Below are positions 1 through 64,000 of a stretch of DNA of 64,000 nt, in pieces. This stretch comes from an uncultured Bacteroidales bacterium (GTDB lineage: Bacteria > Bacteroidota > Bacteroidia > Bacteroidales > UBA11471): the NCBI GenBank assembly GCA_944325415.1, contig CALUZW010000011.1, positions 1 to 64,000 on the forward strand, read 5' to 3'. How positions within the stretch are numbered: position 1 is the stretch's first letter; each line of letters starts with the position of its first letter. The position numbers were made by a program, and so were the translations under genes. The notes under the pieces are model-generated. The model was not told where the DNA came from. It made no database searches and saw only the letters and a list, made by a program, of their open reading frames with translations.

Positions 1-267
1 TTCGCTATCTTTTCAGAAGACAGGAGTCGGCTCGGCATAGTCAATGGGCGAAAACTTTGTTTTCTCCTTGCCTCTGCACTCGCCTTTCGCTATCTTTTCA
101 GAAGATAGGAGTCGGCTCGGCATAGACAACGGGCGAAAACTTCGTTTTCTCCCCCGCTCTGCGCTCGCCTTTCGCTATCTTTTCAGAAGACAGGAGTCGG
201 CTCGGCATAGTCAATGGGCGAAAACTTTGTTTTCTCCTTGCCTCTGCTCTCGCCTTTCGCTATCTTT
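1..267. repeat. 85-bp tandem repeat, three copies plus a stub
   Basis: The sequence starting TTCGCTATCT recurs at 1, 86, 171 and 256, giving an exact 85-bp period. There are three full copies and a final stub of about 12 bases. Copies 1 and 3 are almost identical; copy 2 carries about ten substitutions. Each unit holds a short inverted repeat (GAAAAC, three-base loop, GTTTTC). The array may continue left of the window. Because 85 is not a multiple of three, the reading frame shifts in each copy, which argues against coding. This region fills the space before the GH28 gene. Confidence 0.95.
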
Positions 268-283
268 GACCCGTAAATTTGTT

Positions 284-1873
284 ATGGAAAGAGGATTTTC
301 TTTTTGTGCGTTTTTTTTCTGCGCAGTCGCTCTGCTCTTCTTCCCGATGTGCGGGGAGAACGAATCATGGCGTGCGGCCGTACCTGTGAAAGAGGAGGTA
401 GGTGCTGCCGCATTGCCCGATACGATAGCCCCGGTAGAGGCTCCGTTTGACTTTCCCCTTCTCAAAAAGCCTGTGTTCCCCTCTCTGACGGTCTCGGTTG
501 CCGATTACGGCGCATGTCGCGGGACGATGGCTACGCGGGCAATAGCTCGGGCCATTACCGATGTGCATGAACGGGGCGGAGGCAGGGTGATAGTCCCGCC
601 CGGCGTATGGCACACGGGGCGCATCGAGCTGTTGAGTAATGTCGACCTGCATCTGTGCGAAGGGGCCGAGTTGCATTTCTCCGGCGAAGTGGCCGACTAT
701 CAGCCGGCGGTCTTTACCCGGCAGGAGGGAGTAGAGGTCTATTCGCTGGGCGCGTTGGTATATGCCTGTGGCCAGCGGAACATAGCCCTTACCGGGAAGG
801 GCCGGCTGGTGGGGCCGCCGCGCGATTGCGAAATACAGCGGCGGCAGATGAAGGGCGATGTCATCGAGAATCTTATCGATGCCGACTCTCCGGTCGAGAG
901 TCGTCTCTACGACGGCCGTGGAGGTGGAAGCATATTTTTGCCCATGTTCTTTTCTCCGATAGATTGCCGGCAAGTCTATGTCGAGGGAGTTACATTTGAG
1001 AACACCCCTTTCTGGAATGTGGTGCCGGTCTATTGCGACACGGTCGTCATACGCGGCATCACGGTCTCTTCGGTGGGGATACCCCGGGGCGACGGCATCG
1101 ACATCGAGTCGTCCCGCCATGTGCTGGTGGAGTATTGTACGCTGAGCTGTGGCGACGACTGTTTTACGCTGAAAGCCGGTCGCTGTGAAGATGGCTTGCG
1201 GGTAAACCGCCCCACCGAAAATGTCGTAATCCGTCATTGCCTGGCCCGGAAGGGACACGGTGCCATAACCTGCGGCAGCGAGACGGCCGGTGTGATACGC
1301 AACCTGTATGTACACGATTGTGTGTTCGACGGTACCGATACCGGCTTGCGCTTCAAGACCCGCCGCAATCGAGGTGGCGGAGGTGAAAATCTCCATTACG
1401 AGCGGTTGCGCATGCTGTCGTGTCGCCAGCCTTTTGTGTGGGACATGCTCGGCAGCCGCACCTATGTGGGCGATTTGGCTGTGCGTATGCCGGCCCGCGA
1501 CATTACACCTCTGACACCGTTTTACCGCTGCATTACGGCCCGCGACATTATTATCGAGGGGAGCGAGCAGTTGCTCAAAGCCGTCGGCATACCCGAGTCG
1601 CCCGTTGCACAGGTGCTGCTGGAACGCATCGATGCCGACAGCCGGCAACTGATGTCGCTGCAAGATGTCGACGGATTGACCCTCCGTGATATGACACTGC
1701 GCTGTGGCGACTCGCGGCTTACAACCCTCGACGCGCGGGGGCTGACCTTTGAAAATGTCTGTTTCTCCCTGCCCGGAGCCGCCGTAGCCACACAGGCCGA
1801 AGGCCCTCTTTCGGAGATGCCTGCTTTTATCGATTGCCGTTTTCTCCCGGCCGAACACGAATGTCGTCCATGA
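284..1873 (+). CDS. Glycoside hydrolase family 28 (polygalacturonase-like) exported enzyme
   Basis: This 529-residue protein is a right-handed beta-helix pectinase of the GH28 type, expected to cleave galacturonan or rhamnogalacturonan glycosidic bonds outside the cytoplasm. The four GH28 sites are visible: GDGID at about 269-273, GDD at 290-292, GHG at 324-326 and R-x-K at 356-358, which supply the catalytic aspartates, histidine and substrate-binding Arg/Lys. The N-terminus has a hydrophobic export segment ending near Cys23; the residues before that Cys are a poor lipobox, so lipidation is uncertain. The open frame continues upstream to base 44, but that part is the 85-bp repeat read in a different frame in each copy, so ATG 284 is the likely start. 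The stop overlaps the next gene by four bases (ATGA). Exact substrate is not resolvable here. Confidence 0.88.
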   Translation: MERGFSFCAFFFCAVALLFFPMCGENESWRAAVPVKEEVGAAALPDTIAPVEAPFDFPLLKKPVFPSLTVSVADYGACRGTMATRAIARAITDVHERGGGRVIVPPGVWHTGRIELLSNVDLHLCEGAELHFSGEVADYQPAVFTRQEGVEVYSLGALVYACGQRNIALTGKGRLVGPPRDCEIQRRQMKGDVIENLIDADSPVESRLYDGRGGGSIFLPMFFSPIDCRQVYVEGVTFENTPFWNVVPVYCDTVVIRGITVSSVGIPRGDGIDIESSRHVLVEYCTLSCGDDCFTLKAGRCEDGLRVNRPTENVVIRHCLARKGHGAITCGSETAGVIRNLYVHDCVFDGTDTGLRFKTRRNRGGGGENLHYERLRMLSCRQPFVWDMLGSRTYVGDLAVRMPARDITPLTPFYRCITARDIIIEGSEQLLKAVGIPESPVAQVLLERIDADSRQLMSLQDVDGLTLRDMTLRCGDSRLTTLDARGLTFENVCFSLPGAAVATQAEGPLSEMPAFIDCRFLPAEHECRP

Positions 1874-2376
1874 AAAATTTTGCAGCCATAGATTTTGAGA
1901 CCGCCAACAACCGGCGCACCAGCGTTTGCAGCGTGGGTGTCGTTGTCGTGCGCGACGGAGTGATAACCGATACCGTGTACCGGCTCATACATCCTGTACC
2001 CAACTACTATCTGTCGTTTACGACGGCCATTCACGGCCTTACGGCGGCCGATACCGACGGGGCCGACATCTTTCCCGTCGTGTGGGGCGAGATAGTCCCG
2101 CTCATCGAAGGTCTGCCGCTGGTGGCTCACAACAGCCCTTTCGACGAGGGGTGTCTGCGGGCCGTGCATGACTATTATGGTATGCCCTATCCCGGCTATC
2201 GCTTCTTCTGTACTTGCCGGGCATCGCGCCGCCTCTTCGGTAAGGAGTTGCCCGACCATCGGCTGCATACCGTCGCTGCCCGCTGTGGATACGACCTGAC
2301 ACGCCACCACCATGCTCTGGCCGATGCCGAAGCCTGTGCTGCCATAGCCATGCAGATTCTCGGCGACGAGGAGTAG
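1870..2376 (+). CDS. DEDDh 3'-5' exonuclease (DnaQ/epsilon-like)
   Basis: A 168-residue single-domain exonuclease of the DEDDh superfamily, which trims DNA or RNA 3' ends with two metal ions. The ExoI motif is D8-x-E10 (AIDFET), ExoII Asp is D92 in AHNSPFDEG, and ExoIII is a His run (146-148) with D152 in HALAD. The length matches stand-alone epsilon-type domains, with no polymerase or GIY-YIG fusion. I chose ATG 1870 because it overlaps the upstream stop as ATGA and places the ExoI motif at the usual distance from the N-terminus; an in-frame ATG lies at 1861. Translational coupling to the GH28 gene looks positional rather than functional. Confidence 0.88.
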   Translation: MKNFAAIDFETANNRRTSVCSVGVVVVRDGVITDTVYRLIHPVPNYYLSFTTAIHGLTAADTDGADIFPVVWGEIVPLIEGLPLVAHNSPFDEGCLRAVHDYYGMPYPGYRFFCTCRASRRLFGKELPDHRLHTVAARCGYDLTRHHHALADAEACAAIAMQILGDEE

Positions 2377-2513
2377 ACCGCCTCTGCACCGGCCGTGTCG
2401 GGAAGCGAATGTCCGCTCCGGTCGGCGGGAAAATTTTCGTCGTCGCATACTGAAACGTAAGAAACTCCGTTTAGATACATAGCATATTGTTTTTTAATGA
2501 CCCGAATACCGGT

Positions 2514-4928
2514 ATGAACCTGCGTCGTCTTTGTCTGTTGTCGCTCCTGCTCCTCTCTCTTGTTGCGCAGGCGCAGCGCCGTGTCGAACTCTCCGGCCGG
2601 GTTATCGATGCCGAAGGTGCGCCAATGGACCTCGTTACGGTGGCCGTACCTGCCGCTTCGGCCGGGACATTTACCAATGAGAAGGGAGAGTACACGTTGC
2701 GGTTTACCGCGGCCGACACGGTCGAGGTGATATTCTCCTATATCGGTTATCACCGGGTGAGTCGCAAACTGGTCGACCCGGAGGGGAAGGTCTCGCTCAC
2801 GGTGCGCATGTACAACAACGACCGCACGCTCAACGAGGTGCAGATACGGGAGTATCGCCGGCAGATGACGACCTTGCAGAAAATCGACCCCGAAGACTGG
2901 AAGTTGATGCCCGATGCCTCGGGCGGTTCTATCGAGGCCCTGCTGGCCACGATGCCCGGTGTACATTCCAACAACGAGCTGAGTTCGCAATATTCGGTGA
3001 GAGGAGGTAACTTCGACGAAAACATCGTCTATGTCAACGGTATAGAGATTTATCGCCCGCAGCTCATATGCACCGGTCAGCAGGAGGGGTTGAGTTTTAT
3101 CAATCCCGACATGGTGGGGGCGGTGGCATTCTCATCGGGCGGGTATCCGGTGGAGTATGGCGACAAGATGTCGTCGGTACTCGATATAACCTACAAGAAA
3201 CCCGAGGCCTTTGAAGGTTCCGTGTCGGGCAGTTTCCTGGGGGCGAGTGCGTCGGTGGGGCATAACACGGGCCGATTCTCCCAGTTGCACGGATTCCGTT
3301 TCAAGACCAATTCGACCCTTCTCAGTACGCTCGATACCGAGGGCGAGTACAAACCCCGCTTCTTCGACTACCAGACCTATCTTACCTACAAGATAAATTC
3401 CCGTTGGGACGTTGCCCTGCTGGGAAACATATCAAGCAACAACTACCAGTTTATCCCCCAGTCGCGGAGTACCCGTTACGGCAGCATCTCTTCGGCGGCG
3501 CAGTTTACCGTCTATTTCGACGGTAAGGAGCAGGACATATTCCAGACCTATTTCGGTGCCGTTACCCTCAACTATCGCCCTTCGGCGTTTACGACCCTGT
3601 CGCTGCTGGCTTCGGCCTTTACCACGCGCGAAGAGGTTACCTACGACATCTCGGGCGAATATTGGCTCGACGAGCTCGACCTGGCCAACGGTGTGGAGAC
3701 GACCGAGAGTGCCGGTACGCTGGGATACGGCTCTTATCACGAACATGCGCGCAACCGGTTGAATGCCAATGTGTATGCTCTGTCGCTCAAAGGCGATACC
3801 CGTTGGGGTCGGCATACCGTGCGGTATGGCGCCACCTACCAGCGTGAGCGCATACACGACCGTATGCGGGAGTGGGAGTCGCGCGACTCGTCGGGTTACA
3901 CGTTGCCCCATACGGGCGAAGGCATATCGCTCATATCGAGTTTGCGCTCGACACAGGATATCGAGAGCAACCGTCTGTCGGCCTATGTGCAGGAGACTTA
4001 TACGCTCGAACACCGCTCGGGTATATACAACTTTACCGGCGGGGTGCGTCTCTCTTATTGGGATTACAACAACGAGTGCATCGTCTCGCCCCGTGTATCG
4101 GTAGGTTACAACCCCTCCTTCAATCAGCGGCTCACTTTCCGTTTTGCCACGGGTGTCTATTATCAGGCCCCATTTTACAAGGAGTTTCGCGATACGGTGC
4201 AGGACAGTCGCGGAAACTGGGCGGTACGCCTCAACGACCGCATCAGGTCTCAACGTTCGATACATGTGATATTGGGCAGCGATTTCACCTTTCGGGCTCT
4301 CGATCGCCCCTTCAAGCTCACCGGTGAGGTCTACTACAAAAAACTCGACCGGCTCATTTCCTATGAAGTCGACAACGTGCGGGTGTGGTACAGCGGCCAG
4401 AACAACTCCGAGGGTTACATTGCCGGTCTCGACTTGAAGCTCTTCGGTGAGTTTGTGCCCGGAGTCGATTCGTGGCTCACCTTCTCGCTGATGTCTGCCA
4501 AGGAGAAGACTGCATCGGGGTATGTGCCCTTGCCTACCGAGCAGCGGTACAGTGTGGGACTCTTTTTCCAGGACTATGTGCCCCGCTTTCCCAAGTACCG
4601 TTTTTCGCTCAAAGCCATTTGGTCCGACGGTCTGCCGATGGCCGCTCCCCGTAAGGGCCGGGCCGAGGGTTATTTCCGCACCCCGCCCTACCGGCGTGTC
4701 GACATCGGTCTCTCCCGCCGTTTGGCAGGTGGCGAAGACCGCATCATGCAGAAACCCTTTTTCCGGGCATTCAAGAGTATATGGATAGGACTTGATGTGT
4801 TCAACCTGCTCGACTTCGGCAATGTCAATTCCTATTACTGGGTTACCGACATATACAACAACCAAAACGCCGTGCCCAATTATCTCACCGGCAGGCAGTT
4901 CAATCTGAGACTCTCTTTCGATTTCTGA
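2514..4928 (+). CDS. TonB-dependent outer-membrane receptor with carboxypeptidase-like regulatory domain
   Basis: An 804-residue outer-membrane receptor. It has a signal peptide ending about residue 20 (LVAQAQ), a carboxypeptidase D regulatory-like beta-sandwich (about 22-105, GRVIDAEGAPM and FTNEKGEYTLRF), a plug domain (about 120-240, with LLATMPGVHSNNE and YSVRGGNFDENIVYVNG) and a 22-strand-type barrel ending in Phe (RLSFDF), the usual barrel-assembly signal. It is shorter than SusC proteins (about 1000 residues) and no SusD partner follows, so it is the non-Sus type that often carries metal chelates, peptides or vitamins; the substrate is unknown. ATG 2514 is preferred over the in-frame ATG at 2487 because it starts the signal peptide directly. 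Its 3' end overlaps the convergent comEC by 29 bp. Confidence 0.88.
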   Translation: MNLRRLCLLSLLLLSLVAQAQRRVELSGRVIDAEGAPMDLVTVAVPAASAGTFTNEKGEYTLRFTAADTVEVIFSYIGYHRVSRKLVDPEGKVSLTVRMYNNDRTLNEVQIREYRRQMTTLQKIDPEDWKLMPDASGGSIEALLATMPGVHSNNELSSQYSVRGGNFDENIVYVNGIEIYRPQLICTGQQEGLSFINPDMVGAVAFSSGGYPVEYGDKMSSVLDITYKKPEAFEGSVSGSFLGASASVGHNTGRFSQLHGFRFKTNSTLLSTLDTEGEYKPRFFDYQTYLTYKINSRWDVALLGNISSNNYQFIPQSRSTRYGSISSAAQFTVYFDGKEQDIFQTYFGAVTLNYRPSAFTTLSLLASAFTTREEVTYDISGEYWLDELDLANGVETTESAGTLGYGSYHEHARNRLNANVYALSLKGDTRWGRHTVRYGATYQRERIHDRMREWESRDSSGYTLPHTGEGISLISSLRSTQDIESNRLSAYVQETYTLEHRSGIYNFTGGVRLSYWDYNNECIVSPRVSVGYNPSFNQRLTFRFATGVYYQAPFYKEFRDTVQDSRGNWAVRLNDRIRSQRSIHVILGSDFTFRALDRPFKLTGEVYYKKLDRLISYEVDNVRVWYSGQNNSEGYIAGLDLKLFGEFVPGVDSWLTFSLMSAKEKTASGYVPLPTEQRYSVGLFFQDYVPRFPKYRFSLKAIWSDGLPMAAPRKGRAEGYFRTPPYRRVDIGLSRRLAGGEDRIMQKPFFRAFKSIWIGLDVFNLLDFGNVNSYYWVTDIYNNQNAVPNYLTGRQFNLRLSFDF

Positions 4929-7023
4929 CAGCGGGCGATACCGGAGCGACGAAGGCTCCGTCGCTGCGTATGCTGTGGCAGGCTATGCGCAGTCGCCGGC
5001 ACTCCTCTTCGAGCGATTTCCGCTGGAAGTAGGGAAGATTGTGCGCGAGAATGACCTGGCGTATGTCGAATATCTGTCTCACCGGGTCGATTTTTCCCCG
5101 GAATCCCGGCACGACGATGGCGTAGTCGATGCTCATGCGCCGGGGTGAGGTCGTGCCTTTCCATCGGTCGTCGCCAAGCACAAGAAAGCGACTGTCGCCA
5201 AAGACCATGTAGGGCAGGGCTATGGCAAGGTGGCCGTAGGTCGTGGAGTCGGCAACGAACGTGTATTCACCGACCCCGTTTTTTATCCAGAAACGGCCGG
5301 CCTCCTTTTCGATGGTGCGTGTGGGGAGCGTGTCGAGCGGCAGCAGCATGTTACGGCCGTTGTCGATAAAATTGAGCGTGGTGGTACCGCCGCTTTCCTG
5401 ATAGATGGCCCACAAGTTGCGGAGAGGAGCGGGGCCACCCCAGGTATCGGCCAAAAGAAAAATCAGGGCCGTGCCCAGCAGAACGACGACGCCCCGTGCC
5501 TGGCGCGAAAGCAAAACCGCCCCGCCGCCGAAGATGAGAATAAAGCAGAGAACCAGTTCGGCCGGCTCAATCCATATACCCTGTATCGAACTCCATGCAT
5601 ATCCGTCGACCAGGCGTGAGAGGGCATCGAGCCCTTCGGCCATACGGTTTACGCAGCCGGCGAGGAACCCGCTCTGTACCCCGGTTGTCGCAAGGAGCAG
5701 CCACAGAAAGCCGCTGCCGAGCAGTATGGGCAGTAACGGTACGACGATGAGGTTGGTGAGTAGGCCGGTAAGCGGCAGTAGGTGGAAGTAGTAGATGACC
5801 AGTGGCAGGGTGCCCACTTGCGCAGCAGCCGAGACGGCCAGCAGCGAGGCGATGCGGCGCGACAGCCGGCCGGTATGAGGCAGCCATTCGAAGAGAGGCC
5901 GATAAAACAGCAGTATGGAGAAGACCGACAGAAAACTCAGCTGGAATCCTACCTGGAAAAGGGTGTGGGGGTCGTGGAGCAGCATGAGAAAAGCGGCGAC
6001 AAACAGGCTGTTCATGGGGCGGGCCTTGCGCCCGATGACGATACCGGCCAGCACGACCGATGCCATGACACAGGCTCTGACGACCGAGGGCGACAGTCCG
6101 GTGAGAAATGCGTATGCCCAAAGCAGTGCCATGATGACGACGGCGCGCAGCCGACGCAGGTGCAGCCACGACAGCGGAGCCAGCAAGGCTGCCGCTAGTG
6201 CCCACACGATACCCAGATGCAGACCGCTTACGGCCAGCACGTGCGACAGTCCGGCTACGGAGAATGCCTCCCGTTGTTCCTCGTCGATTTCGCCGGTATA
6301 TCCCAGCAGCAAGGCTTTCAGTATGCTGCGGGCAGCGGGGGAGAAGCCTCCGCTGTCGATGCGTGCCAGAGCGTCGTCTCGGAGTTGCATGGCCCTTTGC
6401 GACAGAGTCGGGCTTTCGTCCCGGTCAATACGTCGCCACCCTCCCTCGGCCAGATATTGGGTGTAAAGGTATCCCCGGTGGCGCATCAGGGAGGCATAGT
6501 CAAACGCTTCGGGGTTCTGCTTGTTGGCGATGGGCGCAATGCGGGGGCGGAAAAGCAGGAGATCGCCTGCCTGCGGGTATCCGTCGAGGCTGTCGCGTTC
6601 GATACGCAGCAGCACGGCAATGTCGGCGGCCGTGAGTTGACGGTCGGTCTCGACCCTGGCGATGATGGTGCTTCGGCAACTGATGCTCTGGCCGCTGTCG
6701 GGGTCGGTCTCGTCGATGCGTGCCACGGCGTAGGGGCAGTTGTTAAGTGAAATATCGGGTATCTCCTGCCGGTTGCTTACTTGCCAGGTCCAGGCACCGG
6801 CGGTGAGAAACAGGGCATAGCAGGCGATGGCAAAGTAGGAGCGGTCGCGGAAACGGGTGTCGATGCGATGCAGTGAGCCGATGTGCCGTATGGCAAAGAA
6901 GAGGCCGATGACCAGCGGCACTCCGATAAACATCGCCGGCAAAAACTCTTGCAGGGCAATGCCGGCCGCAAAGGGTACGGTCAGTCGGGCGAATGGAGCT
7001 TCATCGAGCAACTGTCGTTTCAT
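4900..7023 (-). CDS. comEC: ComEC/Rec2-family DNA-uptake membrane protein
   Basis: A 707-residue polytopic inner-membrane protein of the ComEC/Rec2 family, which forms the channel for single-stranded DNA entry in competent bacteria. An N-terminal pair of membrane segments precedes a soluble DUF4131/OB-like region (about 90-190) and then the Competence domain, with the diagnostic SHVLAVSGLHLGIVWAL at about 260-275 and many further membrane helices to about residue 520. The C-terminal 180 residues sit where Gram-positive ComEC has a metallo-beta-lactamase fold, but I see no HxHxDH metal motif. It is downstream of rpe on the same strand, 112 bp away. Whether this organism takes up DNA cannot be told from this gene. 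Confidence 0.9.
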   Translation of the reverse strand: MKRQLLDEAPFARLTVPFAAGIALQEFLPAMFIGVPLVIGLFFAIRHIGSLHRIDTRFRDRSYFAIACYALFLTAGAWTWQVSNRQEIPDISLNNCPYAVARIDETDPDSGQSISCRSTIIARVETDRQLTAADIAVLLRIERDSLDGYPQAGDLLLFRPRIAPIANKQNPEAFDYASLMRHRGYLYTQYLAEGGWRRIDRDESPTLSQRAMQLRDDALARIDSGGFSPAARSILKALLLGYTGEIDEEQREAFSVAGLSHVLAVSGLHLGIVWALAAALLAPLSWLHLRRLRAVVIMALLWAYAFLTGLSPSVVRACVMASVVLAGIVIGRKARPMNSLFVAAFLMLLHDPHTLFQVGFQLSFLSVFSILLFYRPLFEWLPHTGRLSRRIASLLAVSAAAQVGTLPLVIYYFHLLPLTGLLTNLIVVPLLPILLGSGFLWLLLATTGVQSGFLAGCVNRMAEGLDALSRLVDGYAWSSIQGIWIEPAELVLCFILIFGGGAVLLSRQARGVVVLLGTALIFLLADTWGGPAPLRNLWAIYQESGGTTTLNFIDNGRNMLLPLDTLPTRTIEKEAGRFWIKNGVGEYTFVADSTTYGHLAIALPYMVFGDSRFLVLGDDRWKGTTSPRRMSIDYAIVVPGFRGKIDPVRQIFDIRQVILAHNLPYFQRKSLEEECRRLRIACHSIRSDGAFVAPVSPAVRNRKRVSD

Positions 7024-7135
7024 GGTACAAACGGATGTCGGACGAACCTCTGTGGGGGAGGCGCTGTCCGGTGGTGCGATTTATCGCCGGGAAAGTGAGC
7101 GAACTCTGTGGTACCGCTTTTCGGCGGAAGCCGTT

Positions 7136-7786
7136 TTACAGCTCTTTCAGTCGGGCAATGGTCTCTTCTGGATTATCGACCGAGAATACGCTGTTTCCGC
7201 ACACCAGAATGTCGGCCCCGGCACCGACGACGAGAGGCGCCGTTTCGAGGTTGATGCCGCCGTCGACCTCGATGAGGGCGGTGGCGTTTTTACGGAGAAT
7301 CATCTCTTTGAGACGGGCTATCTTCTCGGTTGTCTGGGGTATGAACCGCTGGCCGCCGAATCCCGGATTTACCGACATGAGCAGTATCATGTCGGCATCG
7401 GTAATGATGTCTTCGAGCAGTACTACCGGCGTATGCGGGTTGAGTGTGATGCCGGCTTTCATGCCGGCTTTTTTTATCTCTTGCAGGGTGCGGTGCAGGT
7501 GCAGGCAGGCCTCATAGTGTACATTTACCATGTAGACGCCGAGGTCTTGCAGGCGGGAAATGAACTTCTCGGGTTGGGTAATCATGAGATGCACGTCGAG
7601 CGGCTTGCGGGTAAGCGGGGCGATGGCCTCAATCACGGGGAAGCCGAAAGAGATGTTCGGCACGAACACTCCGTCCATAATATCGAGGTGTAGCCAGTCG
7701 GCCTTGCTGCGATTGATCATGTCGATGTCGGCTTGCAGGTTGGCAAAGTTGGCCGACAGCAGAGAGGGGGCGATAAGAGGTTTCAT
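7136..7786 (-). CDS. rpe: Ribulose-phosphate 3-epimerase
   Basis: A 216-residue TIM-barrel enzyme that interconverts ribulose 5-phosphate and xylulose 5-phosphate in the pentose phosphate pathway. Family signatures are all present: APSLLSANF at the N-terminus, HLDIMDGVFVPNISFG with the catalytic Asp and metal-binding residues, VNPGFGGQRF, and EVDGGIN with the second catalytic Asp. Length is normal. The start at 7786 gives MKPLIAPS, as in homologues; an upstream in-frame ATG at 7813 would add an unconserved tail. It follows the ECF sigma factor and a small gene on the same strand and precedes comEC. Confidence 0.96.
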   Translation of the reverse strand: MKPLIAPSLLSANFANLQADIDMINRSKADWLHLDIMDGVFVPNISFGFPVIEAIAPLTRKPLDVHLMITQPEKFISRLQDLGVYMVNVHYEACLHLHRTLQEIKKAGMKAGITLNPHTPVVLLEDIITDADMILLMSVNPGFGGQRFIPQTTEKIARLKEMILRKNATALIEVDGGINLETAPLVVGAGADILVCGNSVFSVDNPEETIARLKEL

Positions 7787-7859
7787 GACAGGTGCATCTT
7801 TGTAGTAACACAAAGATACACCATAGAGTCGGATTTACGAAAAAGATTGTGCGAAAAAA

Positions 7860-8018
7860 TCAGTTCAGGGCATAATGAGCCATCGAGCCGGCCGGTGGCG
7901 GAGTGGGTGAGTAGGTACGTGCCGCCATTCTCAGAAGCATGAGTGTGGCGTTGCTCGGGCCACGCGGTGTCGTCTTCTTGTCGTATCCGGTCGAAGAGGG
8001 AGTAGTTGTTTTTTTCAT
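7860..8018 (-). CDS. Small hypothetical protein, 52 residues
   Basis: A short frame of 53 codons including the stop. It starts MKKTTTPSS, has a Thr/Lys-rich N-terminal half, a short hydrophobic stretch (NATLMLLRMAARTY, about 23-36) and a Pro-rich tail ending ALN. The form (basic head, a helix with Leu/Met, then a Tyr) resembles small conserved Bacteroidales proteins I remember near this ECF sigma factor, but I cannot confirm that by search. It fills the 300-bp space between the sigma factor stop (8092) and the rpe start, on the same strand. A longer overlapping frame (7783-8049) in another register looks like its shadow. Function unknown. Confidence 0.5.
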   Translation of the reverse strand: MKKTTTPSSTGYDKKTTPRGPSNATLMLLRMAARTYSPTPPPAGSMAHYALN

Positions 8019-8091
8019 AGGCGGTACGTTTTTTCGTTACTGTTATCAAAACGTATACGCCTGCCGGTTTAGTATGTTTCGGTCCTCTTTT

Positions 8092-8685
8092 TTAGAAAGA
8101 AAGTTGTATCTGATGGTCTTCGGCCATTTTTCTGATGTTGAGCAGTGCATAGCGCATACGCCCCAGAGCCGTGTTGATGCTCACCTGTGTGGCGTCGGCT
8201 ATCTCTTTGAAGCTCATGTTTTTGTAGTATCGCATGATAAGCACTTCGCGCTGGTTTTCGGGCAGGGCGGCTACCAGTCGGCGTATGTCGGCGTGTATCT
8301 GGCGGGTGATGATGGAGTCTTCTATGGTACCTTCGCTCAGTTCCTTGCGGTTGAAGATGTCTTTCTCTTCACTGTCGTCGTTCGATACCAGATTCTCGTT
8401 CCGCTCCTGGCGGTAGTGGTCGATAATGAGGTTGTGGGCAATGCGGGTTACCCACGACGAAAATTTGCCCGCCTCGACATAGCGGCCCTGCTTGATGGTT
8501 GTTATTACCTTGACAAAGGTCTCCTGGAAGATATCTTCGGTGAGATCATTGTCTTTGACGGTGTAGAATATGTAAGAGTAGATACGATTTTTGTATCGTG
8601 TCAGCAAGATGTCGAATGCTTGGTTGTTACCCTCTGAATACAATACTACCAACTCTTCATCGGATAGTTTTGACAAATACTTCAT
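8092..8685 (-). CDS. RNA polymerase ECF-type sigma-70 factor
   Basis: A 197-residue sigma factor with only regions 2 and 4. Region 2 spans about 25-95 (AFDILLTRYKNRIYSYIF, DIFQETFVKV, FSSWVTRIAHNLIIDHYR), and region 4 about 135-185 (LPENQREVLIMRYYKNMSFKEIAD and the helix-turn-helix INTALGRMRYALLNIRK). It would redirect RNA polymerase to its own promoter class. No anti-sigma gene is next to it, unlike the FecI/FecR pairs common in this phylum, so it may be the general RpoE-like type of Bacteroidales. A good Bacteroidetes promoter lies at 8771-8802. Confidence 0.93.
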   Translation of the reverse strand: MKYLSKLSDEELVVLYSEGNNQAFDILLTRYKNRIYSYIFYTVKDNDLTEDIFQETFVKVITTIKQGRYVEAGKFSSWVTRIAHNLIIDHYRQERNENLVSNDDSEEKDIFNRKELSEGTIEDSIITRQIHADIRRLVAALPENQREVLIMRYYKNMSFKEIADATQVSINTALGRMRYALLNIRKMAEDHQIQLSF

Positions 8686-8770
8686 TACGGCTAAAAAATA
8701 TGGTTTCAGCGTAGTATTTTCTCGATAGGCATTCCGGTTTTAATGACGATACAATTTTATTTTTACCCTG

Positions 8771-8802
8771 CAAACTTAGAGAATCGTTTTCAGAAAAACA
8801 AA
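8771..8802 (-). promoter_or_regulatory. Bacteroidetes-type promoter for the ECF sigma factor
   Basis: Read on the minus strand: TTTG (8799-8802), 20 bases, then TAAGTTTG (8771-8778), matching the TTTG/TAnnTTTG pattern. It gives an 80-90 base leader before the start at 8685. The rest of the 309-bp space to the divergent gene at 8995 is AT-rich and holds only that gene's promoter. Confidence 0.65.
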
Positions 8803-8950
8803 CTTTTGTGTCATTTTTTTGTTTTTCTACCTTTTTGAAGCGGTACGAAACTCCTTCATTACGAGCGTCAAATGTGGCATGAGATGGAGTGAGGGTTCTT
8901 TCTCTTCCCAAAAATGGGGAGCCATGTAGTCAATGTCGAAGAAATAATCG

Positions 8951-8958
8951 TATCTTTG
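8951..8958 (+). promoter_or_regulatory. Promoter -7 element (TATCTTTG)
   Basis: TATCTTTG is a perfect TAnnTTTG element 37 bases before ATG 8995. A clear TTTG upstream element is lacking at the usual distance. Confidence 0.5.
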
Positions 8959-8994
8959 CTTATCTTAAAAATTCAAACTAAAAACAACGCTTAT

Positions 8995-9894
8995 ATGAAA
9001 CCGACACTTTTTGTTCTGGCCGCCGGCATGGGCAGCCGTTATGGCGGGCTCAAACAGCTTGACGGGCTGGGTCCTAATGGCGAAACCATCATGGACTATT
9101 CGATTTACGATGCTATCCGGGGTGGATTCGGCAAGGTCGTTTTTGTCATACGTCATCTGTTCGAAGATGATTTCCGGGAAAAAATCATCAAGAAATATGC
9201 TCACGTCATACCCGTAGAGCTTGTCTTTCAGGAGCTTGACTATCTTCCGGCCGGCTTTACCGTGCCCGAAGGCCGGGTGAAACCCTGGGGTACCAATCAC
9301 GCCGTACTCATGGGTAAAGATGTTATCAAGGAACCTTTTGCCGTGATAAATGCCGACGACTTCTACGGCCGCGACAGTTTTGCCGTCATTGCCGATTATC
9401 TCAAAAACCTCGACGGCAAGCACGACGACTACTGCATGGTGGGTTATCGGGTAGGCAATACCCTCTCCGAGAGTGGTTCGGTTTCGCGAGGTATATGTGA
9501 GACCGATTCGGAAGGCTTCCTTACTTCGGTGGTAGAGCGCACCCAGATAGAGCGACGCGATGGACAGGTCATGTACAAAGACGGTGAAATTTGGGTGTCA
9601 GTCGACGAGAATACGCCTGTCTCGATGAATATGTGGGGATTCACGCCCGACTATTTCCGTCATTCCGAAGACTATTTTATCGGTTTCCTCCGCGAGAATG
9701 CCGGTAACATCAAGGCCGAATACTTCATTCCGCTTATGGTCAATTACCTTATTACAAATAAGATATCGACCGTTAAGGTGCTTGATACGACGGCTAAATG
9801 GTTCGGCGTCACCTATGCCGAAGACCGTCCCTCGGTAGTGGCCCAGATACGTGCGCTCATCGATGCCGGCGAATACCCCGAAAAACTTTTCTGA
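8995..9894 (+). CDS. Sugar-phosphate nucleotidyltransferase family protein
   Basis: A 299-residue Rossmann-like nucleotidyltransferase of the NTP_transferase superfamily, expected to join a nucleotide to a sugar 1-phosphate. The N-terminal nucleotide-binding loop is LAAGMGSRYGGLKQ at about 6-19, a variant of GxGTR, followed by GPNGETIMDYSI; a metal-binding Asp pair lies in AVINADDFYGRD (about 118-129). The usual RmlA/GalU PK motif is modified, so the sugar substrate is not predictable. The start at 8995 removes 27 upstream codons that lie across the promoter. A strong terminator follows at 9921. Confidence 0.85.
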   Translation: MKPTLFVLAAGMGSRYGGLKQLDGLGPNGETIMDYSIYDAIRGGFGKVVFVIRHLFEDDFREKIIKKYAHVIPVELVFQELDYLPAGFTVPEGRVKPWGTNHAVLMGKDVIKEPFAVINADDFYGRDSFAVIADYLKNLDGKHDDYCMVGYRVGNTLSESGSVSRGICETDSEGFLTSVVERTQIERRDGQVMYKDGEIWVSVDENTPVSMNMWGFTPDYFRHSEDYFIGFLRENAGNIKAEYFIPLMVNYLITNKISTVKVLDTTAKWFGVTYAEDRPSVVAQIRALIDAGEYPEKLF

Positions 9895-9920
9895 CGCTCC
9901 TCCCGTTGCGATAGCCTTAA

Positions 9921-9959
9921 AGAGGCCGCTTCCACAAATTATGGAAGCGGTCTCTTTTT
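9921..9959 (+). terminator. Intrinsic terminator after the nucleotidyltransferase gene
   Basis: AGAGGCCGCTTCCA pairs with TGGAAGCGGTCTCT around a 7-base loop (one G-T-type mismatch) and is followed by six T's. It separates the nucleotidyltransferase gene from the LPP20/PEGA cluster. Confidence 0.9.
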
Positions 9960-10003
9960 TATATAAAAATAAAATATCAATACCTTATTTTCCATAAAAA
10001 TTG

Positions 10004-10011
10004 TATTTTTG
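10004..10011 (+). promoter_or_regulatory. Promoter -7 element before the LPP20/PEGA cluster
   Basis: TATTTTTG matches TAnnTTTG and lies 26 bases before ATG 10038, directly after a terminator, so transcription of the cluster probably begins here. No clear -33 TTTG is visible. Confidence 0.5.
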
Positions 10012-10037
10012 CGAAGCAGGATTTTTTTCCGAGTTAT

Positions 10038-11876
10038 ATGATTAAGAGAATAGTCGTTTGTTTATTCATAGTACTCTGTGTCGTATCGGAAATCTCGGCA
10101 CAGAGCATATCGGAGATAAAGGCGAACAACGCTTATCTTTGGGGCGAAGGCAGGGGGGTAACCCTTACCGAAGCCGACCGTGCGGCGTTGGACGACCTGA
10201 TTACTCAGATTTCTGTAACCGTAGAAAGCCGGTACAGTAAGGTCGACGAGAACGTTGTAGATAAAGAGGGGGTAAGTACGCAGAGTTCGTTCAAGGCCGT
10301 ATTGCAGACCTATTCCAACGCTACATTGCAGAATACCGAACGTTTTGTTATCAGTAACGAGCCCGATGCGCATGTGTTCCGTTTTGTGAAAAAAAACGAT
10401 GTCGACCGCATCTTTGCCTCGCGCCGTACCAAGGTCGAGGATATGGTATCTTTTGCCTTGCGGGCCCGAAACGACGGCAAGATTGATGAAGCCTTACGGA
10501 ATCTTTATTGGGCCTATTGCCTACTGAAAAGCCTGCCCTCTTCCTCTGAAATAACCTACGACAATCAAGGGCAGTCGTGTCTGTTGATAACCTGGATACC
10601 TGAACAGATCAGACAGATTTTTTCGTCGATAGAGATTACCCGTCAGCCGATGCCCGACGGAGAGACCGAGAATATGGCTCTGCTGAATATTACCTGCGAC
10701 GGAAAACCGGTGAGCAGTTTCGACTACACCTATTTCGACGGCCGCAATTGGAGCAACATTTACAGCGCCAAAGACGGGTTGGGGGTGATAGAGTTGTTGC
10801 CCGGCATGGCGACCGACAATATACAGATACGCTGTGAATATGAATTTGCCGGAGAGGCGCATATCGACAAGGAGATAGAGAGCGTCGTCAAGGTCATGAA
10901 GGGAACGGCGTTCAGAGATGCCTACATCTGGGTGCATCGCACAGCCGAGCCGCAGATGGCCACAGCCACTTGCACCCCTTCGGCTACATCTGCGGTTGCC
11001 GAGTCGGCCCCGGAAGTTGCCGATGCGGGCGAGATCAGTTGTCTCGAAGGTGAGGCCGCCGAGTATTACGAAGTGCGAATCGGCCGTATATTGGATGCCG
11101 TGCAGAGCAAGAGTTACGACACGGTGAGGCCTCTCTTTACCGAGCAGGGTTGGGATATGTTTGAGCGCCTGCTTGCCTATGGCCGTGCCCGTCTGTTGGA
11201 TACCTCTTCTCTGAGTTTTATCGAGGCCGATGGCAAGGTTATCTGCCGGAGTGTACCGATGAGTTTCTCTTTTGCAAATAACAACCGCAAATTTGTTGAA
11301 GATATCGTCTTCACGTTTGACGAAGAGAAAAAGGTCGAGAGTCTCGCTTTCGGTTTGGGGCAGGAGGCCATGGAAGATATTCTGTACCACTCGGTATGGG
11401 CCGAAAAGTCCCGCATATTCCTCATGAGTTTTCTTGAAAACTACAAGACGGCCTACGCTTTGAAACGGCTCGATTACATTCGCGACATCTTCGACGATAA
11501 TGCCGTCATCATTACCGGTGCGGTAACCCGGCGCATTACGGGCGATGTGGAGTTGAACAGCTATCGCACCAACCAGTATGTCCGGTACAACCGGCAGACC
11601 AAGGATCAGTATCTCCGCAACCTGGCCCGCTGTTTCGACAGCAACGAGTTTATCAACATACGCTTCGGCAACAACGATGTGGTGAAGGCCGGAGCCGGTG
11701 GTGAGCTTTATGGTATACAGATAAAGCAGGACTATTACAGTACCAATTATGGCGACCAGGGCTACCTCTTCCTGATGGTCGATCTCAACGACCCTGACAG
11801 ACCTGTCATCAAGGTGCGTACCTGGCAACCCGAGAAAGACCCCAATTTCGGCCTTTACGATATAGGAATGTTTTGA
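10038..11876 (+). CDS. Exported LPP20-like protein with C-terminal NTF2-like domains
   Basis: A 612-residue exported protein of unknown function. A signal peptide (1-21, ending SEISAQ) leads into an LPP20/FlgP-like region (about 22-130) with the pattern of an A-rich helix, EGRGVTLTEADRAALDDL. A middle beta-rich part (about 165-295) is followed by an Ala/Ser/Pro linker (about 300-335), then two segments that look like NTF2-type folds (about 340-455 and 470-612); the last contains YGIQIKQDYYSTNYGDQGY and ends in a WQPE stretch. It is the first gene of the cluster and 63 bp precede the next. A periplasmic or surface location is inferred from the signal peptide. The domain calls are by eye and moderate in confidence. 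Confidence 0.8.
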   Translation: MIKRIVVCLFIVLCVVSEISAQSISEIKANNAYLWGEGRGVTLTEADRAALDDLITQISVTVESRYSKVDENVVDKEGVSTQSSFKAVLQTYSNATLQNTERFVISNEPDAHVFRFVKKNDVDRIFASRRTKVEDMVSFALRARNDGKIDEALRNLYWAYCLLKSLPSSSEITYDNQGQSCLLITWIPEQIRQIFSSIEITRQPMPDGETENMALLNITCDGKPVSSFDYTYFDGRNWSNIYSAKDGLGVIELLPGMATDNIQIRCEYEFAGEAHIDKEIESVVKVMKGTAFRDAYIWVHRTAEPQMATATCTPSATSAVAESAPEVADAGEISCLEGEAAEYYEVRIGRILDAVQSKSYDTVRPLFTEQGWDMFERLLAYGRARLLDTSSLSFIEADGKVICRSVPMSFSFANNNRKFVEDIVFTFDEEKKVESLAFGLGQEAMEDILYHSVWAEKSRIFLMSFLENYKTAYALKRLDYIRDIFDDNAVIITGAVTRRITGDVELNSYRTNQYVRYNRQTKDQYLRNLARCFDSNEFINIRFGNNDVVKAGAGGELYGIQIKQDYYSTNYGDQGYLFLMVDLNDPDRPVIKVRTWQPEKDPNFGLYDIGMF

Positions 11877-11939
11877 TAGAGAAATAAACCCCATCTATTC
11901 ATTAAAAGTTGTGCCCGACACAATTCAGGGCAGTAGATT

Positions 11940-12488
11940 ATGAGACGAATTTTTATGATGGCATTGGTTATCGCAGCTGTGGGCTTGGTATCAAGTTGCG
12001 GCAGTTCCAAGACAGCACAGTCTGAGGTATATGAAACCCCTTGCTCGGGTCCCGGATTCCGCACCGAAGCATCACATTTCAGAGCATCGGCATCGGCCAT
12101 TGCCGGTAACGAAGATGTAGCCCGCAAGCAGGCTACGGCATCGGCCCGTCAGGAGTTGGCAACAATTATCAACACGACCATCAAGGCCGTGGCCGACAAT
12201 TATGCCAAAAATTATGTCAAAGGCGAAGAAGCTGAGAGTACCCAACGTTATGAAGACCTGGGCCGCACTGTTGTAAACCAACGCCTCACCGGCTCGCACA
12301 CGATATGCGAGAAATATCGCAAAAATGCCAACGGCACCTACACCTGCTATGTGTGCGTGGAGTTGGCTTCCGAAGATGTGCTGGCAGCCTTGAATAGCTC
12401 GATAAGCGATGACTCGAAACTTCGCATCGACTATGACTACGAAAAGTTCAAGAAAGTATTCGAAGAAGAGATGGCCAAAATGCAATAA
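11940..12488 (+). CDS. LPP20-family lipoprotein
   Basis: A 182-residue lipoprotein: the signal ends in LVSSC with the lipid Cys at 20. The mature part has the LPP20 core, an Ala/Glu-rich helix (NEDVARKQATASARQELATII, split here at its centre by family convention) followed by beta strands (YTCYVCVELASEDVLAAL) and a charged C-terminal helix. LPP20 proteins are envelope lipoproteins without known enzymatic activity. This is the single-domain version of the domain that also appears in the flanking genes, so the cluster seems to have expanded by duplication. A stem-loop follows at 12510. Confidence 0.85.
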   Translation: MRRIFMMALVIAAVGLVSSCGSSKTAQSEVYETPCSGPGFRTEASHFRASASAIAGNEDVARKQATASARQELATIINTTIKAVADNYAKNYVKGEEAESTQRYEDLGRTVVNQRLTGSHTICEKYRKNANGTYTCYVCVELASEDVLAALNSSISDDSKLRIDYDYEKFKKVFEEEMAKMQ

Positions 12489-12497
12489 TCGCATAGC

Positions 12498-12541
12498 CCC
12501 CTGTAACAGGGGAGAGGTATCGTGAAAGATACCTCTCCTTT
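12498..12541 (+). terminator. Tandem stem-loops inside the LPP20/PEGA cluster
   Basis: Two adjacent hairpins lie between genes: CCCCTG-TAA-CAGGGG (12498-12512), and a stronger GGAGAGGTATC/GATACCTCTCC stem (12511-12538) followed by TTTCCT. They share two bases. The next gene starts only 13 bases later, so this may be a partial terminator or an mRNA-stabilising element that sets gene ratios. Confidence 0.65.
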
Positions 12542-12553
12542 CCTCTTGTATCG

Positions 12554-13531
12554 ATGAGAAAACACATCTTTGCCATCTGTCTTGCGTGGACCGGCTGCAT
12601 TGCCGTCTTCTCGCAGAATCTTGCCGCCGAGATGCAATGGCGAGTGCAAGGTGTCGATACCTTGCCGGCTTGGGTGTTGTCGACGGTCGGTTGTAATGAC
12701 GAGTTGGGCGTTTCCGAACCGGGCCTGAGCCGGGGCGAAGCCCGCAGTCAGGCCATCGCCCGGGCAGCCTTGTGCCATCTTCTGCATGGCGGTTGTGTGG
12801 CACAGTGCGTCGAAGAGATTTTTTCTAACAGCGAGGCTGGCAGCCAGACAGTGACCACCGACATTCGGCGCATGATGAATGTGGTTGTCGATTATCCCTT
12901 CGACTATCAGATACGTGCCGAACATGTCTCGCCTTTCGGCGAATTTTTTTGCCGGGTGGCTATATATCCGAGACCCGACGGGCAATGCCGCATTCGGGGC
13001 AATATGGAACTGTTCTACACCTATCGGTTTGAGAAGACCGACGATTGGGCCGGATATTATCAGACCGAGTTGCACGTCGACGGGCTTGACAGCGTGATGT
13101 TTCTGCGCGAAGAGATACACCGCCTGCAACAGCAGTCCGACTATCGGTCGTGGTGCAACGGCCGTCCGATAGATAAGGGAAAAATCTATTGCACCTATGC
13201 CGACGGGGGCGATACGATCGCCTTTGAACCTCGACCCATGCGTCGGCTTGTCAAAGGTTTCTGGCAAGCTTATATACTGCCACACCTCGATGCTCTTTTC
13301 TACGAAGAGGAGGGCGAGACAACGATAAAGTCGTTGATGGAGAACTACCGGGGAGCAATGAAAAACATGGGCCGGAGTATCTCCATAGAGCTGCCGCTTG
13401 CCGTCGATACGGAGTCGGGCGGTATAGCCGATAACTATCTGCATATACGGTGCCGTCTGCGCGAAAGCATACCGGCCCATAAAAATATCTCCGAAAAGAG
13501 TCGCGATTCCTTTTCGGAACCAAACCAGTAA
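12554..13531 (+). CDS. Exported protein with LPP20-like domain
   Basis: A 325-residue protein with a signal peptide (1-21, ending AVFSQ). Residues about 28-140 carry an LPP20-like domain: a strand-rich start (WRVQGVDTLPAWVL), the helix LSRGEARSQAIARAAL, and a strand block ending EFFCRVAIYP. The C-terminal half (about 150-325) is not recognised; it has aromatic segments (FYTYRFEKTDDWAGYY) and six or more Cys scattered through the protein, which could form disulfides after export. The next gene begins six bases after its stop, so the two are co-translated. Function unknown. Confidence 0.75.
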   Translation: MRKHIFAICLAWTGCIAVFSQNLAAEMQWRVQGVDTLPAWVLSTVGCNDELGVSEPGLSRGEARSQAIARAALCHLLHGGCVAQCVEEIFSNSEAGSQTVTTDIRRMMNVVVDYPFDYQIRAEHVSPFGEFFCRVAIYPRPDGQCRIRGNMELFYTYRFEKTDDWAGYYQTELHVDGLDSVMFLREEIHRLQQQSDYRSWCNGRPIDKGKIYCTYADGGDTIAFEPRPMRRLVKGFWQAYILPHLDALFYEEEGETTIKSLMENYRGAMKNMGRSISIELPLAVDTESGGIADNYLHIRCRLRESIPAHKNISEKSRDSFSEPNQ

Positions 13532-13536
13532 AAGAA

Positions 13537-15861
13537 ATGAATTCACGTCGAAGATTTTGCCTAAACATACTTGTATTCTCTCTGTTGTTCGGTTTCGTGT
13601 GGACCGATTTGTCGGCACAGAACATCTCGGTCAAGGATTTCCGCCTGCTCGAAACCGACCTGACCGCCAATACGGTCGGCACCATGAAGCGTGACCAGAA
13701 CAATGAGGTGGCTGCTCTGATAAAAATTGTAACCACCGAGACCGGCTTTGTATTCGATGGTGGTATGCTGGGTACCGTGGCTACCGTGCAAAAGACGGGT
13801 GAGATATGGCTTTATGTGCCACAGAAAGCCCGCAAGATTACCATCTCGCATCAGCAGCTGGGCATGTTGCGCGACTATTACTATCCTTGTACCATCGAGG
13901 CAGGCCGCACCTATGAAATGATTTTGGCTACGGGAAAGGTTACGACCATCGTGCAGGAAGATGCCGGCGGACAGTATGTGGCAATGACGCTCACTCCGGC
14001 CAATGCCGAGGTATACATCGACGACATACTCACCGAAGTCTCCGGCGGCACCGTATCGAAACTGTTGAAATATGGAAAACACACCTATCGCATAACCGCC
14101 CCTCTTTACGAGACCGAGGTCGGACAGTTTGACATCTCTTCGCATGGCCGCACCGACCTGAAAATTGCCCTGCGTCCTGCTTACGGGCAGTTGCAGCTGA
14201 CCTCTACACCCCCGGGAGCCGAAGTCTATATCGACGACGATTACAAACCTGCCGGAACAACCCCCTTTACGACCGAACGTCTGCCCAAGGGGAAACACAA
14301 GCTGCAATTCAGATTGTCCTCATATAAACCGTTGAAACAGACGGTCGATGTTGCCGGCGATGCTTCGGTGCAGACCATCTCGGCCACCTTGGAACCCAAC
14401 TTTGCCGAGGTTTCGATACAGGCCCCCGGTAATGCCGACATATATATCAATCAGGAATTGAAAGGTTCTGGCCGTTGGAGCGGCCGTCTCAATACAGGTC
14501 TCTACACGGTCGAGGCGCGTAAGGAGTCGCATTACCCTACCCGGAAGACGGTCGACATCAGAGCGGGCGAAACAACCGAAATCTTGCTGGAAGCACCCGT
14601 GCCCCGTTATGGCTCTATAAACATCAATACTACCCCTATTGGGGCAAAAGCCTATATCGACGGTGAGTTGCTGGGAGAGACCCCGAACATATTCCGGAAT
14701 ATACTGGTGGGTACTCGCACGCTTAGGGTGGAGAAGAACGGCTATGTGGCCGAGACGCGAACCGTAACCATAGAGGAGGGGAAGGTAACTCCTCTTGACC
14801 TGACCTTGCAGAACGGCGGTTCGGTAACCATTCATAGTCAGGTTCCCGGTACTGAGGTCTTTGTTGACGGAACTCATGTGGGGAATGCACCTTGTATCTA
14901 TACGGCCGCAGCCGGTCGTTATACCGTGACGGCGCGGGCTCGCGGATACAGAGATGCGACACGTTCGGTGGTGATTGTGGCGGGACAGTCCAATACCGAG
15001 ACAATATCGCCCGTGCCACTCACCGGAGCTGTGCAGATAACGGTTTATCCCTCATCGGCCAATATTTATGTCGACGGTTCCTACATAGGTACCTCTTCGT
15101 GCCGTTTTGAAGGGACTGCCGGAACCCATACGGTAACCGTTAGTGCTTACGGATACAAGTCGAAAACCGAGGAGATAACCCTCAGGGCCGGCGAAGAGTC
15201 GTCGACAGCTGTCGTGTTGAAGGCCAAGCGCAAACGCCTCTCGGACTATTACAACTCGGAGGACCTCTTCTCGCTGGGTGGTGGCTGGGATATATTGTGG
15301 ACCGATAAATGCAGCATGGGAGGATACCTTTCGTTCAAAATGGGGCAGGAGCAGTTTACCTGGCTCACGGCTGTCTTGAACATCGGTGGCTACAAAATGG
15401 GTAAGAATCGCGGAGGAAAGTTTGCCGCGATTATGGACGATGCCTATTCTGGTGCGGTCGAAAGTAATCCCGAAATAGACGAAATCGATTCTGAAAATTC
15501 ATTGACGACCTATACGCAGATACCTATCTCTCTGGCATTGCGCTTGCGACTGGGCGGGGGCGACTGGGGAGCTTCCTATATAGGGGTGCAGGGCAGTTAC
15601 AACTTTAATATGGGCGATAATGTCGACCTGAATGTTGTAAATCGCCGCAACTATTCAGTGGGGGCACAGTTCGGATTCTGTATAAAGCGGGTTATCGACA
15701 TCGTTTTCTTCTATACCCACGATTTGAGTCCGGCCTACAACCAGCAGTATATATACGAGAATATGCCCGATTTTTACAATAGCTACGAGAGTCATATCAA
15801 CAAGCGTTGGCGTTTCGGAACGGCTTTTGTCATATACATACCATTCTCCGATGCCCGGTAG
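13537..15861 (+). CDS. Six-repeat PEGA-domain envelope protein with C-terminal barrel-like region
   Basis: A 774-residue exported protein. After a signal peptide (about 1-27) and a beta-rich N-terminal domain (about 28-140), six PEGA-type repeats follow at about 145, 216, 289, 357, 427 and 497, roughly 70 residues apart; each has a P-x-x-A-x-(V/I)-Y-(I/V)-D core, e.g. PPGAEVYIDD, PIGAKAYIDG and PSSANIYVDG. PEGA domains are small surface beta-folds in envelope proteins. The last 210 residues are rich in Gly and alternating aromatic/hydrophobic stretches, ending FVIYIPFSDAR, as in a small outer-membrane barrel. This suggests a barrel-anchored rod; the barrel is an inference. It follows the LPP20-like gene by five bases. 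Confidence 0.88.
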   Translation: MNSRRRFCLNILVFSLLFGFVWTDLSAQNISVKDFRLLETDLTANTVGTMKRDQNNEVAALIKIVTTETGFVFDGGMLGTVATVQKTGEIWLYVPQKARKITISHQQLGMLRDYYYPCTIEAGRTYEMILATGKVTTIVQEDAGGQYVAMTLTPANAEVYIDDILTEVSGGTVSKLLKYGKHTYRITAPLYETEVGQFDISSHGRTDLKIALRPAYGQLQLTSTPPGAEVYIDDDYKPAGTTPFTTERLPKGKHKLQFRLSSYKPLKQTVDVAGDASVQTISATLEPNFAEVSIQAPGNADIYINQELKGSGRWSGRLNTGLYTVEARKESHYPTRKTVDIRAGETTEILLEAPVPRYGSININTTPIGAKAYIDGELLGETPNIFRNILVGTRTLRVEKNGYVAETRTVTIEEGKVTPLDLTLQNGGSVTIHSQVPGTEVFVDGTHVGNAPCIYTAAAGRYTVTARARGYRDATRSVVIVAGQSNTETISPVPLTGAVQITVYPSSANIYVDGSYIGTSSCRFEGTAGTHTVTVSAYGYKSKTEEITLRAGEESSTAVVLKAKRKRLSDYYNSEDLFSLGGGWDILWTDKCSMGGYLSFKMGQEQFTWLTAVLNIGGYKMGKNRGGKFAAIMDDAYSGAVESNPEIDEIDSENSLTTYTQIPISLALRLRLGGGDWGASYIGVQGSYNFNMGDNVDLNVVNRRNYSVGAQFGFCIKRVIDIVFFYTHDLSPAYNQQYIYENMPDFYNSYESHINKRWRFGTAFVIYIPFSDAR

Positions 15862-15907
15862 TACGATATGAAACTCTTCCGGGAAAAAGGACTGAAAAAA
15901 ATAAAAT

Positions 15908-16453
15908 ATGAAAAAGATCGTGCCGAAACAGATAATGCAGACAGTAATCTTGTTGTTCTTCCTCTCCGTTACTGCGGGTTGTGAAGAGAACTTCGACCCC
16001 GATACATGGAACGGGGTAATTGTGTCGGGCAATTACGAAGGGACGATGACGATTCTTATCGATGGGTATAATCTGGTTTCGGGACAGTCCGAGGAACTCT
16101 CTTCGATGCCGATTGCCTTCTCGGTTGCGCAGAACGGGACGGTGAAGATATCCATCAACTACGACACCTATTATACCTGCGATGGTGAAAGTTACGTGGT
16201 AAACATGCAGTCGACGATAAATGATATTGAGGCTGTGGTCGATAGTGGTAATGACAGACGGGTACTCTTGTCGGCAGAGAATCCGAGCGCCAGTTGTGTC
16301 ATTACCGAGGAGATATGTGTCATCTCATCACTGTCGGGTTATGTCGATGCCGATGGAACGCTGCGGGTCGAGCTGTCGGGAATTACCAACAGCGACCGCA
16401 CCGTAGAGAGTGTAGTTGATATTATCCTGTCGGCCGGTCGCGTGCAGGCATGA
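15908..16453 (+). CDS. Small lipoprotein, function unknown
   Basis: A 181-residue lipoprotein with signal ending VTAGC (lipid Cys at about 25). The mature part is predicted all-beta, with alternating strands and Gly/Ser turns (GNYEGTMTILIDGYN, GTVKISINYDTYYTCDGE), like small sandwich lipoproteins of this phylum. It is 46 bases after the PEGA gene with no terminator between, so it is probably the last gene of that cluster, and it ends 27 bases from the convergent tadA. I do not recognise a family. Confidence 0.72.
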   Translation: MKKIVPKQIMQTVILLFFLSVTAGCEENFDPDTWNGVIVSGNYEGTMTILIDGYNLVSGQSEELSSMPIAFSVAQNGTVKISINYDTYYTCDGESYVVNMQSTINDIEAVVDSGNDRRVLLSAENPSASCVITEEICVISSLSGYVDADGTLRVELSGITNSDRTVESVVDIILSAGRVQA

Positions 16454-16480
16454 GATGGCTGTCCGACAGCGAAGGTGTGG

Positions 16481-16939
16481 TCAGCGGCGTTTCTTGAAAA
16501 AGTCGGTGAGTAGGCGGGCACACTCATCCTGCATGATGCCGTGTGTTACCTCGGTCTTGGGGTGCAGGGCGGCCGTTGCAAAGCGACGGTATCCCCGTTT
16601 CTCGTCGGCAGCCCCGAATACGAGCCGTCCCATTTGGGCCCAGCCTATGGCGCCGGCGCACATCACGCAGGGTTCGAGGGTAACGTAGAGGGTACATTCG
16701 GGCAGGTATTTGCCACCCAATACATCGGCTGCTGCCGTGATGGCTTGCATCTCGGCATGGGCCGTAACGTCGCGAAGTGTCTCGGTAAGGTTATGTGCGC
16801 GGGCTATAATGCGCTCTTTGTGTACGATGACGGCTCCTACGGGAATCTCTCCCCGCTCGCCGGCAGCCTGGGCTTCGGCAAGAGCCTGCTGCATATAGTA
16901 TCGGTCGCGTTGTGCGGCCGGCGATTGTTCTCTCTCCAC
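16481..16939 (-). CDS. tadA: tRNA-specific adenosine deaminase
   Basis: A 152-residue zinc deaminase that converts A34 to inosine in the tRNA-Arg(ACG) anticodon. The zinc and catalytic sites are complete: HAEMQAI (His ligand and proton-shuttling Glu) and PCVMCAGAI (two Cys ligands). The substrate-loop region RLVFGAADEKRG is typical of TadA rather than free-nucleoside deaminases. It starts five bases after the SIMPL gene stop, so the two form an operon. Confidence 0.93.
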   Translation of the reverse strand: MEREQSPAAQRDRYYMQQALAEAQAAGERGEIPVGAVIVHKERIIARAHNLTETLRDVTAHAEMQAITAAADVLGGKYLPECTLYVTLEPCVMCAGAIGWAQMGRLVFGAADEKRGYRRFATAALHPKTEVTHGIMQDECARLLTDFFKKRR

Positions 16940-16944
16940 GTGGG

Positions 16945-17655
16945 TCAGTCTTTCAGATAATAGTCTATGGTTGTAACTACCCGCACCTCTTTGATGTAGG
17001 GGGTGCTCTCGTCGCGGTCGCTGATGACAAACTGCCCCTGGTTGGCTCTCCGTATCTTGCCCAGTTTGCTGTCGGAGTCTTTGGCAAATTTCTCGGCGGC
17101 GTTACGTGCCGCTATCGTAGCCTCTTCGATCATCGCGGGCTTGATGTCGTTGAGCCCCGTGAAGGAGTAGCGCGTCGTGTAGCGGTAATCGTCGCCGGTG
17201 ATGGCTACCCCTTTTTTCAGCAGTTCGACCTGCCGGGCGATGAGTTGCCGCACCTTGTCGACCTGTCCCGACGAGACGGTGATGACCGAGGTTACGTTAT
17301 AGCGGTAGTTTATCTCGTTGTTGTTGACGTAGCGTTCGGCGCGCATATCGATAATCTGGGGGGCGGCTATCGAAATTTCGCTGTCGCTTATGCCGTTTGC
17401 TCTCAGAAAGTCGCACACGATTTTGTTCTTTCGGTTTATCTCGTTGTAGATGGTTGTCATGTCGTTTCCTATCTCCTTGAACACCAATGGCCATATCACA
17501 CGGTCGGCATTGACTTCGCGTTCGGCAAGGCCTTTGACGGTAACGATGCGGTCTCGGTCTTTGACCGTAATGATGCTGCGGCTGAGAATAGCTCCCATGA
17601 TAATGAGTCCGATACCGATGCAGAGTCCCGATAAAGCTTTGTTGAAAGTTTTCAT
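16945..17655 (-). CDS. SIMPL-domain (DUF541) membrane-anchored protein
   Basis: A 236-residue protein with one N-terminal membrane segment or uncleaved signal (about 8-30, GLCIGIGLIIMGAIL) and a periplasmic SIMPL/DUF541 domain (about 40-235). The family pattern is visible: VTVKGLAEREVNADRVIW at the start, then a long helix NEINRKNKIVCDFL, and repeated strands with Arg/Tyr. SIMPL proteins have been linked to stress tolerance but have no defined activity. Start 17655 is chosen because it begins the membrane segment; the upstream extension crosses a promoter. Confidence 0.87.
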   Translation of the reverse strand: MKTFNKALSGLCIGIGLIIMGAILSRSIITVKDRDRIVTVKGLAEREVNADRVIWPLVFKEIGNDMTTIYNEINRKNKIVCDFLRANGISDSEISIAAPQIIDMRAERYVNNNEINYRYNVTSVITVSSGQVDKVRQLIARQVELLKKGVAITGDDYRYTTRYSFTGLNDIKPAMIEEATIAARNAAEKFAKDSDSKLGKIRRANQGQFVISDRDESTPYIKEVRVVTTIDYYLKD

Positions 17656-17680
17656 GTTGAAATCGTTTTTGCGTTTGCTA

Positions 17681-17688
17681 CAAATATA
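17681..17688 (-). promoter_or_regulatory. Promoter -7 element for the SIMPL-tadA operon
   Basis: TATATTTG on the minus strand, 26 bases before ATG 17655. It lies back to back with the plus-strand promoter at 17729-17758. Confidence 0.5.
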
Positions 17689-17728
17689 CAATATTACATT
17701 TGATAAGGGGTTTTGGGTCTGATAATTT

Positions 17729-17758
17729 TTTGCGGTATGAACAAATTGATTATATTTG
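17729..17758 (+). promoter_or_regulatory. Promoter for the yraN-MATE operon
   Basis: TTTG (17729-17732), 18 bases, TATATTTG (17751-17758): a good Bacteroidetes promoter ending 31 bases before ATG 17790. Confidence 0.7.
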
Positions 17759-17789
17759 TTGGCTGGAAGAGACTCTTGTTCGATACACC

Positions 17790-18158
17790 ATGGCACGACA
17801 CAACGAAACCGGGAAGAGTGGCGAAGAGCGGGCGGCCGAGTATCTGCTGGCGCATGGATATGTCGTGCGAGACATCAATTGGCGCAACGGCAAATACGAA
17901 CTCGACATTGTGGCTTACAAAGAAGGACTCCTGGTCGTAGTGGAGGTGAAGACCCGTTCGTCGCTCGAATACATGCGTCCCGAGGAGGCTGTTACGCCGG
18001 CCAAGTGCCGGCGCATTATCGATGCAGCCGATGCCTATGTGCGCTATTTCGATTTGCCTTTCGAGGTGCGTTTCGATGTGATTGCATTGGTGAAGAAGCC
18101 CGACGGAACCTATGATATCGACCATATCGAAGATGCCTTCTTCCCGACATTACGTTGA
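17790..18158 (+). CDS. YraN/UPF0102-family nuclease-like protein
   Basis: A 122-residue protein of the UPF0102 family, which has a Holliday-junction-resolvase/endonuclease-like fold but no settled function. The PD-(D/E)xK-like signature is intact: GEERAAEYL near residue 11-19, ELDIVAYKEG with the catalytic-type Asp, and VVVEVKTR with the Glu-x-Lys. Length is typical. ATG 17790 gives MARHNETGKSGEE, as expected; the longer frame runs through the promoter. The next gene begins immediately after its stop. Confidence 0.9.
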   Translation: MARHNETGKSGEERAAEYLLAHGYVVRDINWRNGKYELDIVAYKEGLLVVVEVKTRSSLEYMRPEEAVTPAKCRRIIDAADAYVRYFDLPFEVRFDVIALVKKPDGTYDIDHIEDAFFPTLR

Positions 18159-18560
18159 ATGAATATGAATATAGAGACTCTGCGCGACTTTTGCCTCTCG
18201 TTGCCGGCGGCAACCGAATGTTTCCCGTTCGACGAGAATGTCCTGGTATTCAAGGTGGCCGGCAAGATGTTCCTTTTCACCGATTTGAGCTCGACGGCTA
18301 CGCGAGCCAACGTGAAGTGCGATCCCGACCGCGCCCTTCTCCTGCGCGACCGCTACGACTATGTGCAGCCGGGCTATCATTGCAACAAGAAATACTGGAA
18401 CACGGTCGATTACGGGCGGGCTCGCGACGAAGAGGTGAAAGCGTGGATATGCCACTCCTATCGCGAAGTGGTGCGGGGCTTGCCACGTCGCGACCAGCCG
18501 TTCTATATCGAAGCCCTGCAACGATTGTATCCATTATATGGAAAAGAAGATGACAGATGA
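18159..18560 (+). CDS. MmcQ/YjbR-family protein
   Basis: A 133-residue protein of the MmcQ/YjbR (DUF419) family, small alpha/beta proteins with a CyaY-like fold proposed to bind DNA. Family features include the N-terminal CLSLPAATECFPF, FKVAGKMFLFTD, and GYHCNKKYWNTV near 82-93. The start follows the yraN stop with no gap; an alternative ATG at 18165 would shorten it by two residues. The C-terminus overlaps birA by 23 bp. Confidence 0.88.
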   Translation: MNMNIETLRDFCLSLPAATECFPFDENVLVFKVAGKMFLFTDLSSTATRANVKCDPDRALLLRDRYDYVQPGYHCNKKYWNTVDYGRARDEEVKAWICHSYREVVRGLPRRDQPFYIEALQRLYPLYGKEDDR

Positions 18561-19296
18561 ACATTTGATATACCTGCCCGAGACCGACTCGACCAATGTA
18601 GAGATGCGCCGCTGTCTTGCCCACAATCCGGCATTGCCGCATGGAACGACCGTGTGGGTCGATTATCAGTCGGCCGGCCGAGGCCAGCAAGGTACCTGCT
18701 GGGAGAGTGAACGGGGTGCCAATCTCTTGTTTAGTACGCTGCTGCGTCCGCAGGCGATGCCGGCTTCGTGCTCTTTTGTACTCTCACAGTTGGTGTCGCT
18801 CTCGCTTGTCGAGGTACTCGGCGATTATCTGCCCGCTGTTACGGTGAAGTGGCCCAACGACATCTATTGCGGAGACAAGAAACTGGTAGGCATACTCATC
18901 GAAAACGACATGATGGGTGCCGATGTGTCGCTCTCCATTGCCGGAATCGGGGTAAACGTCAATCAGACGGTCTTCCGTTCGTCGGCCCCGAACCCCGTAT
19001 CCATGGCTCAGGTGTTGGGTGCGCCGCTCGACCGACGCACGCTGCTCGACCGGCTGGTAGGGAAACTGGTGGCCAACATCGATGCCTACCGGCCCGGCGA
19101 CGACGAGGCCGTCTCGGAGCGGTACCGCAAGATACTCTATCGGGGCAGCGGTTTTTATCCCTATTTCGATGTGCTGGCCCAGGAGTCTATCAGTGCCGAG
19201 GTCGTGGGTGTGGAGCCGTCGGGGCGTCTTACGTTGCGTACCGATAAGGGTGAGATACGCCATTTCATGTTTAAGGAAGTCTGCTATATGATATGA
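18538..19296 (+). CDS. birA: Biotin--[acetyl-CoA-carboxylase] ligase
   Basis: A 252-residue class I biotin protein ligase: it forms biotinyl-AMP and attaches biotin to carboxylase carrier lysines. The biotin/ATP-binding loop is SAGRGQQG (about 42-49), KWPNDIY is at about 103-109 and GIGVNVN at about 140-146. It lacks the N-terminal helix-turn-helix of E. coli BirA, so it should not act as a repressor. Start is either 18538 or the in-frame ATG at 18550, which reduces overlap with the preceding gene. Its stop overlaps the next start (ATGA). Confidence 0.94.
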   Translation: MEKKMTDEHLIYLPETDSTNVEMRRCLAHNPALPHGTTVWVDYQSAGRGQQGTCWESERGANLLFSTLLRPQAMPASCSFVLSQLVSLSLVEVLGDYLPAVTVKWPNDIYCGDKKLVGILIENDMMGADVSLSIAGIGVNVNQTVFRSSAPNPVSMAQVLGAPLDRRTLLDRLVGKLVANIDAYRPGDDEAVSERYRKILYRGSGFYPYFDVLAQESISAEVVGVEPSGRLTLRTDKGEIRHFMFKEVCYMI

Positions 19297-20570
19297 ATAT
19301 GAAAAGAATAAAAAACTGCATTGCCGGTTGTGTTGTGGCGATTTGTTGTACTGTTGCCGCTATGGCGATTGTCTCTTGTTCGAGCGAAGAAGAAATCGTG
19401 CAGGTGAAGTCGGAAAAATCGTATACCCTCGATGAGGGTGAGAACCAACTTGTTGTGGAGATACCCTGTCGCCGGACCTGGACGATTACCGGTGCGACCG
19501 ACTGGTGTGTGCCGACGACCACAACCGGTATGGGAAAGACCTCTATCTCGGTGCAGGTAACATCGAATGGCGGTGAAGAGAACCGTACATGTACCATGCA
19601 GGCCGTCTCGGACGATACCCGGCATACCATAAAGATAACCCAGTATGGGGCCGAGGTTATCACCCTGCCGGTGGTGTTCCATGTTTTGTACACCGATCCG
19701 AGCGATTCGCTGCAATATATCGATGCCGGCCATTTTGCCGATTTGCTCAGTGTGGCCAACGACTGTTATGCCGGAGCCTTTGGCGGCGAGAACCTGCGGG
19801 TGAAACTGGTGCTGGCTACAGAAACACCGACGGGAGAGACACTGGCTATGCCCGGGGTGGAGTATGTGCAGCGCGAAGAGGCCGAGATGAATTGTGCTGA
19901 GTTCATGTACGACAATTCCGGCAAATACGTCAAACTGTTGTGGGATCCCAATCGCTACATCAATATCATGTGCTATCCTTTCTCGTCGGATCTCGACAAT
20001 GAGAATGGTGTTGTGATGGGTATCTCGCATTTTCCCTATACCCATATCAATAACTATCTTCCTGGTTTGACAGCCATCTCATATTCCTATCTGAGTCTGG
20101 AAAACCTCTCCTATCCTTATTGCGTATCATTGAACAGCCGGTATATGTATGGTGAGGAGATGTACTATACCCTGCCTCATGAGTTGGGACACTATCTGGG
20201 CCTGTTCCACGTCTTCTCCGAGGACGACGACGAGACTATGTGCATCGACTCCGATTATTGCGACGACACTCCCAGTTACAATCGCGAAGACTATCTCCGT
20301 TACCTGACGTGGGCGTCGCAGAATCTTCCGTTCGAATCATTCCTTTCCGAAGCCTTTTTGCGTGAAGGGTGCAGTGGCGAGCAGTTCCGCTCGGTCAATG
20401 CTATGGATTACAACTACGGTGCGCAGAACCAGTTCACGGCCGACCAGCGTACCCGTGTGCGCCACGTCTTGCGGCACAGTCCTCTGCTGCCTACCGAACA
20501 TAACGGCCATATACAGCGCACTACCTTACACGACGGGCCTCTCGACCTGCCTATCGTAACCATGAAATAG
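19293..20570 (+). CDS. Zinc metalloprotease lipoprotein with BACON-like domain
   Basis: A 425-residue lipoprotein: the signal ends AIVSC with lipid Cys at about 29. An N-terminal BACON-type beta-sandwich (about 36-122; TWTITGATDWCVP is diagnostic in style) precedes a metzincin protease domain. The zinc site HELGHYLGLFH is complete (first His near 296), giving three His ligands and the catalytic Glu; a downstream SVNAMDYNY supplies the Met-turn. It resembles the BF0631-type metalloprotease lipoproteins (TIGR03952, from memory). It probably acts at the cell surface or in the periplasm; substrate unknown. It sits inside an otherwise housekeeping operon. Confidence 0.88.
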   Translation: MNMKRIKNCIAGCVVAICCTVAAMAIVSCSSEEEIVQVKSEKSYTLDEGENQLVVEIPCRRTWTITGATDWCVPTTTTGMGKTSISVQVTSNGGEENRTCTMQAVSDDTRHTIKITQYGAEVITLPVVFHVLYTDPSDSLQYIDAGHFADLLSVANDCYAGAFGGENLRVKLVLATETPTGETLAMPGVEYVQREEAEMNCAEFMYDNSGKYVKLLWDPNRYINIMCYPFSSDLDNENGVVMGISHFPYTHINNYLPGLTAISYSYLSLENLSYPYCVSLNSRYMYGEEMYYTLPHELGHYLGLFHVFSEDDDETMCIDSDYCDDTPSYNREDYLRYLTWASQNLPFESFLSEAFLREGCSGEQFRSVNAMDYNYGAQNQFTADQRTRVRHVLRHSPLLPTEHNGHIQRTTLHDGPLDLPIVTMK

Positions 20571-20571
20571 T

Positions 20572-21897
20572 ATGTGTCGGGTCGAAGGGCACAGAGAGAT
20601 TTTGCGCATAGCCTTGCCGGCCATCGTCTCCAATATCACGGTGCCGTTGCTGGGTCTTGTCGATGTGGCCATTGTGGGCCATCTCGGCGCGCCTGCCTAT
20701 ATCGGTGCGATAGCTGTGGGAGGCATGCTCTTCAATATTTTCTACTGGGTATTTGCCTTCTTGCGTATGGGAACAAGCGGCCTCACCTCGCAGGCCTACG
20801 GTCGGCACGACCTCGACGAGGTAACCCGTCTGCTGGTCAGGGCTTTCGGGGTGGGCGCGATGGTGGCTCTGTTGCTCATTGCTCTGCAATATCCGTTGTG
20901 TCGGACGGCCTTTCTTTTTATCGAGGCTACACCCGAGGTGGAACGTCTGGCCTCACTCTATTTCCGCATCTGTATTTGGGGTGCCCCCGCTGTGTTGGGC
21001 CTCTATGCCTTCTCGGGCTGGTTCATCGGCATGCAGAATGCCCGCTTTCCCATGTGGATAGCCATCACGCAGAATGTGGTCAATATCGTGGCCAGCCTGT
21101 TGCTGGTCTATGTCGCCGGGTTGAAGGTCGAGGGGGTAGCGCTGGGTACGCTCATAGCCCAGTATGCCGGGCTCTTTATGGCAATAATTCTGTGGCGGCG
21201 GTTCTATAAGCCGTTGCGTCGTCGGCTTGACTGCCGTGCCTCGCTGGGAAACAGGGCGGCCATGGCCGCCTTCTTCAAGGTGAACCGCGACATCTTCTTC
21301 CGCACCCTCTGCCTTGTGGCTGTTACCCTCTACTTTACCTCGGCCGGAGCGGCGCAGGGCGAGGTCGTTCTGGCTGTCAATACCCTGCTCATGCAGCTCT
21401 TTACCCTCTTTTCGTATGTGATGGACGGCTTTGCCTATGCCGGTGAAGCTCTGGCCGGGAAATATATCGGAGCCCGCAACGAAAAATTGCTGCATCGCAC
21501 CGTGCGGCAGATTTTTGCCTGGGGAGGCAGTCTGGCTCTTCTCTTCATTCTCTTTTACGGCTTAGGAGGCGAGGCTTTTCTCTCGTTGCTCACCGACGAC
21601 CGTTCGGTGATAGAGGCCGCCGGTGGCTATTTCTACTGGGCGCTGCTCATTCCCGTAGCCGGCTTTGCCGCCTTTATGTGGGACGGCATCTACATAGGAG
21701 CCACGGCCACACGGGGCATGCTGCTGTCGATGTTTGTCGCATCGCTGCTGTTTTTTATTATCTATCTGTCGGGGCGGGCTGATTATGGCAATCATGCCTT
21801 GTGGGCGGCCTTCATCGTTTATCTTTTCTCACGGGGTGCGGTGCAGACCTTCCTGGCCCCGAAGGTATTGCGCATGAACAGAGCGGGCCGGGCCTGA
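20572..21897 (+). CDS. MATE-family multidrug/toxin exporter
   Basis: A 441-residue inner-membrane exporter with twelve predicted helices in two halves. The first helix has the MATE pattern LPAIVSNITVPLLGLVDVAIVGHLG, read here in two parts (about 13-24 and 25-37), followed by MGTSGLTSQAYGR. It is closest in style to the DinF subgroup, which uses Na+ or H+ gradients to expel cationic drugs or oxidants. It starts two bases after the metalloprotease stop, making it the last gene of that five-gene set. Confidence 0.92.
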   Translation: MCRVEGHREILRIALPAIVSNITVPLLGLVDVAIVGHLGAPAYIGAIAVGGMLFNIFYWVFAFLRMGTSGLTSQAYGRHDLDEVTRLLVRAFGVGAMVALLLIALQYPLCRTAFLFIEATPEVERLASLYFRICIWGAPAVLGLYAFSGWFIGMQNARFPMWIAITQNVVNIVASLLLVYVAGLKVEGVALGTLIAQYAGLFMAIILWRRFYKPLRRRLDCRASLGNRAAMAAFFKVNRDIFFRTLCLVAVTLYFTSAGAAQGEVVLAVNTLLMQLFTLFSYVMDGFAYAGEALAGKYIGARNEKLLHRTVRQIFAWGGSLALLFILFYGLGGEAFLSLLTDDRSVIEAAGGYFYWALLIPVAGFAAFMWDGIYIGATATRGMLLSMFVASLLFFIIYLSGRADYGNHALWAAFIVYLFSRGAVQTFLAPKVLRMNRAGRA

Positions 21898-22016
21898 GTG
21901 TGCTGAACAAAAAAATCGCGTTGCTTGCACTCTTTTGTGATAGCTTTTATTACATTTGTAAAATATGGAATGTGGCCCGGTATGGTCGAGAATGGAAAAA
22001 TGAGTTGTTCTCTTTG

Positions 22017-22048
22017 TTTGTCTCTCTACGCGCCTTTTCCTACATTTG
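22017..22048 (+). promoter_or_regulatory. Promoter for pyrH
   Basis: TTTG (22017-22020), 20 bases, TACATTTG (22041-22048): a full Bacteroidetes promoter 27 bases before ATG 22076. A second TACATTTG lies at about 21952-21959. Confidence 0.75.
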
Positions 22049-22075
22049 CATGAAAAAGAATAAAAACCTATTGAT

Positions 22076-22786
22076 ATGGCATCACAGTATAAAAGAATCC
22101 TTCTCAAACTCAGTGGCGAGAGCCTCATGGGAAAGAAACAGTATGGTATAGACGAGACCCGCTTGCAGGAGTATGCAGCACAGATAAAGGAGATTGCCGA
22201 CCTCGGCATCGAAATAGCCATCGTCATTGGCGGCGGAAATATCTTCCGCGGTCTGAGTGGTGCCTCTCGTGGCTTTGACCGCGTGAAGGGCGATCAGATG
22301 GGTATGCTGGCCACGGTCATCAACAGTCTGGCACTGAGTTCGGCTCTTGAATCCATCGGGCAGAAAGTGCGCGTCTACACCGCTACGCCCATGCACCCTA
22401 TCGGCGAACATTACAGCCCGGCACGGGCCATCGACTCGTTGCAGCGCGGCGAGATTGCCATTATTTCGGGCGGCACGGGCAACCCCTTCTTCACCACCGA
22501 TACGGCTTCGGCTCTGCGAGGCATTGAGGTAGGAGCCCAGGTGATGCTCAAAGGCACACGTGTCGACGGCATCTATACGGCCGATCCCGAGAAAGACCCC
22601 ACTGCCACGAAGTTCGACAAAATCTCTTACGACGAAATCTACAACCGCGGGCTCAAAGTAATGGACCTCACCGCCACCACCCTCTGCAAGGAGAACCACC
22701 TGCCCATCATCGTTTTCGACATGGATACCGTGGGCAATCTCAAAAAGGTGATGACCGGCGAAAACATCGGTACCCTTGTATATTGA
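22076..22786 (+). CDS. pyrH: UMP kinase
   Basis: A 236-residue amino-acid-kinase-fold enzyme that makes UDP from UMP with ATP. LLKLSGESLMG binds ATP phosphates, VIGGGNIFRG is the glycine loop, and the GGTGNPFFTTDTAS motif (about 140-153) contacts UMP. Length matches bacterial hexameric UMP kinases. It has its own promoter and is followed 74 bp later by frr, the usual bacterial neighbour. Confidence 0.97.
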   Translation: MASQYKRILLKLSGESLMGKKQYGIDETRLQEYAAQIKEIADLGIEIAIVIGGGNIFRGLSGASRGFDRVKGDQMGMLATVINSLALSSALESIGQKVRVYTATPMHPIGEHYSPARAIDSLQRGEIAIISGGTGNPFFTTDTASALRGIEVGAQVMLKGTRVDGIYTADPEKDPTATKFDKISYDEIYNRGLKVMDLTATTLCKENHLPIIVFDMDTVGNLKKVMTGENIGTLVY

Positions 22787-22800
22787 TGTGGGGGCAGATG

Positions 22801-22830
22801 TTGTCAATTCGATAAAATCGTTTATCTTTG
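22801..22830 (+). promoter_or_regulatory. Promoter for frr
   Basis: TTG (22801-22803), 19 bases, TATCTTTG (22823-22830) in the pyrH-frr gap, 30 bases before ATG 22861. This is one of the cleanest promoters in the window. Confidence 0.78.
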
Positions 22831-22860
22831 CTTTCGCGAAACATATAAAAACACCATACT

Positions 22861-23421
22861 ATGAACGACGTTAAGACTTATATCCGTGACGCCGAGGAGA
22901 AGATGACCCTCAGTGTCGCATTCCTCGACGAGGCTCTGGCTACGATACGCGCCGGAAAAGCCAATCCCCGTATTCTCGACCAGATACGTGTCGAATACTA
23001 CGGCAGCATGGTTGCCATCAGCAACGTGGCCACCGTATCTACCCCCGATGCCAAGACGATAACCATACAGCCGTGGGAGAAGCCCATGTTCAAGGAGATA
23101 GAGAAGGCGTTGCAGAATTCCGAGATAGGCATTACCCCCGAGAACAACGGAGAGGTCATCTTTCTGCGTATGCCGCCGCTTACCGAAGAGCGCCGCAAGG
23201 CCCTTGTAAAGCAGGCCAAGCAAGAGGCCGAAAATGCCAAGGTAAGTGTGCGTAACGCCCGTCGCGATGCCATCGACGGCCTGAAAAAAGCCATCAAGGA
23301 GGGTATGCCCGAAGATGTGGAGAAAGACGGCGAAAACGAGGTACAGAAAGTACACGACCGTTACATCAAGAAAATCGACGAGATATTTGCCGCCAAAGAA
23401 AAGGAGATACTCACCGTATAA
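22861..23421 (+). CDS. frr: Ribosome-recycling factor
   Basis: A 186-residue protein that splits post-termination ribosomes together with EF-G. The tRNA-like two-domain shape is represented by an N-terminal helix start ([19 protein letters not shown]), the [11 protein letters not shown] motif, the beta domain ([18 protein letters not shown]-type [12 protein letters not shown]) and a long C-terminal helix pair ending [19 protein letters not shown] (read as separate helices). Length is typical. Confidence 0.97.
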
Positions 23422-23442
23422 AGATTATCGTTACAGTTGAAA

Positions 23443-23490
23443 ACAGAGAGAGGACTCACTCCTTGCCGGGGGCGGCTCCTCTCTCTCTGT
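23443..23490 (+). terminator. Stem-loop after frr
   Basis: ACAGAGAGAGGA pairs with TCCTCTCTCTCTGT across a GC-rich 22-base loop. There is no T-run after it, so it may end frr transcripts weakly or protect mRNA ends. Confidence 0.6.
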
Positions 23491-23504
23491 TAATATAGAA
23501 CAAG

Positions 23505-24440
23505 ATGCGACACGGCCTAGTCATAAAAAACACGGGAAGTTGGTATCAGGTGCGCACCGACGACGGCGCACTGGTAGAGTGTAAAATCAAGGGAAATTTC
23601 CGCTTGAAGGGAATTCGCAGCACCAACCCCGTTGCCGTGGGCGACCGGGTGAATATCGAAGAAAACCGCGAAGGCACCGCCTTTATTGTCTCTATCGACG
23701 ACCGCGACAATTATATCATACGCCGGGCATCGAACCTCTCGAAAGAGTCGCATATCCTGGCGGCCAATGTCGACCAGGCCCTGCTCATCGTTACCGTCAA
23801 CCACCCGCAGACCAATCTCATCTTTATCGACCGTTTTCTGGCTACGGCCGAGGCCTACCGTGTGCCCGTGAGGCTGGTATTCAACAAAATCGATCTCTAT
23901 GACGATGACGACAAGGAGTTGTTGCAAGGTCTTGTCGACCTCTATACCTACATCGGGTACGACTGTTTGCCGGTATCGGCGGCAACGGGCGAGGGGGTAG
24001 ACAGCCTGCGGGCACTGTTGCACGACAAGGTCTCCCTCTTTGCCGGAAACTCCGGCGTGGGAAAATCGTCGCTCATCAACCTCATTCTGCCGGGACTTCA
24101 CTTGAAGACCGGAGCCATCTCGCAGTCGCACCACAAGGGTATGCACACCACGACATTCTCCGAGATGTTTCCCTTGCCTCAGGGCGGGTATATCATCGAT
24201 ACGCCCGGTGTCAAAGGTTTCGGAACCATCGATTTTGCGCCCGAAGAGGTGGCCCACTTCTTCCCCGAGATATTCAAGTTCTCGCACGACTGCCGCTTCG
24301 GCAACTGTACCCATCGCCACGAGCCGGGCTGTGCCGTGTTGAAGGCTCTCAAAGAGCATCGCATCAGTGCCTCGCGCTATGCCAGTTATTTAAGTATCAT
24401 CGACGACAGCACCGAGGGTAAATATCGCTCGGGCTATTAA
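23505..24440 (+). CDS. rsgA: Ribosome small-subunit-dependent GTPase A
   Basis: A 311-residue circularly permuted GTPase that checks late 30S assembly. An N-terminal OB fold (about 1-75) is followed by GTPase motifs in the permuted order G4 (NKID, about 125), G5 (SAATGEG), G1 ([10 protein letters not shown], about 182-191), G2/G3 (DTPGVKGFG, about 230). A C-terminal zinc knuckle, C-x4-C-x-H-x5-C ([14 protein letters not shown]), completes the family profile. It precedes thyA by 15 bp. Confidence 0.96.
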
Positions 24441-24455
24441 CCATCGGACAAAATC

Positions 24456-25250
24456 ATGAAACAATATCTCGACCTCCTGCAACGGGTCCTCGACGAAGGG
24501 GTGAAGAAGTCTGACCGCACCGGAACCGGCACCATCAGCGTGTTTGGTCATCAGATGCGGTTCAATCTCGAAGAGGGATTCCCTCTGCTCACCACCAAGA
24601 AGTTGCATCTCAAATCGATTATCTATGAGTTGCTTTGGTTTCTCAATGGCGATACCAATGTCAAGTATCTGCAAGAAAACGGCGTGCGCATCTGGAACGA
24701 GTGGGCCGATGCTAATGGCGACCTTGGCCATATCTACGGCTATCAGTGGCGTTCGTGGCCCGATTACAATGGCGGACATATCGACCAGATAACCGAGGCG
24801 GTGGAGACCATCAAGCACAATCCCGATTCGCGCCGCATCATTGTGAGTGCCTGGAATGTGGCCGACCTGGGGAACATGAACCTCCCTCCCTGCCACGCCT
24901 TCTTCCAGTTCTATGTGGCCGACGGCCGTCTCAGCCTGCAACTTTACCAGCGAAGTGCCGACATATTTCTGGGGGTACCGTTCAACATCGCATCGTATGC
25001 CCTGCTGTTGCAGATGATGGCGCAGGTTACGGGCCTCAAAGCCGGCGATTTTGTCCACACCTTGGGCGATGCCCACATCTATACCAATCATCTCGAACAG
25101 GTGCATCTGCAGCTCTCCCGCGAACCGCGGCCTTTGCCCCAGATGATATTGAATCCCGACGTCAAGTCGATTTTCGATTTCAAATACGAAGATTTCACCC
25201 TCACCGGCTACGACCCTCACCCGCATATCAAGGGGGTTGTCTCGGTATAA
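24456..25250 (+). CDS. thyA: Thymidylate synthase
   Basis: A 264-residue enzyme that methylates dUMP to dTMP using methylene-tetrahydrofolate, releasing dihydrofolate. The catalytic Cys is in [10 protein letters not shown] (about 146), the dUMP phosphate-binding Arg in [13 protein letters not shown], and [12 protein letters not shown] is intact. Length equals E. coli ThyA. It is directly upstream of folA, which recycles its product. Confidence 0.97.
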
Positions 25251-25260
25251 TCTTTCTTTT

Positions 25261-25758
25261 ATGAAGAATCTCTCTCTGATAGCTGCCGTGGCTGCCGATG
25301 GTGCCATCGGTAAGGATAACGACTTGTTGTGCCATTTGCCCAACGACCTGAAACATTTCAAGGCGCTGACGCTTGACCATACCGTCGTTATGGGGCGCCG
25401 CACCTTTGAGTCGCTCCCGGCCGGACCTCTGCCCCGGCGCAAGAATGTGGTACTCTCGTCGCACCCCGAGCGGTTGCCCGAGACGGTCGAGGCTTACGCA
25501 TCGCTTCTTGAAGCCCTGGCTGCACAGCCCGATGAGGATGAGCTTTTTATCATCGGCGGAGCAACGCTTTACCGGGCTGCCATAGACGATGCAAGCCGCC
25601 TCTATATTACCGAGATACACCACAGTTTTCCCGATGCCGACACATTCTTCCCGGCCATAGACCCGGCCGTGTGGGAAGAGACGTCGCGGGAGGATTTTCC
25701 GGTCGACGACAGGCATACCTATCCCTATTCGTTTGTAACCTATCGGCGTCGCCGGTAG
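25261..25758 (+). CDS. folA: Dihydrofolate reductase
   Basis: A 165-residue enzyme that reduces dihydrofolate to tetrahydrofolate with NADPH. Landmarks are VAADGAIGKDNDLL (the Met20-loop region), the catalytic Asp29 in LPND, MGRRTFESL (NADPH binding) and FIIGGATLYR. The residue normally Trp just before the active-site turn (E. coli Trp22, in the P-W-x-L-P context) is Cys24 here, codon TGC, one base from TGG. ATG 25261 is preferred over 25237, which overlaps thyA. The gene starts ten bases after thyA and probably shares its transcript. Confidence 0.94.
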   Translation: MKNLSLIAAVAADGAIGKDNDLLCHLPNDLKHFKALTLDHTVVMGRRTFESLPAGPLPRRKNVVLSSHPERLPETVEAYASLLEALAAQPDEDELFIIGGATLYRAAIDDASRLYITEIHHSFPDADTFFPAIDPAVWEETSREDFPVDDRHTYPYSFVTYRRRR

Positions 25759-25810
25759 TGCCGTAGTGCTGCGGCAATGCGACGCCTCGGCTACCGTTTC
25801 ATGGCATAAA

Positions 25811-25842
25811 GAAGGGCCGCTCACCTATGAGCGGCCCTTCTT
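25811..25842. terminator. Bidirectional terminator between folA and dsbD
   Basis: GAAGGGCCGCTCA pairs with TGAGCGGCCCTTC around a 4-base loop (CCTA). It can serve the convergent folA and dsbD transcripts; the flanking A/T runs are short. Confidence 0.85.
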
Positions 25843-25866
25843 GTATCTGCGTCTGAGACAGAAGTA

Positions 25867-27972
25867 TTAGCGTTTGTTCTCGGCGTTGAATACTTTCAGC
25901 CCGTTTTTCAGGAATTCGAGATAGGCGGGAACATCTTCCTTGTAGGAGTAGGAGGGACCTACGGGTTCGCCCTTGGTGTCGAGCAGCACATAGAACGGCT
26001 GTGCGTTGGCGCCGAACTTATGGCGTTGCAGGTAGCTCCAACGGTCGCCTACGGTGTAGAGAGTACGGGTCTTGCCATACTCCTCGATTTTTATCGGTTC
26101 GGGAAGAGCCTCCTTGTCGTCGACCATGAGGGTGATGAGTACATAGTCGTTTTCGATGACATCTTTTACGGCGGGGTCGGTCCATACGGCAGCCTCCATT
26201 TTGCGGCAGTTTACACAGCCGTAGCCCGAGAAGTCTACAAGTACAGGTTTGTTCACTTTCTTGGCGTAGGCCATACCTTCATCATAATCCATGAATGCGG
26301 CGTGTACCTCGTCTTTGTAGAGATTGAAGTCCTGGGTCGACAACGGGGGAGCAAAGGCGCTGATGGCTTTCAGGGGAGCGCCCCACAGACCGGGAACCAT
26401 ATAGAGGGCAAATGCCAGTGAAATCATGGCCAGGAAGAGGCGGGGTACCGACACGTGTTGGGTCTCGCTGTCGTGAGAGAAGCGTATCTTGCCGAGCAGG
26501 TAGATGCCGAGCAGGGCAAAAATGATAATCCACAAGGCAACAAAAGCTTCACGGTCGAGAATGTGCCAGCCGTAGGCGAGGTCGGCAACCGAGAGGAATT
26601 TCAGGGCAAAGGCCAATTCGAGGAAGGCTAGTACCACCTTGACCGAGTTGAGCCAGCCACCCGAGCGCGGCAGCGATTGCAGCATCGAGGGGAAAATGGC
26701 AAACAGGGCAAAGGGAATGGCCAGAGCCAGAGCGAAGCCGAACATACCGATGGCCGGGCCGATGGCTACGCCCATCGAGGCAGCCTGTACCAGCAGGGTG
26801 CCGATGATGGGACCGGTGCAGGAGAACGATACCAGAGCCAGGGTGAAGGCCATGAAAAAGATACTCAACAGTCCGCTGGTCGAGTCGGCCTTGCTGTCGA
26901 GTTTCGTAGTCCACGAAGCGGGGAGAGTCAGTTCAAAAGCTCCGAAGAAGGAGATGGCAAATACCACCAGCAGGGCAAAGAACAAGATGTTGAAGACGGC
27001 GTTCGTTGCGAGGCTGTTGAGGGCGCTGGCGCCGAAGATGGCGGTGATGAGCAGACCCAGACCCACATAGATAATGATGATGGCCAGTCCGTATATGATG
27101 GCATCGCGTATCGAGCGGCTGCGGTTGTTGGAGCGTTTCAGGAAGAAGCTCACCGTCATAGGAATCATGGGCCATACGCAGGGCGTGAGCAGAGCAAGCA
27201 GTCCGCCTACGAAGCCCGAGAAGAAGAGAAACCACAGTGAGGTGTCGGCCGAGGTAGTTGTCTCGCCACGGGCTTGCAGCTTGTCGATGACGGGCGACCA
27301 CAGGTCGGTGATTTCCGATTGGGGAGCCGGAGTAGTCTCGGCAGCAATCTCTTGGGCCGGTTGGGCTGCCGGCTCACTTTGGGTGGCGGCGGGTTGAGCA
27401 GCCGTCTTTACCGCGCTGCTATTTTTTTTTTCGGCAGGAGCAGTCTCCTTTTTTACCTCTTTTTTTACCTCCTTTTTAGGAGCAGCCTTTTGGGCGGCAG
27501 CAGCTACTTCGGCAGCCGAGAGTCCTTTCCCTGTGAATTCAAACTCTTCGTTGGTCGGGGGCAGACACGACTGGTCGTCGCAGCACATGTAGCGCAGGTA
27601 TCCTTTTACGGAGAAGGTTTCGCCGGTGAGTTTGATGCGTTGAATAAAGGTTACCTCTTTTTCGTACCAGTTGAGTTCCATGCCGAACGTTTCGTCGTAT
27701 TTGGTTATCAGGTTCGATGCCGAGGTTACGTTGCCTACCAGTTCAGCGCCTTCGACAGTAGTGAAGGTAAACGACGTGGGGGTAGGACCGTCTTCGGGAA
27801 TATTTATTCCGTAAACGTGCCAATGGTCGTCGATGGAGGCGGTAAATTGCAACTCTTTTTCTGTCTTAGACACGTCGGTTACGGAAAATTTCCAATGAAC
27901 CGGGTCTTGCATCTGCGCTTTTCCCAGACCGAAGGTCAGGAGTAGGCCGAGAAGGAAAATCAGTTTTTTCAT
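25867..27972 (-). CDS. dsbD: Thiol:disulfide interchange protein DsbD (protein-disulfide reductase)
   Basis: A 701-residue inner-membrane protein that carries electrons from cytoplasmic thioredoxin to periplasmic partners. It has a signal peptide (1-19), a periplasmic alpha domain (about 20-150, with the Cys pair in CCDDQSC at about 127-133), a Lys/Ala/Pro-rich linker (about 155-225), an eight-helix membrane core (about 240-530; LLTPCVWPMIPMT and SFSCTGPIIGT hold the membrane cysteines) and a C-terminal thioredoxin-like domain with GCVNCRKM (about 582-589). All three Cys pairs are present. The linker is longer than in E. coli. The gene runs opposite to folA. Confidence 0.94.
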   Translation of the reverse strand: MKKLIFLLGLLLTFGLGKAQMQDPVHWKFSVTDVSKTEKELQFTASIDDHWHVYGINIPEDGPTPTSFTFTTVEGAELVGNVTSASNLITKYDETFGMELNWYEKEVTFIQRIKLTGETFSVKGYLRYMCCDDQSCLPPTNEEFEFTGKGLSAAEVAAAAQKAAPKKEVKKEVKKETAPAEKKNSSAVKTAAQPAATQSEPAAQPAQEIAAETTPAPQSEITDLWSPVIDKLQARGETTTSADTSLWFLFFSGFVGGLLALLTPCVWPMIPMTVSFFLKRSNNRSRSIRDAIIYGLAIIIIYVGLGLLITAIFGASALNSLATNAVFNILFFALLVVFAISFFGAFELTLPASWTTKLDSKADSTSGLLSIFFMAFTLALVSFSCTGPIIGTLLVQAASMGVAIGPAIGMFGFALALAIPFALFAIFPSMLQSLPRSGGWLNSVKVVLAFLELAFALKFLSVADLAYGWHILDREAFVALWIIIFALLGIYLLGKIRFSHDSETQHVSVPRLFLAMISLAFALYMVPGLWGAPLKAISAFAPPLSTQDFNLYKDEVHAAFMDYDEGMAYAKKVNKPVLVDFSGYGCVNCRKMEAAVWTDPAVKDVIENDYVLITLMVDDKEALPEPIKIEEYGKTRTLYTVGDRWSYLQRHKFGANAQPFYVLLDTKGEPVGPSYSYKEDVPAYLEFLKNGLKVFNAENKR

Positions 27973-28048
27973 TGCTTTTTATTAGGCTGTGGTTATTTCT
28001 TTCTGTTTTTTCTTTTTCATTAGAGAAAAAAGAAAGAATGTTTATTTT

Positions 28049-29665
28049 TTAAAATTTCACGCCAAAGGTAAGAATTATATTGTTATTTTTCGTTATCAGA
28101 TGCGCTTTTTCCGAGCCAGAAATGTTTTTATCGGGAATTGCCGAGTAGGCCATGACCTCGTCGCTGGTGCGGCGGTGCAGGTAAGCCACGTCGATGTAGG
28201 CGTGTTTGAAGCGGTATCCTATGCCGCCCGAGTAGTTGTTTTTGGTGCGGCTCAGCGAGTAACTGGGCAGGGTGCCTGCTGTGGGTACATAACTGGTGTT
28301 GTCGAGCCATTCGTCCGAGACGGGCGATGATGTAAACGAGTATCCGACCCGAAGACTCAGTTGCGGGGTGACGCGGTATTCACCGCCGAGTCGTACCGTA
28401 TGGGTGTTTTTCAGATAGTTGCGTATGTCGTCGTTGTCGTAGGCATAGGTCTGTTCATAACCGTTGTCGTCGCTCAGTTTCATGCGGGAGTAGGCCGTGT
28501 ATTCGTAGTCGGCACTTACGATGGCTTTGTAGCCTATCTGGTAGGAGGTACCCACCATGAAGCGCAGGGGGGTGCGCAGCGAGAAGTGCTGGGTCGATAC
28601 CGGGGTGTTGCTTTGTGAGCGAGCCTGGGTCTCTATCTGATTTTCGAGGTAGACGTAGTTGTTGATGATGTCGCCGTAGCCATTGCGGCGCACCGAGTAG
28701 TAGGTGGGGGTGTGTATGGCAGCACCGATGCGCCATGAGTTGGTTACATAGGCAATGAGGCCGGCCTTGAAGTTAACACCCGTTCCGTTCAGTGTCAATT
28801 CGTTGTAGAGAGAGTATCCCGATGAGGTGATGGGGTAAAGCGTCGATTCGATTTCGGTCTCGCCGGTTGTCTGGTAGAGATTCTCGCCATAATCCGAGAC
28901 GAGCGTGTATTTAAGGTCGGTAATTCCGAGCCCGATGCCGAAGAATACACGGTCGGCCACATTTCCGCCGAAGTTGAAGGTGTATTCGTTGTTATAGCCG
29001 CTTTCCCGCACATCGAGGTATCCGTTGCCTGTGGTGCTTCCCTGCGAGAAGAGTCCGTAGTAGGTGTTGTTGGCTGCCGTTGCCGTGGGGGAGTAGGCCA
29101 TGAGGAAATTGTCATAGGCAAGAATATCGAGCCATGGTGCGCCGTTGTCGTAGGCACCGTTTGCGGTGAGCAGATTGTTGGGATTCTCGTTGCACAACCC
29201 TGCGATGGCGTTGGTGAGCGAACCGTTGAGTGAGTTGTAGCTGACGCGATAGTTGCGGGCATAGTTTTTCCGGCTGTTGTAAGCTACGCCGAAGTTGATG
29301 TTCCGTAACATCGAACCTCGGAGGTTGAATGTGCCGACAAAGCCAAGGTTGTCGAAGTTGACCCGCGTCTTGCTGTTGCGGCTGTTCCCGGGCAGGTTGT
29401 CTACGCGTGTCGACTGCGGCGATATGGTCAGTGTCGTTACCACTTCGTTGGAGCGGTACACGCCTATACCGGCCGGATTTTGCGACAGGGTGCTGATGTC
29501 GCCGCCGAGTGAGGTGAAAGCGCCTCCCATGCTGACGAAGCGGGCCGAGCCGATAAAGTCGGTGTCGGTCAGTTTCAAGGCCTCGACGGCCGACTGGGCC
29601 GATGCCTGGGCTGCAAATCCTGCGGCCAGGAGCAGCAGCCCTGTTTTCTGGAATATCTTGTTCAT
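28049..29665 (-). CDS. OmpP1/FadL-like outer-membrane transport protein
   Basis: A 538-residue outer-membrane protein with a signal peptide (1-23, AAQASAQ). The early region ARFVSMGGAFTSLGGDIST then LSQNPAGIGVYRSNE (about 41-72) is the Bacteroidales form of the FadL hatch signature (NPAG). Alternating barrel strands fill the rest and the chain ends in Phe (TFGVKF). FadL proteins admit hydrophobic molecules; Bacteroidales homologues are often labelled hemin receptors without evidence. It starts 42 bp after the aromatic-rich gene on the same strand. The substrate is unknown. Confidence 0.83.
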   Translation of the reverse strand: MNKIFQKTGLLLLAAGFAAQASAQSAVEALKLTDTDFIGSARFVSMGGAFTSLGGDISTLSQNPAGIGVYRSNEVVTTLTISPQSTRVDNLPGNSRNSKTRVNFDNLGFVGTFNLRGSMLRNINFGVAYNSRKNYARNYRVSYNSLNGSLTNAIAGLCNENPNNLLTANGAYDNGAPWLDILAYDNFLMAYSPTATAANNTYYGLFSQGSTTGNGYLDVRESGYNNEYTFNFGGNVADRVFFGIGLGITDLKYTLVSDYGENLYQTTGETEIESTLYPITSSGYSLYNELTLNGTGVNFKAGLIAYVTNSWRIGAAIHTPTYYSVRRNGYGDIINNYVYLENQIETQARSQSNTPVSTQHFSLRTPLRFMVGTSYQIGYKAIVSADYEYTAYSRMKLSDDNGYEQTYAYDNDDIRNYLKNTHTVRLGGEYRVTPQLSLRVGYSFTSSPVSDEWLDNTSYVPTAGTLPSYSLSRTKNNYSGGIGYRFKHAYIDVAYLHRRTSDEVMAYSAIPDKNISGSEKAHLITKNNNIILTFGVKF

Positions 29666-29707
29666 GATAGTATGTTCTTAAATAGTTCCCTTGCTTTTAT
29701 CTTTTGT

Positions 29708-30823
29708 TTACCGGCGACTACGGCTTCCGCCGCTGCTGCTACGGCTGCTGCCTACACTGCCCCGTGAGGTGTTGCTGCTTCCACTGCCGATGCTGCTTCC
29801 GCGAGAGGAACTGTTGTAGCTGGGCGTGTAGCTTTGGTTGTAGTTGCGTTGGGTCTCGATTTGCCGGGTCGAACTTTGCCGTTGTGACGACCGGGAGGTG
29901 TTACCCATTCTTACCCGCTGGTTTTGGGAGTTGATAATGACCCTGTTGTCGTTTGTACCTGTCGGTCTTGATACATTCTGGGTAGGCCGACGCGAACTCC
30001 AACCTCCGGGGCTGTATGAGGGTCTTGTCGTCGGGGTAGGACGGTAGTCGGGCCGGTGCGGTGGGCGATAGTGGGGGTAGTGGTGTGGATAGTAGTGATA
30101 GTGTGGATAGCTCCACCCCCATCCCCACCCGTAGGAGGGATAGCCCCAACCCCAATAGTAGGAGTGCCATCGCCATGACGGGCCCCAATAGCTGTACGGC
30201 GACCACATGTAGTCCCAGTACCAAGGGTTGGTCCAGGTGGGTGTTACATAGGCATAGGTCCCGTCGATATATACGTTCCAGTCCCAGGAGTTCAGGAAAT
30301 AGATTTCGTTGTATGCCGGGTCGGTGATATGTATGGTAAACCGCGGGTTGTGAAATTTGCGGATGCGCTCGGCATATTCGAGGTCGCTTTGCGTGCCGTA
30401 GAATCCGTTCAGGTAATAGCCATCATCTTCGAGATACGACGTGTCGTCGGCCGATGATGATTTCTGGTCGGTATATCTGCGGTTGTAGGCGTCGACGTCG
30501 TCAACGTTGTTCGACGCTTGTACACCGATACTTTCCTCGGCATAGCGACGGTTGTAGGTGTCGACATCCCAAAGACTGTCGGGCACGAAAGTCTCGCCCG
30601 TGGTCTCTTGTTTGGGGGTCATGGCAGCGGCCTTTTCAACTTCTGCCTGTTTTTTTTCAGCTTCGATGCGTTCTTTCTCGGCCTGTTTTTCTCTCTGTTG
30701 TCTGATTTCTTCGCGTGTGCTGGGGCGTATGTACAGGTCGTCCCAGTATTGTGATACGGCCGTCTCGGGCCACCAGAGCGCTATGACCAAGATGATAGAA
30801 AATATGCCATATAGATTTTTCAT
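29708..30823 (-). CDS. Exported Trp/Tyr/His-rich low-complexity protein
   Basis: A 371-residue protein with a signal segment (1-24, ending AVSQYW). Residues about 38-66 form a charged Glu/Lys/Gln helix. A structured middle (about 110-200) contains two related DTYNRRYAEE/DAYNRRYTDQ units near 88 and 110, and YLNGFYGT. The stretch at about 200-265 is extremely aromatic (repeated YWG, GWG and PHYHYY), with a His-rich segment; the last 100 residues are Ser/Arg/Gln-rich. No enzyme motif is visible. A surface-associated or metal-binding role is only a guess from composition. It is probably transcribed with the downstream FadL-like gene. Confidence 0.78.
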   Translation of the reverse strand: MKNLYGIFSIILVIALWWPETAVSQYWDDLYIRPSTREEIRQQREKQAEKERIEAEKKQAEVEKAAAMTPKQETTGETFVPDSLWDVDTYNRRYAEESIGVQASNNVDDVDAYNRRYTDQKSSSADDTSYLEDDGYYLNGFYGTQSDLEYAERIRKFHNPRFTIHITDPAYNEIYFLNSWDWNVYIDGTYAYVTPTWTNPWYWDYMWSPYSYWGPSWRWHSYYWGWGYPSYGWGWGWSYPHYHYYPHHYPHYRPPHRPDYRPTPTTRPSYSPGGWSSRRPTQNVSRPTGTNDNRVIINSQNQRVRMGNTSRSSQRQSSTRQIETQRNYNQSYTPSYNSSSRGSSIGSGSSNTSRGSVGSSRSSSGGSRSRR

Positions 30824-30903
30824 AACGAGCCTCCTTCCTTTTTCAGATTAGGACGTTTATCTTTTGATACAGAATTACCGATAAAGTTTAATGTGTCAGG
30901 AAA

Positions 30904-30911
30904 CAAAGATA
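30904..30911 (-). promoter_or_regulatory. Promoter -7 element before the aromatic-rich gene
   Basis: TATCTTTG on the minus strand, about 80 bases before the start at 30823, giving a long AT-rich leader. Confidence 0.45.
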
Positions 30912-30952
30912 GTTGTAAAGGACGAAAAATCTGATGATAAATAGTGAATAAA

Positions 30953-30988
30953 AACGAAAAACACCGGTATAAGCCGGCGTTTTTCGTT
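30953..30988 (-). terminator. Terminator after the HdeD gene
   Basis: A 14-pair stem with one mismatch (AACGAAAAACACCGG against CCGGCGTTTTTCGTT) and a 6-base loop, 23 bases after the minus-strand stop at 31011 and with T's on the minus side. Confidence 0.8.
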
Positions 30989-31010
30989 TTTTTAGGAATC
31001 GGAATGAGTG

Positions 31011-31571
31011 TCAGTTCCGCTTGCCCGGTTTCAGGTCTCTCGCGAAGATAATCAAGGTGATGCCCCAGTAGATGAAGACAAAGGCACACACATATACCAT
31101 GACTACCGATGCCATAAAAGGAGCAAAGAAGAAAAACAGCGAAGCGGCCAGCAGCAGAATACCGTTGAGCAGATAGAGTTGCCGGCCTTTGTAGCCTTTT
31201 TCGAGCGTAACGGCTGCGATGATGTTTTTGATGGCCCGGTATAGCAGAATGAATGCGAAGAAGTAGGGCAGTACGATTTCGCTCAATACCAGATTCCCTA
31301 CCAGTAGAAATCCGACGATGATGTCGAGAATACCGCCCGCTATCCACCAGCCCCAGCCCCGTTCGTGCCGGCCGGTGTCGCTCGAAATGATAAGTTCGAG
31401 AATTCCAAGTACAATTAAAGCCCAGCCCAGTAGCGACGATATGACCGAGAATCCGGTAAACGGTCGGGCTACCAGCCATATTCCGCAGGGAATCAATAGT
31501 ATACCAATCAGTAAGACGGCCCACCAGTAGCGGCTCTTTCCCCAAAAGGAGATTGTTGTCATTTCCATCAT
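31011..31571 (-). CDS. HdeD-family (DUF308) membrane protein
   Basis: A 186-residue inner-membrane protein with about six helices in three repeated hairpins, as in HdeD, an acid-resistance-associated protein of E. coli. Visible family features are the ARPFTGFSVISSLLGWALIVLG repeat (about 31-52, read in two parts) and GWWIAGGILDIIVGFLL. The function outside enterobacteria is not established. I use the ATG at 31571; a second ATG follows immediately, and the longer upstream frame is not membrane-like and crosses the intergenic region. Confidence 0.85.
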   Translation of the reverse strand: MMEMTTISFWGKSRYWWAVLLIGILLIPCGIWLVARPFTGFSVISSLLGWALIVLGILELIISSDTGRHERGWGWWIAGGILDIIVGFLLVGNLVLSEIVLPYFFAFILLYRAIKNIIAAVTLEKGYKGRQLYLLNGILLLAASLFFFFAPFMASVVMVYVCAFVFIYWGITLIIFARDLKPGKRN

Positions 31572-31764
31572 AAGCGTTATTTGTTTTAGGTAAGAATGTG
31601 TTTGTATATAAACAACAATCAGCCGGGAGTAAAGTTTATTTCTGCGGGCGCGGTTATTGCCGGTGCGCTCTTTTCTGCCGTTCAGAAAAGAGTCGCGAAG
31701 CCGATGTTGTCGATGTGTTAACAAAAATTATCGGTCGGGACGACATTTGCCGGCACTATCTCGT

Positions 31765-31772
31765 TACTTTTG
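31765..31772 (+). promoter_or_regulatory. Possible promoter -7 element before the PL11 gene
   Basis: TACTTTTG fits TAnnTTTG, 57 bases before ATG 31830. The nearest upstream TTTG (31746) is only 15 bases away, shorter than usual. Confidence 0.35.
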
Positions 31773-31829
31773 TTTTCCAAAGAGCTTTGAACCGAAATTT
31801 CAAAACTATTAACCGAAAGTATACTTATT

Positions 31830-33674
31830 ATGAAAAACATGAATCGAATGGCATTTGCCGTCATGATGTTGAGTACATTGGCGGCCGGTGCGTATGCGCA
31901 GGACACTCGCGAGAGAAACTATTATTATGAAATATTGGATCCTTCGCACGAGCCAAAGCCCCTTGTCGAAGGGTTTGCCCAGACACGCGTGAGCGAAACG
32001 CTCGACCGCGGGCTAACCCTTGCACCAGGCCAGAAAGAGGGTACACTCTACCTCTCGTGGCGTCTGCTCCAAAGCGATGCCCCTGACGTGGCATTCAACG
32101 TGTACCGCGAAGCCGGCGGAAAGACAAAGAAACTTAATCGCAAGCCCTTGAAAGCGACGACCGATTTTGTCGACCCTTCGCCGGTTGCCGGTGAGGCACG
32201 CTATCAAGTGGTTGCCGTTGACCGCAGGGGAAAGACACTTGACAAGTCGGCTTTTGTCGCTTATTCTCCCGAGAGTGTCAGAAATTACCGCTCGATAAAA
32301 CTCAACCGCTCGGTCAAGGCCGGAAAAGTGGCTGTGGCCGACTTGAACGGTGATGGCGTTTACGATTATATCATACGTACTCCCGAAAGTAATGTCGACC
32401 CCGGAATGCCTGGCGACCTCAACGGGAAAACCTATCAGATAGAGGCTTATCTCAGCGACGGTACCTTCTTGTGGTCGAAAGACCTGGGGCAGGGTATCGA
32501 GCCCGGTATCTGGTATTCGCCCTATGTGGTCTACGATTTCAATGGCGACGGAAAGGCCGAAGTGGCTTTGAAAACCGCTCCCGACGACGTGCAGCGCGAT
32601 GCCAAGGGGCGGGTCGATACCGGTGAAGAGTATCTTTCGGTACTCGACGGAATGGCCGGCCGTGAGATAGCCCGGGTTGACTGGCCCGAACGTAACTTCC
32701 GCTACGGCAATCTCATCCGCCGCAACCGTAACCAGATAGGCATGGCCTTTCTCGATGGAAAGACCCCCTATATCCTGGCCTGCCGGGGAACCTATAAGCT
32801 CATGGTGGTCGATGCCTGGCAGCTCAACGGTACGAAACTCGAACGTGCCTGGCGCTGGGACGGTGATGAGGAGAACCCCATCGTGCGCAGTATGGGAGCC
32901 CACAGTATGGTGTGCGGCGATGTCGACGACGATGGCCGCGACGAGATATTGCTGGGTTCGTGCATGCTCGACGACAACGGTACTTTGTTGTGGTCGGCCG
33001 GGCTGGGACATCCCGACAAGGCCTATCTCACCGACATAGATCCCTCTCGTCCCGGTATGGAGGTATTCCTCTGTCTTGAACCGTGGCACGACAACGGACG
33101 TGGTGTCTGCATGGTCGATGCCCGCACCGGACAACAGATATGGAATATCGGGCATAAGACGTTCCATGTAGGCGATGGTATGGTGGCCGACATTGATGCA
33201 ACACACCCCGGGCTTGAATGTTTTGCTCGCGAAGATAGAAAAGGGGGGACTACGGATAAATACCTGCTCGCGGCCGATGGTACCTATCTGAGCAAGAATG
33301 AAGGTGTTCCGCCCTGCCGCAACTGGGCCTGGTGGGATGCCGACCTGCTGCGGGAGACCTTTGCGGGTGATGACAACCGATGGGGGGCCGGTTCTTCGTC
33401 GCATGGCCGGGCACAGAGTGTTGTCAAGTGGCAGGGTGAGACGCTGACGCAAGGCATAGAGGGCGATATTCTGATGATTGCCGACCTTTATGGCGATTGG
33501 CGCGAAGAGGTGGTTACGGCTCTGCCGGGTGAGATACGCATCTACACCACCAATATTCCGGCCCGAGACCGTCGGGTTACACTCATGCAGGACCCGCTCT
33601 ACCGCAACTATGTGGCCCATCGTTCCATGGGCTATCCGCAGGCTCCTGTGCCCTCGTATTATCTGGGAGAGTAA
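31830..33674 (+). CDS. Rhamnogalacturonan lyase, polysaccharide lyase family 11
   Basis: A 614-residue exported enzyme with a signal peptide (1-23, AAGAYAQ). A small beta-sandwich (about 50-140, TLYLSWRLLQSD) precedes an eight-bladed propeller carrying calcium-binding DxNGDG loops (VADLNGDGVYDY at about 170, DFNGDGKAE at about 233) and a CGDVDDDGRDEILLGS variant at about 367. The layout and the closing MGYPQAPVPSYYLG match PL11, which cleaves the rhamnose-galacturonate backbone of pectin by beta-elimination. No susC/susD or regulator is adjacent. In context it complements the GH28 and GH127/146 enzymes elsewhere in the window. Confidence 0.92.
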   Translation: MKNMNRMAFAVMMLSTLAAGAYAQDTRERNYYYEILDPSHEPKPLVEGFAQTRVSETLDRGLTLAPGQKEGTLYLSWRLLQSDAPDVAFNVYREAGGKTKKLNRKPLKATTDFVDPSPVAGEARYQVVAVDRRGKTLDKSAFVAYSPESVRNYRSIKLNRSVKAGKVAVADLNGDGVYDYIIRTPESNVDPGMPGDLNGKTYQIEAYLSDGTFLWSKDLGQGIEPGIWYSPYVVYDFNGDGKAEVALKTAPDDVQRDAKGRVDTGEEYLSVLDGMAGREIARVDWPERNFRYGNLIRRNRNQIGMAFLDGKTPYILACRGTYKLMVVDAWQLNGTKLERAWRWDGDEENPIVRSMGAHSMVCGDVDDDGRDEILLGSCMLDDNGTLLWSAGLGHPDKAYLTDIDPSRPGMEVFLCLEPWHDNGRGVCMVDARTGQQIWNIGHKTFHVGDGMVADIDATHPGLECFAREDRKGGTTDKYLLAADGTYLSKNEGVPPCRNWAWWDADLLRETFAGDDNRWGAGSSSHGRAQSVVKWQGETLTQGIEGDILMIADLYGDWREEVVTALPGEIRIYTTNIPARDRRVTLMQDPLYRNYVAHRSMGYPQAPVPSYYLGE

Positions 33675-33696
33675 TTGAGAGTGTATGGAGAAATGG

Positions 33697-33730
33697 AAAG
33701 GGGCCGGGAAATTTTTCCCGGCCCCTTTTT
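33697..33730. terminator. Bidirectional terminator
   Basis: AAAGGGGCCGGGAAA pairs with TTTCCCGGCCCCTTT around a two-to-four base loop, with T's on both sides. It lies between the convergent PL11 and Ntn-hydrolase genes. Confidence 0.92.
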
Positions 33731-33733
33731 GCC

Positions 33734-34822
33734 TTATTTTATGGAGATTTGTTCTATGGGTTGCCGGTCGACTTTGTCGAGCGGTTTTACCTGATATTTG
33801 ACTTTCCCGAAATTGATGCTCTTCAAGTCGATGCAGCGTATGAGGCTGTTGTACATCGTGCGGTAGTAAATCCTGCGGTTTGTCGGGTCGGTAGCCGAGG
33901 TCCATTGAGTGGCGCTGGGAATATCGGTGGGTGTCTCGCCCTCGGAGAATTCGATGCCGATGGGAATGTCGAAATTATTGAGTATCTGGAAACACTGGCG
34001 CACCGTCTGCTCGGGGTTCTGTTGTACCGGAGCGGAGGTCTGGTAAAAAGCGGCCCGTACAAATCGCGACGGGGGGGTGATGTCGCCCGGCAGTCCGAGC
34101 ATACCGCTGCCCGCTCCGAACGACGAGAGCGTAATGTTGCCCAGTTTGTGGGCCGGGCTTGTGCCGGGAGCAAGGTTGACGTAGTTGTTGAGGTGTGTCA
34201 TCTGCCAGGCAAAGTCGGGTGAGTTGGTAAGCACGCCTAGGGGGCTGTCGTAGAATTGTACTTTCCCGCCGATAATTTCCAGTACGACCTGTCGGCCGCC
34301 GGCATCGGTGAAACGCCAGTGTACGGTCGAGGCCCGTGGGTCGATGGCGACGACACGCACCCGGTTTACCGCTTTCTTTACCTCATCGACCGTCTCACAT
34401 TCGCCGAGAATCCACGACACCAGTTGCAAATCGGCGATGCTTTTCGATTTCTGGGCCGGGTCGTAGGGCGCATACTGTCCGTAGCCGGGAAAATAGAAAA
34501 GCCCTGCCGACAATCCTGCCTCGTTGAGCCCTTCGGCTACAAACTCGTCTTGTTCGACAGCCAGTCCCACATATCCATACCGGGCCAGAAATGTCATGCC
34601 CTCTTTCTTCCCGTCGGGCAGATACGACGTCTGAGCGTGTCCTCTGGGCACGACGACATATCGGCTGTTGAGATTACTGCCGCCCCATTCGATGGTGCGG
34701 GCTACAATGGAGTTACCGGCTGCCGTTTTCAGGGTGATGCCGGTGCAGGCTTCTGAGGGAAGTACTTGCAGCGACAGGAGGGCTGCCGTCAGAAGTGGAA
34801 GAAACGTTTTGCCAAGAGTCAT
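33734..34822 (-). CDS. Choloylglycine-hydrolase-family Ntn hydrolase
   Basis: A 362-residue exported N-terminal nucleophile hydrolase that cleaves linear amide bonds. Signal cleavage between Ala25 and Cys26 (SEA/CTGITL) would expose Cys26 as nucleophile and free amine. Other family residues are Arg in VARTIEW (Arg18 equivalent), Asn in LTNSPDF (Asn175 region) and Arg in PPSRFVRA (Arg228 region). At the position of bile-salt-hydrolase Asp21 there is a Glu (R-T-I-E-W), seen in family branches not proven to act on bile salts. I would not call it a bile salt hydrolase. It is 49 bp downstream of ispG, same strand. Confidence 0.88.
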   Translation of the reverse strand: MTLGKTFLPLLTAALLSLQVLPSEACTGITLKTAAGNSIVARTIEWGGSNLNSRYVVVPRGHAQTSYLPDGKKEGMTFLARYGYVGLAVEQDEFVAEGLNEAGLSAGLFYFPGYGQYAPYDPAQKSKSIADLQLVSWILGECETVDEVKKAVNRVRVVAIDPRASTVHWRFTDAGGRQVVLEIIGGKVQFYDSPLGVLTNSPDFAWQMTHLNNYVNLAPGTSPAHKLGNITLSSFGAGSGMLGLPGDITPPSRFVRAAFYQTSAPVQQNPEQTVRQCFQILNNFDIPIGIEFSEGETPTDIPSATQWTSATDPTNRRIYYRTMYNSLIRCIDLKSINFGKVKYQVKPLDKVDRQPIEQISIK

Positions 34823-34871
34823 ATCAGAAATGTTTATGTTTTATTGTTAACCGATAACCGGGGGCGAAAGT

Positions 34872-36671
34872 TTACGGCTCTGTCCAGTCGCCCTCTTTTT
34901 TGATGAGGGCGATGAGGTGTTCTACGGCCTCTTCTTCGGGAATGTTTTTCTCGATACAGGTTTTCCCCTTGTAGAGGCTGATGCGGTTGCGGCCTGCTCC
35001 CACATATCCGTAGTCGGCATCGGCCATTTCGCCGGGACCGTTTACGATACAGCCCATGATGCCTATTTTCAAGGTCTTCAAATGCGATGTTGCGGCTTTT
35101 ACGCGAGCGATGGTCTGTGTCAGGTCAAACAGGGTGCGGCCACAGCCCGGGCAGGAGATATACTCGGTCTTGCTCATGCGCTGGCGGGAGGCTTGCAGTA
35201 TGCCATACATGCAGGCAGTGATTTTATGAGCCGGAATTTCGCCTGTGTGATTGAGCCATATGCCGTCGACCCAACCGTCGAGCAGCAGGGCTCCGAAATC
35301 GGCGGCCGCTTTCAGCTGCAAATCTTCGAGTTGTGAGTCGTTGTAGGAGAGCCGCACCACGACCGGTACGGGGCAATCGCGGTTGAGCAATGCGTGGAAA
35401 AATGCCCGACATTCGCCCACGGGGTTGAGGTGCTGTGAGGTGAGGACGACAACCAGCCCCTGCGTTTGCGACAGGGCTGTCCACACGCGCTCGTTGAGTT
35501 CGGCGTAGGAGAGTTGCAGAAATTTCTGTTCCGCCGAGCATGCCGCAAGCCGGTCCAGTTCGTCTGTGCTGAACAGCGGGAAACGTTTCGAGGGTTCGTT
35601 GCTGGCCGTGATAAACGCATGCCCCTCGGCATCGTGAGTCAATGTATAGTCGGCAGTCGGTTCTTTCCCGTCGGTTCTGTCGGCTATTGTAACCGGGACC
35701 TTTCCACCCCCTATGTTGCCGACCGCAAGGCTTGGCCGGCGCTCCATGCGCAGGGCATCGTAGCCTTCGGCTTTCTCACCCCGGATAGCCGGGTGTCCGG
35801 CGCGTGCCGTGATGTAGTCGACCAACTTGCGGGCCACGGGTATCTCGGCTTCGGGTGCTTCGCTCAGCGAAACCCGTATGGTGTCGCCGATACCGTCGGC
35901 CAGAAGAGTGCCTATGCCTACGGCCGATTTGATGCGGCCATCTTCTCCCTCGCCGGCTTCGGTTACTCCCAGATGAAGCGGGTAGTGCATCTCCTCTTTT
36001 TCCATGGCATCCAGCAGCAGCCTTACCGATTTGACCATAACGGCGGTGTTCGATGCTTTTATCGATATGACTACATCGGGGAATGATTCGTCGCGACATA
36101 CGCGGAGAAACTCCATACACGACTCGGCAATGCCTGCGGGGGTATCGCCATAACGACTCATGATGCGGTCGGAGAGCGACCCGTGGTTCACACCGATGCG
36201 TATGGCCGTGTGATGCTCACGGCAGATGTCGAGCAGCCGGATAAACCGGGCACGCAGCCGTTGCAGCTCGGCGGCATACTCTTCGTCGGTATAATCGATG
36301 TGCTTGAACGTACGGGCGCTGTCGACGAAGTTGCCGGGGTTGATGCGCACTTTCTCGACAATGGTGGCCGCCACTTCGGCAACGTGGGGGTTGAAGTGTA
36401 TGTCGGCCACCAGCGGGGTGCGGTAGCCGCGCCGATGCAGTTCATCTTCGATGGCTGCCAGACTCTCGGCCTCCCGGGTGCCCTGTGCGGTGAGCCGCAC
36501 ATAGTCGGCTCCGGCTTCGATGATGCGTATGCACTGTTCGACACTCTTTTCCACCTCCTGCGTGGGGGTGTTGGTCATCGATTGTATGCGTATGGGGTTG
36601 TCGCCACCCAAGGGGGTCTTTCCGATACGGACTTCGGTGGTGCGGCGGCGCTTGTAATTGAAAAAGTCCAT
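34872..36671 (-). CDS. ispG: 4-hydroxy-3-methylbut-2-enyl-diphosphate synthase, long form
   Basis: A 599-residue iron-sulfur enzyme of the MEP isoprenoid pathway that converts MEcPP to HMBPP. It is the three-domain form of Bacteroidetes, Chlamydiae and plants: TIM barrel (about 1-260; MTNTPTQEVEKSVEQ, GVNHGSLSDR), an extra domain (about 280-480), and the [4Fe-4S] domain (about 490-590) with Cys in SCPGCGRTLFDL and MGCIVNGPGEMADADYG. Short-form enzymes are near 370 residues. A large hairpin separates it from purE upstream. Confidence 0.96.
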   Translation of the reverse strand: MDFFNYKRRRTTEVRIGKTPLGGDNPIRIQSMTNTPTQEVEKSVEQCIRIIEAGADYVRLTAQGTREAESLAAIEDELHRRGYRTPLVADIHFNPHVAEVAATIVEKVRINPGNFVDSARTFKHIDYTDEEYAAELQRLRARFIRLLDICREHHTAIRIGVNHGSLSDRIMSRYGDTPAGIAESCMEFLRVCRDESFPDVVISIKASNTAVMVKSVRLLLDAMEKEEMHYPLHLGVTEAGEGEDGRIKSAVGIGTLLADGIGDTIRVSLSEAPEAEIPVARKLVDYITARAGHPAIRGEKAEGYDALRMERRPSLAVGNIGGGKVPVTIADRTDGKEPTADYTLTHDAEGHAFITASNEPSKRFPLFSTDELDRLAACSAEQKFLQLSYAELNERVWTALSQTQGLVVVLTSQHLNPVGECRAFFHALLNRDCPVPVVVRLSYNDSQLEDLQLKAAADFGALLLDGWVDGIWLNHTGEIPAHKITACMYGILQASRQRMSKTEYISCPGCGRTLFDLTQTIARVKAATSHLKTLKIGIMGCIVNGPGEMADADYGYVGAGRNRISLYKGKTCIEKNIPEEEAVEHLIALIKKEGDWTEP

Positions 36672-36690
36672 GGCGTAAGAAAAAAGAAAG

Positions 36691-36753
36691 ACCGATTGTC
36701 TCTCCCGGAAAAATTTCTTCTCTTATCAAAAGTGTTCGGAAGCGACAATCGGT
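36691..36753 (-). terminator. Long-loop stem-loop between purE and ispG
   Basis: ACCGATTGTC (36691-36700) and GACAATCGGT (36744-36753) form a perfect 10-bp stem with a 43-base loop. On the minus strand it is followed by CTTTCTTTTTTC, as in a terminator for purE, and it lies in the ispG leader. Confidence 0.6.
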
Positions 36754-36767
36754 GCAGTTGCAGGAAA

Positions 36768-37274
36768 TCAGTTGGTTTTGAAAGCGTATTTTACCTGAGC
36801 CAGTTTCTCGTTGGCATCGACGATTTTCTGGGCCAGACCCTTTTTGTAGGCTTTCAGTTTGCCGGCTATTTGTTCGTCGCCGAGCGACAGCATCTGTACG
36901 GCCAGAATGGCGGCATTGAGGGCGGCGTTGATGCCGACTGTTGCTACGGGTATGCCCGGGGGCATCTGTACGATGGCGAGGAGAGCGTCCATACCATCGA
37001 GCGACGAGTTGATAGGTACGCCGATGACCGGCAGTGGGGTTGAGGCGGCAATGACGCCGGGCAGATGGGCGGCCATACCGGCAGCGGCTATGATGACCTT
37101 GATGCCGCGAGCCTCTGCATTCTTGGCAAATACCTCTACCTGTTCGGGGGTACGGTGGGCCGAGAGGGCATTCATCTCAAACGGAATTTCAAAGTCGTTG
37201 AGCAGCTGGGCTGCCTTTTCCATGATGGGCAGGTCGGAGGTGCTGCCCATGATAATGCTTACGATGGGATTCAT
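36768..37274 (-). CDS. purE: N5-carboxyaminoimidazole ribonucleotide mutase
   Basis: A 168-residue enzyme of purine synthesis that converts N5-CAIR to CAIR. Class I PurE signatures are present: GSTSDLPIM (about 10-18), SAHRTPE (about 38-44) with the catalytic His, AAHLPGVIA, and GVPINSS. No purK lies nearby. The gene starts nine bases after the PAP2-like gene stop. Confidence 0.95.
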   Translation of the reverse strand: MNPIVSIIMGSTSDLPIMEKAAQLLNDFEIPFEMNALSAHRTPEQVEVFAKNAEARGIKVIIAAAGMAAHLPGVIAASTPLPVIGVPINSSLDGMDALLAIVQMPPGIPVATVGINAALNAAILAVQMLSLGDEQIAGKLKAYKKGLAQKIVDANEKLAQVKYAFKTN

Positions 37275-37283
37275 GTTAAATGG

Positions 37284-37904
37284 TTATAGTGATAACAGGT
37301 GATACTTGAATACTTGGTTGATGATGAGTACGCCGAGTAGGCCGCAGACCCAGCCGGTCAGAATCTGCGCGAGCGTGTTGCGGTCGAGCAGTTGGCGGGC
37401 CGTTCCCATCATGCCGGTAACGACAATCAGGGCTATAAACAAGCCTATGGGCAAGGCCATGTTGGCCAGTTGCAGGGTGATGACAAGACCCATGATGGCA
37501 CCTAAGGCATTCATGTAGAAACTGATGCGCCACCCGATGATGTTGATTATCCATATCAGGACCGACGAAAAAGCGGCACCTGCCAGGTATCCCTGGGCCC
37601 AAAAGGGGAGGTTGAGCCGGTGTACATAGATGGCGGCAAAGACGAGGAATACCGTGTACAGTAGTATCTCGGTGAGTCTCACATACGGTTTTTTATCGCT
37701 TTTGTTTAAGTAGAAAAGTGCCAGGGTAAGGTGAAACAGCAGGGGCAGGATGCCCGAGAACAGGAATATTCCACCGACGATGAGCAACTTGAAATAGAGC
37801 GGAAGTATTTCGAGAAAACTGCACGACACGATGATGCCTCCTCCGTATAGGGGAAGGAGGTAGGGGTGGAACAGGTACGATATGATTTGAGCCGTTTTTT
37901 TCAT
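37284..37904 (-). CDS. PAP2-like integral membrane protein
   Basis: A 206-residue membrane protein with about six helices. Its layout (two N-terminal helices, then ILPLLFHLTLALFYLNKSDK and a helical tail) recalls the PAP2-related membrane proteins of Bacteroidetes, but I cannot point to the full phosphatase motif KxxxxxxRP-PSGH-SRxxxxxHxxxD. It may be a non-catalytic relative; enzymatic activity should not be assumed. It sits between rpoN and purE with gaps of seven and nine bases, so the three are co-transcribed. Confidence 0.68.
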   Translation of the reverse strand: MKKTAQIISYLFHPYLLPLYGGGIIVSCSFLEILPLYFKLLIVGGIFLFSGILPLLFHLTLALFYLNKSDKKPYVRLTEILLYTVFLVFAAIYVHRLNLPFWAQGYLAGAAFSSVLIWIINIIGWRISFYMNALGAIMGLVITLQLANMALPIGLFIALIVVTGMMGTARQLLDRNTLAQILTGWVCGLLGVLIINQVFKYHLLSL

Positions 37905-37911
37905 GAGCGTG

Positions 37912-39372
37912 TTATATGACTTTTCTGAGCCGGGCTACGGGCAGGCCCAACTGTTCGCGGTATTTGGCTACCGTGCGTCGGGCAATGGCATAGCCCTTCT
38001 CTTTCAGCAGTTCGCACAACTTGTCGTCGGTGAGAGGGGCCCGCTTATCTTCGTTGTCGATACTCTCTTGCAGAATCTTTTTGATTTCGCGCGATGAGAA
38101 TTCTTCGCCCGAGTCGTTCTGCATCGATTCCGAGAAGAAGAATTTCAGCGGGTAGATGCCGAAGGGGGTCTGCACATACTTGTTGCTGGTGGCGCGGGAT
38201 ATGGTCGATATGTCATATCCCGTCTGTTCGGCGACGTCGCGCAGAATCATGGGGCGCAGGCGGCTTTCGTCGCCCGTGAGGAAGAAGTCGCGTTGCCGGT
38301 CGAGTATGGCCTGCATGGTGGCCAGCAGGGTCTGTTGCCGTTGCTGTATGGCGTTGATGAACGATTGTGCCGCGTCGATTTTCTGCTTGATAAAGAGCAG
38401 GGCATCGCGTCTTTCCCGGGTCTGGTTGGCCTTGTTGCCGGTGTAGTCGTTCAGCATATCGTTGTAGCTGCGGCTGATACGCAGCGACGGTATGTTGCCG
38501 TTGTTGAGCGTGAGCGTGAGCTCGCCGTCGTTTTCGTCGACCAGGAAGTCGGGGCTGATGTGGGTGAGGCTTTCGGTGAAGGTGTCGTTCCAGCTGCTGC
38601 CCGGTTTGGGGTTGAGCTGGGAGATTTCCTGAATGGCCTCTTTCAGTTTCTCTTCGGAGATGTTGAGTTGTTTCTGAATCTTGTCGTAGTGGCGTTTGCT
38701 GAAAGCCTCAAAGCACTTGTCTATGATTTCGTAGGCCAGTTGAGCGGCATCGGTGCCGCGGCGGCGTTCGAGTTGGAGTTTGAGACACTCTTGCAGGTCC
38801 GATGCGCCGACACCGGCCGGGTCGAAGTCCTGAATGATTTGCAACAGTTCGCTCAGTTTCTCAACCGGTACGTCGATGCCGGCCTGAAACAGGAGGTCGT
38901 CGGCTATGGACGGGAGGGCGCGTTGCAGGTAGCCGTTGTCGTCGATGTTTCCGATGATGTATTCGGCAATCTGTTTGTCTTCTTCCGACAGTTCACGCAG
39001 ATAGAGCTGTTCCAGCAGATAATCGTGAAACGTGGTGCCTCCCGATACGGGAATCTCCTCGCGCGGAGTGTTTTCTCCGGGAATTTCGCGGTCGATGTAT
39101 GAGGGGAGGTCGTCGTTGTTGTTGTAGTCGCCCAGCAGCAGGTCTTCGGCGCTTTCGTTTGCGGTCTCACCCTCTTCTTCCTGGCGGGATATCTCGTTCT
39201 CCTCCTCAGGCGTCGAGGCGGCCTCGCCCTCGTCGAGGGCCGGATTGTCGATAAGTTCTTGCCGTATTTGCTCTTCCAGCTCTATCTCAGGCAGTTCGAT
39301 AAGTCGTATTGCCTGTATTTGTTGGGGCGACAGGGTCTGTCGTTGTTGCAGTTTCTGTTCTTGTCTGAGCAT
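37912..39372 (-). CDS. rpoN: RNA polymerase sigma-54 factor
   Basis: A 486-residue sigma-54. Region I is the Gln/Leu-rich activator-interacting start (RQEQKLQQRQTLSPQQIQ, ELPEIELEEQI), followed by a very acidic region II (about 60-105), the core-binding domain (about 120-300, DDNGYLQRAL, LQECLKLQLERR), and the C-terminal DNA-binding part with the RpoN box ARRTVAKYRE near 466-475. It needs enhancer-binding ATPases to open promoters; none is encoded here. Start 39372 gives MLRQEQ; the in-frame ATG at 39402 is an alternative. Confidence 0.95.
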   Translation of the reverse strand: MLRQEQKLQQRQTLSPQQIQAIRLIELPEIELEEQIRQELIDNPALDEGEAASTPEEENEISRQEEEGETANESAEDLLLGDYNNNDDLPSYIDREIPGENTPREEIPVSGGTTFHDYLLEQLYLRELSEEDKQIAEYIIGNIDDNGYLQRALPSIADDLLFQAGIDVPVEKLSELLQIIQDFDPAGVGASDLQECLKLQLERRRGTDAAQLAYEIIDKCFEAFSKRHYDKIQKQLNISEEKLKEAIQEISQLNPKPGSSWNDTFTESLTHISPDFLVDENDGELTLTLNNGNIPSLRISRSYNDMLNDYTGNKANQTRERRDALLFIKQKIDAAQSFINAIQQRQQTLLATMQAILDRQRDFFLTGDESRLRPMILRDVAEQTGYDISTISRATSNKYVQTPFGIYPLKFFFSESMQNDSGEEFSSREIKKILQESIDNEDKRAPLTDDKLCELLKEKGYAIARRTVAKYREQLGLPVARLRKVI

Positions 39373-39428
39373 GGATTCACTCCTGTTGTGGTTCAATTCC
39401 AAAAACGAAGATAGCCATTTTTCTCCGA

Positions 39429-40061
39429 TTATGCCAATAATTCGGCTATCTTTTTCCCGAGGTCCTCTTCCGGGTCGATGAGGCAGGTTCTGAATCCCGC
39501 CCGTTGTGCCCCCTCTATGTTGGAGGCGAGGTCGTCGAGGAAGAGGCTTTTCGACGGGTCTTCTCCGCTGTCCTGCAACACTTTCTCGTAGAAGTCGGCA
39601 TCGGGTTTCAAGGCGTGTATCTCGTGTGAGAGGTAAAGCTTGTCGAAGTAGTCGTCGACGGTCAGTCCCTCGTCCCGGAAGAGAGTCTGGCGGGTATGGT
39701 CGAAGTGCGGTGCGTTGGTGTTGCTCACCATGTAGAGCCGGCAGTGCTGGCGTATGTGGCGCAGGACATCCAGTTTATAGCGGGGTATGTCGCCGATTAT
39801 CAGGTTCCAGGCCCGACCTATCTCTGCTTCGTCAGCCTCAATGCGTAACATGTCGCGCAGTGTCTTGAAGAAAGCTTCGCCTTCCATTTCGCCGGTTTCG
39901 AGCCGGCGCATGGCCTGGGCAAATGCGGGAGTGCGGAACAGTACATCTTCGGGCGCTTCGACTCCCAGACGGCGGAAGGCATTGAAACAGCGCTCGAATT
40001 CGAGGTGAAGCAATACGCCGCCGAAGTCGGTAAAGACGGCCTCTATATTGTCGTGTTTCAT
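39429..40061 (-). CDS. HAD-superfamily phosphatase
   Basis: A 210-residue HAD hydrolase with motif I FTDFGGVLL (Asp nucleophile near 11), a helical cap (about 20-90), motif II VSNTNA (about 110), motif III Lys in ALKPDADFYEKV and motif IV LFLDDLASNIEGA. The D-F-G-G-V form matches the YihX-like subgroup, which hydrolyses sugar phosphates in E. coli. The physiological substrate is unknown. It lies eight bases after the nucleoside kinase gene and upstream of rpoN. Confidence 0.88.
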   Translation of the reverse strand: MKHDNIEAVFTDFGGVLLHLEFERCFNAFRRLGVEAPEDVLFRTPAFAQAMRRLETGEMEGEAFFKTLRDMLRIEADEAEIGRAWNLIIGDIPRYKLDVLRHIRQHCRLYMVSNTNAPHFDHTRQTLFRDEGLTVDDYFDKLYLSHEIHALKPDADFYEKVLQDSGEDPSKSLFLDDLASNIEGAQRAGFRTCLIDPEEDLGKKIAELLA

Positions 40062-40069
40062 TTCGATGA

Positions 40070-41746
40070 TCAGTATATAAAGCTGCTACCTCCGAGAAAT
40101 TCCCGCAGCAGCGATGTCGAGGGTATCTCGTTCTCGTCGAGCGGAAGGAAGTAGTAAAGTTGTTTCAGCAGATGTTTGGCAGTATCGTATTCGGGACAGT
40201 TCTCGGGTACCGACATGAGGGCGGGCACAGCCTGTTGCTTGATGACGGCCAGCTCGAAGAGCAGCGACGAGTTGAACATGGCATCGGCGTTTTCCTGGTA
40301 TGGGAAAATCCATTTCTCCTCGCCGGCCCTTACGCTGGCCCAGCGGGCTATGGTTTTTTGTGCCGATGTACCGCGGTACTTTTCGTCTCTGATGATACGG
40401 CGCAGCAGCCGGTTATCGGCCGTAGGTATCCAGCTGTGGTCGTCGATAGAGAGGGTGGTGAGGGCCGATACGTAGATAAGGAATTTTTGCCGTTCATCGA
40501 TGTGGGGGGTCAGGGCGGGGTTCAATGCATGTATGCCTTCCAGTACCAGTACGTCAGACTCTTTCATCTTCAAGGTGTTGCCCCGGAACTCTTTCTTTCC
40601 TGTCTCGAAATTGTAGGTGGGCAGGCTCACCTCCTTGCCTTGCAGCAGGTCGTTGAGCTGGCTGTTGAACAAATCCAGGTCGAGAGCGTACAGCGATTCG
40701 TAGTCGTAGTCGCCTTTCTCGTCGCGGGGGGTCTGTTCCCGGTCGAGGAAGTAGTTGTCGAGCGAGATGGTGATGGGTATGAGCAAGTTGGTCATGAGTT
40801 GTATCGACAGCCGCTTGGAAAAGGTGGTTTTTCCCGAAGAGGAGGGGCCCGATATGAGTATGATGCGGGCTCCGCCCTCTTCGCTGTTGTGGCGGGCGGT
40901 AATCTGGTCGGCGATGCGTGAGATTTGTTTTTCGTGCAGAGCTTCCGTTACCTTTATCAAGTCGCCTGAGGTATGTTTCAGGATAGACCGGTTCATGTCG
41001 CCTACGTTGTTCAGTCCCACGATTTCACTTATTTTGAGATTCTCTTTAAATACATTGAACATCTTGTCTTGGGACGTAACTTCGGCTAACTCGTTTGGAT
41101 TCTTCCGTTTGGGGGGAATGAGCAACATGCCGTCGTGGTATTTTATCAGGTCGAACACCTTTAAGTAGCCGGTCGATGGAAGCAGGTACTCATAGTAAAC
41201 ATCGTAGAGGTTGCCAAGTCGGTAATAGGTGGCATACAGCGGGTGCAGAGTCTCGATGAGGTCGATTTTATCGTCCATGTCCTGTTCTTTGAAATGTGCG
41301 GCTGCTACTTCGGCCGTCGATTGGATACGTTCAAAAGGCAGGTCTTTCTTGATAATCTCGCACATACGCTCTTTCAGTAGCTTTACTGTCGATTCGGGTA
41401 TCTCTTCCCGTTGATTCAGGCAGCAGAAATATCCGTTCGACACCGAGTGTTCGATGCGTAGCCGGGTACCGGGAAACAATTCGGTTACAGCCTTATACAA
41501 TACGAAGCAGAGTGAGCGCACATACATGCGCATGCCCATGATATGAGAGGCGTCGGAAAAATAGATCTGTTTGGGCTGATATACCCGGTAGGAAAGGTCG
41601 CGGGTGCGGTTGTTTACTTGTGCGCACAGTACATCGTAGGGCAGTTCCACTCCGGCCATTCGATAAATGTCGATAAGGTGGGTTCCCTCGTCGACGAGAA
41701 GTGTTTTCCCATTATTCTTGCAGATGATTTCTACTTGGTTTCCCAT
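40070..41746 (-). CDS. Nucleoside kinase with N-terminal TGS and tRNA-synthetase-like domains
   Basis: A 558-residue protein with an N-terminal TGS-like ubiquitin fold (about 1-65), a domain resembling the SAD/editing region of threonyl-tRNA synthetase (about 70-260), and a C-terminal P-loop kinase of the uridine-kinase/phosphoribulokinase class (about 285-500). Motifs are the Walker A GPSSSGKTTFSKRL (about 301-314), DNYFLDREQTPRDE (substrate loop) and LEGIHALNPAL. It probably phosphorylates a nucleoside or related compound; the tRNA-synthetase-like part has no clear role. It heads the run kinase-HAD-rpoN-PAP2-purE-ispG. Confidence 0.9.
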   Translation of the reverse strand: MGNQVEIICKNNGKTLLVDEGTHLIDIYRMAGVELPYDVLCAQVNNRTRDLSYRVYQPKQIYFSDASHIMGMRMYVRSLCFVLYKAVTELFPGTRLRIEHSVSNGYFCCLNQREEIPESTVKLLKERMCEIIKKDLPFERIQSTAEVAAAHFKEQDMDDKIDLIETLHPLYATYYRLGNLYDVYYEYLLPSTGYLKVFDLIKYHDGMLLIPPKRKNPNELAEVTSQDKMFNVFKENLKISEIVGLNNVGDMNRSILKHTSGDLIKVTEALHEKQISRIADQITARHNSEEGGARIILISGPSSSGKTTFSKRLSIQLMTNLLIPITISLDNYFLDREQTPRDEKGDYDYESLYALDLDLFNSQLNDLLQGKEVSLPTYNFETGKKEFRGNTLKMKESDVLVLEGIHALNPALTPHIDERQKFLIYVSALTTLSIDDHSWIPTADNRLLRRIIRDEKYRGTSAQKTIARWASVRAGEEKWIFPYQENADAMFNSSLLFELAVIKQQAVPALMSVPENCPEYDTAKHLLKQLYYFLPLDENEIPSTSLLREFLGGSSFIY

Positions 41747-42260
41747 AGAGCGATATATTTAAGGGAGTAGTCCGTCTGGACGGCATATCTCCATGTTGGT
41801 TAGTCGGGATAATTGTTCATGCCGCTCTTTCTTGTCATGCGGCAGTCATCTAGCTAAGATAGTCATTAATTTCGAAATATACGACAGTACCATGTTTTAT
41901 ATGCCCATCTTTATACATTTTTCGACTTTTAGCAGGACTCTTTTGACATAATTTTTCTCCCAATCTACCGTAAGAACCTCTTTTGTGGCTGGTGTTCCGA
42001 GGTGAAAACGGGGGTGTCGGTATGCGACGGGTCGGTATGCGGGAAAAATTTTCAGAAAAATAAAGGTGTGTTTTCTTGTAAAAATCTCTTGTGAGTTGTA
42101 TTTTTGCTTTAATTCTGAGCCGAACCTTTAATTTGCGAAAAAGGAGGGAGGGCACAGAGGGGGGATCTACCAAAATAGAGAGGAAATATTTTAAGATTAT
42201 TGATGAAATTTCAGATGTCTCGAATATATGTTTTGAGGCGTTTTTGGAAAAAGAATAGAT
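41747..42260. other. 514-bp intergenic region between divergent genes
   Basis: AT-rich spacer between the nucleoside kinase (minus) and the sugar-transferase gene (plus). It holds the plus-strand promoter at 42076-42106, a purine-rich stretch at about 42137-42166 within the leader, and a short direct repeat of CGGTATGCG at about 42018 and 42030. I see no RNA gene or credible coding frame; a minus-strand open frame here is the antisense of the next gene. Confidence 0.6.
42076..42106 (+). promoter_or_regulatory. Promoter for the sugar-phosphate transferase gene
   Basis: TTG (42076-42078), 20 bases, TATTTTTG (42099-42106). The predicted leader is about 150 bases long, much longer than others in the window. 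Confidence 0.68.
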
Positions 42261-43670
42261 ATGCTTAACAGTTACTCGTCGACCCGAAATTATCCATATT
42301 ACAAATTTATTGTATTGGTAGCCGACCTGTTGATGGTTAACGGCCTGTATGGATTGGCTTGCATTATAAGCAAATATCTGTCGTTGTGTACTGCCGACAT
42401 GGCCGATATAGATTGCTGGGTAACGATAAATGTCTTTTATCTCATCTGCTTCAAGTTGGTGGGCGTTGTCCTGTTCAATCGTATCGCACGGGTCGAGAAC
42501 GTTCTGGCACGTGTGGGTCGGGTGATCATAGACCATTTCTTGATTATCGCATTCCTGGCCTATATCGAAAATACATTGATGCAATCGTTGGGAATGATGT
42601 TGGCCTACTATGCCGCGCTTTTTGTTTTCCTTTCGCTCGAACGACTGTTGTTGCGCCGCATTGTGCAAAATCTGCGTATCGGAAAGCGAGATATTGTAAA
42701 TGTGGTGATTGTGGGTGAGGGCGACAACCTTAAAGAGATTGCCGAGAAGATGCAGGTGTCGTTTATGGGCTACAATCTCCTGGGAGTCTTCACCGATAAG
42801 GAGTTGACCGGGTTCCCTCCCGGAGTGGTCAAGTTGGGGAACGTAGCCGATGCCCTGACATGGCTTGCCGACCACAAGAATGTGGGCGAACTTTATTGTG
42901 GACTTACCTCCGACCGTGCTGCCGACATATTGCCCATTATCGACTATTGCGAGGGAAATCTCATACGCTTTTACAGTGTTCCCAATATGCGGAACTACCT
43001 GAAACGCAATATGGTGATGGAGACCTTCGACGATGTGGTCGTGCTGGCCATACGCCGTGAACCGTTGAGCAGTCCCGGAAAGCGTTTTGAAAAACGGCTG
43101 TTCGATATTCTTGTTTCGGGCCTTTTCCTCTGTACGCTCTATCCCTTTATCTACATATTTGTGGGAATAGCCATCAAACTCTCGTCGAAAGGCCCCGTCT
43201 ATTTCAAGCAGAAGAGAAATGGTCTCGACGGAAAAGTGTTTGAATGTATAAAGTTCCGCAGCATGAAGGTCAATGCCCAAAGCGACACGTTGCAGGCAAC
43301 CAAGGACGACCCCCGAAAGACCCGGGTGGGGAACTTCCTGCGTCGTACCAATATCGATGAGCTGCCCCAGTTTATCAACGTATTCAAGGGCGACATGAGT
43401 CTGGTAGGGCCACGTCCGCACATGCTCAAACACAACGAAGAGTATTCGCGTCTTATCGACCGTTATATGGTGCGCCACTTTGTCAAGCCGGGTATTACCG
43501 GTTGGGCTCAGGTCAACGGTTTCCGTGGGGAGACCCGCGAACTCTCCGAGATGGCCGGCCGGGTACAGGCCGATATATGGTATATTGAACATTGGAGTTT
43601 CTGGCTCGACATACGCATTATGTTCAAGACCGTCGCCAATATGTTGCACGGAGAGGAGAAAGCCTATTAG
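42261..43670 (+). CDS. Undecaprenyl-phosphate glucose phosphotransferase (WcaJ-type)
   Basis: A 469-residue polyprenyl-phosphate hexose-1-phosphate transferase. Four N-terminal helices (about 15-130), a Rossmann-like middle domain (about 145-255, VVIVGEGDNLKEIAEKM) and a C-terminal bacterial sugar transferase domain (about 275-465) match the WcaJ/PglC-large type. Catalytic-core motifs are KRLFDILVS, KFRSMKVNA, RTNIDELPQ, GDMSLVGPRPH and KPGITGWAQVNG. It loads the first sugar phosphate on a lipid carrier for capsule, exopolysaccharide or glycan synthesis. No glycosyltransferase genes are adjacent. Confidence 0.93.
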   Translation: MLNSYSSTRNYPYYKFIVLVADLLMVNGLYGLACIISKYLSLCTADMADIDCWVTINVFYLICFKLVGVVLFNRIARVENVLARVGRVIIDHFLIIAFLAYIENTLMQSLGMMLAYYAALFVFLSLERLLLRRIVQNLRIGKRDIVNVVIVGEGDNLKEIAEKMQVSFMGYNLLGVFTDKELTGFPPGVVKLGNVADALTWLADHKNVGELYCGLTSDRAADILPIIDYCEGNLIRFYSVPNMRNYLKRNMVMETFDDVVVLAIRREPLSSPGKRFEKRLFDILVSGLFLCTLYPFIYIFVGIAIKLSSKGPVYFKQKRNGLDGKVFECIKFRSMKVNAQSDTLQATKDDPRKTRVGNFLRRTNIDELPQFINVFKGDMSLVGPRPHMLKHNEEYSRLIDRYMVRHFVKPGITGWAQVNGFRGETRELSEMAGRVQADIWYIEHWSFWLDIRIMFKTVANMLHGEEKAY

Positions 43671-43695
43671 GTACCTCTTCTGCTGCCTTATACAA

Positions 43696-43737
43696 GAATG
43701 TCGCCTACCTTTGTCAGGTAGGCGACGTTCTTTTTTT
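43696..43737 (+). terminator. Terminator after the sugar-transferase gene
   Basis: A 14-pair stem (core GTCGCCTACC/GGTAGGCGAC) with a seven-base loop is followed by eight T's, between two convergent genes. Confidence 0.93.
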
Positions 43738-43762
43738 GTGGTTGATTTTTCTGTCGGTGTGC

Positions 43763-44263
43763 CTATTTAAGCAGCGATTCGAGGGTGTAGTCGCCCTCTT
43801 CGGTTTCACAGCCGAGGAAACGCATCTCATCGCGTACTTTCTCTGGCGGGAAGGTAAAGTAGGTGCATACGGCCTTGGAGCAGAGTTCGTCCTTGTGGTT
43901 GTGTATGGTTGCTTCGAGAATGACGATGTTGCGCCGCTGCTCGACAATGTGTGCCCGCAATACGACGTAGGGGTCGGTCGTGTCGACCGATTTCAGGTAA
44001 CGGGTTTCCATTTTCGAGGTAACGCCGGTTGTCTGTAATTTGCGTAGAATCACCCAGGCACATATCTCGTCGAGCAGAACAGCCTGGATACCGCCATGCA
44101 ATGTATTTATCCAGCCCTGGTATTTGGCTTCGGGTCGCCATACGCTGACAACATCTTCGCCATCTTCATAAAATTCCATTTTTACGCCGGCCTCATTTCC
44201 GGGGGCACAGCCGAAGCAGTAATAACCCTCTTTGTGCAACCAGGGATTGATGATTTTTTTCAT
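43763..44263 (-). CDS. PaaI/hotdog-fold thioesterase family protein
   Basis: A 166-residue single hotdog-fold protein. The PaaI-type active region GWINTLHGGIQAVLLDE (about 50-66) holds the HGG loop and the catalytic-type Asp. A CFGC pair near the N-terminus (about 16-19) is typical of a subgroup of YiiD/PaaI-like proteins. It probably hydrolyses an acyl-CoA thioester; the substrate is unknown. It is 192 bp downstream of gldN, with its own promoter-like element at 44327. Confidence 0.85.
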   Translation of the reverse strand: MKKIINPWLHKEGYYCFGCAPGNEAGVKMEFYEDGEDVVSVWRPEAKYQGWINTLHGGIQAVLLDEICAWVILRKLQTTGVTSKMETRYLKSVDTTDPYVVLRAHIVEQRRNIVILEATIHNHKDELCSKAVCTYFTFPPEKVRDEMRFLGCETEEGDYTLESLLK

Positions 44264-44326
44264 ACTTGTCGATTGTTTCGTTTTCTGTACGTTTGAATTT
44301 TCCTCACCGATAGTATCGGGTGACTA

Positions 44327-44334
44327 CAAATGTA
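44327..44334 (-). promoter_or_regulatory. Promoter -7 element for the thioesterase gene
   Basis: TACATTTG on the minus strand, 63 bases before the start at 44263; no clear -33 TTTG. Confidence 0.42.
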
Positions 44335-44394
44335 GTTATTCTTTTGGTAATGGATACGGTTTTATCTTTTTTATCACAAGAGCCGTTTCATGCG

Positions 44395-44429
44395 CAGCGG
44401 CCTATATCTATGGCAGATACAGGCCGCTG
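44395..44429 (-). terminator. Inverted repeat downstream of gldN
   Basis: CAGCGGCCT and AGGCCGCTG form a perfect 9-bp stem with a 17-base loop, 27 bases after the gldN stop. No T-run follows, so it is a weak terminator candidate. Confidence 0.5.
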
Positions 44430-44455
44430 TGAAGGGGAACGTGTATTTATGTGTG

Positions 44456-45559
44456 TTATCGGGTACGGCGCACCGAGTAGGTGGGGGCAGCACTTCGGCT
44501 GCTACTGCTGTTGTTGCGTTTTACCGACTTGGTGCGGCTCTTCTTCGGTTCGTCGCTTTGAGCGGAGGAGCCTCTCGACGAGCGGGTCGATACTTTCTTT
44601 TCGGGCTCTGCTGCCTTGGCGTCGTCGGCCGATGCACTCACGGCTTTCTTTTCGGCTTTCGGTGTTTCCGCCGGGTTTTCAAGGTCTACCCAAAGGCTCC
44701 GGTCGAACTGGGCCAACTGGTTTTCTATGACCTGTCGGGCGCTGTCCTGGGCCTCGGGGGTGGGATAGAGCTGTATGAGCGACATGTTTTGCAGATTCTG
44801 TGTCTTATATATCTCTCCGTCGAACATACGCAGTTTGAAGAAGTCGTCGTAGGTGTAGTTGCGTATGTTGTTCTGGTTGTCGGTGATGATGTAATGTTGC
44901 GACAGATAGGGACGTATGTCGTCGTATCGGGCCCAGAACATGGGGTAGCGCACGGCTTCGCCTCCGAAGTCGCCTACGCGGTGCAGCACCGGACAGATGG
45001 CTTCGATGACGGGGTAGCAGGTCGAGGAGCGCTGGTCGAAAATCCATTTCTCCTTGACGTAGTACGACAGCACCTCGTTGCAGGGTACGTCGCTCTCCTC
45101 GATGATGTAGGTGTTGCGCTTGGCGGTGCGTCCGGCTTTCAACTCATACAAGATGTGGAAGCGTTCGAGCATCTCTTCGACTTTCACCTCGTATTCTTCG
45201 GTGAAGATTTCCCGGCCGTCGAGGTATTCATAGACTTTGATTTTGTTTGTCGCTACCAGTCCCAGCAGAATACGGAAGAGGTTCTCCTGTCCGTCAATAA
45301 TCTCTTCGGGGTAGTAGAGCGGCATGTTCTTCTCTTGCGTGAGGTCGATTTGCCGGTAGATGCCGCGGGTCCACGGAATATCGGCTTCGGAGGGCTCTCC
45401 GTTCTGGTAGAGAGTCTGGGCTCTGACTGTGAGGCCGTTTTTGTCGGTGCGGTTGGCCGTCGTGCTGCTGCGGCGCACAACCGTGTTTTGTGCTTCGCAT
45501 ACGGGAAGTATGGCGCACAGCCCGAGAAGAACCAGTATATGTTTTGCCGTGATTTTCAT
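44456..45559 (-). CDS. gldN: Type IX secretion protein GldN/PorN
   Basis: A 367-residue periplasmic protein with a signal peptide (1-23, CEAQ) that partners GldK in the outer-membrane-associated ring of the type IX secretion system. Family features include GIYRQIDLTQEKNMPLYYP (about 66-84), LFRILLGLVATNKIKVYEYLDG, and FWARYDDIRPYL. The last 70 residues (about 297-367) are low complexity, rich in Lys, Arg, Ser and Ala, and are beyond the conserved core. It is the last gene of porP-gldKLMN, 25 bp after gldM. Confidence 0.94.
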   Translation of the reverse strand: MKITAKHILVLLGLCAILPVCEAQNTVVRRSSTTANRTDKNGLTVRAQTLYQNGEPSEADIPWTRGIYRQIDLTQEKNMPLYYPEEIIDGQENLFRILLGLVATNKIKVYEYLDGREIFTEEYEVKVEEMLERFHILYELKAGRTAKRNTYIIEESDVPCNEVLSYYVKEKWIFDQRSSTCYPVIEAICPVLHRVGDFGGEAVRYPMFWARYDDIRPYLSQHYIITDNQNNIRNYTYDDFFKLRMFDGEIYKTQNLQNMSLIQLYPTPEAQDSARQVIENQLAQFDRSLWVDLENPAETPKAEKKAVSASADDAKAAEPEKKVSTRSSRGSSAQSDEPKKSRTKSVKRNNSSSSRSAAPTYSVRRTR

Positions 45560-45584
45560 AATCGTATGTTTCTTGTCGTTATAA

Positions 45585-47153
45585 TCAGTTTACAATAATC
45601 TCTATCGGGGAGAGGTCTCTCTCTATGCCGTCGGGACCGATAGCTCTGACGCGCGATATGTAGAAGCGTTTCCCGCGCGAGAGCCGGCGGAAGCTGTCTT
45701 TCTGCCGTTGGGAGAACCGGTTGCCGTCCGACACCTCAGGTATGGCGTTGCCCATCGAGTCGAAGAAGACCGTCTCGAAACTCAGCACCTTGTATTCGAC
45801 GTTGAGCAGGTCGTCGTCGATGGCGGCCTCGATGCCGGGAGCGGCAAGCAATCGTGCCTTGGCAAAGGGGCGGCCGCCCTTGTAGCGTTGCATGTTTCCG
45901 TTGTCGTCCTTATAGGCGATGTAGGGCATGGGGTCGGGCAGTTGCCGCACTCTGAATGTCGTGGTGTTTACCACCTGATTGCGGCCGTTCATCGATGCTG
46001 TCACGGTGATGACCACGTCCTGGCCCACCTTCGAGGGTTTTACCTGCCAGATGTCTCTGTCGCGGGTGATGCGTCCGCCCGTGGCGGTGGCCGATACGGC
46101 GTGGTTGGGGACGCCCGGTACCGAGATGCTCAGCGGGTTGTCAATGCCCGCATAGAGTACGTTCATCATCGTGGCCGATACGGTGGCCGAGGGGTCGACC
46201 ACGGTGTAGCTCGTGTGGAAGGGATGTTGGGTCGATGTGCCGTCGCCATGGGGCACTTCGAGATAGCCGTCGAGGGTATAGATTCCCGAACGGTTGCAGG
46301 TTACCTCGTAGAGCCCGTCTTTGCTGTTGCTCAGCTCTTCTCCATCGATATGGATGGTGGGCACCATTGTTGTGTCGATGGCGGCCAGTACGATGTTGGC
46401 CGAGTATTTTCCGCCGCGGATTACCGTCTTGGACGAGGGTATGACGTAGGCGTTGAGCTGGTTGACGCGCACGTCGCCGCTGTCGATATTTTTCAGCAGC
46501 GTGTGCAGAATTTCGCTTTCGGCCGAGCGCAGGTCGCTCTGTATCTTGGTGAGCAGGGTGATGGCCGCTATGACCGGCATGTTTTCAAAGTTGGCCTCCT
46601 CCCAGGTGGCTTTTTTCTCACCCACGGCGGTTTTCGACATCCGCGGGTAGAGATATTCGTTGATGAGGCGCTGCTTTACCGTGTCGCTTATCATCGTGTT
46701 GACCATTTCGCTGTATTCGATGAGAGCCTTGCGCAGTTTCTCACCTTCGCGGGTGGTAGGCGAGAGCATGATGAACGAGGCGGCTTCGAGGTCGTCCTGG
46801 CGTTCGATGTTGTTGACGTCGCCGTCTTTTCCGTCGGCCTCCCGCACGATGCGTAGTTTCAGGTGATCGATGTAGGTGTAGAGCGAGTCGGTGTGCTTGT
46901 GTACGGTGGTTGCTTTCCGGTACCATTCGCCCGATTTCTCGGGGTTGTTGTGGTAGTAAGTGGTGAGTTCGGCGTAGAGCGACTCATTCTGCACGGCGAC
47001 ATTCTCGGTCGTGCGCACGAGACCTTCCTCGACTTGGCGGAATCCGTTGAGCACGTCCGACGACACGTTCAGGGCCAGCATGGCGGTCAAGACGATATAC
47101 ATGAGGTTTATCATCTTCTGCCGGGGCGACATATTGGAGTTGTGTGATGCCAT
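45585..47153 (-). CDS. gldM: Type IX secretion/gliding motor protein GldM/PorM
   Basis: A 522-residue bitopic protein: a short cytoplasmic start (SPRQKMINLMYIV), one membrane helix (about 12-35, LTAMLALNVSSDVL) and a long periplasmic part of four domains (helical D1, then beta-rich D2-D4, e.g. GGKYSANIVLAAIDTT and VPGVPNHAVSATATGG). With GldL it forms the proton-driven motor that spans the periplasm and powers the secretion system. Length is normal. It begins 18 bp after gldL. Confidence 0.95.
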   Translation of the reverse strand: MASHNSNMSPRQKMINLMYIVLTAMLALNVSSDVLNGFRQVEEGLVRTTENVAVQNESLYAELTTYYHNNPEKSGEWYRKATTVHKHTDSLYTYIDHLKLRIVREADGKDGDVNNIERQDDLEAASFIMLSPTTREGEKLRKALIEYSEMVNTMISDTVKQRLINEYLYPRMSKTAVGEKKATWEEANFENMPVIAAITLLTKIQSDLRSAESEILHTLLKNIDSGDVRVNQLNAYVIPSSKTVIRGGKYSANIVLAAIDTTMVPTIHIDGEELSNSKDGLYEVTCNRSGIYTLDGYLEVPHGDGTSTQHPFHTSYTVVDPSATVSATMMNVLYAGIDNPLSISVPGVPNHAVSATATGGRITRDRDIWQVKPSKVGQDVVITVTASMNGRNQVVNTTTFRVRQLPDPMPYIAYKDDNGNMQRYKGGRPFAKARLLAAPGIEAAIDDDLLNVEYKVLSFETVFFDSMGNAIPEVSDGNRFSQRQKDSFRRLSRGKRFYISRVRAIGPDGIERDLSPIEIIVN

Positions 47154-47171
47154 AGTCCGTTGTGCTGGTGG

Positions 47172-48155
47172 TTATGCGTTGGGTTGTGTGTCTTTGTCGT
47201 TGTCGGTGGCCGGTTGTTGCGGCTGTTCTTGTCGGGGCGACGGGTTATACATGTTGATGGTCATGGCCGTGAGCATATTGCGGTATACGGCGTTGAGCTG
47301 GGCCATGTATTGGGTCATCTTTTCTACCTCTTCGCAGTAGCGTGAACTGTCTTGCATCGAGTCTTCGTACATTTGGCGAATGTTGCGCAGCCCTACGTTT
47401 ACACGGTCGATGTTGTCGAGTTGCGAGCTGATGCCTTTCAACTGTATCTCGTAAATCGTGTTCAGTCCGGCAATGTTGCGGTTGAGCGATTCCATCTGTT
47501 CGACATATCCCTGCGTGTGTTGGGTGATGCCGTCGCTGTTGTCGGTGATGTGGCGGTAGGAGTTGAGCAGCAGGTTCGACACGTCGGTGAGCGACTGGGT
47601 GGCCTGGCGGAACTGCAACATTTGTTCCGAGATGGCGGCCATCTGGTCGAGATACTTCTGTGTGGCGTCGGTGAGTTCGGCCATGCGCGAAATCTGTTCG
47701 GCGGCTGCCGAGAGTTTCTGTATGCTTTCCGACAGATTCCTGGTGTCTTCTTCACTTACCTCGATATTCGAGGGGATACCGGCGATGCGTCGGGCGTCGG
47801 CACCCGAGACGGCTGTGTTTCCGTCGCCGGCCAGATTGCCGTTAACGACGATGCCTCCGCCGCCTTTGAAGTCGGGCCGGTCTTCGGGGTCTTTCGATGC
47901 CAGTACGGGGAATACCTCTTCCCAGTGGTATTCCTTGGCCGGGCGGTCAAATGCGGTGAGGATAAACATCAGGACCTCTACACCCATACCTATCGAGAGC
48001 ATGACGTTGCCTCCGGGGAGGTGCAGAATTTTGAAAAGGGCACCCCAGATGACGATGGCGGCACCTATACTGTATGCAAAGTTGAAAAACCGTTTTCCCG
48101 AGTCTCCCGAGAGGAATTTTTCGATGCTGTTTTTATATCTTTTATATTTTCCCAT
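47172..48155 (-). CDS. gldL: Type IX secretion motor protein GldL/PorL
   Basis: A 327-residue inner-membrane protein with two helices (about 22-43 and 50-70). The second contains GMGVEVLMFILTAF with Glu60, the position of the motor Glu in GldL of Flavobacterium, thought to take part in proton flow. The C-terminal cytoplasmic part (about 120-300) is largely helical, with repeated LSxQLDN- and MEQ-type segments suggesting coiled coil. A GGGGIVVNGN linker lies near 97-106. Start 48155 is the ATG giving MGKYKRYKN; an upstream ATG adds four residues. Confidence 0.95.
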   Translation of the reverse strand: MGKYKRYKNSIEKFLSGDSGKRFFNFAYSIGAAIVIWGALFKILHLPGGNVMLSIGMGVEVLMFILTAFDRPAKEYHWEEVFPVLASKDPEDRPDFKGGGGIVVNGNLAGDGNTAVSGADARRIAGIPSNIEVSEEDTRNLSESIQKLSAAAEQISRMAELTDATQKYLDQMAAISEQMLQFRQATQSLTDVSNLLLNSYRHITDNSDGITQHTQGYVEQMESLNRNIAGLNTIYEIQLKGISSQLDNIDRVNVGLRNIRQMYEDSMQDSSRYCEEVEKMTQYMAQLNAVYRNMLTAMTINMYNPSPRQEQPQQPATDNDKDTQPNA

Positions 48156-48182
48156 GATGGCTGACAAATTTTTTTTCGGTTC

Positions 48183-49598
48183 TTAATTTTTGCGTCCTTT
48201 GGCAAATCCTACCTGCGTGCGCACGCAGCGGAATCCGATGTAGGAGCGTTGCTCGTTCTGATATTCCCACATGCGTATGTCGGAGCGTATGAAGTTCGAT
48301 ACATCTTTCCACGAACCGCCGCGTACGATTTTCCGTTTCATGCGGTAGGGATCTTCTTTGGCGGCATTGTAGCGGAAGTCGGGGTTCATGTCGCTCGTGT
48401 AGCGGTCGACCGACTCGGTGTAGGCCGTGGCCGTCCATTCCGATACGTTGCCGGCCATGTCGTAGAGGCCGAACTCATTGGGCGGGTAGATGCCCACACG
48501 AGAGGTTATCAGATTGCCGTCTTGGAGGTAGTTTCCCTTCATGGGCTTGAAGTTGGCATAGAAACAGCCTTTGTCGGTGAGGGTGGCATTCTCGTCCCAC
48601 GGGTAGCTGTTCTCGCTCTTGCCGGCGCGTGCGGCATATTCCCACTCGGCCTCGGTCGGCAGACGGTAGGGTTCGACCATGCGGTCTTGTATCATGGCCG
48701 AGCGCAGGAGGTTGGTGCGCCATACGCAGAAAGCGTTGGCCTGCTCCCACGATACGCCTACCACCGGATAGTCGTTGTAGCCGGGGTGTGCAAAATACAT
48801 GCGCATATAGGGCTCGTTGTAGGCATTCTCAAAGTCGTTGACCCACACCGTCGTATCGGGGTAGATGTTGATGATGTAGGTGTTGAGAAAGTCAAATTCG
48901 CTCTGCCGCTGCCGTATGATGGTCTGCGTAACGATTTGTCCGTCGTCGTTGATAAAGGCCGTATCCTTTGAGATGAGAATCTCCTCGTTACCCGGAGTGA
49001 TGTCGGTGTTGAGTATGCGACGGGCCGGGTCCATGCGGTTGCGGCGCTTGGCTGCCTCGGTGTGGTTGTACACGTCGTAGCGGTAGTTGAGCTGGGTAAC
49101 GTCGAGAACCCGTTTCCCCGATATGGGGTCGATGCGGTAGACGCTCTCTATGGCTCGGGCCTCGTCTTCTGTGGGGTTGCGCCAGGGAATGGCTTTGGCC
49201 CAGTTGAGGTGGGGCGTTACGGGGTTTCCTTCGCGGTCTTCTTCGATTTTGAAGGTCTCATCGCCGCCGTAGGCCGGGTCGGCCAGCCGTTCGCGTATAA
49301 TGGAGTCGCGCACCCAATATACAAATTGTTTGTATTCCGAATTGGTGATTTCGGTATCGTCCATCCAGAAGGCATCGACCGAAATCGACCGGGCATTGGG
49401 GCGTGTGCCCCAGAGACTGTCGGTGTCGTTGTGCCCCATTTCAAAAGAACCTCTTTTCACAAGGACCATGCCGTAGGGGTTGGGTTCGCCCCAAGCCATA
49501 CCACCTACACCGGTGAGCTCACCTCCGTTGGAGCTTCCCGATGAGGCGCAGCTGCTCAAAATGGCGGCCAGGCCGAGGAATGAGATGTACCGTTTCAT
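48183..49598 (-). CDS. gldK: Type IX secretion lipoprotein GldK/PorK
   Basis: A 471-residue lipoprotein (ILSSC, lipid Cys near 17) with an FGE/SUMF1-type formylglycine-generating-like fold. Fold markers are MVLVKRGSFEMG (about 44-55), DDTEITNSEYKQFV, PVVGVSWEQANAFC, YRLPTEAEWEYAARAG and GNVSEWTA, ending with GFRCVRTQVG. In PorK/GldK the fold is structural: with GldN it forms the ring linking motor and translocon. It starts nine or so bases after porP; ATG 49598 is chosen over 49604. Confidence 0.95.
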   Translation of the reverse strand: MKRYISFLGLAAILSSCASSGSSNGGELTGVGGMAWGEPNPYGMVLVKRGSFEMGHNDTDSLWGTRPNARSISVDAFWMDDTEITNSEYKQFVYWVRDSIIRERLADPAYGGDETFKIEEDREGNPVTPHLNWAKAIPWRNPTEDEARAIESVYRIDPISGKRVLDVTQLNYRYDVYNHTEAAKRRNRMDPARRILNTDITPGNEEILISKDTAFINDDGQIVTQTIIRQRQSEFDFLNTYIINIYPDTTVWVNDFENAYNEPYMRMYFAHPGYNDYPVVGVSWEQANAFCVWRTNLLRSAMIQDRMVEPYRLPTEAEWEYAARAGKSENSYPWDENATLTDKGCFYANFKPMKGNYLQDGNLITSRVGIYPPNEFGLYDMAGNVSEWTATAYTESVDRYTSDMNPDFRYNAAKEDPYRMKRKIVRGGSWKDVSNFIRSDIRMWEYQNEQRSYIGFRCVRTQVGFAKGRKN

Positions 49599-49607
49599 AT
49601 ACATAGC

Positions 49608-50564
49608 TTATAGTATTCGTATGCTTTTATGTTTGTTTTTCTTTCCTTTCGACAGTTCGAGTTTCATGCTGTATCCCACAAATACTTCGTGGCTGCCGCT
49701 CGTGGCTTTCTGTATGGCCGATGTCGAGTAGTCGTAGGAGTATCCCAGCAGGAAGTTTTTAAATTCGCAGCCCGCCATGAAGATTACGGCCTCTTTCCAG
49801 CGGTAGGCCAATCCTCCCCAGATGAAGCGGTTGTATCTCAACCGCAGGGTCAGTTCGGCTTGCGTCATCTGGAAAGTTGTCTTCACCAACATCGACGGCT
49901 GCACTTCATATAACGCATTTCTCAGGGGAATATTGCCTCCTGCCATGAAATAATAGGCGCGGGTGATGGAGCCTTCATAGTTTTCGTCAAAAGATATGGT
50001 GGGTTGTGTGAGGTGTGTCGAGGATAGTCCGGCATAGAAATATTTATGGGTATAGTACACACCGAAACCCACATCGAAGGCCGTACCCTGCAATTCGGTG
50101 GTGGGTATGGCGTTGTCGGTCTGCTGATGGTAATCGCTTTCGGGAATAAATACTTCGGTGCCGTCGAATGTCTGGCTCACAAGTCCCAGTTGCAGGCCGA
50201 GACTCAGTTGCCCGCCCCACAGCCGCACCTTGTAGGCATATTGCAGGCCGAGTGAGGTGGTCTTGAAGAGTCCGTAACTGTCGTTGGCCAGCATCACCCC
50301 TACGCCGTGGTCGGCTCTGAGAAAGCGCAGCGGCATGTCGGCCAGTGCCAGGAACGACTTGGGGGCTCCCGGCATTCCCACCCATTGCTGGCGGGTGGCG
50401 GCGCGCAGGTTTAGTTTTTCGTATATACCGGCTGCTCCGGCGTTGTAATACGACGGCATGGCCCAATATTGGCTCAGTTGCGTGTCGTCTTGCGCCCGCA
50501 ACAGACCCATACTCGGCAGCACCATCAGCAGGAGGAGCAGGTATCGTTTATTTTTCATGCGCAT
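49608..50564 (-). CDS. porP: PorP/SprF-family type IX secretion membrane protein
   Basis: A 318-residue outer-membrane protein with signal peptide (1-24, GLLRAQ). The family start DDTQLSQYWAMPSYYNAGAAG (read as two motifs, QLSQYW and YYNAGAAG) is intact, followed by barrel strands with GVGVMLANDSYGLFKT and FWGGLAYRW-like patterns. PorP/SprF proteins are needed for secretion or surface attachment of cargo such as SprB in gliding species. As in Porphyromonas, it is the first gene of porP-gldKLMN. An in-frame ATG at 50558 is also possible. Confidence 0.93.
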   Translation of the reverse strand: MRMKNKRYLLLLLMVLPSMGLLRAQDDTQLSQYWAMPSYYNAGAAGIYEKLNLRAATRQQWVGMPGAPKSFLALADMPLRFLRADHGVGVMLANDSYGLFKTTSLGLQYAYKVRLWGGQLSLGLQLGLVSQTFDGTEVFIPESDYHQQTDNAIPTTELQGTAFDVGFGVYYTHKYFYAGLSSTHLTQPTISFDENYEGSITRAYYFMAGGNIPLRNALYEVQPSMLVKTTFQMTQAELTLRLRYNRFIWGGLAYRWKEAVIFMAGCEFKNFLLGYSYDYSTSAIQKATSGSHEVFVGYSMKLELSKGKKNKHKSIRIL

Positions 50565-50606
50565 GAATGGGGCACCGCTTTCCGGCGATGCTCAATCAAT
50601 AAACTC

Positions 50607-50643
50607 AAAAAGTGCCGATAAATTGTATCTATCGGCACTTTTT
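50607..50643 (-). terminator. Terminator after the small lipoprotein gene
   Basis: AAAAAGTGCCGATA pairs with TATCGGCACTTTTT around a nine-base loop, 22 bases after the minus-strand stop at 50665. Confidence 0.9.
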
Positions 50644-50664
50644 TCAATCTTTGCAATTGTTGGG

Positions 50665-51075
50665 CTATTTTCTTACCCACGTATCGGTTCTCGTTCCATA
50701 TTTGACCGAAGACCATTCAGCGGTCAATATCTGGTCGGTCAAGGCTTTTACAGAGTAGGTAAACGATGTGTTCACCGAGCCGTCGCTATTGTATATGATG
50801 CATACCAGCGTGCGGGAATCTTTCTCGTAAACCCAATTTCCTGTACCATCGTTTCTGATGGAGCTGGAACCGTAGTAAATGGCACAGCTGCCATCGGCAT
50901 TGAGAACGAGTGAGGGAGCAATGTTTCCCGTGAAATGCCATTCACCGATTATCATCTCGGCATTGTCGCTGCTACCGATTATGCCGAATTGTTCATCGTC
51001 TTTGCTGCATGAGGTGAAAGTCATGCTCAACAGAATGATCGCGCTGACCAGGAGCGATCGGAACATCGTTCTCAT
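50665..51075 (-). CDS. Small lipocalin-like lipoprotein, function unknown
   Basis: A 136-residue lipoprotein; the signal ends TFTSC (lipid Cys at 23). The mature part is a short all-beta domain: IIGEWHFTG (about 42-50), SCAIYYGSSS, GNWVYEKDSRTLVCIIYN and LTAEWSSVKYGTRT, the pattern of the lipocalin-like DUFs of Bacteroidetes. No catalytic residues are apparent. It has its own promoter element and terminator and so is likely a single-gene transcript. Confidence 0.78.
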   Translation of the reverse strand: MRTMFRSLLVSAIILLSMTFTSCSKDDEQFGIIGSSDNAEMIIGEWHFTGNIAPSLVLNADGSCAIYYGSSSIRNDGTGNWVYEKDSRTLVCIIYNSDGSVNTSFTYSVKALTDQILTAEWSSVKYGTRTDTWVRK

Positions 51076-51117
51076 GATAGTTTTTTGTTTTGATTATTAA
51101 ATGATGTATCAACGGCG

Positions 51118-51125
51118 CAAAGATA
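51118..51125 (-). promoter_or_regulatory. Promoter -7 element for the small lipoprotein gene
   Basis: TATCTTTG on the minus strand, 43 bases before the start at 51075. Confidence 0.5.
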
Positions 51126-51152
51126 GTGAAATGGCCGTGTGGCTGTCCTCTC

Positions 51153-51977
51153 TTAATCGATTTTTTTTAACCCTTTTTTAGGAGAATAGTCGATGGCCGA
51201 CGGATTGCCTTTGTAGGAAATTTCCCCGCTGCTCGATGTGCGGGCTGTCAGTTGGCCCGATACGTGGCAACTGATGTCGCCGGCCGAGCTGGCGGTTGCA
51301 TCTACGTCGACGGCTTCCATCTTCTTCGCGTTTATGTCGCCGGCACTCGATGTCTTGTAAATTGCCTTTTCGCACCGGCCCGAGAGTTCGATGTCGCCGC
51401 CGGAACTGGTCTTGGCCTCGATATGGGTGCAGGTAATCTCTTTCAGTTGGATATCCCCTGCCGAGCTGGCGTCGATATACAGGTCGGTGCAGGCGATGCC
51501 TTCGCCCTTGATGTCGCCAGCGCTGCTGGCTTTTATTTCTACTTTACCGGTGGTGGTCAGTCCGTTTTTCAGAACGATGTCGCCCGCGCTCGATGATTGG
51601 AAGCGTTGCACGGCGGGAGCCGATACGCGTACTACTTTTTGACATCTCCCTTTTATGCGGGTATGGCGTTCTACCCCTATGACCAGTGTTTCATCTTTTA
51701 CCTTGACGGTGATGTGGTCGATGATGTTGTCGGGAGCATAGACCTCGACCGTGGGTTCTCCTTCGGTCTGGGTGTAGACGACGTCTATTGCCGAACTGGC
51801 CTTTATGGCATTGAACTCTTCGACGGCAACGTTTTTTGTCTTGTAGGTTTTACTGGCTTTTATTGCCGTGTCGGCACTCTTGTCGTTGTTGCACGACGAG
51901 GCTATAATGGTGATGCACGATGTGTTGGCAAATAGCAGCATGGTTGTGAGTGCCAGTGCGATAGCAGTCTTTTTCAT
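51153..51977 (-). CDS. GIN-domain (DUF2807) beta-helix protein
   Basis: A 274-residue exported protein, probably a lipoprotein (Cys21 or Cys29). The mature part is a GIN (auto-transporter adhesin head-like) domain: starts VEEFNAIKASSAIDVVYTQ (about 50-68), and then repeats an SSAGDI or SSGGDI turn about every 19-23 residues (roughly 127, 150, 170, 190, 210, 232, and a variant SSSGEI near 251). These repeats make the rungs of a right-handed beta-helix. It is likely surface- or periplasm-exposed; no ligand is known. Confidence 0.9.
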   Translation of the reverse strand: MKKTAIALALTTMLLFANTSCITIIASSCNNDKSADTAIKASKTYKTKNVAVEEFNAIKASSAIDVVYTQTEGEPTVEVYAPDNIIDHITVKVKDETLVIGVERHTRIKGRCQKVVRVSAPAVQRFQSSSAGDIVLKNGLTTTGKVEIKASSAGDIKGEGIACTDLYIDASSAGDIQLKEITCTHIEAKTSSGGDIELSGRCEKAIYKTSSAGDINAKKMEAVDVDATASSAGDISCHVSGQLTARTSSSGEISYKGNPSAIDYSPKKGLKKID

Positions 51978-52138
51978 GGGGTGATAAGTTGTAATGGAAC
52001 AAATTAAAATCTTTTTTATGATTTAGACGAAGGCGCGCATCAAAAAGTTTCGGTGTCGGTTCAATTTTTTTGAAGAAATTATGGGGTCGTGTATTTATAT
52101 ACGAGTGCTTTTATTTCGTTTCATCGTTGTATTTATCG

Positions 52139-52174
52139 GCACAGCCCTACTCTTATATGAGAATAGGGCTGTGC
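52139..52174 (-). terminator. Stem-loop downstream of the GH127/146 gene
   Basis: CACAGCCCTA (52140-52149) pairs with TAGGGCTGTG (52164-52173), extended inward by a CTC/GAG pairing. It is the main feature of the 312-bp space 51978-52289; the rest is AT-rich and I see no gene in it. No long T-run follows. Confidence 0.6.
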
Positions 52175-52289
52175 GATATTACGTGCAGCATGAATTCCGT
52201 GTCGGTTTTCCCGCTGATAACGATACGCATTGGTGTGAGTATCCGATAACAAGGCAGACTGGTGACGTCTTGTTTTCTCCCCGGCCTGA

Positions 52290-54638
52290 TTATCGGGTGG
52301 TAAGGCGTATTTCGTAGATATGGGGGGTAACTTTCTGCACTCCTTTGCTTATCGTTATCGTCAATACTTCTTCACCACGAAGCGTTTGCGGAATTTCAAT
52401 TTCGGCCACAGCCGTGTCCGACAGGTGGCTGTCGGTGAGCCTTCCCACCTCTTGTCCGTTTATTTCGATACGGGCATCTCTTCTGAACTCCGGAAGATAG
52501 GTGATATGAAGTCGGCTTGCTGCCCCTTCTCTTGTCTTCATGCGGTAGCTGAACCACCCGTTTGCCTCGCGCCAGTGACGCCCCTCATCGTCGCCGGTAC
52601 GCGACTGTCTGGCCTGGACGGCATGGTCGCTCTCGGGTTGTTGCTCACCGCACACCACCATATCGGTGGTGATGGCATCAAGGGCCGAGCGCCGGGCTTC
52701 GTCGGCAGACAGTTTTTGGGTGCGGCTGAGTAATTCGGTTTCGGAAATCAAGGGCCAGTAAATCATATACCGACACTCGTAGAGACGATAGAAGGGTTGT
52801 AGTACCATTCCCTCATAGCGTTGTGGATATACATCGTGCAGTTTGAAGGTGAGGGGGCTGCCCTCGACCTTTTCGAGATGCGAGAGCAGGGTTGCTTCTT
52901 CGCTTACCACGACAGGCATTTCTTGCAGGGGTAGCCGTTTCCCGGCGGCTATGTGCCCGCCACGGCTGTCGTCGGCAAAGAGGCCGGTTTGTTCCTGCTT
53001 GCCCATCTGTGCCGCCAGTACCACGGGACCGTAAAGGAACGAGTAGTTGGCCGAGCCGTCGGGCAGTGCCACGGCTTGCAGGTGCATGGGCAGGCGCAAC
53101 CGGGCCTTGTCGCCTTGCGACCAGCTGCGCGTGAGTGTGATGTATCCGTCGACAACCTCAACAGGTTGCGGTGTGCCGTTTACCGACAGCTCCACCTCTT
53201 TTTTATTGGCCCACTCGGGAAGACGGAGTCGGAGGGTGAAACTCCGCCGTCCTTTTTGCCGGCGAATGACGAAACTTGTCTCTTCCGCTTCGGGAAAGAC
53301 TGTCTGTTGCTCGATTTCACTTTTACCCCATTGAAGGACCGACGGTATGAAAAGGTTGACATAGAGTGTGTCGTCGCTGTGTCCGTAAATCATCTCGCCG
53401 TAGCGGGCGTGGTTTTCGAGTCCCGACCCTACGCAGCACCAGAAGCAGGTCTGCGGTTGGGAGTAGACCCGGTAGTGTCCCGGATGCATGGGGGTGAAGT
53501 ATACAAACCCTCCCTGCACGGGGTTTACCGTCGAGAGTATATGGTTGTAGAGTGCCCGTTCGTAGTAGTCGATGTAATGCGGGTTACCGCTGGTCTCGTA
53601 GAGCATCTTGGTGAGCCGCAGCATGTTGTAGGTGTTGCAGGTCTCAGGGCCTTGTTCGTTGTGGAGCATACTGCTGAAATCGTCGGTCGGGTTGAAATGT
53701 TCTCTGACGCTGTTGCCTCCGATGGAGATGGTACGGTTCTCGACGACACTCTTCCAGAAGTAGGCGGCAGCTTCGCTCCACAAGGCATCATCTCCCACGT
53801 CGGCTATTCGCTTGAAACCGATGACTTTCGGTATCTGTGTGTTGGCGTGCATACCCGTGAGGCAATCTTCGTGCCGCAGCAGCGGTTGCAGTATCTCCTG
53901 GTGGGAGAAGCGGCGGGCCAGTTGCAGGTATTTTTCATCGCCTGTTATGGCCGCTACGTCGGCGAATATCTCGTTCAGGCCGCCGTGTTCGCTGGTAAGC
54001 ATCTCCTGTATCTGGTCGTCGTTCAGTTGCGACACGAGGCCGAGCCACCAGTCGGTGAGCCTTATCAACATGGTTTTGGCCTGCCGGCTGCCGGTTTGCA
54101 GGTAGGCGTCGCGCAGACCGGCAAAGGTCTTGTGTATGTTGTAGAGAGGAACCCATTTACCGTTGAGGTCGAAACGCCCGGCGCGAATGTCGCCGCGGGC
54201 TATCTCTTCCCACATGGCCCGTCCGCCGGGTACGCCGCACAGATAGCCGTCGCCGGCAGCCTCTTGGCAGGCTTGCAGTTCGTCGAGCATATAGTCGAGC
54301 CGGGTTTTGATTTCACTGTTCCCGGTGGCCGCATACATATAGGAGAGGGCCGACAGGTAGTGCCCGCCTATATGGCCGTCGAGTCCGCTGTTTTCCCAGT
54401 TTCCGTAGTTGGGAGCTTTGGGTGTCAGTCCCGCTTCTTTGCGGTAAGGTGCCAGCAGCCGGTCGGGGTTGAGCCCAAGCAGGTAACAGATGTCCATTTC
54501 CTGGGCGTGTTTGAAAGGACTGTCGGTAAGGCGCACCTGACTGACGGGAAAAGATTCTATGCGTGTATCGGTTTGGGCGATGGCCTGTGTTGCCGACAGA
54601 GCCAGTATGCCGAGAAAAAGGGCTTTGTAGATTTTCAT
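52290..54638 (-). CDS. Beta-L-arabinofuranosidase, GH127/GH146 family
   Basis: A 782-residue exported glycosidase: signal peptide (1-22, ATQAIAQ), an (alpha/alpha)6 barrel (about 40-430) and two or three beta-sandwich domains. The catalytic zinc-thiolate site is visible: Glu and Cys in GPETCNTYN (about 330-338) and the Cys pair in CFWCCVGSGLENH (about 397-409), of which one Cys is the nucleophile. The C-terminus has the GEQQPESDH and GWFSY features of multi-domain Bacteroides members (DUF6805-like), favouring GH146-type arabinan or pectin side-chain activity. The choice between GH127 and GH146 needs alignment. Start 54638 begins the signal peptide directly. Confidence 0.9.
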   Translation of the reverse strand: MKIYKALFLGILALSATQAIAQTDTRIESFPVSQVRLTDSPFKHAQEMDICYLLGLNPDRLLAPYRKEAGLTPKAPNYGNWENSGLDGHIGGHYLSALSYMYAATGNSEIKTRLDYMLDELQACQEAAGDGYLCGVPGGRAMWEEIARGDIRAGRFDLNGKWVPLYNIHKTFAGLRDAYLQTGSRQAKTMLIRLTDWWLGLVSQLNDDQIQEMLTSEHGGLNEIFADVAAITGDEKYLQLARRFSHQEILQPLLRHEDCLTGMHANTQIPKVIGFKRIADVGDDALWSEAAAYFWKSVVENRTISIGGNSVREHFNPTDDFSSMLHNEQGPETCNTYNMLRLTKMLYETSGNPHYIDYYERALYNHILSTVNPVQGGFVYFTPMHPGHYRVYSQPQTCFWCCVGSGLENHARYGEMIYGHSDDTLYVNLFIPSVLQWGKSEIEQQTVFPEAEETSFVIRRQKGRRSFTLRLRLPEWANKKEVELSVNGTPQPVEVVDGYITLTRSWSQGDKARLRLPMHLQAVALPDGSANYSFLYGPVVLAAQMGKQEQTGLFADDSRGGHIAAGKRLPLQEMPVVVSEEATLLSHLEKVEGSPLTFKLHDVYPQRYEGMVLQPFYRLYECRYMIYWPLISETELLSRTQKLSADEARRSALDAITTDMVVCGEQQPESDHAVQARQSRTGDDEGRHWREANGWFSYRMKTREGAASRLHITYLPEFRRDARIEINGQEVGRLTDSHLSDTAVAEIEIPQTLRGEEVLTITISKGVQKVTPHIYEIRLTTR

Positions 54639-54688
54639 GTTTTTCAGGTTGTCAGTGGAAATATGTGGGCGACTCATGTCGTCTGGGA

Positions 54689-54696
54689 CAAATGTA
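54689..54696 (-). promoter_or_regulatory. Promoter -7 element for the GH127/146 gene
   Basis: TACATTTG on the minus strand, 51 bases before the start at 54638; no clear -33 TTTG. Confidence 0.45.
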
Positions 54697-54792
54697 ACTA
54701 TATAATTGTGCTTGCAGGCAGATTTTTTATGTTTAAAAGGTGGACTTTCGGGAATTTCGTCTCTTTTCTTTTCCCTTTAATCTCTTTCCGGC

Positions 54793-54826
54793 AAAAAAAA
54801 GGCAGCCCGCTGTATGGCGGGCTGCC
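54793..54826 (-). terminator. Terminator after carB
   Basis: GGCAGCCCGC pairs with GCGGGCTGCC around a six-base loop; on the minus strand eight T's follow. It lies 29 bases after the carB stop and ends the glmS-purF-carAB transcript. Confidence 0.93.
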
Positions 54827-54854
54827 CGGTATGGAATAGGTAGGAACTACGTTA

Positions 54855-57800
54855 TCAATACTCCTCCCACGATTTGATTTCGAGCGTATCGAGGTCTATT
54901 TCGCAGAAAGCCGAGATGAATGCCGAGGCCAGACGCGAGTTGGTGATGAGGGGTATGTTGAGATCGATGGCAGCCCGACGTATCTTGTAGCCGTTGTCGA
55001 GTTCTCCCACGGTCAGGTTCTTGGGAATGTTCACCACGAGGTCAATCTCTTTTTTGTGCAGGAGGTCAAGTGCTTGCGGGGCACCCTCTTCGCCGGGCCA
55101 TGCCACGAGGGTCGAGGGAATACCGTTGCTGGCGAGCATCTTGTGGGTACCGCCGGTGGCATAGAGCTTATACCCTTTCTCATGCAGTTTCTCGGCGGCG
55201 GCAAGCATGTCGATTTTCTGCTTGGCCGTACCGGTCGAGAGCAGTATGCCCTTGTTCTTGTCGGGTATGCGCTGGCCTACCGAAATCATGGCTTTGAGTA
55301 TGGCACAGTCGGTATCGTTGCCCAGGCAGCCCACTTCGCCGGTCGAGACCATATCGACGCCCAGTACGGGGTCGGCCTTTTGCAGTCGCGAGAAGGAGAA
55401 TTGAGAGGCTTTGATACCCACATAGTCGATGTCGAAGAGCGTGTGGTGAGGTTTCTCTACCGGCAGACCGAGCATGATGCGGGTGGCCAGGTCGATAAAG
55501 TTGATTTTCAAAACCTTGCTGATGAAGGGGAAACTGCGCGATGCCCGCAGGTTACACTCGATTACCTTGATGGCGTTCTCCTTGGCGAGGAACTGTATGT
55601 TGAAGGGTCCCGAGATGTTCAACTCCTTGGCGATGAGTTTCGAGATGCGTTTTACGCGGCGAATGGTCTCCATGTAGAGCTTTTGGGGCGGGAACTGTAT
55701 GGTGGCGTCGCCCGAGTGTACACCGGCAAACTCGATGTGTTCCGAGATGGCGTAGGCGATGATTTCGCCCTTGTCGGCCACGGCGTCCATCTCCACCTCT
55801 TTGGCGTGTTCGATAAATTGCGAAACGACTACGGGGTGTTTTTTCGACACGTTGGCGGCCAGTTCGAGGAAGCGCACCAGCTCGTCGTGGTTGGAGCATA
55901 CGTTCATGGCTGCACCCGAGAGTACATAGGAGGGGCGCACCAGTACGGGGAATCCCACCTCTTCGATAAACTCGTTGATGTCGTCCATCGAGGTGAGCTC
56001 GCGCCAGGCCGGCTGGTCGATGCCGAGGCGGTCGCACATGGCCGAGAACTTGTTGCGGTCTTCGGCGTTGTCGATGCTCTTGGCCGAGGTGCCGAGAATA
56101 TTCACTCCCTGGTCGGCCAGTTTCAGGGCGAGGTTGTTGGGTATCTGTCCGCCGGTCGAGACGATGACACCGTGCGGGTTTTCGAGGTCGAGAATGTCGA
56201 GTACCCGTTCGAAGGTGAGTTCGTCGAAGTAGAGGCGGTCGCACATGTCATAGTCGGTCGATACCGTTTCGGGATTGTAGTTAATCATCACGCTGCGGTA
56301 CCCCTCTTTGCGAATGGTGTTGAGGGCGTTTACGCCGCACCAGTCAAACTCTACCGAGCTGCCTATGCGGTATGCACCCGAGCCGAGTACCACAACCGAG
56401 CGGTGGTCGCCGAGATAGTGCACGTCGTTTTCGGTGCCGCTGTATGTGAGGTAGAGGTAGTTGGTCTGAGCCGGATATTCGGCGGCGAGGGTGTCGATTT
56501 GTTTCACCACCGGAACGACGCCGTGGCTCTTGCGGAAGAGGCGCACCCGCAGAATGTTGGCATCCATGTCGCCCCCTTTCAGTACGGCGCGGGCTATCTG
56601 GAAGTCGGAGAATCCTTCGCGTTTGGCCTGTTTCAGCAGGTCGAGAGGCAGGGCTTCGAGCTGGTTGTATTTTTCCAGTTCATCGGCTGTACGCACGATG
56701 TTGTGCAGCTTGTCGAGGAACCAGCGGTCGATGCGGGTGAGTTCGTGTATTTGGTCGACGGTGTAGCCGGCACGCATGGCCTTGCTGATGACGAAGATGC
56801 GTTTGTCGGTAGGCTCGTGCAGGGCCTTGTCGATGTTGTCGATGACCAGTTCCTTGTTCTCGACGAAACCGTGCATGCCCTGGCCTATCATGCGCAGACC
56901 CTTCTGTATGGCCTCTTCAAAGGTACGGCCTATGGCCATGACTTCGCCCACCGACTTCATGCTGCTGCCCAGTTCGCGCGATACGCCGTGGAATTTGCCC
57001 AGGTCCCAGCGCGGAATTTTGCACACGACATAGTCGAGAGCCGGCTCGAAGAAGGCCGACGTCGTCTGGGTAACCGAGTTTTTCAGGTCGAAGAGTCCGT
57101 AGCCGAGACCCAATTTGGCGGCAACAAACGCCAGCGGGTAGCCGGTGGCTTTCGAAGCGAGGGCCGAGGAGCGGCTCAGACGGGCGTTGACCTCGATGAC
57201 GCGGTAGTCTTCCGATTCGGGGTCGAAGGCATACTGCACGTTGCACTCGCCCACGATGCCTATGTGGCGTATGATGCGAATGGCCAGTTCGCGCAGTTTG
57301 TGATATTCGCTGTTGGTGAGGGTCTGCGACGGGGCAATGACGATACTCTCGCCGGTGTGGATACCCAGCGGGTCGAAGTTCTCCATGTTGCACACCGTGA
57401 TGCAGTTGTCGAAGCGGTCGCGCACCACTTCATATTCGATTTCTTTCCAGCCTTTGAGCGACTTCTCTACCAGCACTTGCGGGGAGAAGGAGAAGGCTTT
57501 CTCTACCAGACGGTCGAGCTCCTCTTCGTTGTCGCAGAAGCCGCTGCCCAGTCCACCCAGCGCATAGGCGGCGCGTATGATGACGGGGTAGCCCAGCCGT
57601 GCGGCGGCCGCGCGGGCGTCGGCGATGTTTTCTACGGCCTCGCTCTTGATGGTTTTCACGTTTATCTCGTCGAGCTTCTTGACAAAGAGTTCGCGGTCTT
57701 CGGTATCCATGATGGCTTGTACCGGCGTACCCAGCACCTGTACGTTGTAGCGTTCGAGTATGCCGCTTTGGTAGAGGGCTACACCGCAGTTGAGGGCCGT

Positions 57801-58073
57801 CTGTCCGCCGAAGGAGAGCAGAATGCCTTGCGGGCGCTCCTTGGCGATGACCTTTTCTACGAAGAAGGGGGTTACGGGGAGGAAGTAGATGTGGTCGGCC
57901 ACCCCTTCGGAGGTTTGTACCGTGGCGATGTTGGGGTTGATGAGTACGGTCTCGATGCCCTCTTCGCGCAGCGCTTTGAGGGCTTGCGAACCCGAATAGT
58001 CGAACTCTCCGGCTTCACCTATTTTCAAGGCTCCTGAGCCTAATAACAAAACTTTCTTGATGGTTGTATCCAT
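54855..58073 (-). CDS. carB: Carbamoyl-phosphate synthase large subunit
   Basis: A 1072-residue enzyme that uses CarA-supplied ammonia, bicarbonate and two ATP to make carbamoyl phosphate for pyrimidines and arginine. Two homologous ATP-grasp halves are visible (GSGALKIGEAGEFDYSG at about 12-28 and GSGAYRIGSSVEFDW at about 564-578), plus ENFDPLGIHTGES and SRSSALASKATGYP in the first half and SRSFPFISKVL in the second. The C-terminal MGS-like allosteric domain (about 940-1072) has YKLYATGGTHKML. Length is normal. It starts 12 bp after carA. Confidence 0.97.
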   Translation of the reverse strand: MDTTIKKVLLLGSGALKIGEAGEFDYSGSQALKALREEGIETVLINPNIATVQTSEGVADHIYFLPVTPFFVEKVIAKERPQGILLSFGGQTALNCGVALYQSGILERYNVQVLGTPVQAIMDTEDRELFVKKLDEINVKTIKSEAVENIADARAAAARLGYPVIIRAAYALGGLGSGFCDNEEELDRLVEKAFSFSPQVLVEKSLKGWKEIEYEVVRDRFDNCITVCNMENFDPLGIHTGESIVIAPSQTLTNSEYHKLRELAIRIIRHIGIVGECNVQYAFDPESEDYRVIEVNARLSRSSALASKATGYPLAFVAAKLGLGYGLFDLKNSVTQTTSAFFEPALDYVVCKIPRWDLGKFHGVSRELGSSMKSVGEVMAIGRTFEEAIQKGLRMIGQGMHGFVENKELVIDNIDKALHEPTDKRIFVISKAMRAGYTVDQIHELTRIDRWFLDKLHNIVRTADELEKYNQLEALPLDLLKQAKREGFSDFQIARAVLKGGDMDANILRVRLFRKSHGVVPVVKQIDTLAAEYPAQTNYLYLTYSGTENDVHYLGDHRSVVVLGSGAYRIGSSVEFDWCGVNALNTIRKEGYRSVMINYNPETVSTDYDMCDRLYFDELTFERVLDILDLENPHGVIVSTGGQIPNNLALKLADQGVNILGTSAKSIDNAEDRNKFSAMCDRLGIDQPAWRELTSMDDINEFIEEVGFPVLVRPSYVLSGAAMNVCSNHDELVRFLELAANVSKKHPVVVSQFIEHAKEVEMDAVADKGEIIAYAISEHIEFAGVHSGDATIQFPPQKLYMETIRRVKRISKLIAKELNISGPFNIQFLAKENAIKVIECNLRASRSFPFISKVLKINFIDLATRIMLGLPVEKPHHTLFDIDYVGIKASQFSFSRLQKADPVLGVDMVSTGEVGCLGNDTDCAILKAMISVGQRIPDKNKGILLSTGTAKQKIDMLAAAEKLHEKGYKLYATGGTHKMLASNGIPSTLVAWPGEEGAPQALDLLHKKEIDLVVNIPKNLTVGELDNGYKIRRAAIDLNIPLITNSRLASAFISAFCEIDLDTLEIKSWEEY

Positions 58074-58085
58074 AGGGGCGTGGCT

Positions 58086-59159
58086 TTAAATCTTGTCAAT
58101 AAATGTGTCGAACAGAAATTCGGTGTCGGTGGGACCGCTGGCGGCTTCGGGGTGGAACTGGGCCGAGAAGAAGGGCAGACGTTTGTGGCGTATACCTTCG
58201 TTGGTACCGTCGTTCATATTCAGGAAAAGCGGTTCCCAATCGTCGCCCAGTGTGTTGTTGTCGACGGCGTATCCGTGGTTCTGCGAGGTGATGAAGCATT
58301 TGTTGGTGCCTACCATGCGCACGGGTTGGTTGTGGCTGCGATGTCCGTATTTGAGTTTGAACGTTTTTGCACCGCCGGCTTTGGCCAGGAGCTGGTTGCC
58401 CATGCAGATGCCGAAGATGGGTTTCTCTTTCTTCATCGCTTCACGGATATGCCCTACGGTGATGTCGCACATATCGGGGTCGCCGGGACCGTTTGAGATG
58501 AAGAGCCCGTCGTATTCGATGGTGTTGAAGTCATAGTCCCAAGGCACCCGTATTACGGTAACGTCGCGTTTGAGCAGGCAGCGAATGATGTTGTGCTTCA
58601 CGCCGCAGTCGACGAGTACGACCCGTTTCTTTCCGGTACCGTAGGTGATGACTTCGCGGCAGCTCACACGAGCTACCTGATTGATGAGGTTGGGGTCGAC
58701 AAAGTCGATTTCGTTTTCGTTCTCAAAAACGATTTTGCCTTTCATGCTCCCTTTTTCGCGGAGCAGTTTGGTGAGTGCGCGCGTGTCGATGCCGGTGATA
58801 CCTGCAATTTTTTCTTTTTTCAGCCATTCGCCCAGGCTCTCTACGGCATTCCAGTGGCTGTAATTTTCGGAGTAGTCCGATACGATGATGGCTTCGGCAT
58901 GAATCTTTTCCGATTCGAGGAATGTCGATAAACCGTTGGCTTCAAACGTTTGACTGGGTACGCCGTAGTTACCTACCAGCGGGTAGGTGAGTACCATCAT
59001 CTGGCCCGAGTAGGAGGGGTCGGTGAGGCTTTCGGGGTATCCGGTCATGGCCGTGTTGAAGACTACCTCTCCGGCCACGGGCTTGTCATAGCCGAACGAG
59101 TACCCGCTGAAACGGCTTCCGTCGTCGAGAATCAATTGAACTTCTTTTCTTGCTTGCAT
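58086..59159 (-). CDS. carA: Carbamoyl-phosphate synthase small subunit
   Basis: A 357-residue glutaminase subunit. The N-terminal domain (about 1-150) has FNTAMTGYPESLTDPSY; the class I amidotransferase domain has the nucleophile Cys in GICMGNQLL (about 250), and the His-x-Glu pair in AQFHPEAASGP near 338. GHRSHNQPVR replaces the commoner GHRGANHPV, a form I associate with Bacteroides. It is ten bases after purF. Confidence 0.96.
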   Translation of the reverse strand: MQARKEVQLILDDGSRFSGYSFGYDKPVAGEVVFNTAMTGYPESLTDPSYSGQMMVLTYPLVGNYGVPSQTFEANGLSTFLESEKIHAEAIIVSDYSENYSHWNAVESLGEWLKKEKIAGITGIDTRALTKLLREKGSMKGKIVFENENEIDFVDPNLINQVARVSCREVITYGTGKKRVVLVDCGVKHNIIRCLLKRDVTVIRVPWDYDFNTIEYDGLFISNGPGDPDMCDITVGHIREAMKKEKPIFGICMGNQLLAKAGGAKTFKLKYGHRSHNQPVRMVGTNKCFITSQNHGYAVDNNTLGDDWEPLFLNMNDGTNEGIRHKRLPFFSAQFHPEAASGPTDTEFLFDTFIDKI

Positions 59160-59169
59160 TGTCGTGCGC

Positions 59170-61065
59170 TTAGTTTTTGTGGGGTAATATCTCTTTTTCT
59201 ATATAATTGATGTAGGCTTCGTTTACCAGTTTGGTGCCGCCGGGCGTGGGATAGTTGCCCGAGAAATACCAGTCGCCGGTGTGGTTGGGACAAGCTGCGC
59301 GCAGTCCTTCTCGGGTTTGGTACACGATTTGCACTTCGGCCTGTGTTCCGGCGGGCGTGAGCAACTCAGCAATCTTGGCCGAAATCTCTTCGTCGGTGAA
59401 GGGGGCATAAATCTCCTTCACGAGGTTCTCCATTTTTTCTTTGGGAAGAGTGCGTTGAGCCAGAGAGCGGTGGTAAACATCGAGTATGCGGTCGTCCATC
59501 TGGCGTTCCCGTAGCAGTGCAATGGCGGCTTTGAAGGCGATGAATTCGTCCATGCGTGCCATGTCGATGCCGTAATAGTCGGGGTATCGCACTTGTGGCG
59601 ACGAGGATACGATGACAATTTTCTTCGGGTGCAGACGGTCGAGTATGCCGATAATACTCTGTTTCAGGGTCGTTCCCCGCACAATGCTGTCGTCGATGGC
59701 TACCAGGTTGTCGACATGCGGCGTGAGGCTGCCGTAGGTGATGTCGTAGACGTGCGCGGCGAGGTCGTTGCGCGTGTTGCCCTCGGCAATGAAGGTGCGC
59801 AACTTTATGTCTTTGATAACGACCTTCTCGGAGCGTACACGCATGGAGAGTATGCGTTCCAGCTCTTCTCTTGTAACGTTGGGGTGGGAGAGTATGTAGT
59901 CGGTTTTCAACTGGTTGAGGTATTCTTCAAACCCTTCCATCATACCGAAGAATGCTACTTCGGCCGTGTTGGGAATGAAAGAAAAGACCGTGTGCTCAAT
60001 GTCGTTATTGACAGCTTTGAGCAACGGTCCCACCAGATTTTTTCCTAACTGTTTGCGTTCTTGATAAATATCCTTGTCCGAACCCCGGGAGAAATAGATG
60101 CGCTCGAACGAACAGGCTTTTTTCTCGCGGGGAGCGTTGATTGGTTCGGTGCGGTACTCTCCGTGTTTATTGATGAGCAGGGCCTGGCCGGGCTGCAATT
60201 CGTGAATGGCGTCGGCCGAGAGGTTAAACGTAGTCTGTATGACGGGGCGTTCCGAGGCCACGACGACCACTTCGTCGTCGGCATACCAGAAGGCCGGCCG
60301 CAATCCCCACGGATCGCGTATCGAGAACATCTCGCCGCTGCCGGTGACACCGCAGATGACATATCCGCCGTCCCACATGGGGCTGGTGCGGCGCAAGACG
60401 TTGGCCATGTCGATGTGGTCTTCAATGGCGCGGGTGAGCTCGATGCCGTCGAGACCCGAGGCTTTCAGACGGTCATACATCTTGTCGGCTTCGCGGTCGA
60501 GGCGGTGTCCTATCTGTTCGAGCATGATGTAGGTGTCGGCATACTGGCGGGGGTGCTGTCCCTGTCCGGTGATTTCGGCAAAAATCTCATCGACGTTGGT
60601 CAGATTGAAGTTGCCGCAAAGACTCAGGTTCTTGACACGCCAGTTGTCGCGGCGCAGAAACGGGTGTACATACGACAGGCCCGACTTGCCGGTTGTGCTG
60701 TATCGCAGATGACCCATGTACAATTCTCCGGCAAAGGGTATATAACGTTGGGCGTAGTCGGCATTGTCGAGCAGGCTTTTGTCGGAGGTCGATGCAGCTA
60801 TGTTACGGTGTACGGCTTCGAAGATTTCGGTAATGGCTCCCGTGCCCAATGCCCGTTCACGGAACATATACTCTTCGCCCGGTTGCGATAACATTTTTAC
60901 ACAAGCAAGTCCCGCTCCCTCCTGCCCGCGGTTGTGCTGTTTTTCCATGAGGAGGTAGAGCTTGTTGAGGCCATACATCCATGTGCCGTATTTTTCTTTG
61001 TAGTACGATAGCGGTCGCAACAGCCTTATCATTGCTACGCCGCATTCGTGTTTGAGGGGTTCCAT
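59170..61065 (-). CDS. purF: Amidophosphoribosyltransferase-like class II amidotransferase
   Basis: A 631-residue enzyme, longer than classical PurF (about 470-500). The glutaminase Cys is near the N-terminus (KHECGVAMI, Cys8, which needs propeptide removal or a short extension), followed by QHNRGQEGAG and GHLRYSTTGKSG. The phosphoribosyltransferase PRPP loop is VAIDDSIVRGTTLKQS (about 455-470). It is expected to make phosphoribosylamine from PRPP and glutamine. The extra length lies in insertions between these blocks and a C-terminal tail (about 540-631). Long forms occur in Bacteroides; a second, short purF may exist elsewhere. Confidence 0.88.
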   Translation of the reverse strand: MEPLKHECGVAMIRLLRPLSYYKEKYGTWMYGLNKLYLLMEKQHNRGQEGAGLACVKMLSQPGEEYMFRERALGTGAITEIFEAVHRNIAASTSDKSLLDNADYAQRYIPFAGELYMGHLRYSTTGKSGLSYVHPFLRRDNWRVKNLSLCGNFNLTNVDEIFAEITGQGQHPRQYADTYIMLEQIGHRLDREADKMYDRLKASGLDGIELTRAIEDHIDMANVLRRTSPMWDGGYVICGVTGSGEMFSIRDPWGLRPAFWYADDEVVVVASERPVIQTTFNLSADAIHELQPGQALLINKHGEYRTEPINAPREKKACSFERIYFSRGSDKDIYQERKQLGKNLVGPLLKAVNNDIEHTVFSFIPNTAEVAFFGMMEGFEEYLNQLKTDYILSHPNVTREELERILSMRVRSEKVVIKDIKLRTFIAEGNTRNDLAAHVYDITYGSLTPHVDNLVAIDDSIVRGTTLKQSIIGILDRLHPKKIVIVSSSPQVRYPDYYGIDMARMDEFIAFKAAIALLRERQMDDRILDVYHRSLAQRTLPKEKMENLVKEIYAPFTDEEISAKIAELLTPAGTQAEVQIVYQTREGLRAACPNHTGDWYFSGNYPTPGGTKLVNEAYINYIEKEILPHKN

Positions 61066-61101
61066 ATCGTTTATAACCTATAAATGTACAATCTTTCTTT
61101 T

Positions 61102-62946
61102 TTATTCGACGGTTACCGATTTGGCCAGGTTGCGTGGCTGGTCTACATCTTTGCCCTTGCAGATGGCGATATGGTAGGCCAGCAGTTGCAGGGGTATGGT
61201 GGTAATGAGCGGTTCGAGGCAGGCCAGGGTGTAAGGCAGCTCTATGCAGAAGTCGGCTATACGTTTTATTTCGGTATCACCCTCGTTGACAAAGGCGATG
61301 ACTTTTCCGTGCCGTGCCTTTATCTCCTGTATGTTGCTGATGATTTTCTTGTATTGCTGGTTGTGGGTGGCTATTACCACGACCGGCATTTCAGCGTCGA
61401 TGAGGGCTATGGGGCCATGTTTCATCTCGGCAGCCGGATAACCTTCGGCATGGATATAGGAGATTTCTTTCAGTTTCAGAGCTCCTTCGAGTGCCACGGG
61501 GTAGTTGTATCCCCGTCCCAGATAGATGAAGTTGTGGGCGTAGGTGAAAATCTTGGACAACTGGGCGATGCTGTCGTTGAGTTTCAGCACCTGTTTCATC
61601 TTGTCGGGAATCTGATTGAGCTCACACACTATTTTTTGCAACTCTTCGGGCGAGATGCAGTCTTTGGCATGGGCCAAAGCCAGAGCCAGCATGGTGAGCA
61701 CTGTTACCTGTCCGGTAAAGGCCTTTGTCGAAGCAACCCCTATTTCGGGCCCAACGTGTATGAATGAGCCTGTGTGGGTGGAACGGGCTATCGACGAACC
61801 TATTGCGTTACAGATACCGTAGACGAAGGCGCCTTTTTTCTTGGCTTCTTCTATGGCTGCCAGCGTGTCGGCCGTCTCGCCCGACTGGGAGATGGCGATG
61901 ACCACGTCGTTTTCGTCGATGACCGGGTTGCGGTAGCGGAACTCCGAGGCATACTCTACTTCGACTGGGAAGCGGCAGAACTGCTCGATGAGGTATTTGC
62001 CTATCAGGGCGGCGTGCCATGAGGTGCCGCAGGCCACGATGACAAAACGCCGTGCGTTGAGCAGCCGTTTCTTGTTGTCGATGATGGCCGAGAGGGCGAT
62101 GTCGGTGCCCTCGACGTTGACGCGGCCCCGCATGCAGTCTTTGATACAGTCGGGCTGTTCAAAGATTTCTTTCAGCATGAAGTGCGGGTATCCGCCTTTT
62201 TCGAGCTGCCCGATGTTGAGCTTTATGGTATTTATCTTGGGGTTGACCTTGGCATTGTTCTGGGTAACGACTTGCAGTTTCTCGCCTTTTTTCAGGACGG
62301 CGATTTCTCCATCTTCGAGGTAGACTACGCGGTTGGTGTATTCGACGATGGGGGAGGCGTCGGAGGCCAGGAAAAACTCGTTCTCGCCAATACCGATGGC
62401 CAGTGGGCTGCTCTGTCGGGCAGCAATGATGGTGTTGGGATTCCGGCGGTCGAGAATGGCTATGGCGTAGGCGCCGATTACCTCGTGCAGGGCCAACTGC
62501 ACGGCGGTAAGCAGGTCGAGGTTGTGCGACACCTGGATATACTCGATGAGCTGTACAAGCACCTCGGTGTCGGTGCTGCTTTTGAAGGTATATCCTTCGT
62601 GTTGCAGTTTCTCTTTGATGGTGGCATAGTTTTCGATGATGCCGTTGTGTATCAGAGCCAGATTGCCCGATGCCGAGTAATGGGGGTGTGCGTTGATTTG
62701 GTTGGGCTCTCCGTGAGTGGCCCAGCGGGTATGTGCAATGCCTATGTGCCCTGTTGTGTCCTTGCTTTCGGCCAGATGAGCCAAGTCGGCCACTTTGCCT
62801 TTGGTCTTATAGACATTCAGTTCATCTGCGTTATTTATAAGAGCGATTCCGGCACTGTCGTAGCCCCTGTATTCCAGTCTTTTTAGGGATTTTATGAGTA
62901 TGGGGTATGCTTCTTGTTCTCCTATATAACCAACTATTCCGCACAT
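61102..62946 (-). CDS. glmS: Glutamine--fructose-6-phosphate aminotransferase (isomerizing)
   Basis: A 614-residue enzyme that makes glucosamine 6-phosphate for peptidoglycan and lipid A. The N-terminal Cys2 (MCGIVGYIG) is the glutaminase nucleophile; HTRWATHGEPNQINAHPH is the glutamine site; two SIS domains follow (about 285-430 and 460-600; CGTSWHAALIGKY, SQSGETADTLA) and the C-terminus ends KSVTVE as in E. coli. Start 62946 places the Cys at position 2; the upstream ATG at 63006 cannot, because the nucleophile must be exposed by Met removal. I found no glmS ribozyme, and such a ribozyme is not expected here. Confidence 0.97.
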   Translation of the reverse strand: MCGIVGYIGEQEAYPILIKSLKRLEYRGYDSAGIALINNADELNVYKTKGKVADLAHLAESKDTTGHIGIAHTRWATHGEPNQINAHPHYSASGNLALIHNGIIENYATIKEKLQHEGYTFKSSTDTEVLVQLIEYIQVSHNLDLLTAVQLALHEVIGAYAIAILDRRNPNTIIAARQSSPLAIGIGENEFFLASDASPIVEYTNRVVYLEDGEIAVLKKGEKLQVVTQNNAKVNPKINTIKLNIGQLEKGGYPHFMLKEIFEQPDCIKDCMRGRVNVEGTDIALSAIIDNKKRLLNARRFVIVACGTSWHAALIGKYLIEQFCRFPVEVEYASEFRYRNPVIDENDVVIAISQSGETADTLAAIEEAKKKGAFVYGICNAIGSSIARSTHTGSFIHVGPEIGVASTKAFTGQVTVLTMLALALAHAKDCISPEELQKIVCELNQIPDKMKQVLKLNDSIAQLSKIFTYAHNFIYLGRGYNYPVALEGALKLKEISYIHAEGYPAAEMKHGPIALIDAEMPVVVIATHNQQYKKIISNIQEIKARHGKVIAFVNEGDTEIKRIADFCIELPYTLACLEPLITTIPLQLLAYHIAICKGKDVDQPRNLAKSVTVE

Positions 62947-62973
62947 ACTGTCGAGGTGTATTTTAAATTTGGG

Positions 62974-62981
62974 CAAAGGTA
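62974..62981 (-). promoter_or_regulatory. Promoter -7 element for glmS
   Basis: TACCTTTG on the minus strand, 28 bases before the start at 62946. No clear -33 TTTG at the expected distance. Confidence 0.48.
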
Positions 62982-63073
62982 GCAATATTATGTCAAAAAA
63001 TCGCACCCTTTTTGAAAATAATATTGTTCAACCTCTCTTATCAACAGTTCAGGGTATAAAATCGGGAGATTTT

Positions 63074-63928
63074 TTATTTTTGATGCCGGTTGGTGGGTGT
63101 CTGCTTTCTTTCTGTGAGTGGGGTTTTTATGTTCTCTTTTTCCCGGCTGAATTCTCCCGGTGTGCGTCCGGTAATCTGCTTGAATACCCGGTTGAAACTG
63201 CTGGGGGTGTTGAATCCCGTGCTGTATGCGATTTTTCGCAAGGGAATGTTTCCCTCGGCCATCAGTTCTATGGCTTGGGTGATGCGGTGTGTGTTGACGC
63301 AGTGGGTAAATCGTATGCCGGCTTGCTTGAAGAGGCGGCTGAGGTTTCGCTCGGAGTAGCCGAAACGACGGGCCAGTTCGCTCATTCTCAGCTCTTCGTG
63401 GCAGTGCCCGGCAATGTAGTCGAGAATGGGCCGTATGCGGTTGTGGTCGGCAACGAGGCCGAAAGTCAACGGAATCTCCGAGGTGCGGCACATGCTGGGT
63501 ATTACCTGTATGAAGGCGTGCAGAAACCGGTGTATCTGCGGCAGCTTCTCTCGTTCGATGCGGGAGGGGCACGACTCGTGTATGAATTTCAGCAGGGCGG
63601 TTATCTGTTCGCTCGATTGATATACGGCAATTGCGGGAGCCGGGTCGCACAACGTGTAGATGATGGTGGCCGATACCCGCCGGTTGTTGCTCGACAGGGT
63701 GTGTGTTACCTCACGGGGTATGCAGGCGACGTGGTGTTCGGGAACGAACAGGATTTTTCCGCCGATGTCGATTCTCAGCGTGCCCGATGTCGTGAATACG
63801 ATTTGGTCCATGGCATGGGTATGGGCCGGCAGCAGAATCTCTTCCCGACAAGCCTCTTTCACGACTATCGTATCGGGAGATGTGCCGGTTGTCGTACATG
63901 GGTATATGCACTGCTCGGGAGTATTCAT
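63074..63928 (-). CDS. AraC-family transcriptional regulator
   Basis: A 284-residue regulator with an N-terminal cupin-like sensor (about 20-105; LPAHTHAMDQIVFTTSG and PREVTHTLS) and a C-terminal double helix-turn-helix (about 165-265; MSELARRFGYSERNLSRLFKQ in the first, IRKIAYSTGFNTPSSFNRVFKQ in the second, each read as family motifs). The cupin His pairs may bind a metal or small ligand. It is divergent from an unseen plus-strand gene beyond the window, which is a likely target. The 72-bp gap holds inverted repeats. Confidence 0.92.
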   Translation of the reverse strand: MNTPEQCIYPCTTTGTSPDTIVVKEACREEILLPAHTHAMDQIVFTTSGTLRIDIGGKILFVPEHHVACIPREVTHTLSSNNRRVSATIIYTLCDPAPAIAVYQSSEQITALLKFIHESCPSRIEREKLPQIHRFLHAFIQVIPSMCRTSEIPLTFGLVADHNRIRPILDYIAGHCHEELRMSELARRFGYSERNLSRLFKQAGIRFTHCVNTHRITQAIELMAEGNIPLRKIAYSTGFNTPSSFNRVFKQITGRTPGEFSREKENIKTPLTERKQTPTNRHQK

Positions 63929-63939
63929 TGATTGGCTTG

Positions 63940-63963
63940 AATTGTAAAAACAATTACGTAATT
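63940..63963. promoter_or_regulatory. Overlapping inverted repeats, candidate operator
   Basis: AATTGT-AAAA-ACAATT (63940-63955) and the perfect palindrome AATTACGTAATT (63952-63963) overlap in the short region upstream of the AraC gene. They are candidate binding sites for it; the region is AT-rich, so chance is possible. Confidence 0.42.
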
Positions 63964-63990
63964 TGCAATTTCGGTCTAAATATAGAGATT

Positions 63991-63998
63991 TATCTTTG
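63991..63998 (+). promoter_or_regulatory. Promoter -7 element for a gene beyond the window
   Basis: TATCTTTG at the right edge points out of the window. The TTTG at 63962-63965 is about 25 bases upstream, slightly far. Confidence 0.5.
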
Positions 63999-64000
63999 CA

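Follow-up and report, generated by a model that had tools for sequence, protein, structure and literature searches.

Lpp20 of H. pylori, FlgP of Campylobacter and FlgT of Vibrio share a common SHS2-like fold (PMC12222027). Members of this family that form rings carry an insert that separates the SHS2 helix from the second strand and that in FlgP is a beta-hairpin (PMC12222027). The L,D-carboxypeptidases Csd6, Pgp2 and Bd1075 (Pfam Cds6_C) carry an NTF2 domain that was reported to bind peptidoglycan fragments in Pgp2 and to direct localisation in Bd1075 (PMC8938487). Also to be compared are the PEGA-domain proteins and the C-type-lectin/FGE targets of diversity-generating retroelements (DGRs), such as the Thermus aquaticus variable protein (PMC6328139). 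A search of the open-access literature found no paper joining a PEGA domain with a DGR, or describing LPP20 with PEGA in Bacteroidales.

A cluster related to all of these groups was identified in a 64,000-nucleotide stretch of DNA from an uncultured gut Bacteroidales bacterium (contig CALUZW010000011.1), referred to here as the window. Its five ORFs all lie on the + strand, from 10038 to 16453, and a signal peptide was recognized by eye in each product. P1 (10038-11876) is an exported protein of 612 aa, P2 (11940-12488) a 182-aa lipoprotein (SSC-GSSK) with an LPP20-like domain, P3 (12554-13531) an exported protein of 325 aa whose LPP20-like region is N-terminal, P4 (13537-15861) an exported protein of 774 aa, and P5 (15908-16453) a 181-aa lipoprotein. 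Only P2 and P5 contain a lipobox. The upstream neighbour is a nucleotidyltransferase-like gene (8914-9894) ending at an intrinsic-terminator-like hairpin (9919..9957, + strand; a 16-pair stem, then a T run), and the downstream neighbour is a convergent tadA-type (cytidine/adenosine-type) deaminase gene (16481-16939). The preliminary description, which had placed five same-strand genes, including a small lipoprotein, between a strong terminator and a convergent gene, was thus borne out in its layout.

The Bacteroidota -7 element has the consensus TAnnTTTG. It occurs 24 times on the + strand of the window; between genes of the cluster the only match is the exact one in the candidate P1 promoter TATTTTTG (10004..10011, + strand). 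A strong second hairpin, overlooked previously, lies between P2 and P3 (12508..12541, + strand), and a single simple five-gene transcript is therefore not to be assumed. This structure recurs in relatives with a different sequence: the median folding z score was -4.9 in 16 P2-P3 gaps of relatives versus -0.8 in 120 same-strand control gaps (Mann-Whitney p 0.0018), with z < -3 in 11 of the 16 against 25% of the controls, and T runs follow several of the relatives' hairpins. Given this hairpin, the expression levels of P2 and P3 may differ. A sugar-nucleotidyltransferase-like gene (300 aa) was seen near P1 in five loci (window 8914-9894, L038, L061, L064 and L072), and it occurs in congeners without the cassette too. 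Elsewhere in the window (45585-50564, minus strand), an apparent T9SS/gliding block with GldM-, GldL-, GldK- and PorP-like genes was noticed by eye.

An AlphaFold model of P1, obtained from a 66-sequence alignment (pLDDT 81), contains an LPP20-like domain (residues 33-118), helices (119-164), a beta domain (173-300) and two NTF2-like domains (338-438 and 450-604). Residues 33-118 follow a strand-helix-(loop, helix)-strand-strand order, with helices at 43-64 and 81-96, strands at 101-106 and 111-118, and a low-confidence loop at 67-81. The window P1 matches PF02169 (LPP20) with an E value of 0.0019, under the curated cut-off; the family is matched by 64 of the 66 P1 family members (best 2.5e-8) and by 5 of 37 P2 relatives (best 1.4e-6), and the P1 and P2 orthologues of B. 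finegoldii are annotated at NCBI as 'LPP20 family lipoprotein'. LPP20 membership of the P1 N-terminus and of P2 is assigned on these matches at the family level only. Among P3 relatives PF02169 matches are weak (2 of 32, best 0.019), and direct profile comparison of P3 with the P1 N-terminus gave no significant signal. A P3 profile of 32 members matched the P2 profile with 94.6% probability (E 7e-8, one comparison), a match that was weak when the P3 profile had 4 to 7 members, and the P2 profile matched the P1 N-terminus with 87.6% probability. The N-terminal 150 residues of P3 bear the pattern LPxW…GISDP…A..QA..RA, and P3 is probably a member of the LPP20 superfamily. The claim of three adjacent LPP20-like proteins thus stands for P1 and P2 from Pfam and their relatives, P3 being tied to P2 solely by profile-profile comparison, and the three regions are linked by these comparisons. 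Among the 'lipoprotein bases' once proposed, just P2 is a lipoprotein.

P1 at its N-terminus, P2 and probably P3 therefore resemble Lpp20, FlgP and FlgT, the proteins being exported and P2 a lipoprotein. They differ from them in that no flagellar context was seen here and in the large size of P1, which has several domains, two of them NTF2-like. The presence of three LPP20-like proteins in one cluster could point to a FlgP/FlgT-type ring or disk associated with the outer membrane, in which P1-P3 subunits would bear P4 spokes, no flagellum being involved. The fold common to FlgP, Lpp20 and FlgT counts for such a ring, P2 also weakly matches FlgT_N (0.064), and the hairpin behind P2 could let this protein be made in excess. 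However, at the position of the insert the model of P1, the only one of the three modelled, has a disordered, low-confidence loop and a helix and lacks the FlgP-type beta-hairpin, and we consider a ring unlikely.

The stretch 450-604 of P1 is matched by Pfam Cds6_C, which is present in 48 of the 66 family members. Structure comparison of this stretch (VIA-align) gave Z scores of up to 14.1, with 13.9 for Csd6 (4xzz) and 12.6 for Bd1075 (7o21), and both NTF2-like regions show a helices-then-sheet pattern in the model. Because the VIA rows cover mainly residues 450-604, the names given to the LPP20, beta and first NTF2 domains are based on Pfam matches, comparison of profiles and secondary structure. 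Unlike Csd6, Pgp2 and Bd1075, P1 carries LPP20 and beta domains instead of an enzyme: no L,D-carboxypeptidase catalytic domain was matched by Pfam in P1 or among the families of its 66 members. A sequence search of solved structures revealed no convincing relative of P1 or P4.

P4 begins with a conserved 105-residue beta domain, designated P4N (13624..13932, + strand; model strands at 30-132), which shows a mean column identity of 65% in an alignment of 38 sequences and is covered by no Pfam family. It is followed by six tandem PEGA domains (13969..15216, + strand; PF08308, E 1.8e-58, 194.7 bits versus a curated cut-off of 20.8). The model also has six PEGA modules (residues 145-560, pLDDT mostly 68-95), in agreement with the six repeats reported earlier. 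The chain was modelled as consecutive beta domains, for which Foldseek gave tandem Ig-like surface and pilus proteins among its best hits. P4 is thus a PEGA-domain protein by its canonical repeats but differs from others in the P4N domain before them, the exchangeable ends after them and its genetic tie to P1. The C-terminal module (residues 563-774, about 210; 15223..15858, + strand), suspected to be a barrel, has three homologues counting itself, the others being in L038 and L103 only. The 'barrel-like end' of the preliminary description was not confirmed: pLDDT is < 50 over most of the module, Pfam gave no hit, and strand alternation is mild (shuffle p 0.02). Recognizable barrel ends do occur in some P4 relatives, such as L118 (Autotransporter, 8e-8), and a crude rule finds an aromatic-terminated, barrel-like tail in 41 of 92 P4N proteins. 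In P5, the lipobox cysteine is followed by the acidic stretch EENFD, which resembles the signal for surface export in Bacteroidota lipoproteins; the sequence in the counterpart from congener G003, the only other P5 found (59% identical), is C-E-K-N-F-D.

Scanning genome contigs with the P1 alignment yielded 373 relatives, whereas a single-sequence P4 scan gave no match. The best 80 of the 373 loci were examined, together with whole-genome loci; these 80 are nearly all labelled as Bacteroidales-type organisms, and two labelled Lachnospiraceae look like mislabelled bins. Of the 87 P1 genes in the fetched loci, 63 are accompanied by P4N, at a distance of up to 3 kb in 45 cases, and 45 by a P2-family gene. 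The sample is anchored on P1 and includes near-duplicates (L039 and L135 are apparently the same contig), and the gene calls, made with a Python ORF caller, are crude. In an evenly sampled set of 393 Bacteroidales genomes, full-length P1 was found in 32, P3 in 45 and P4N in 35. P1 and P4N occur together in 25 of the 393 versus 2.85 expected (Fisher p 2.4e-25, relatedness uncorrected), and P1 and P3 in 17 versus 3.7 expected (p 8e-10); as genomes are not independent, these p values are indicative only. P4N lies at < 5 kb from 21 of 36 P1 genes and at < 1 kb from 10 of them. In an independent search with P3, 14 of 30 short loci showed it immediately after a P2-family gene, in the same orientation. 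There are thus two conserved blocks, P1-P4N and P2-P3(-transglutaminase-like protein).

The order LPP20-LPP20-LPP20-PEGA, expected earlier to be conserved, proved rare: it was found in the window, in G003 and, with one insertion, in L103 (Muribaculaceae; P1-c2-P2-P3-P4), and what is kept are the two blocks. G003 has the complete P1-P2-P3-P4-P5 order, including the P2 orthologue, and the order in B. finegoldii is DUF6175-P1-P2-P3-c2. No matches to P1, P3 or P4N were found in congeners G001, G004, G005 and G006; in these and in G002 the upstream nucleotidyltransferase gene is present and is followed by different genes. The cassette is accessory within the genus. Conservation does not extend to P5 or the downstream neighbour, as would be expected of unrelated envelope genes adjacent by chance. 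Such chance adjacency is very improbable, however, in view of the strong P1-P4N and P2-P3 linkage and co-occurrence across families and of the full cassette in G003. The core parts recur jointly in dozens of related genera and have apparently not been described as a system.

The P4N proteins share their N-terminal part and differ in their ends. PEGA domains are present in 53 of 55 P4N proteins, and 17 of the 55 end in an FGE-sulfatase (C-type-lectin-like) domain; further ends include beta-barrels, Sel1 repeats, TonB_C and LRR_5. Congener G002 has about seven P4N paralogues, one of which lies beside a DGR (L048, contig G002:C30, 2081-5986). This element comprises a template (TR, 2081-2210), a reverse transcriptase (2223-3212; RVT_1, 1.9e-14), an accessory protein with an HRDC domain (3209-3673) and a VR (3809-3938), which is the C-terminal end of a P4N-PEGA-FGE gene on the minus strand (3809-5986). 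The 130-nt TR/VR pair has 24 mismatches, 22 of them at TR adenines, and by this signature the protein is identified as a DGR target, like the C-type-lectin/FGE targets already described. One branch of the family thus presents a variable, probably ligand-binding domain. In contrast to that congeneric protein, the window P4 has no FGE end, and no DGR reverse transcriptase was matched in its bin (G000, 83% complete) or in G003. We considered whether every FGE-ended relative is a DGR target and rejected this: a reverse transcriptase lies beside an FGE-ended gene in G002 only, and a search of nine FGE-type genomes gave no match in six and weak reverse transcriptase matches in three (E about 1e-13 to 1e-14).

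We tentatively propose, at somewhat less than an even chance, that the cluster encodes a platform anchored to the wall and the outer membrane that presents an exchangeable, probably ligand-binding module. P2 would be a lipoprotein on the inner face of the outer membrane and P1 a periplasmic scaffold bridging to the wall. The LPP20-like domains may bring P1 and P2 together, with P3 joining them, and the C-terminal NTF2-like domains of P1 could hold the assembly on peptidoglycan. P4N would dock P4 onto the platform, and the six-PEGA stalk would hold the C-terminal module in place at the outer membrane or passing through it, this module being exchangeable across the family (beta-barrel, FGE/C-type-lectin fold or repeats). 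P5 would be an accessory lipoprotein, possibly surface-exposed. The proposal is suggested by the co-occurrence and linkage of P1 and P4N, the pairing of P2 and P3, the LPP20 domains, the Csd6/Bd1075-like NTF2 domain, the PEGA chain, the swappable ends and the DGR of G002; a retroelement-diversified end in a congener fits what is expected of a ligand-recognition domain. An assembled envelope structure, as first envisaged, remains plausible from the co-occurrence, the LPP20-like kinship and the modelled PEGA chain, although its terminal barrel is unproven and relatives have other modules in that position.

Several observations argue against surface display. The end of the window P4 is not FGE, and both the window bin and G003 lack such a DGR reverse transcriptase. 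The TonB_C end of one relative points to the periplasm. As to a route for surface export, P4 has no lipobox, and Pfam and NCBIfam scans report no T9SS C-terminal domain. An outer-membrane barrel at the end of P4 would most simply place the PEGA stalk in the periplasm and not outside, whereas an FGE or DGR-diversified end is expected outside, and this conflict of topology leaves a tether confined to the periplasm, linking the outer membrane to peptidoglycan, as a close rival. Such a tether would serve envelope integrity or shape and display nothing on the surface: the LPP20 proteins would sit at the outer membrane, the NTF2 domains would hold onto peptidoglycan, PEGA rods would cross the periplasm and a barrel would be the outer-membrane anchor. 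It is consistent with the likeness of the P1 C-terminal domain to its counterparts in Csd6 and Bd1075, both peptidoglycan enzymes, with the barrel-like tails of the P4N proteins, some of them Pfam barrels, and with the lack of an acidic export signal after the P2 cysteine. On the other hand, FGE and DGR-diversified ends better suit ligand recognition, and a general envelope function would hardly be expected to be so patchily distributed, even among members of one genus; we regard the tether as a possible reading, held with some doubt.

Apart from P4N, the domains of the cluster are known; no description of the P1 architecture, of P4N or of the conserved combination was found in the open-access literature. 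The display platform may be extended to a broader, doubtful proposal: an as yet undescribed apparatus for surface recognition in Bacteroidales would have P1-P2-P3 and the P4N proteins as its base and stalk, and its tips would be interchangeable and in places retroelement-diversified. Scattered 'LPP20 family' and 'PEGA domain' hypothetical proteins of gut and rumen Bacteroidales become one testable envelope system, P4N is defined as a new conserved domain, and the P1 architecture unites LPP20-type domains with NTF2 domains of the peptidoglycan-enzyme type. The system is also a possible anchoring apparatus for the retroelement-diversified protein of a gut commensal.

Neighbouring genes differ among lineages. 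CHASE2 and FecR-like genes lie beside some relatives (clusters c7/c8), and TIR-like genes were seen by eye in L046, which could suggest a sensing or conflict module whose envelope proteins would sense some event and pass the signal on to partners; yet no such partner occurs in the window or in G003, the partners are lineage-specific, and this role is quite unlikely.

A frequent partner of P1 and of P2-P3 is the c2 family of exported proteins, mostly of 475-885 aa (L040 2361-5018, L043 1-2382, L057 10655-12175 and 29 further loci). It has no Pfam match, is absent from the window and was taken to resemble a transglutaminase on account of its Cys…His…Asp motifs. The Prevotella-type loci L075, L080, L085, L094, L097, L101 and L115 have the fixed order P1, LPP20-like (c5), CHASE2, FecR-like and c2. 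L046 (G028, 5646-13721) encodes a PEGA protein and a protein with the C-terminal NTF2 part of P1 alone, flanked by the two TIR-like genes.
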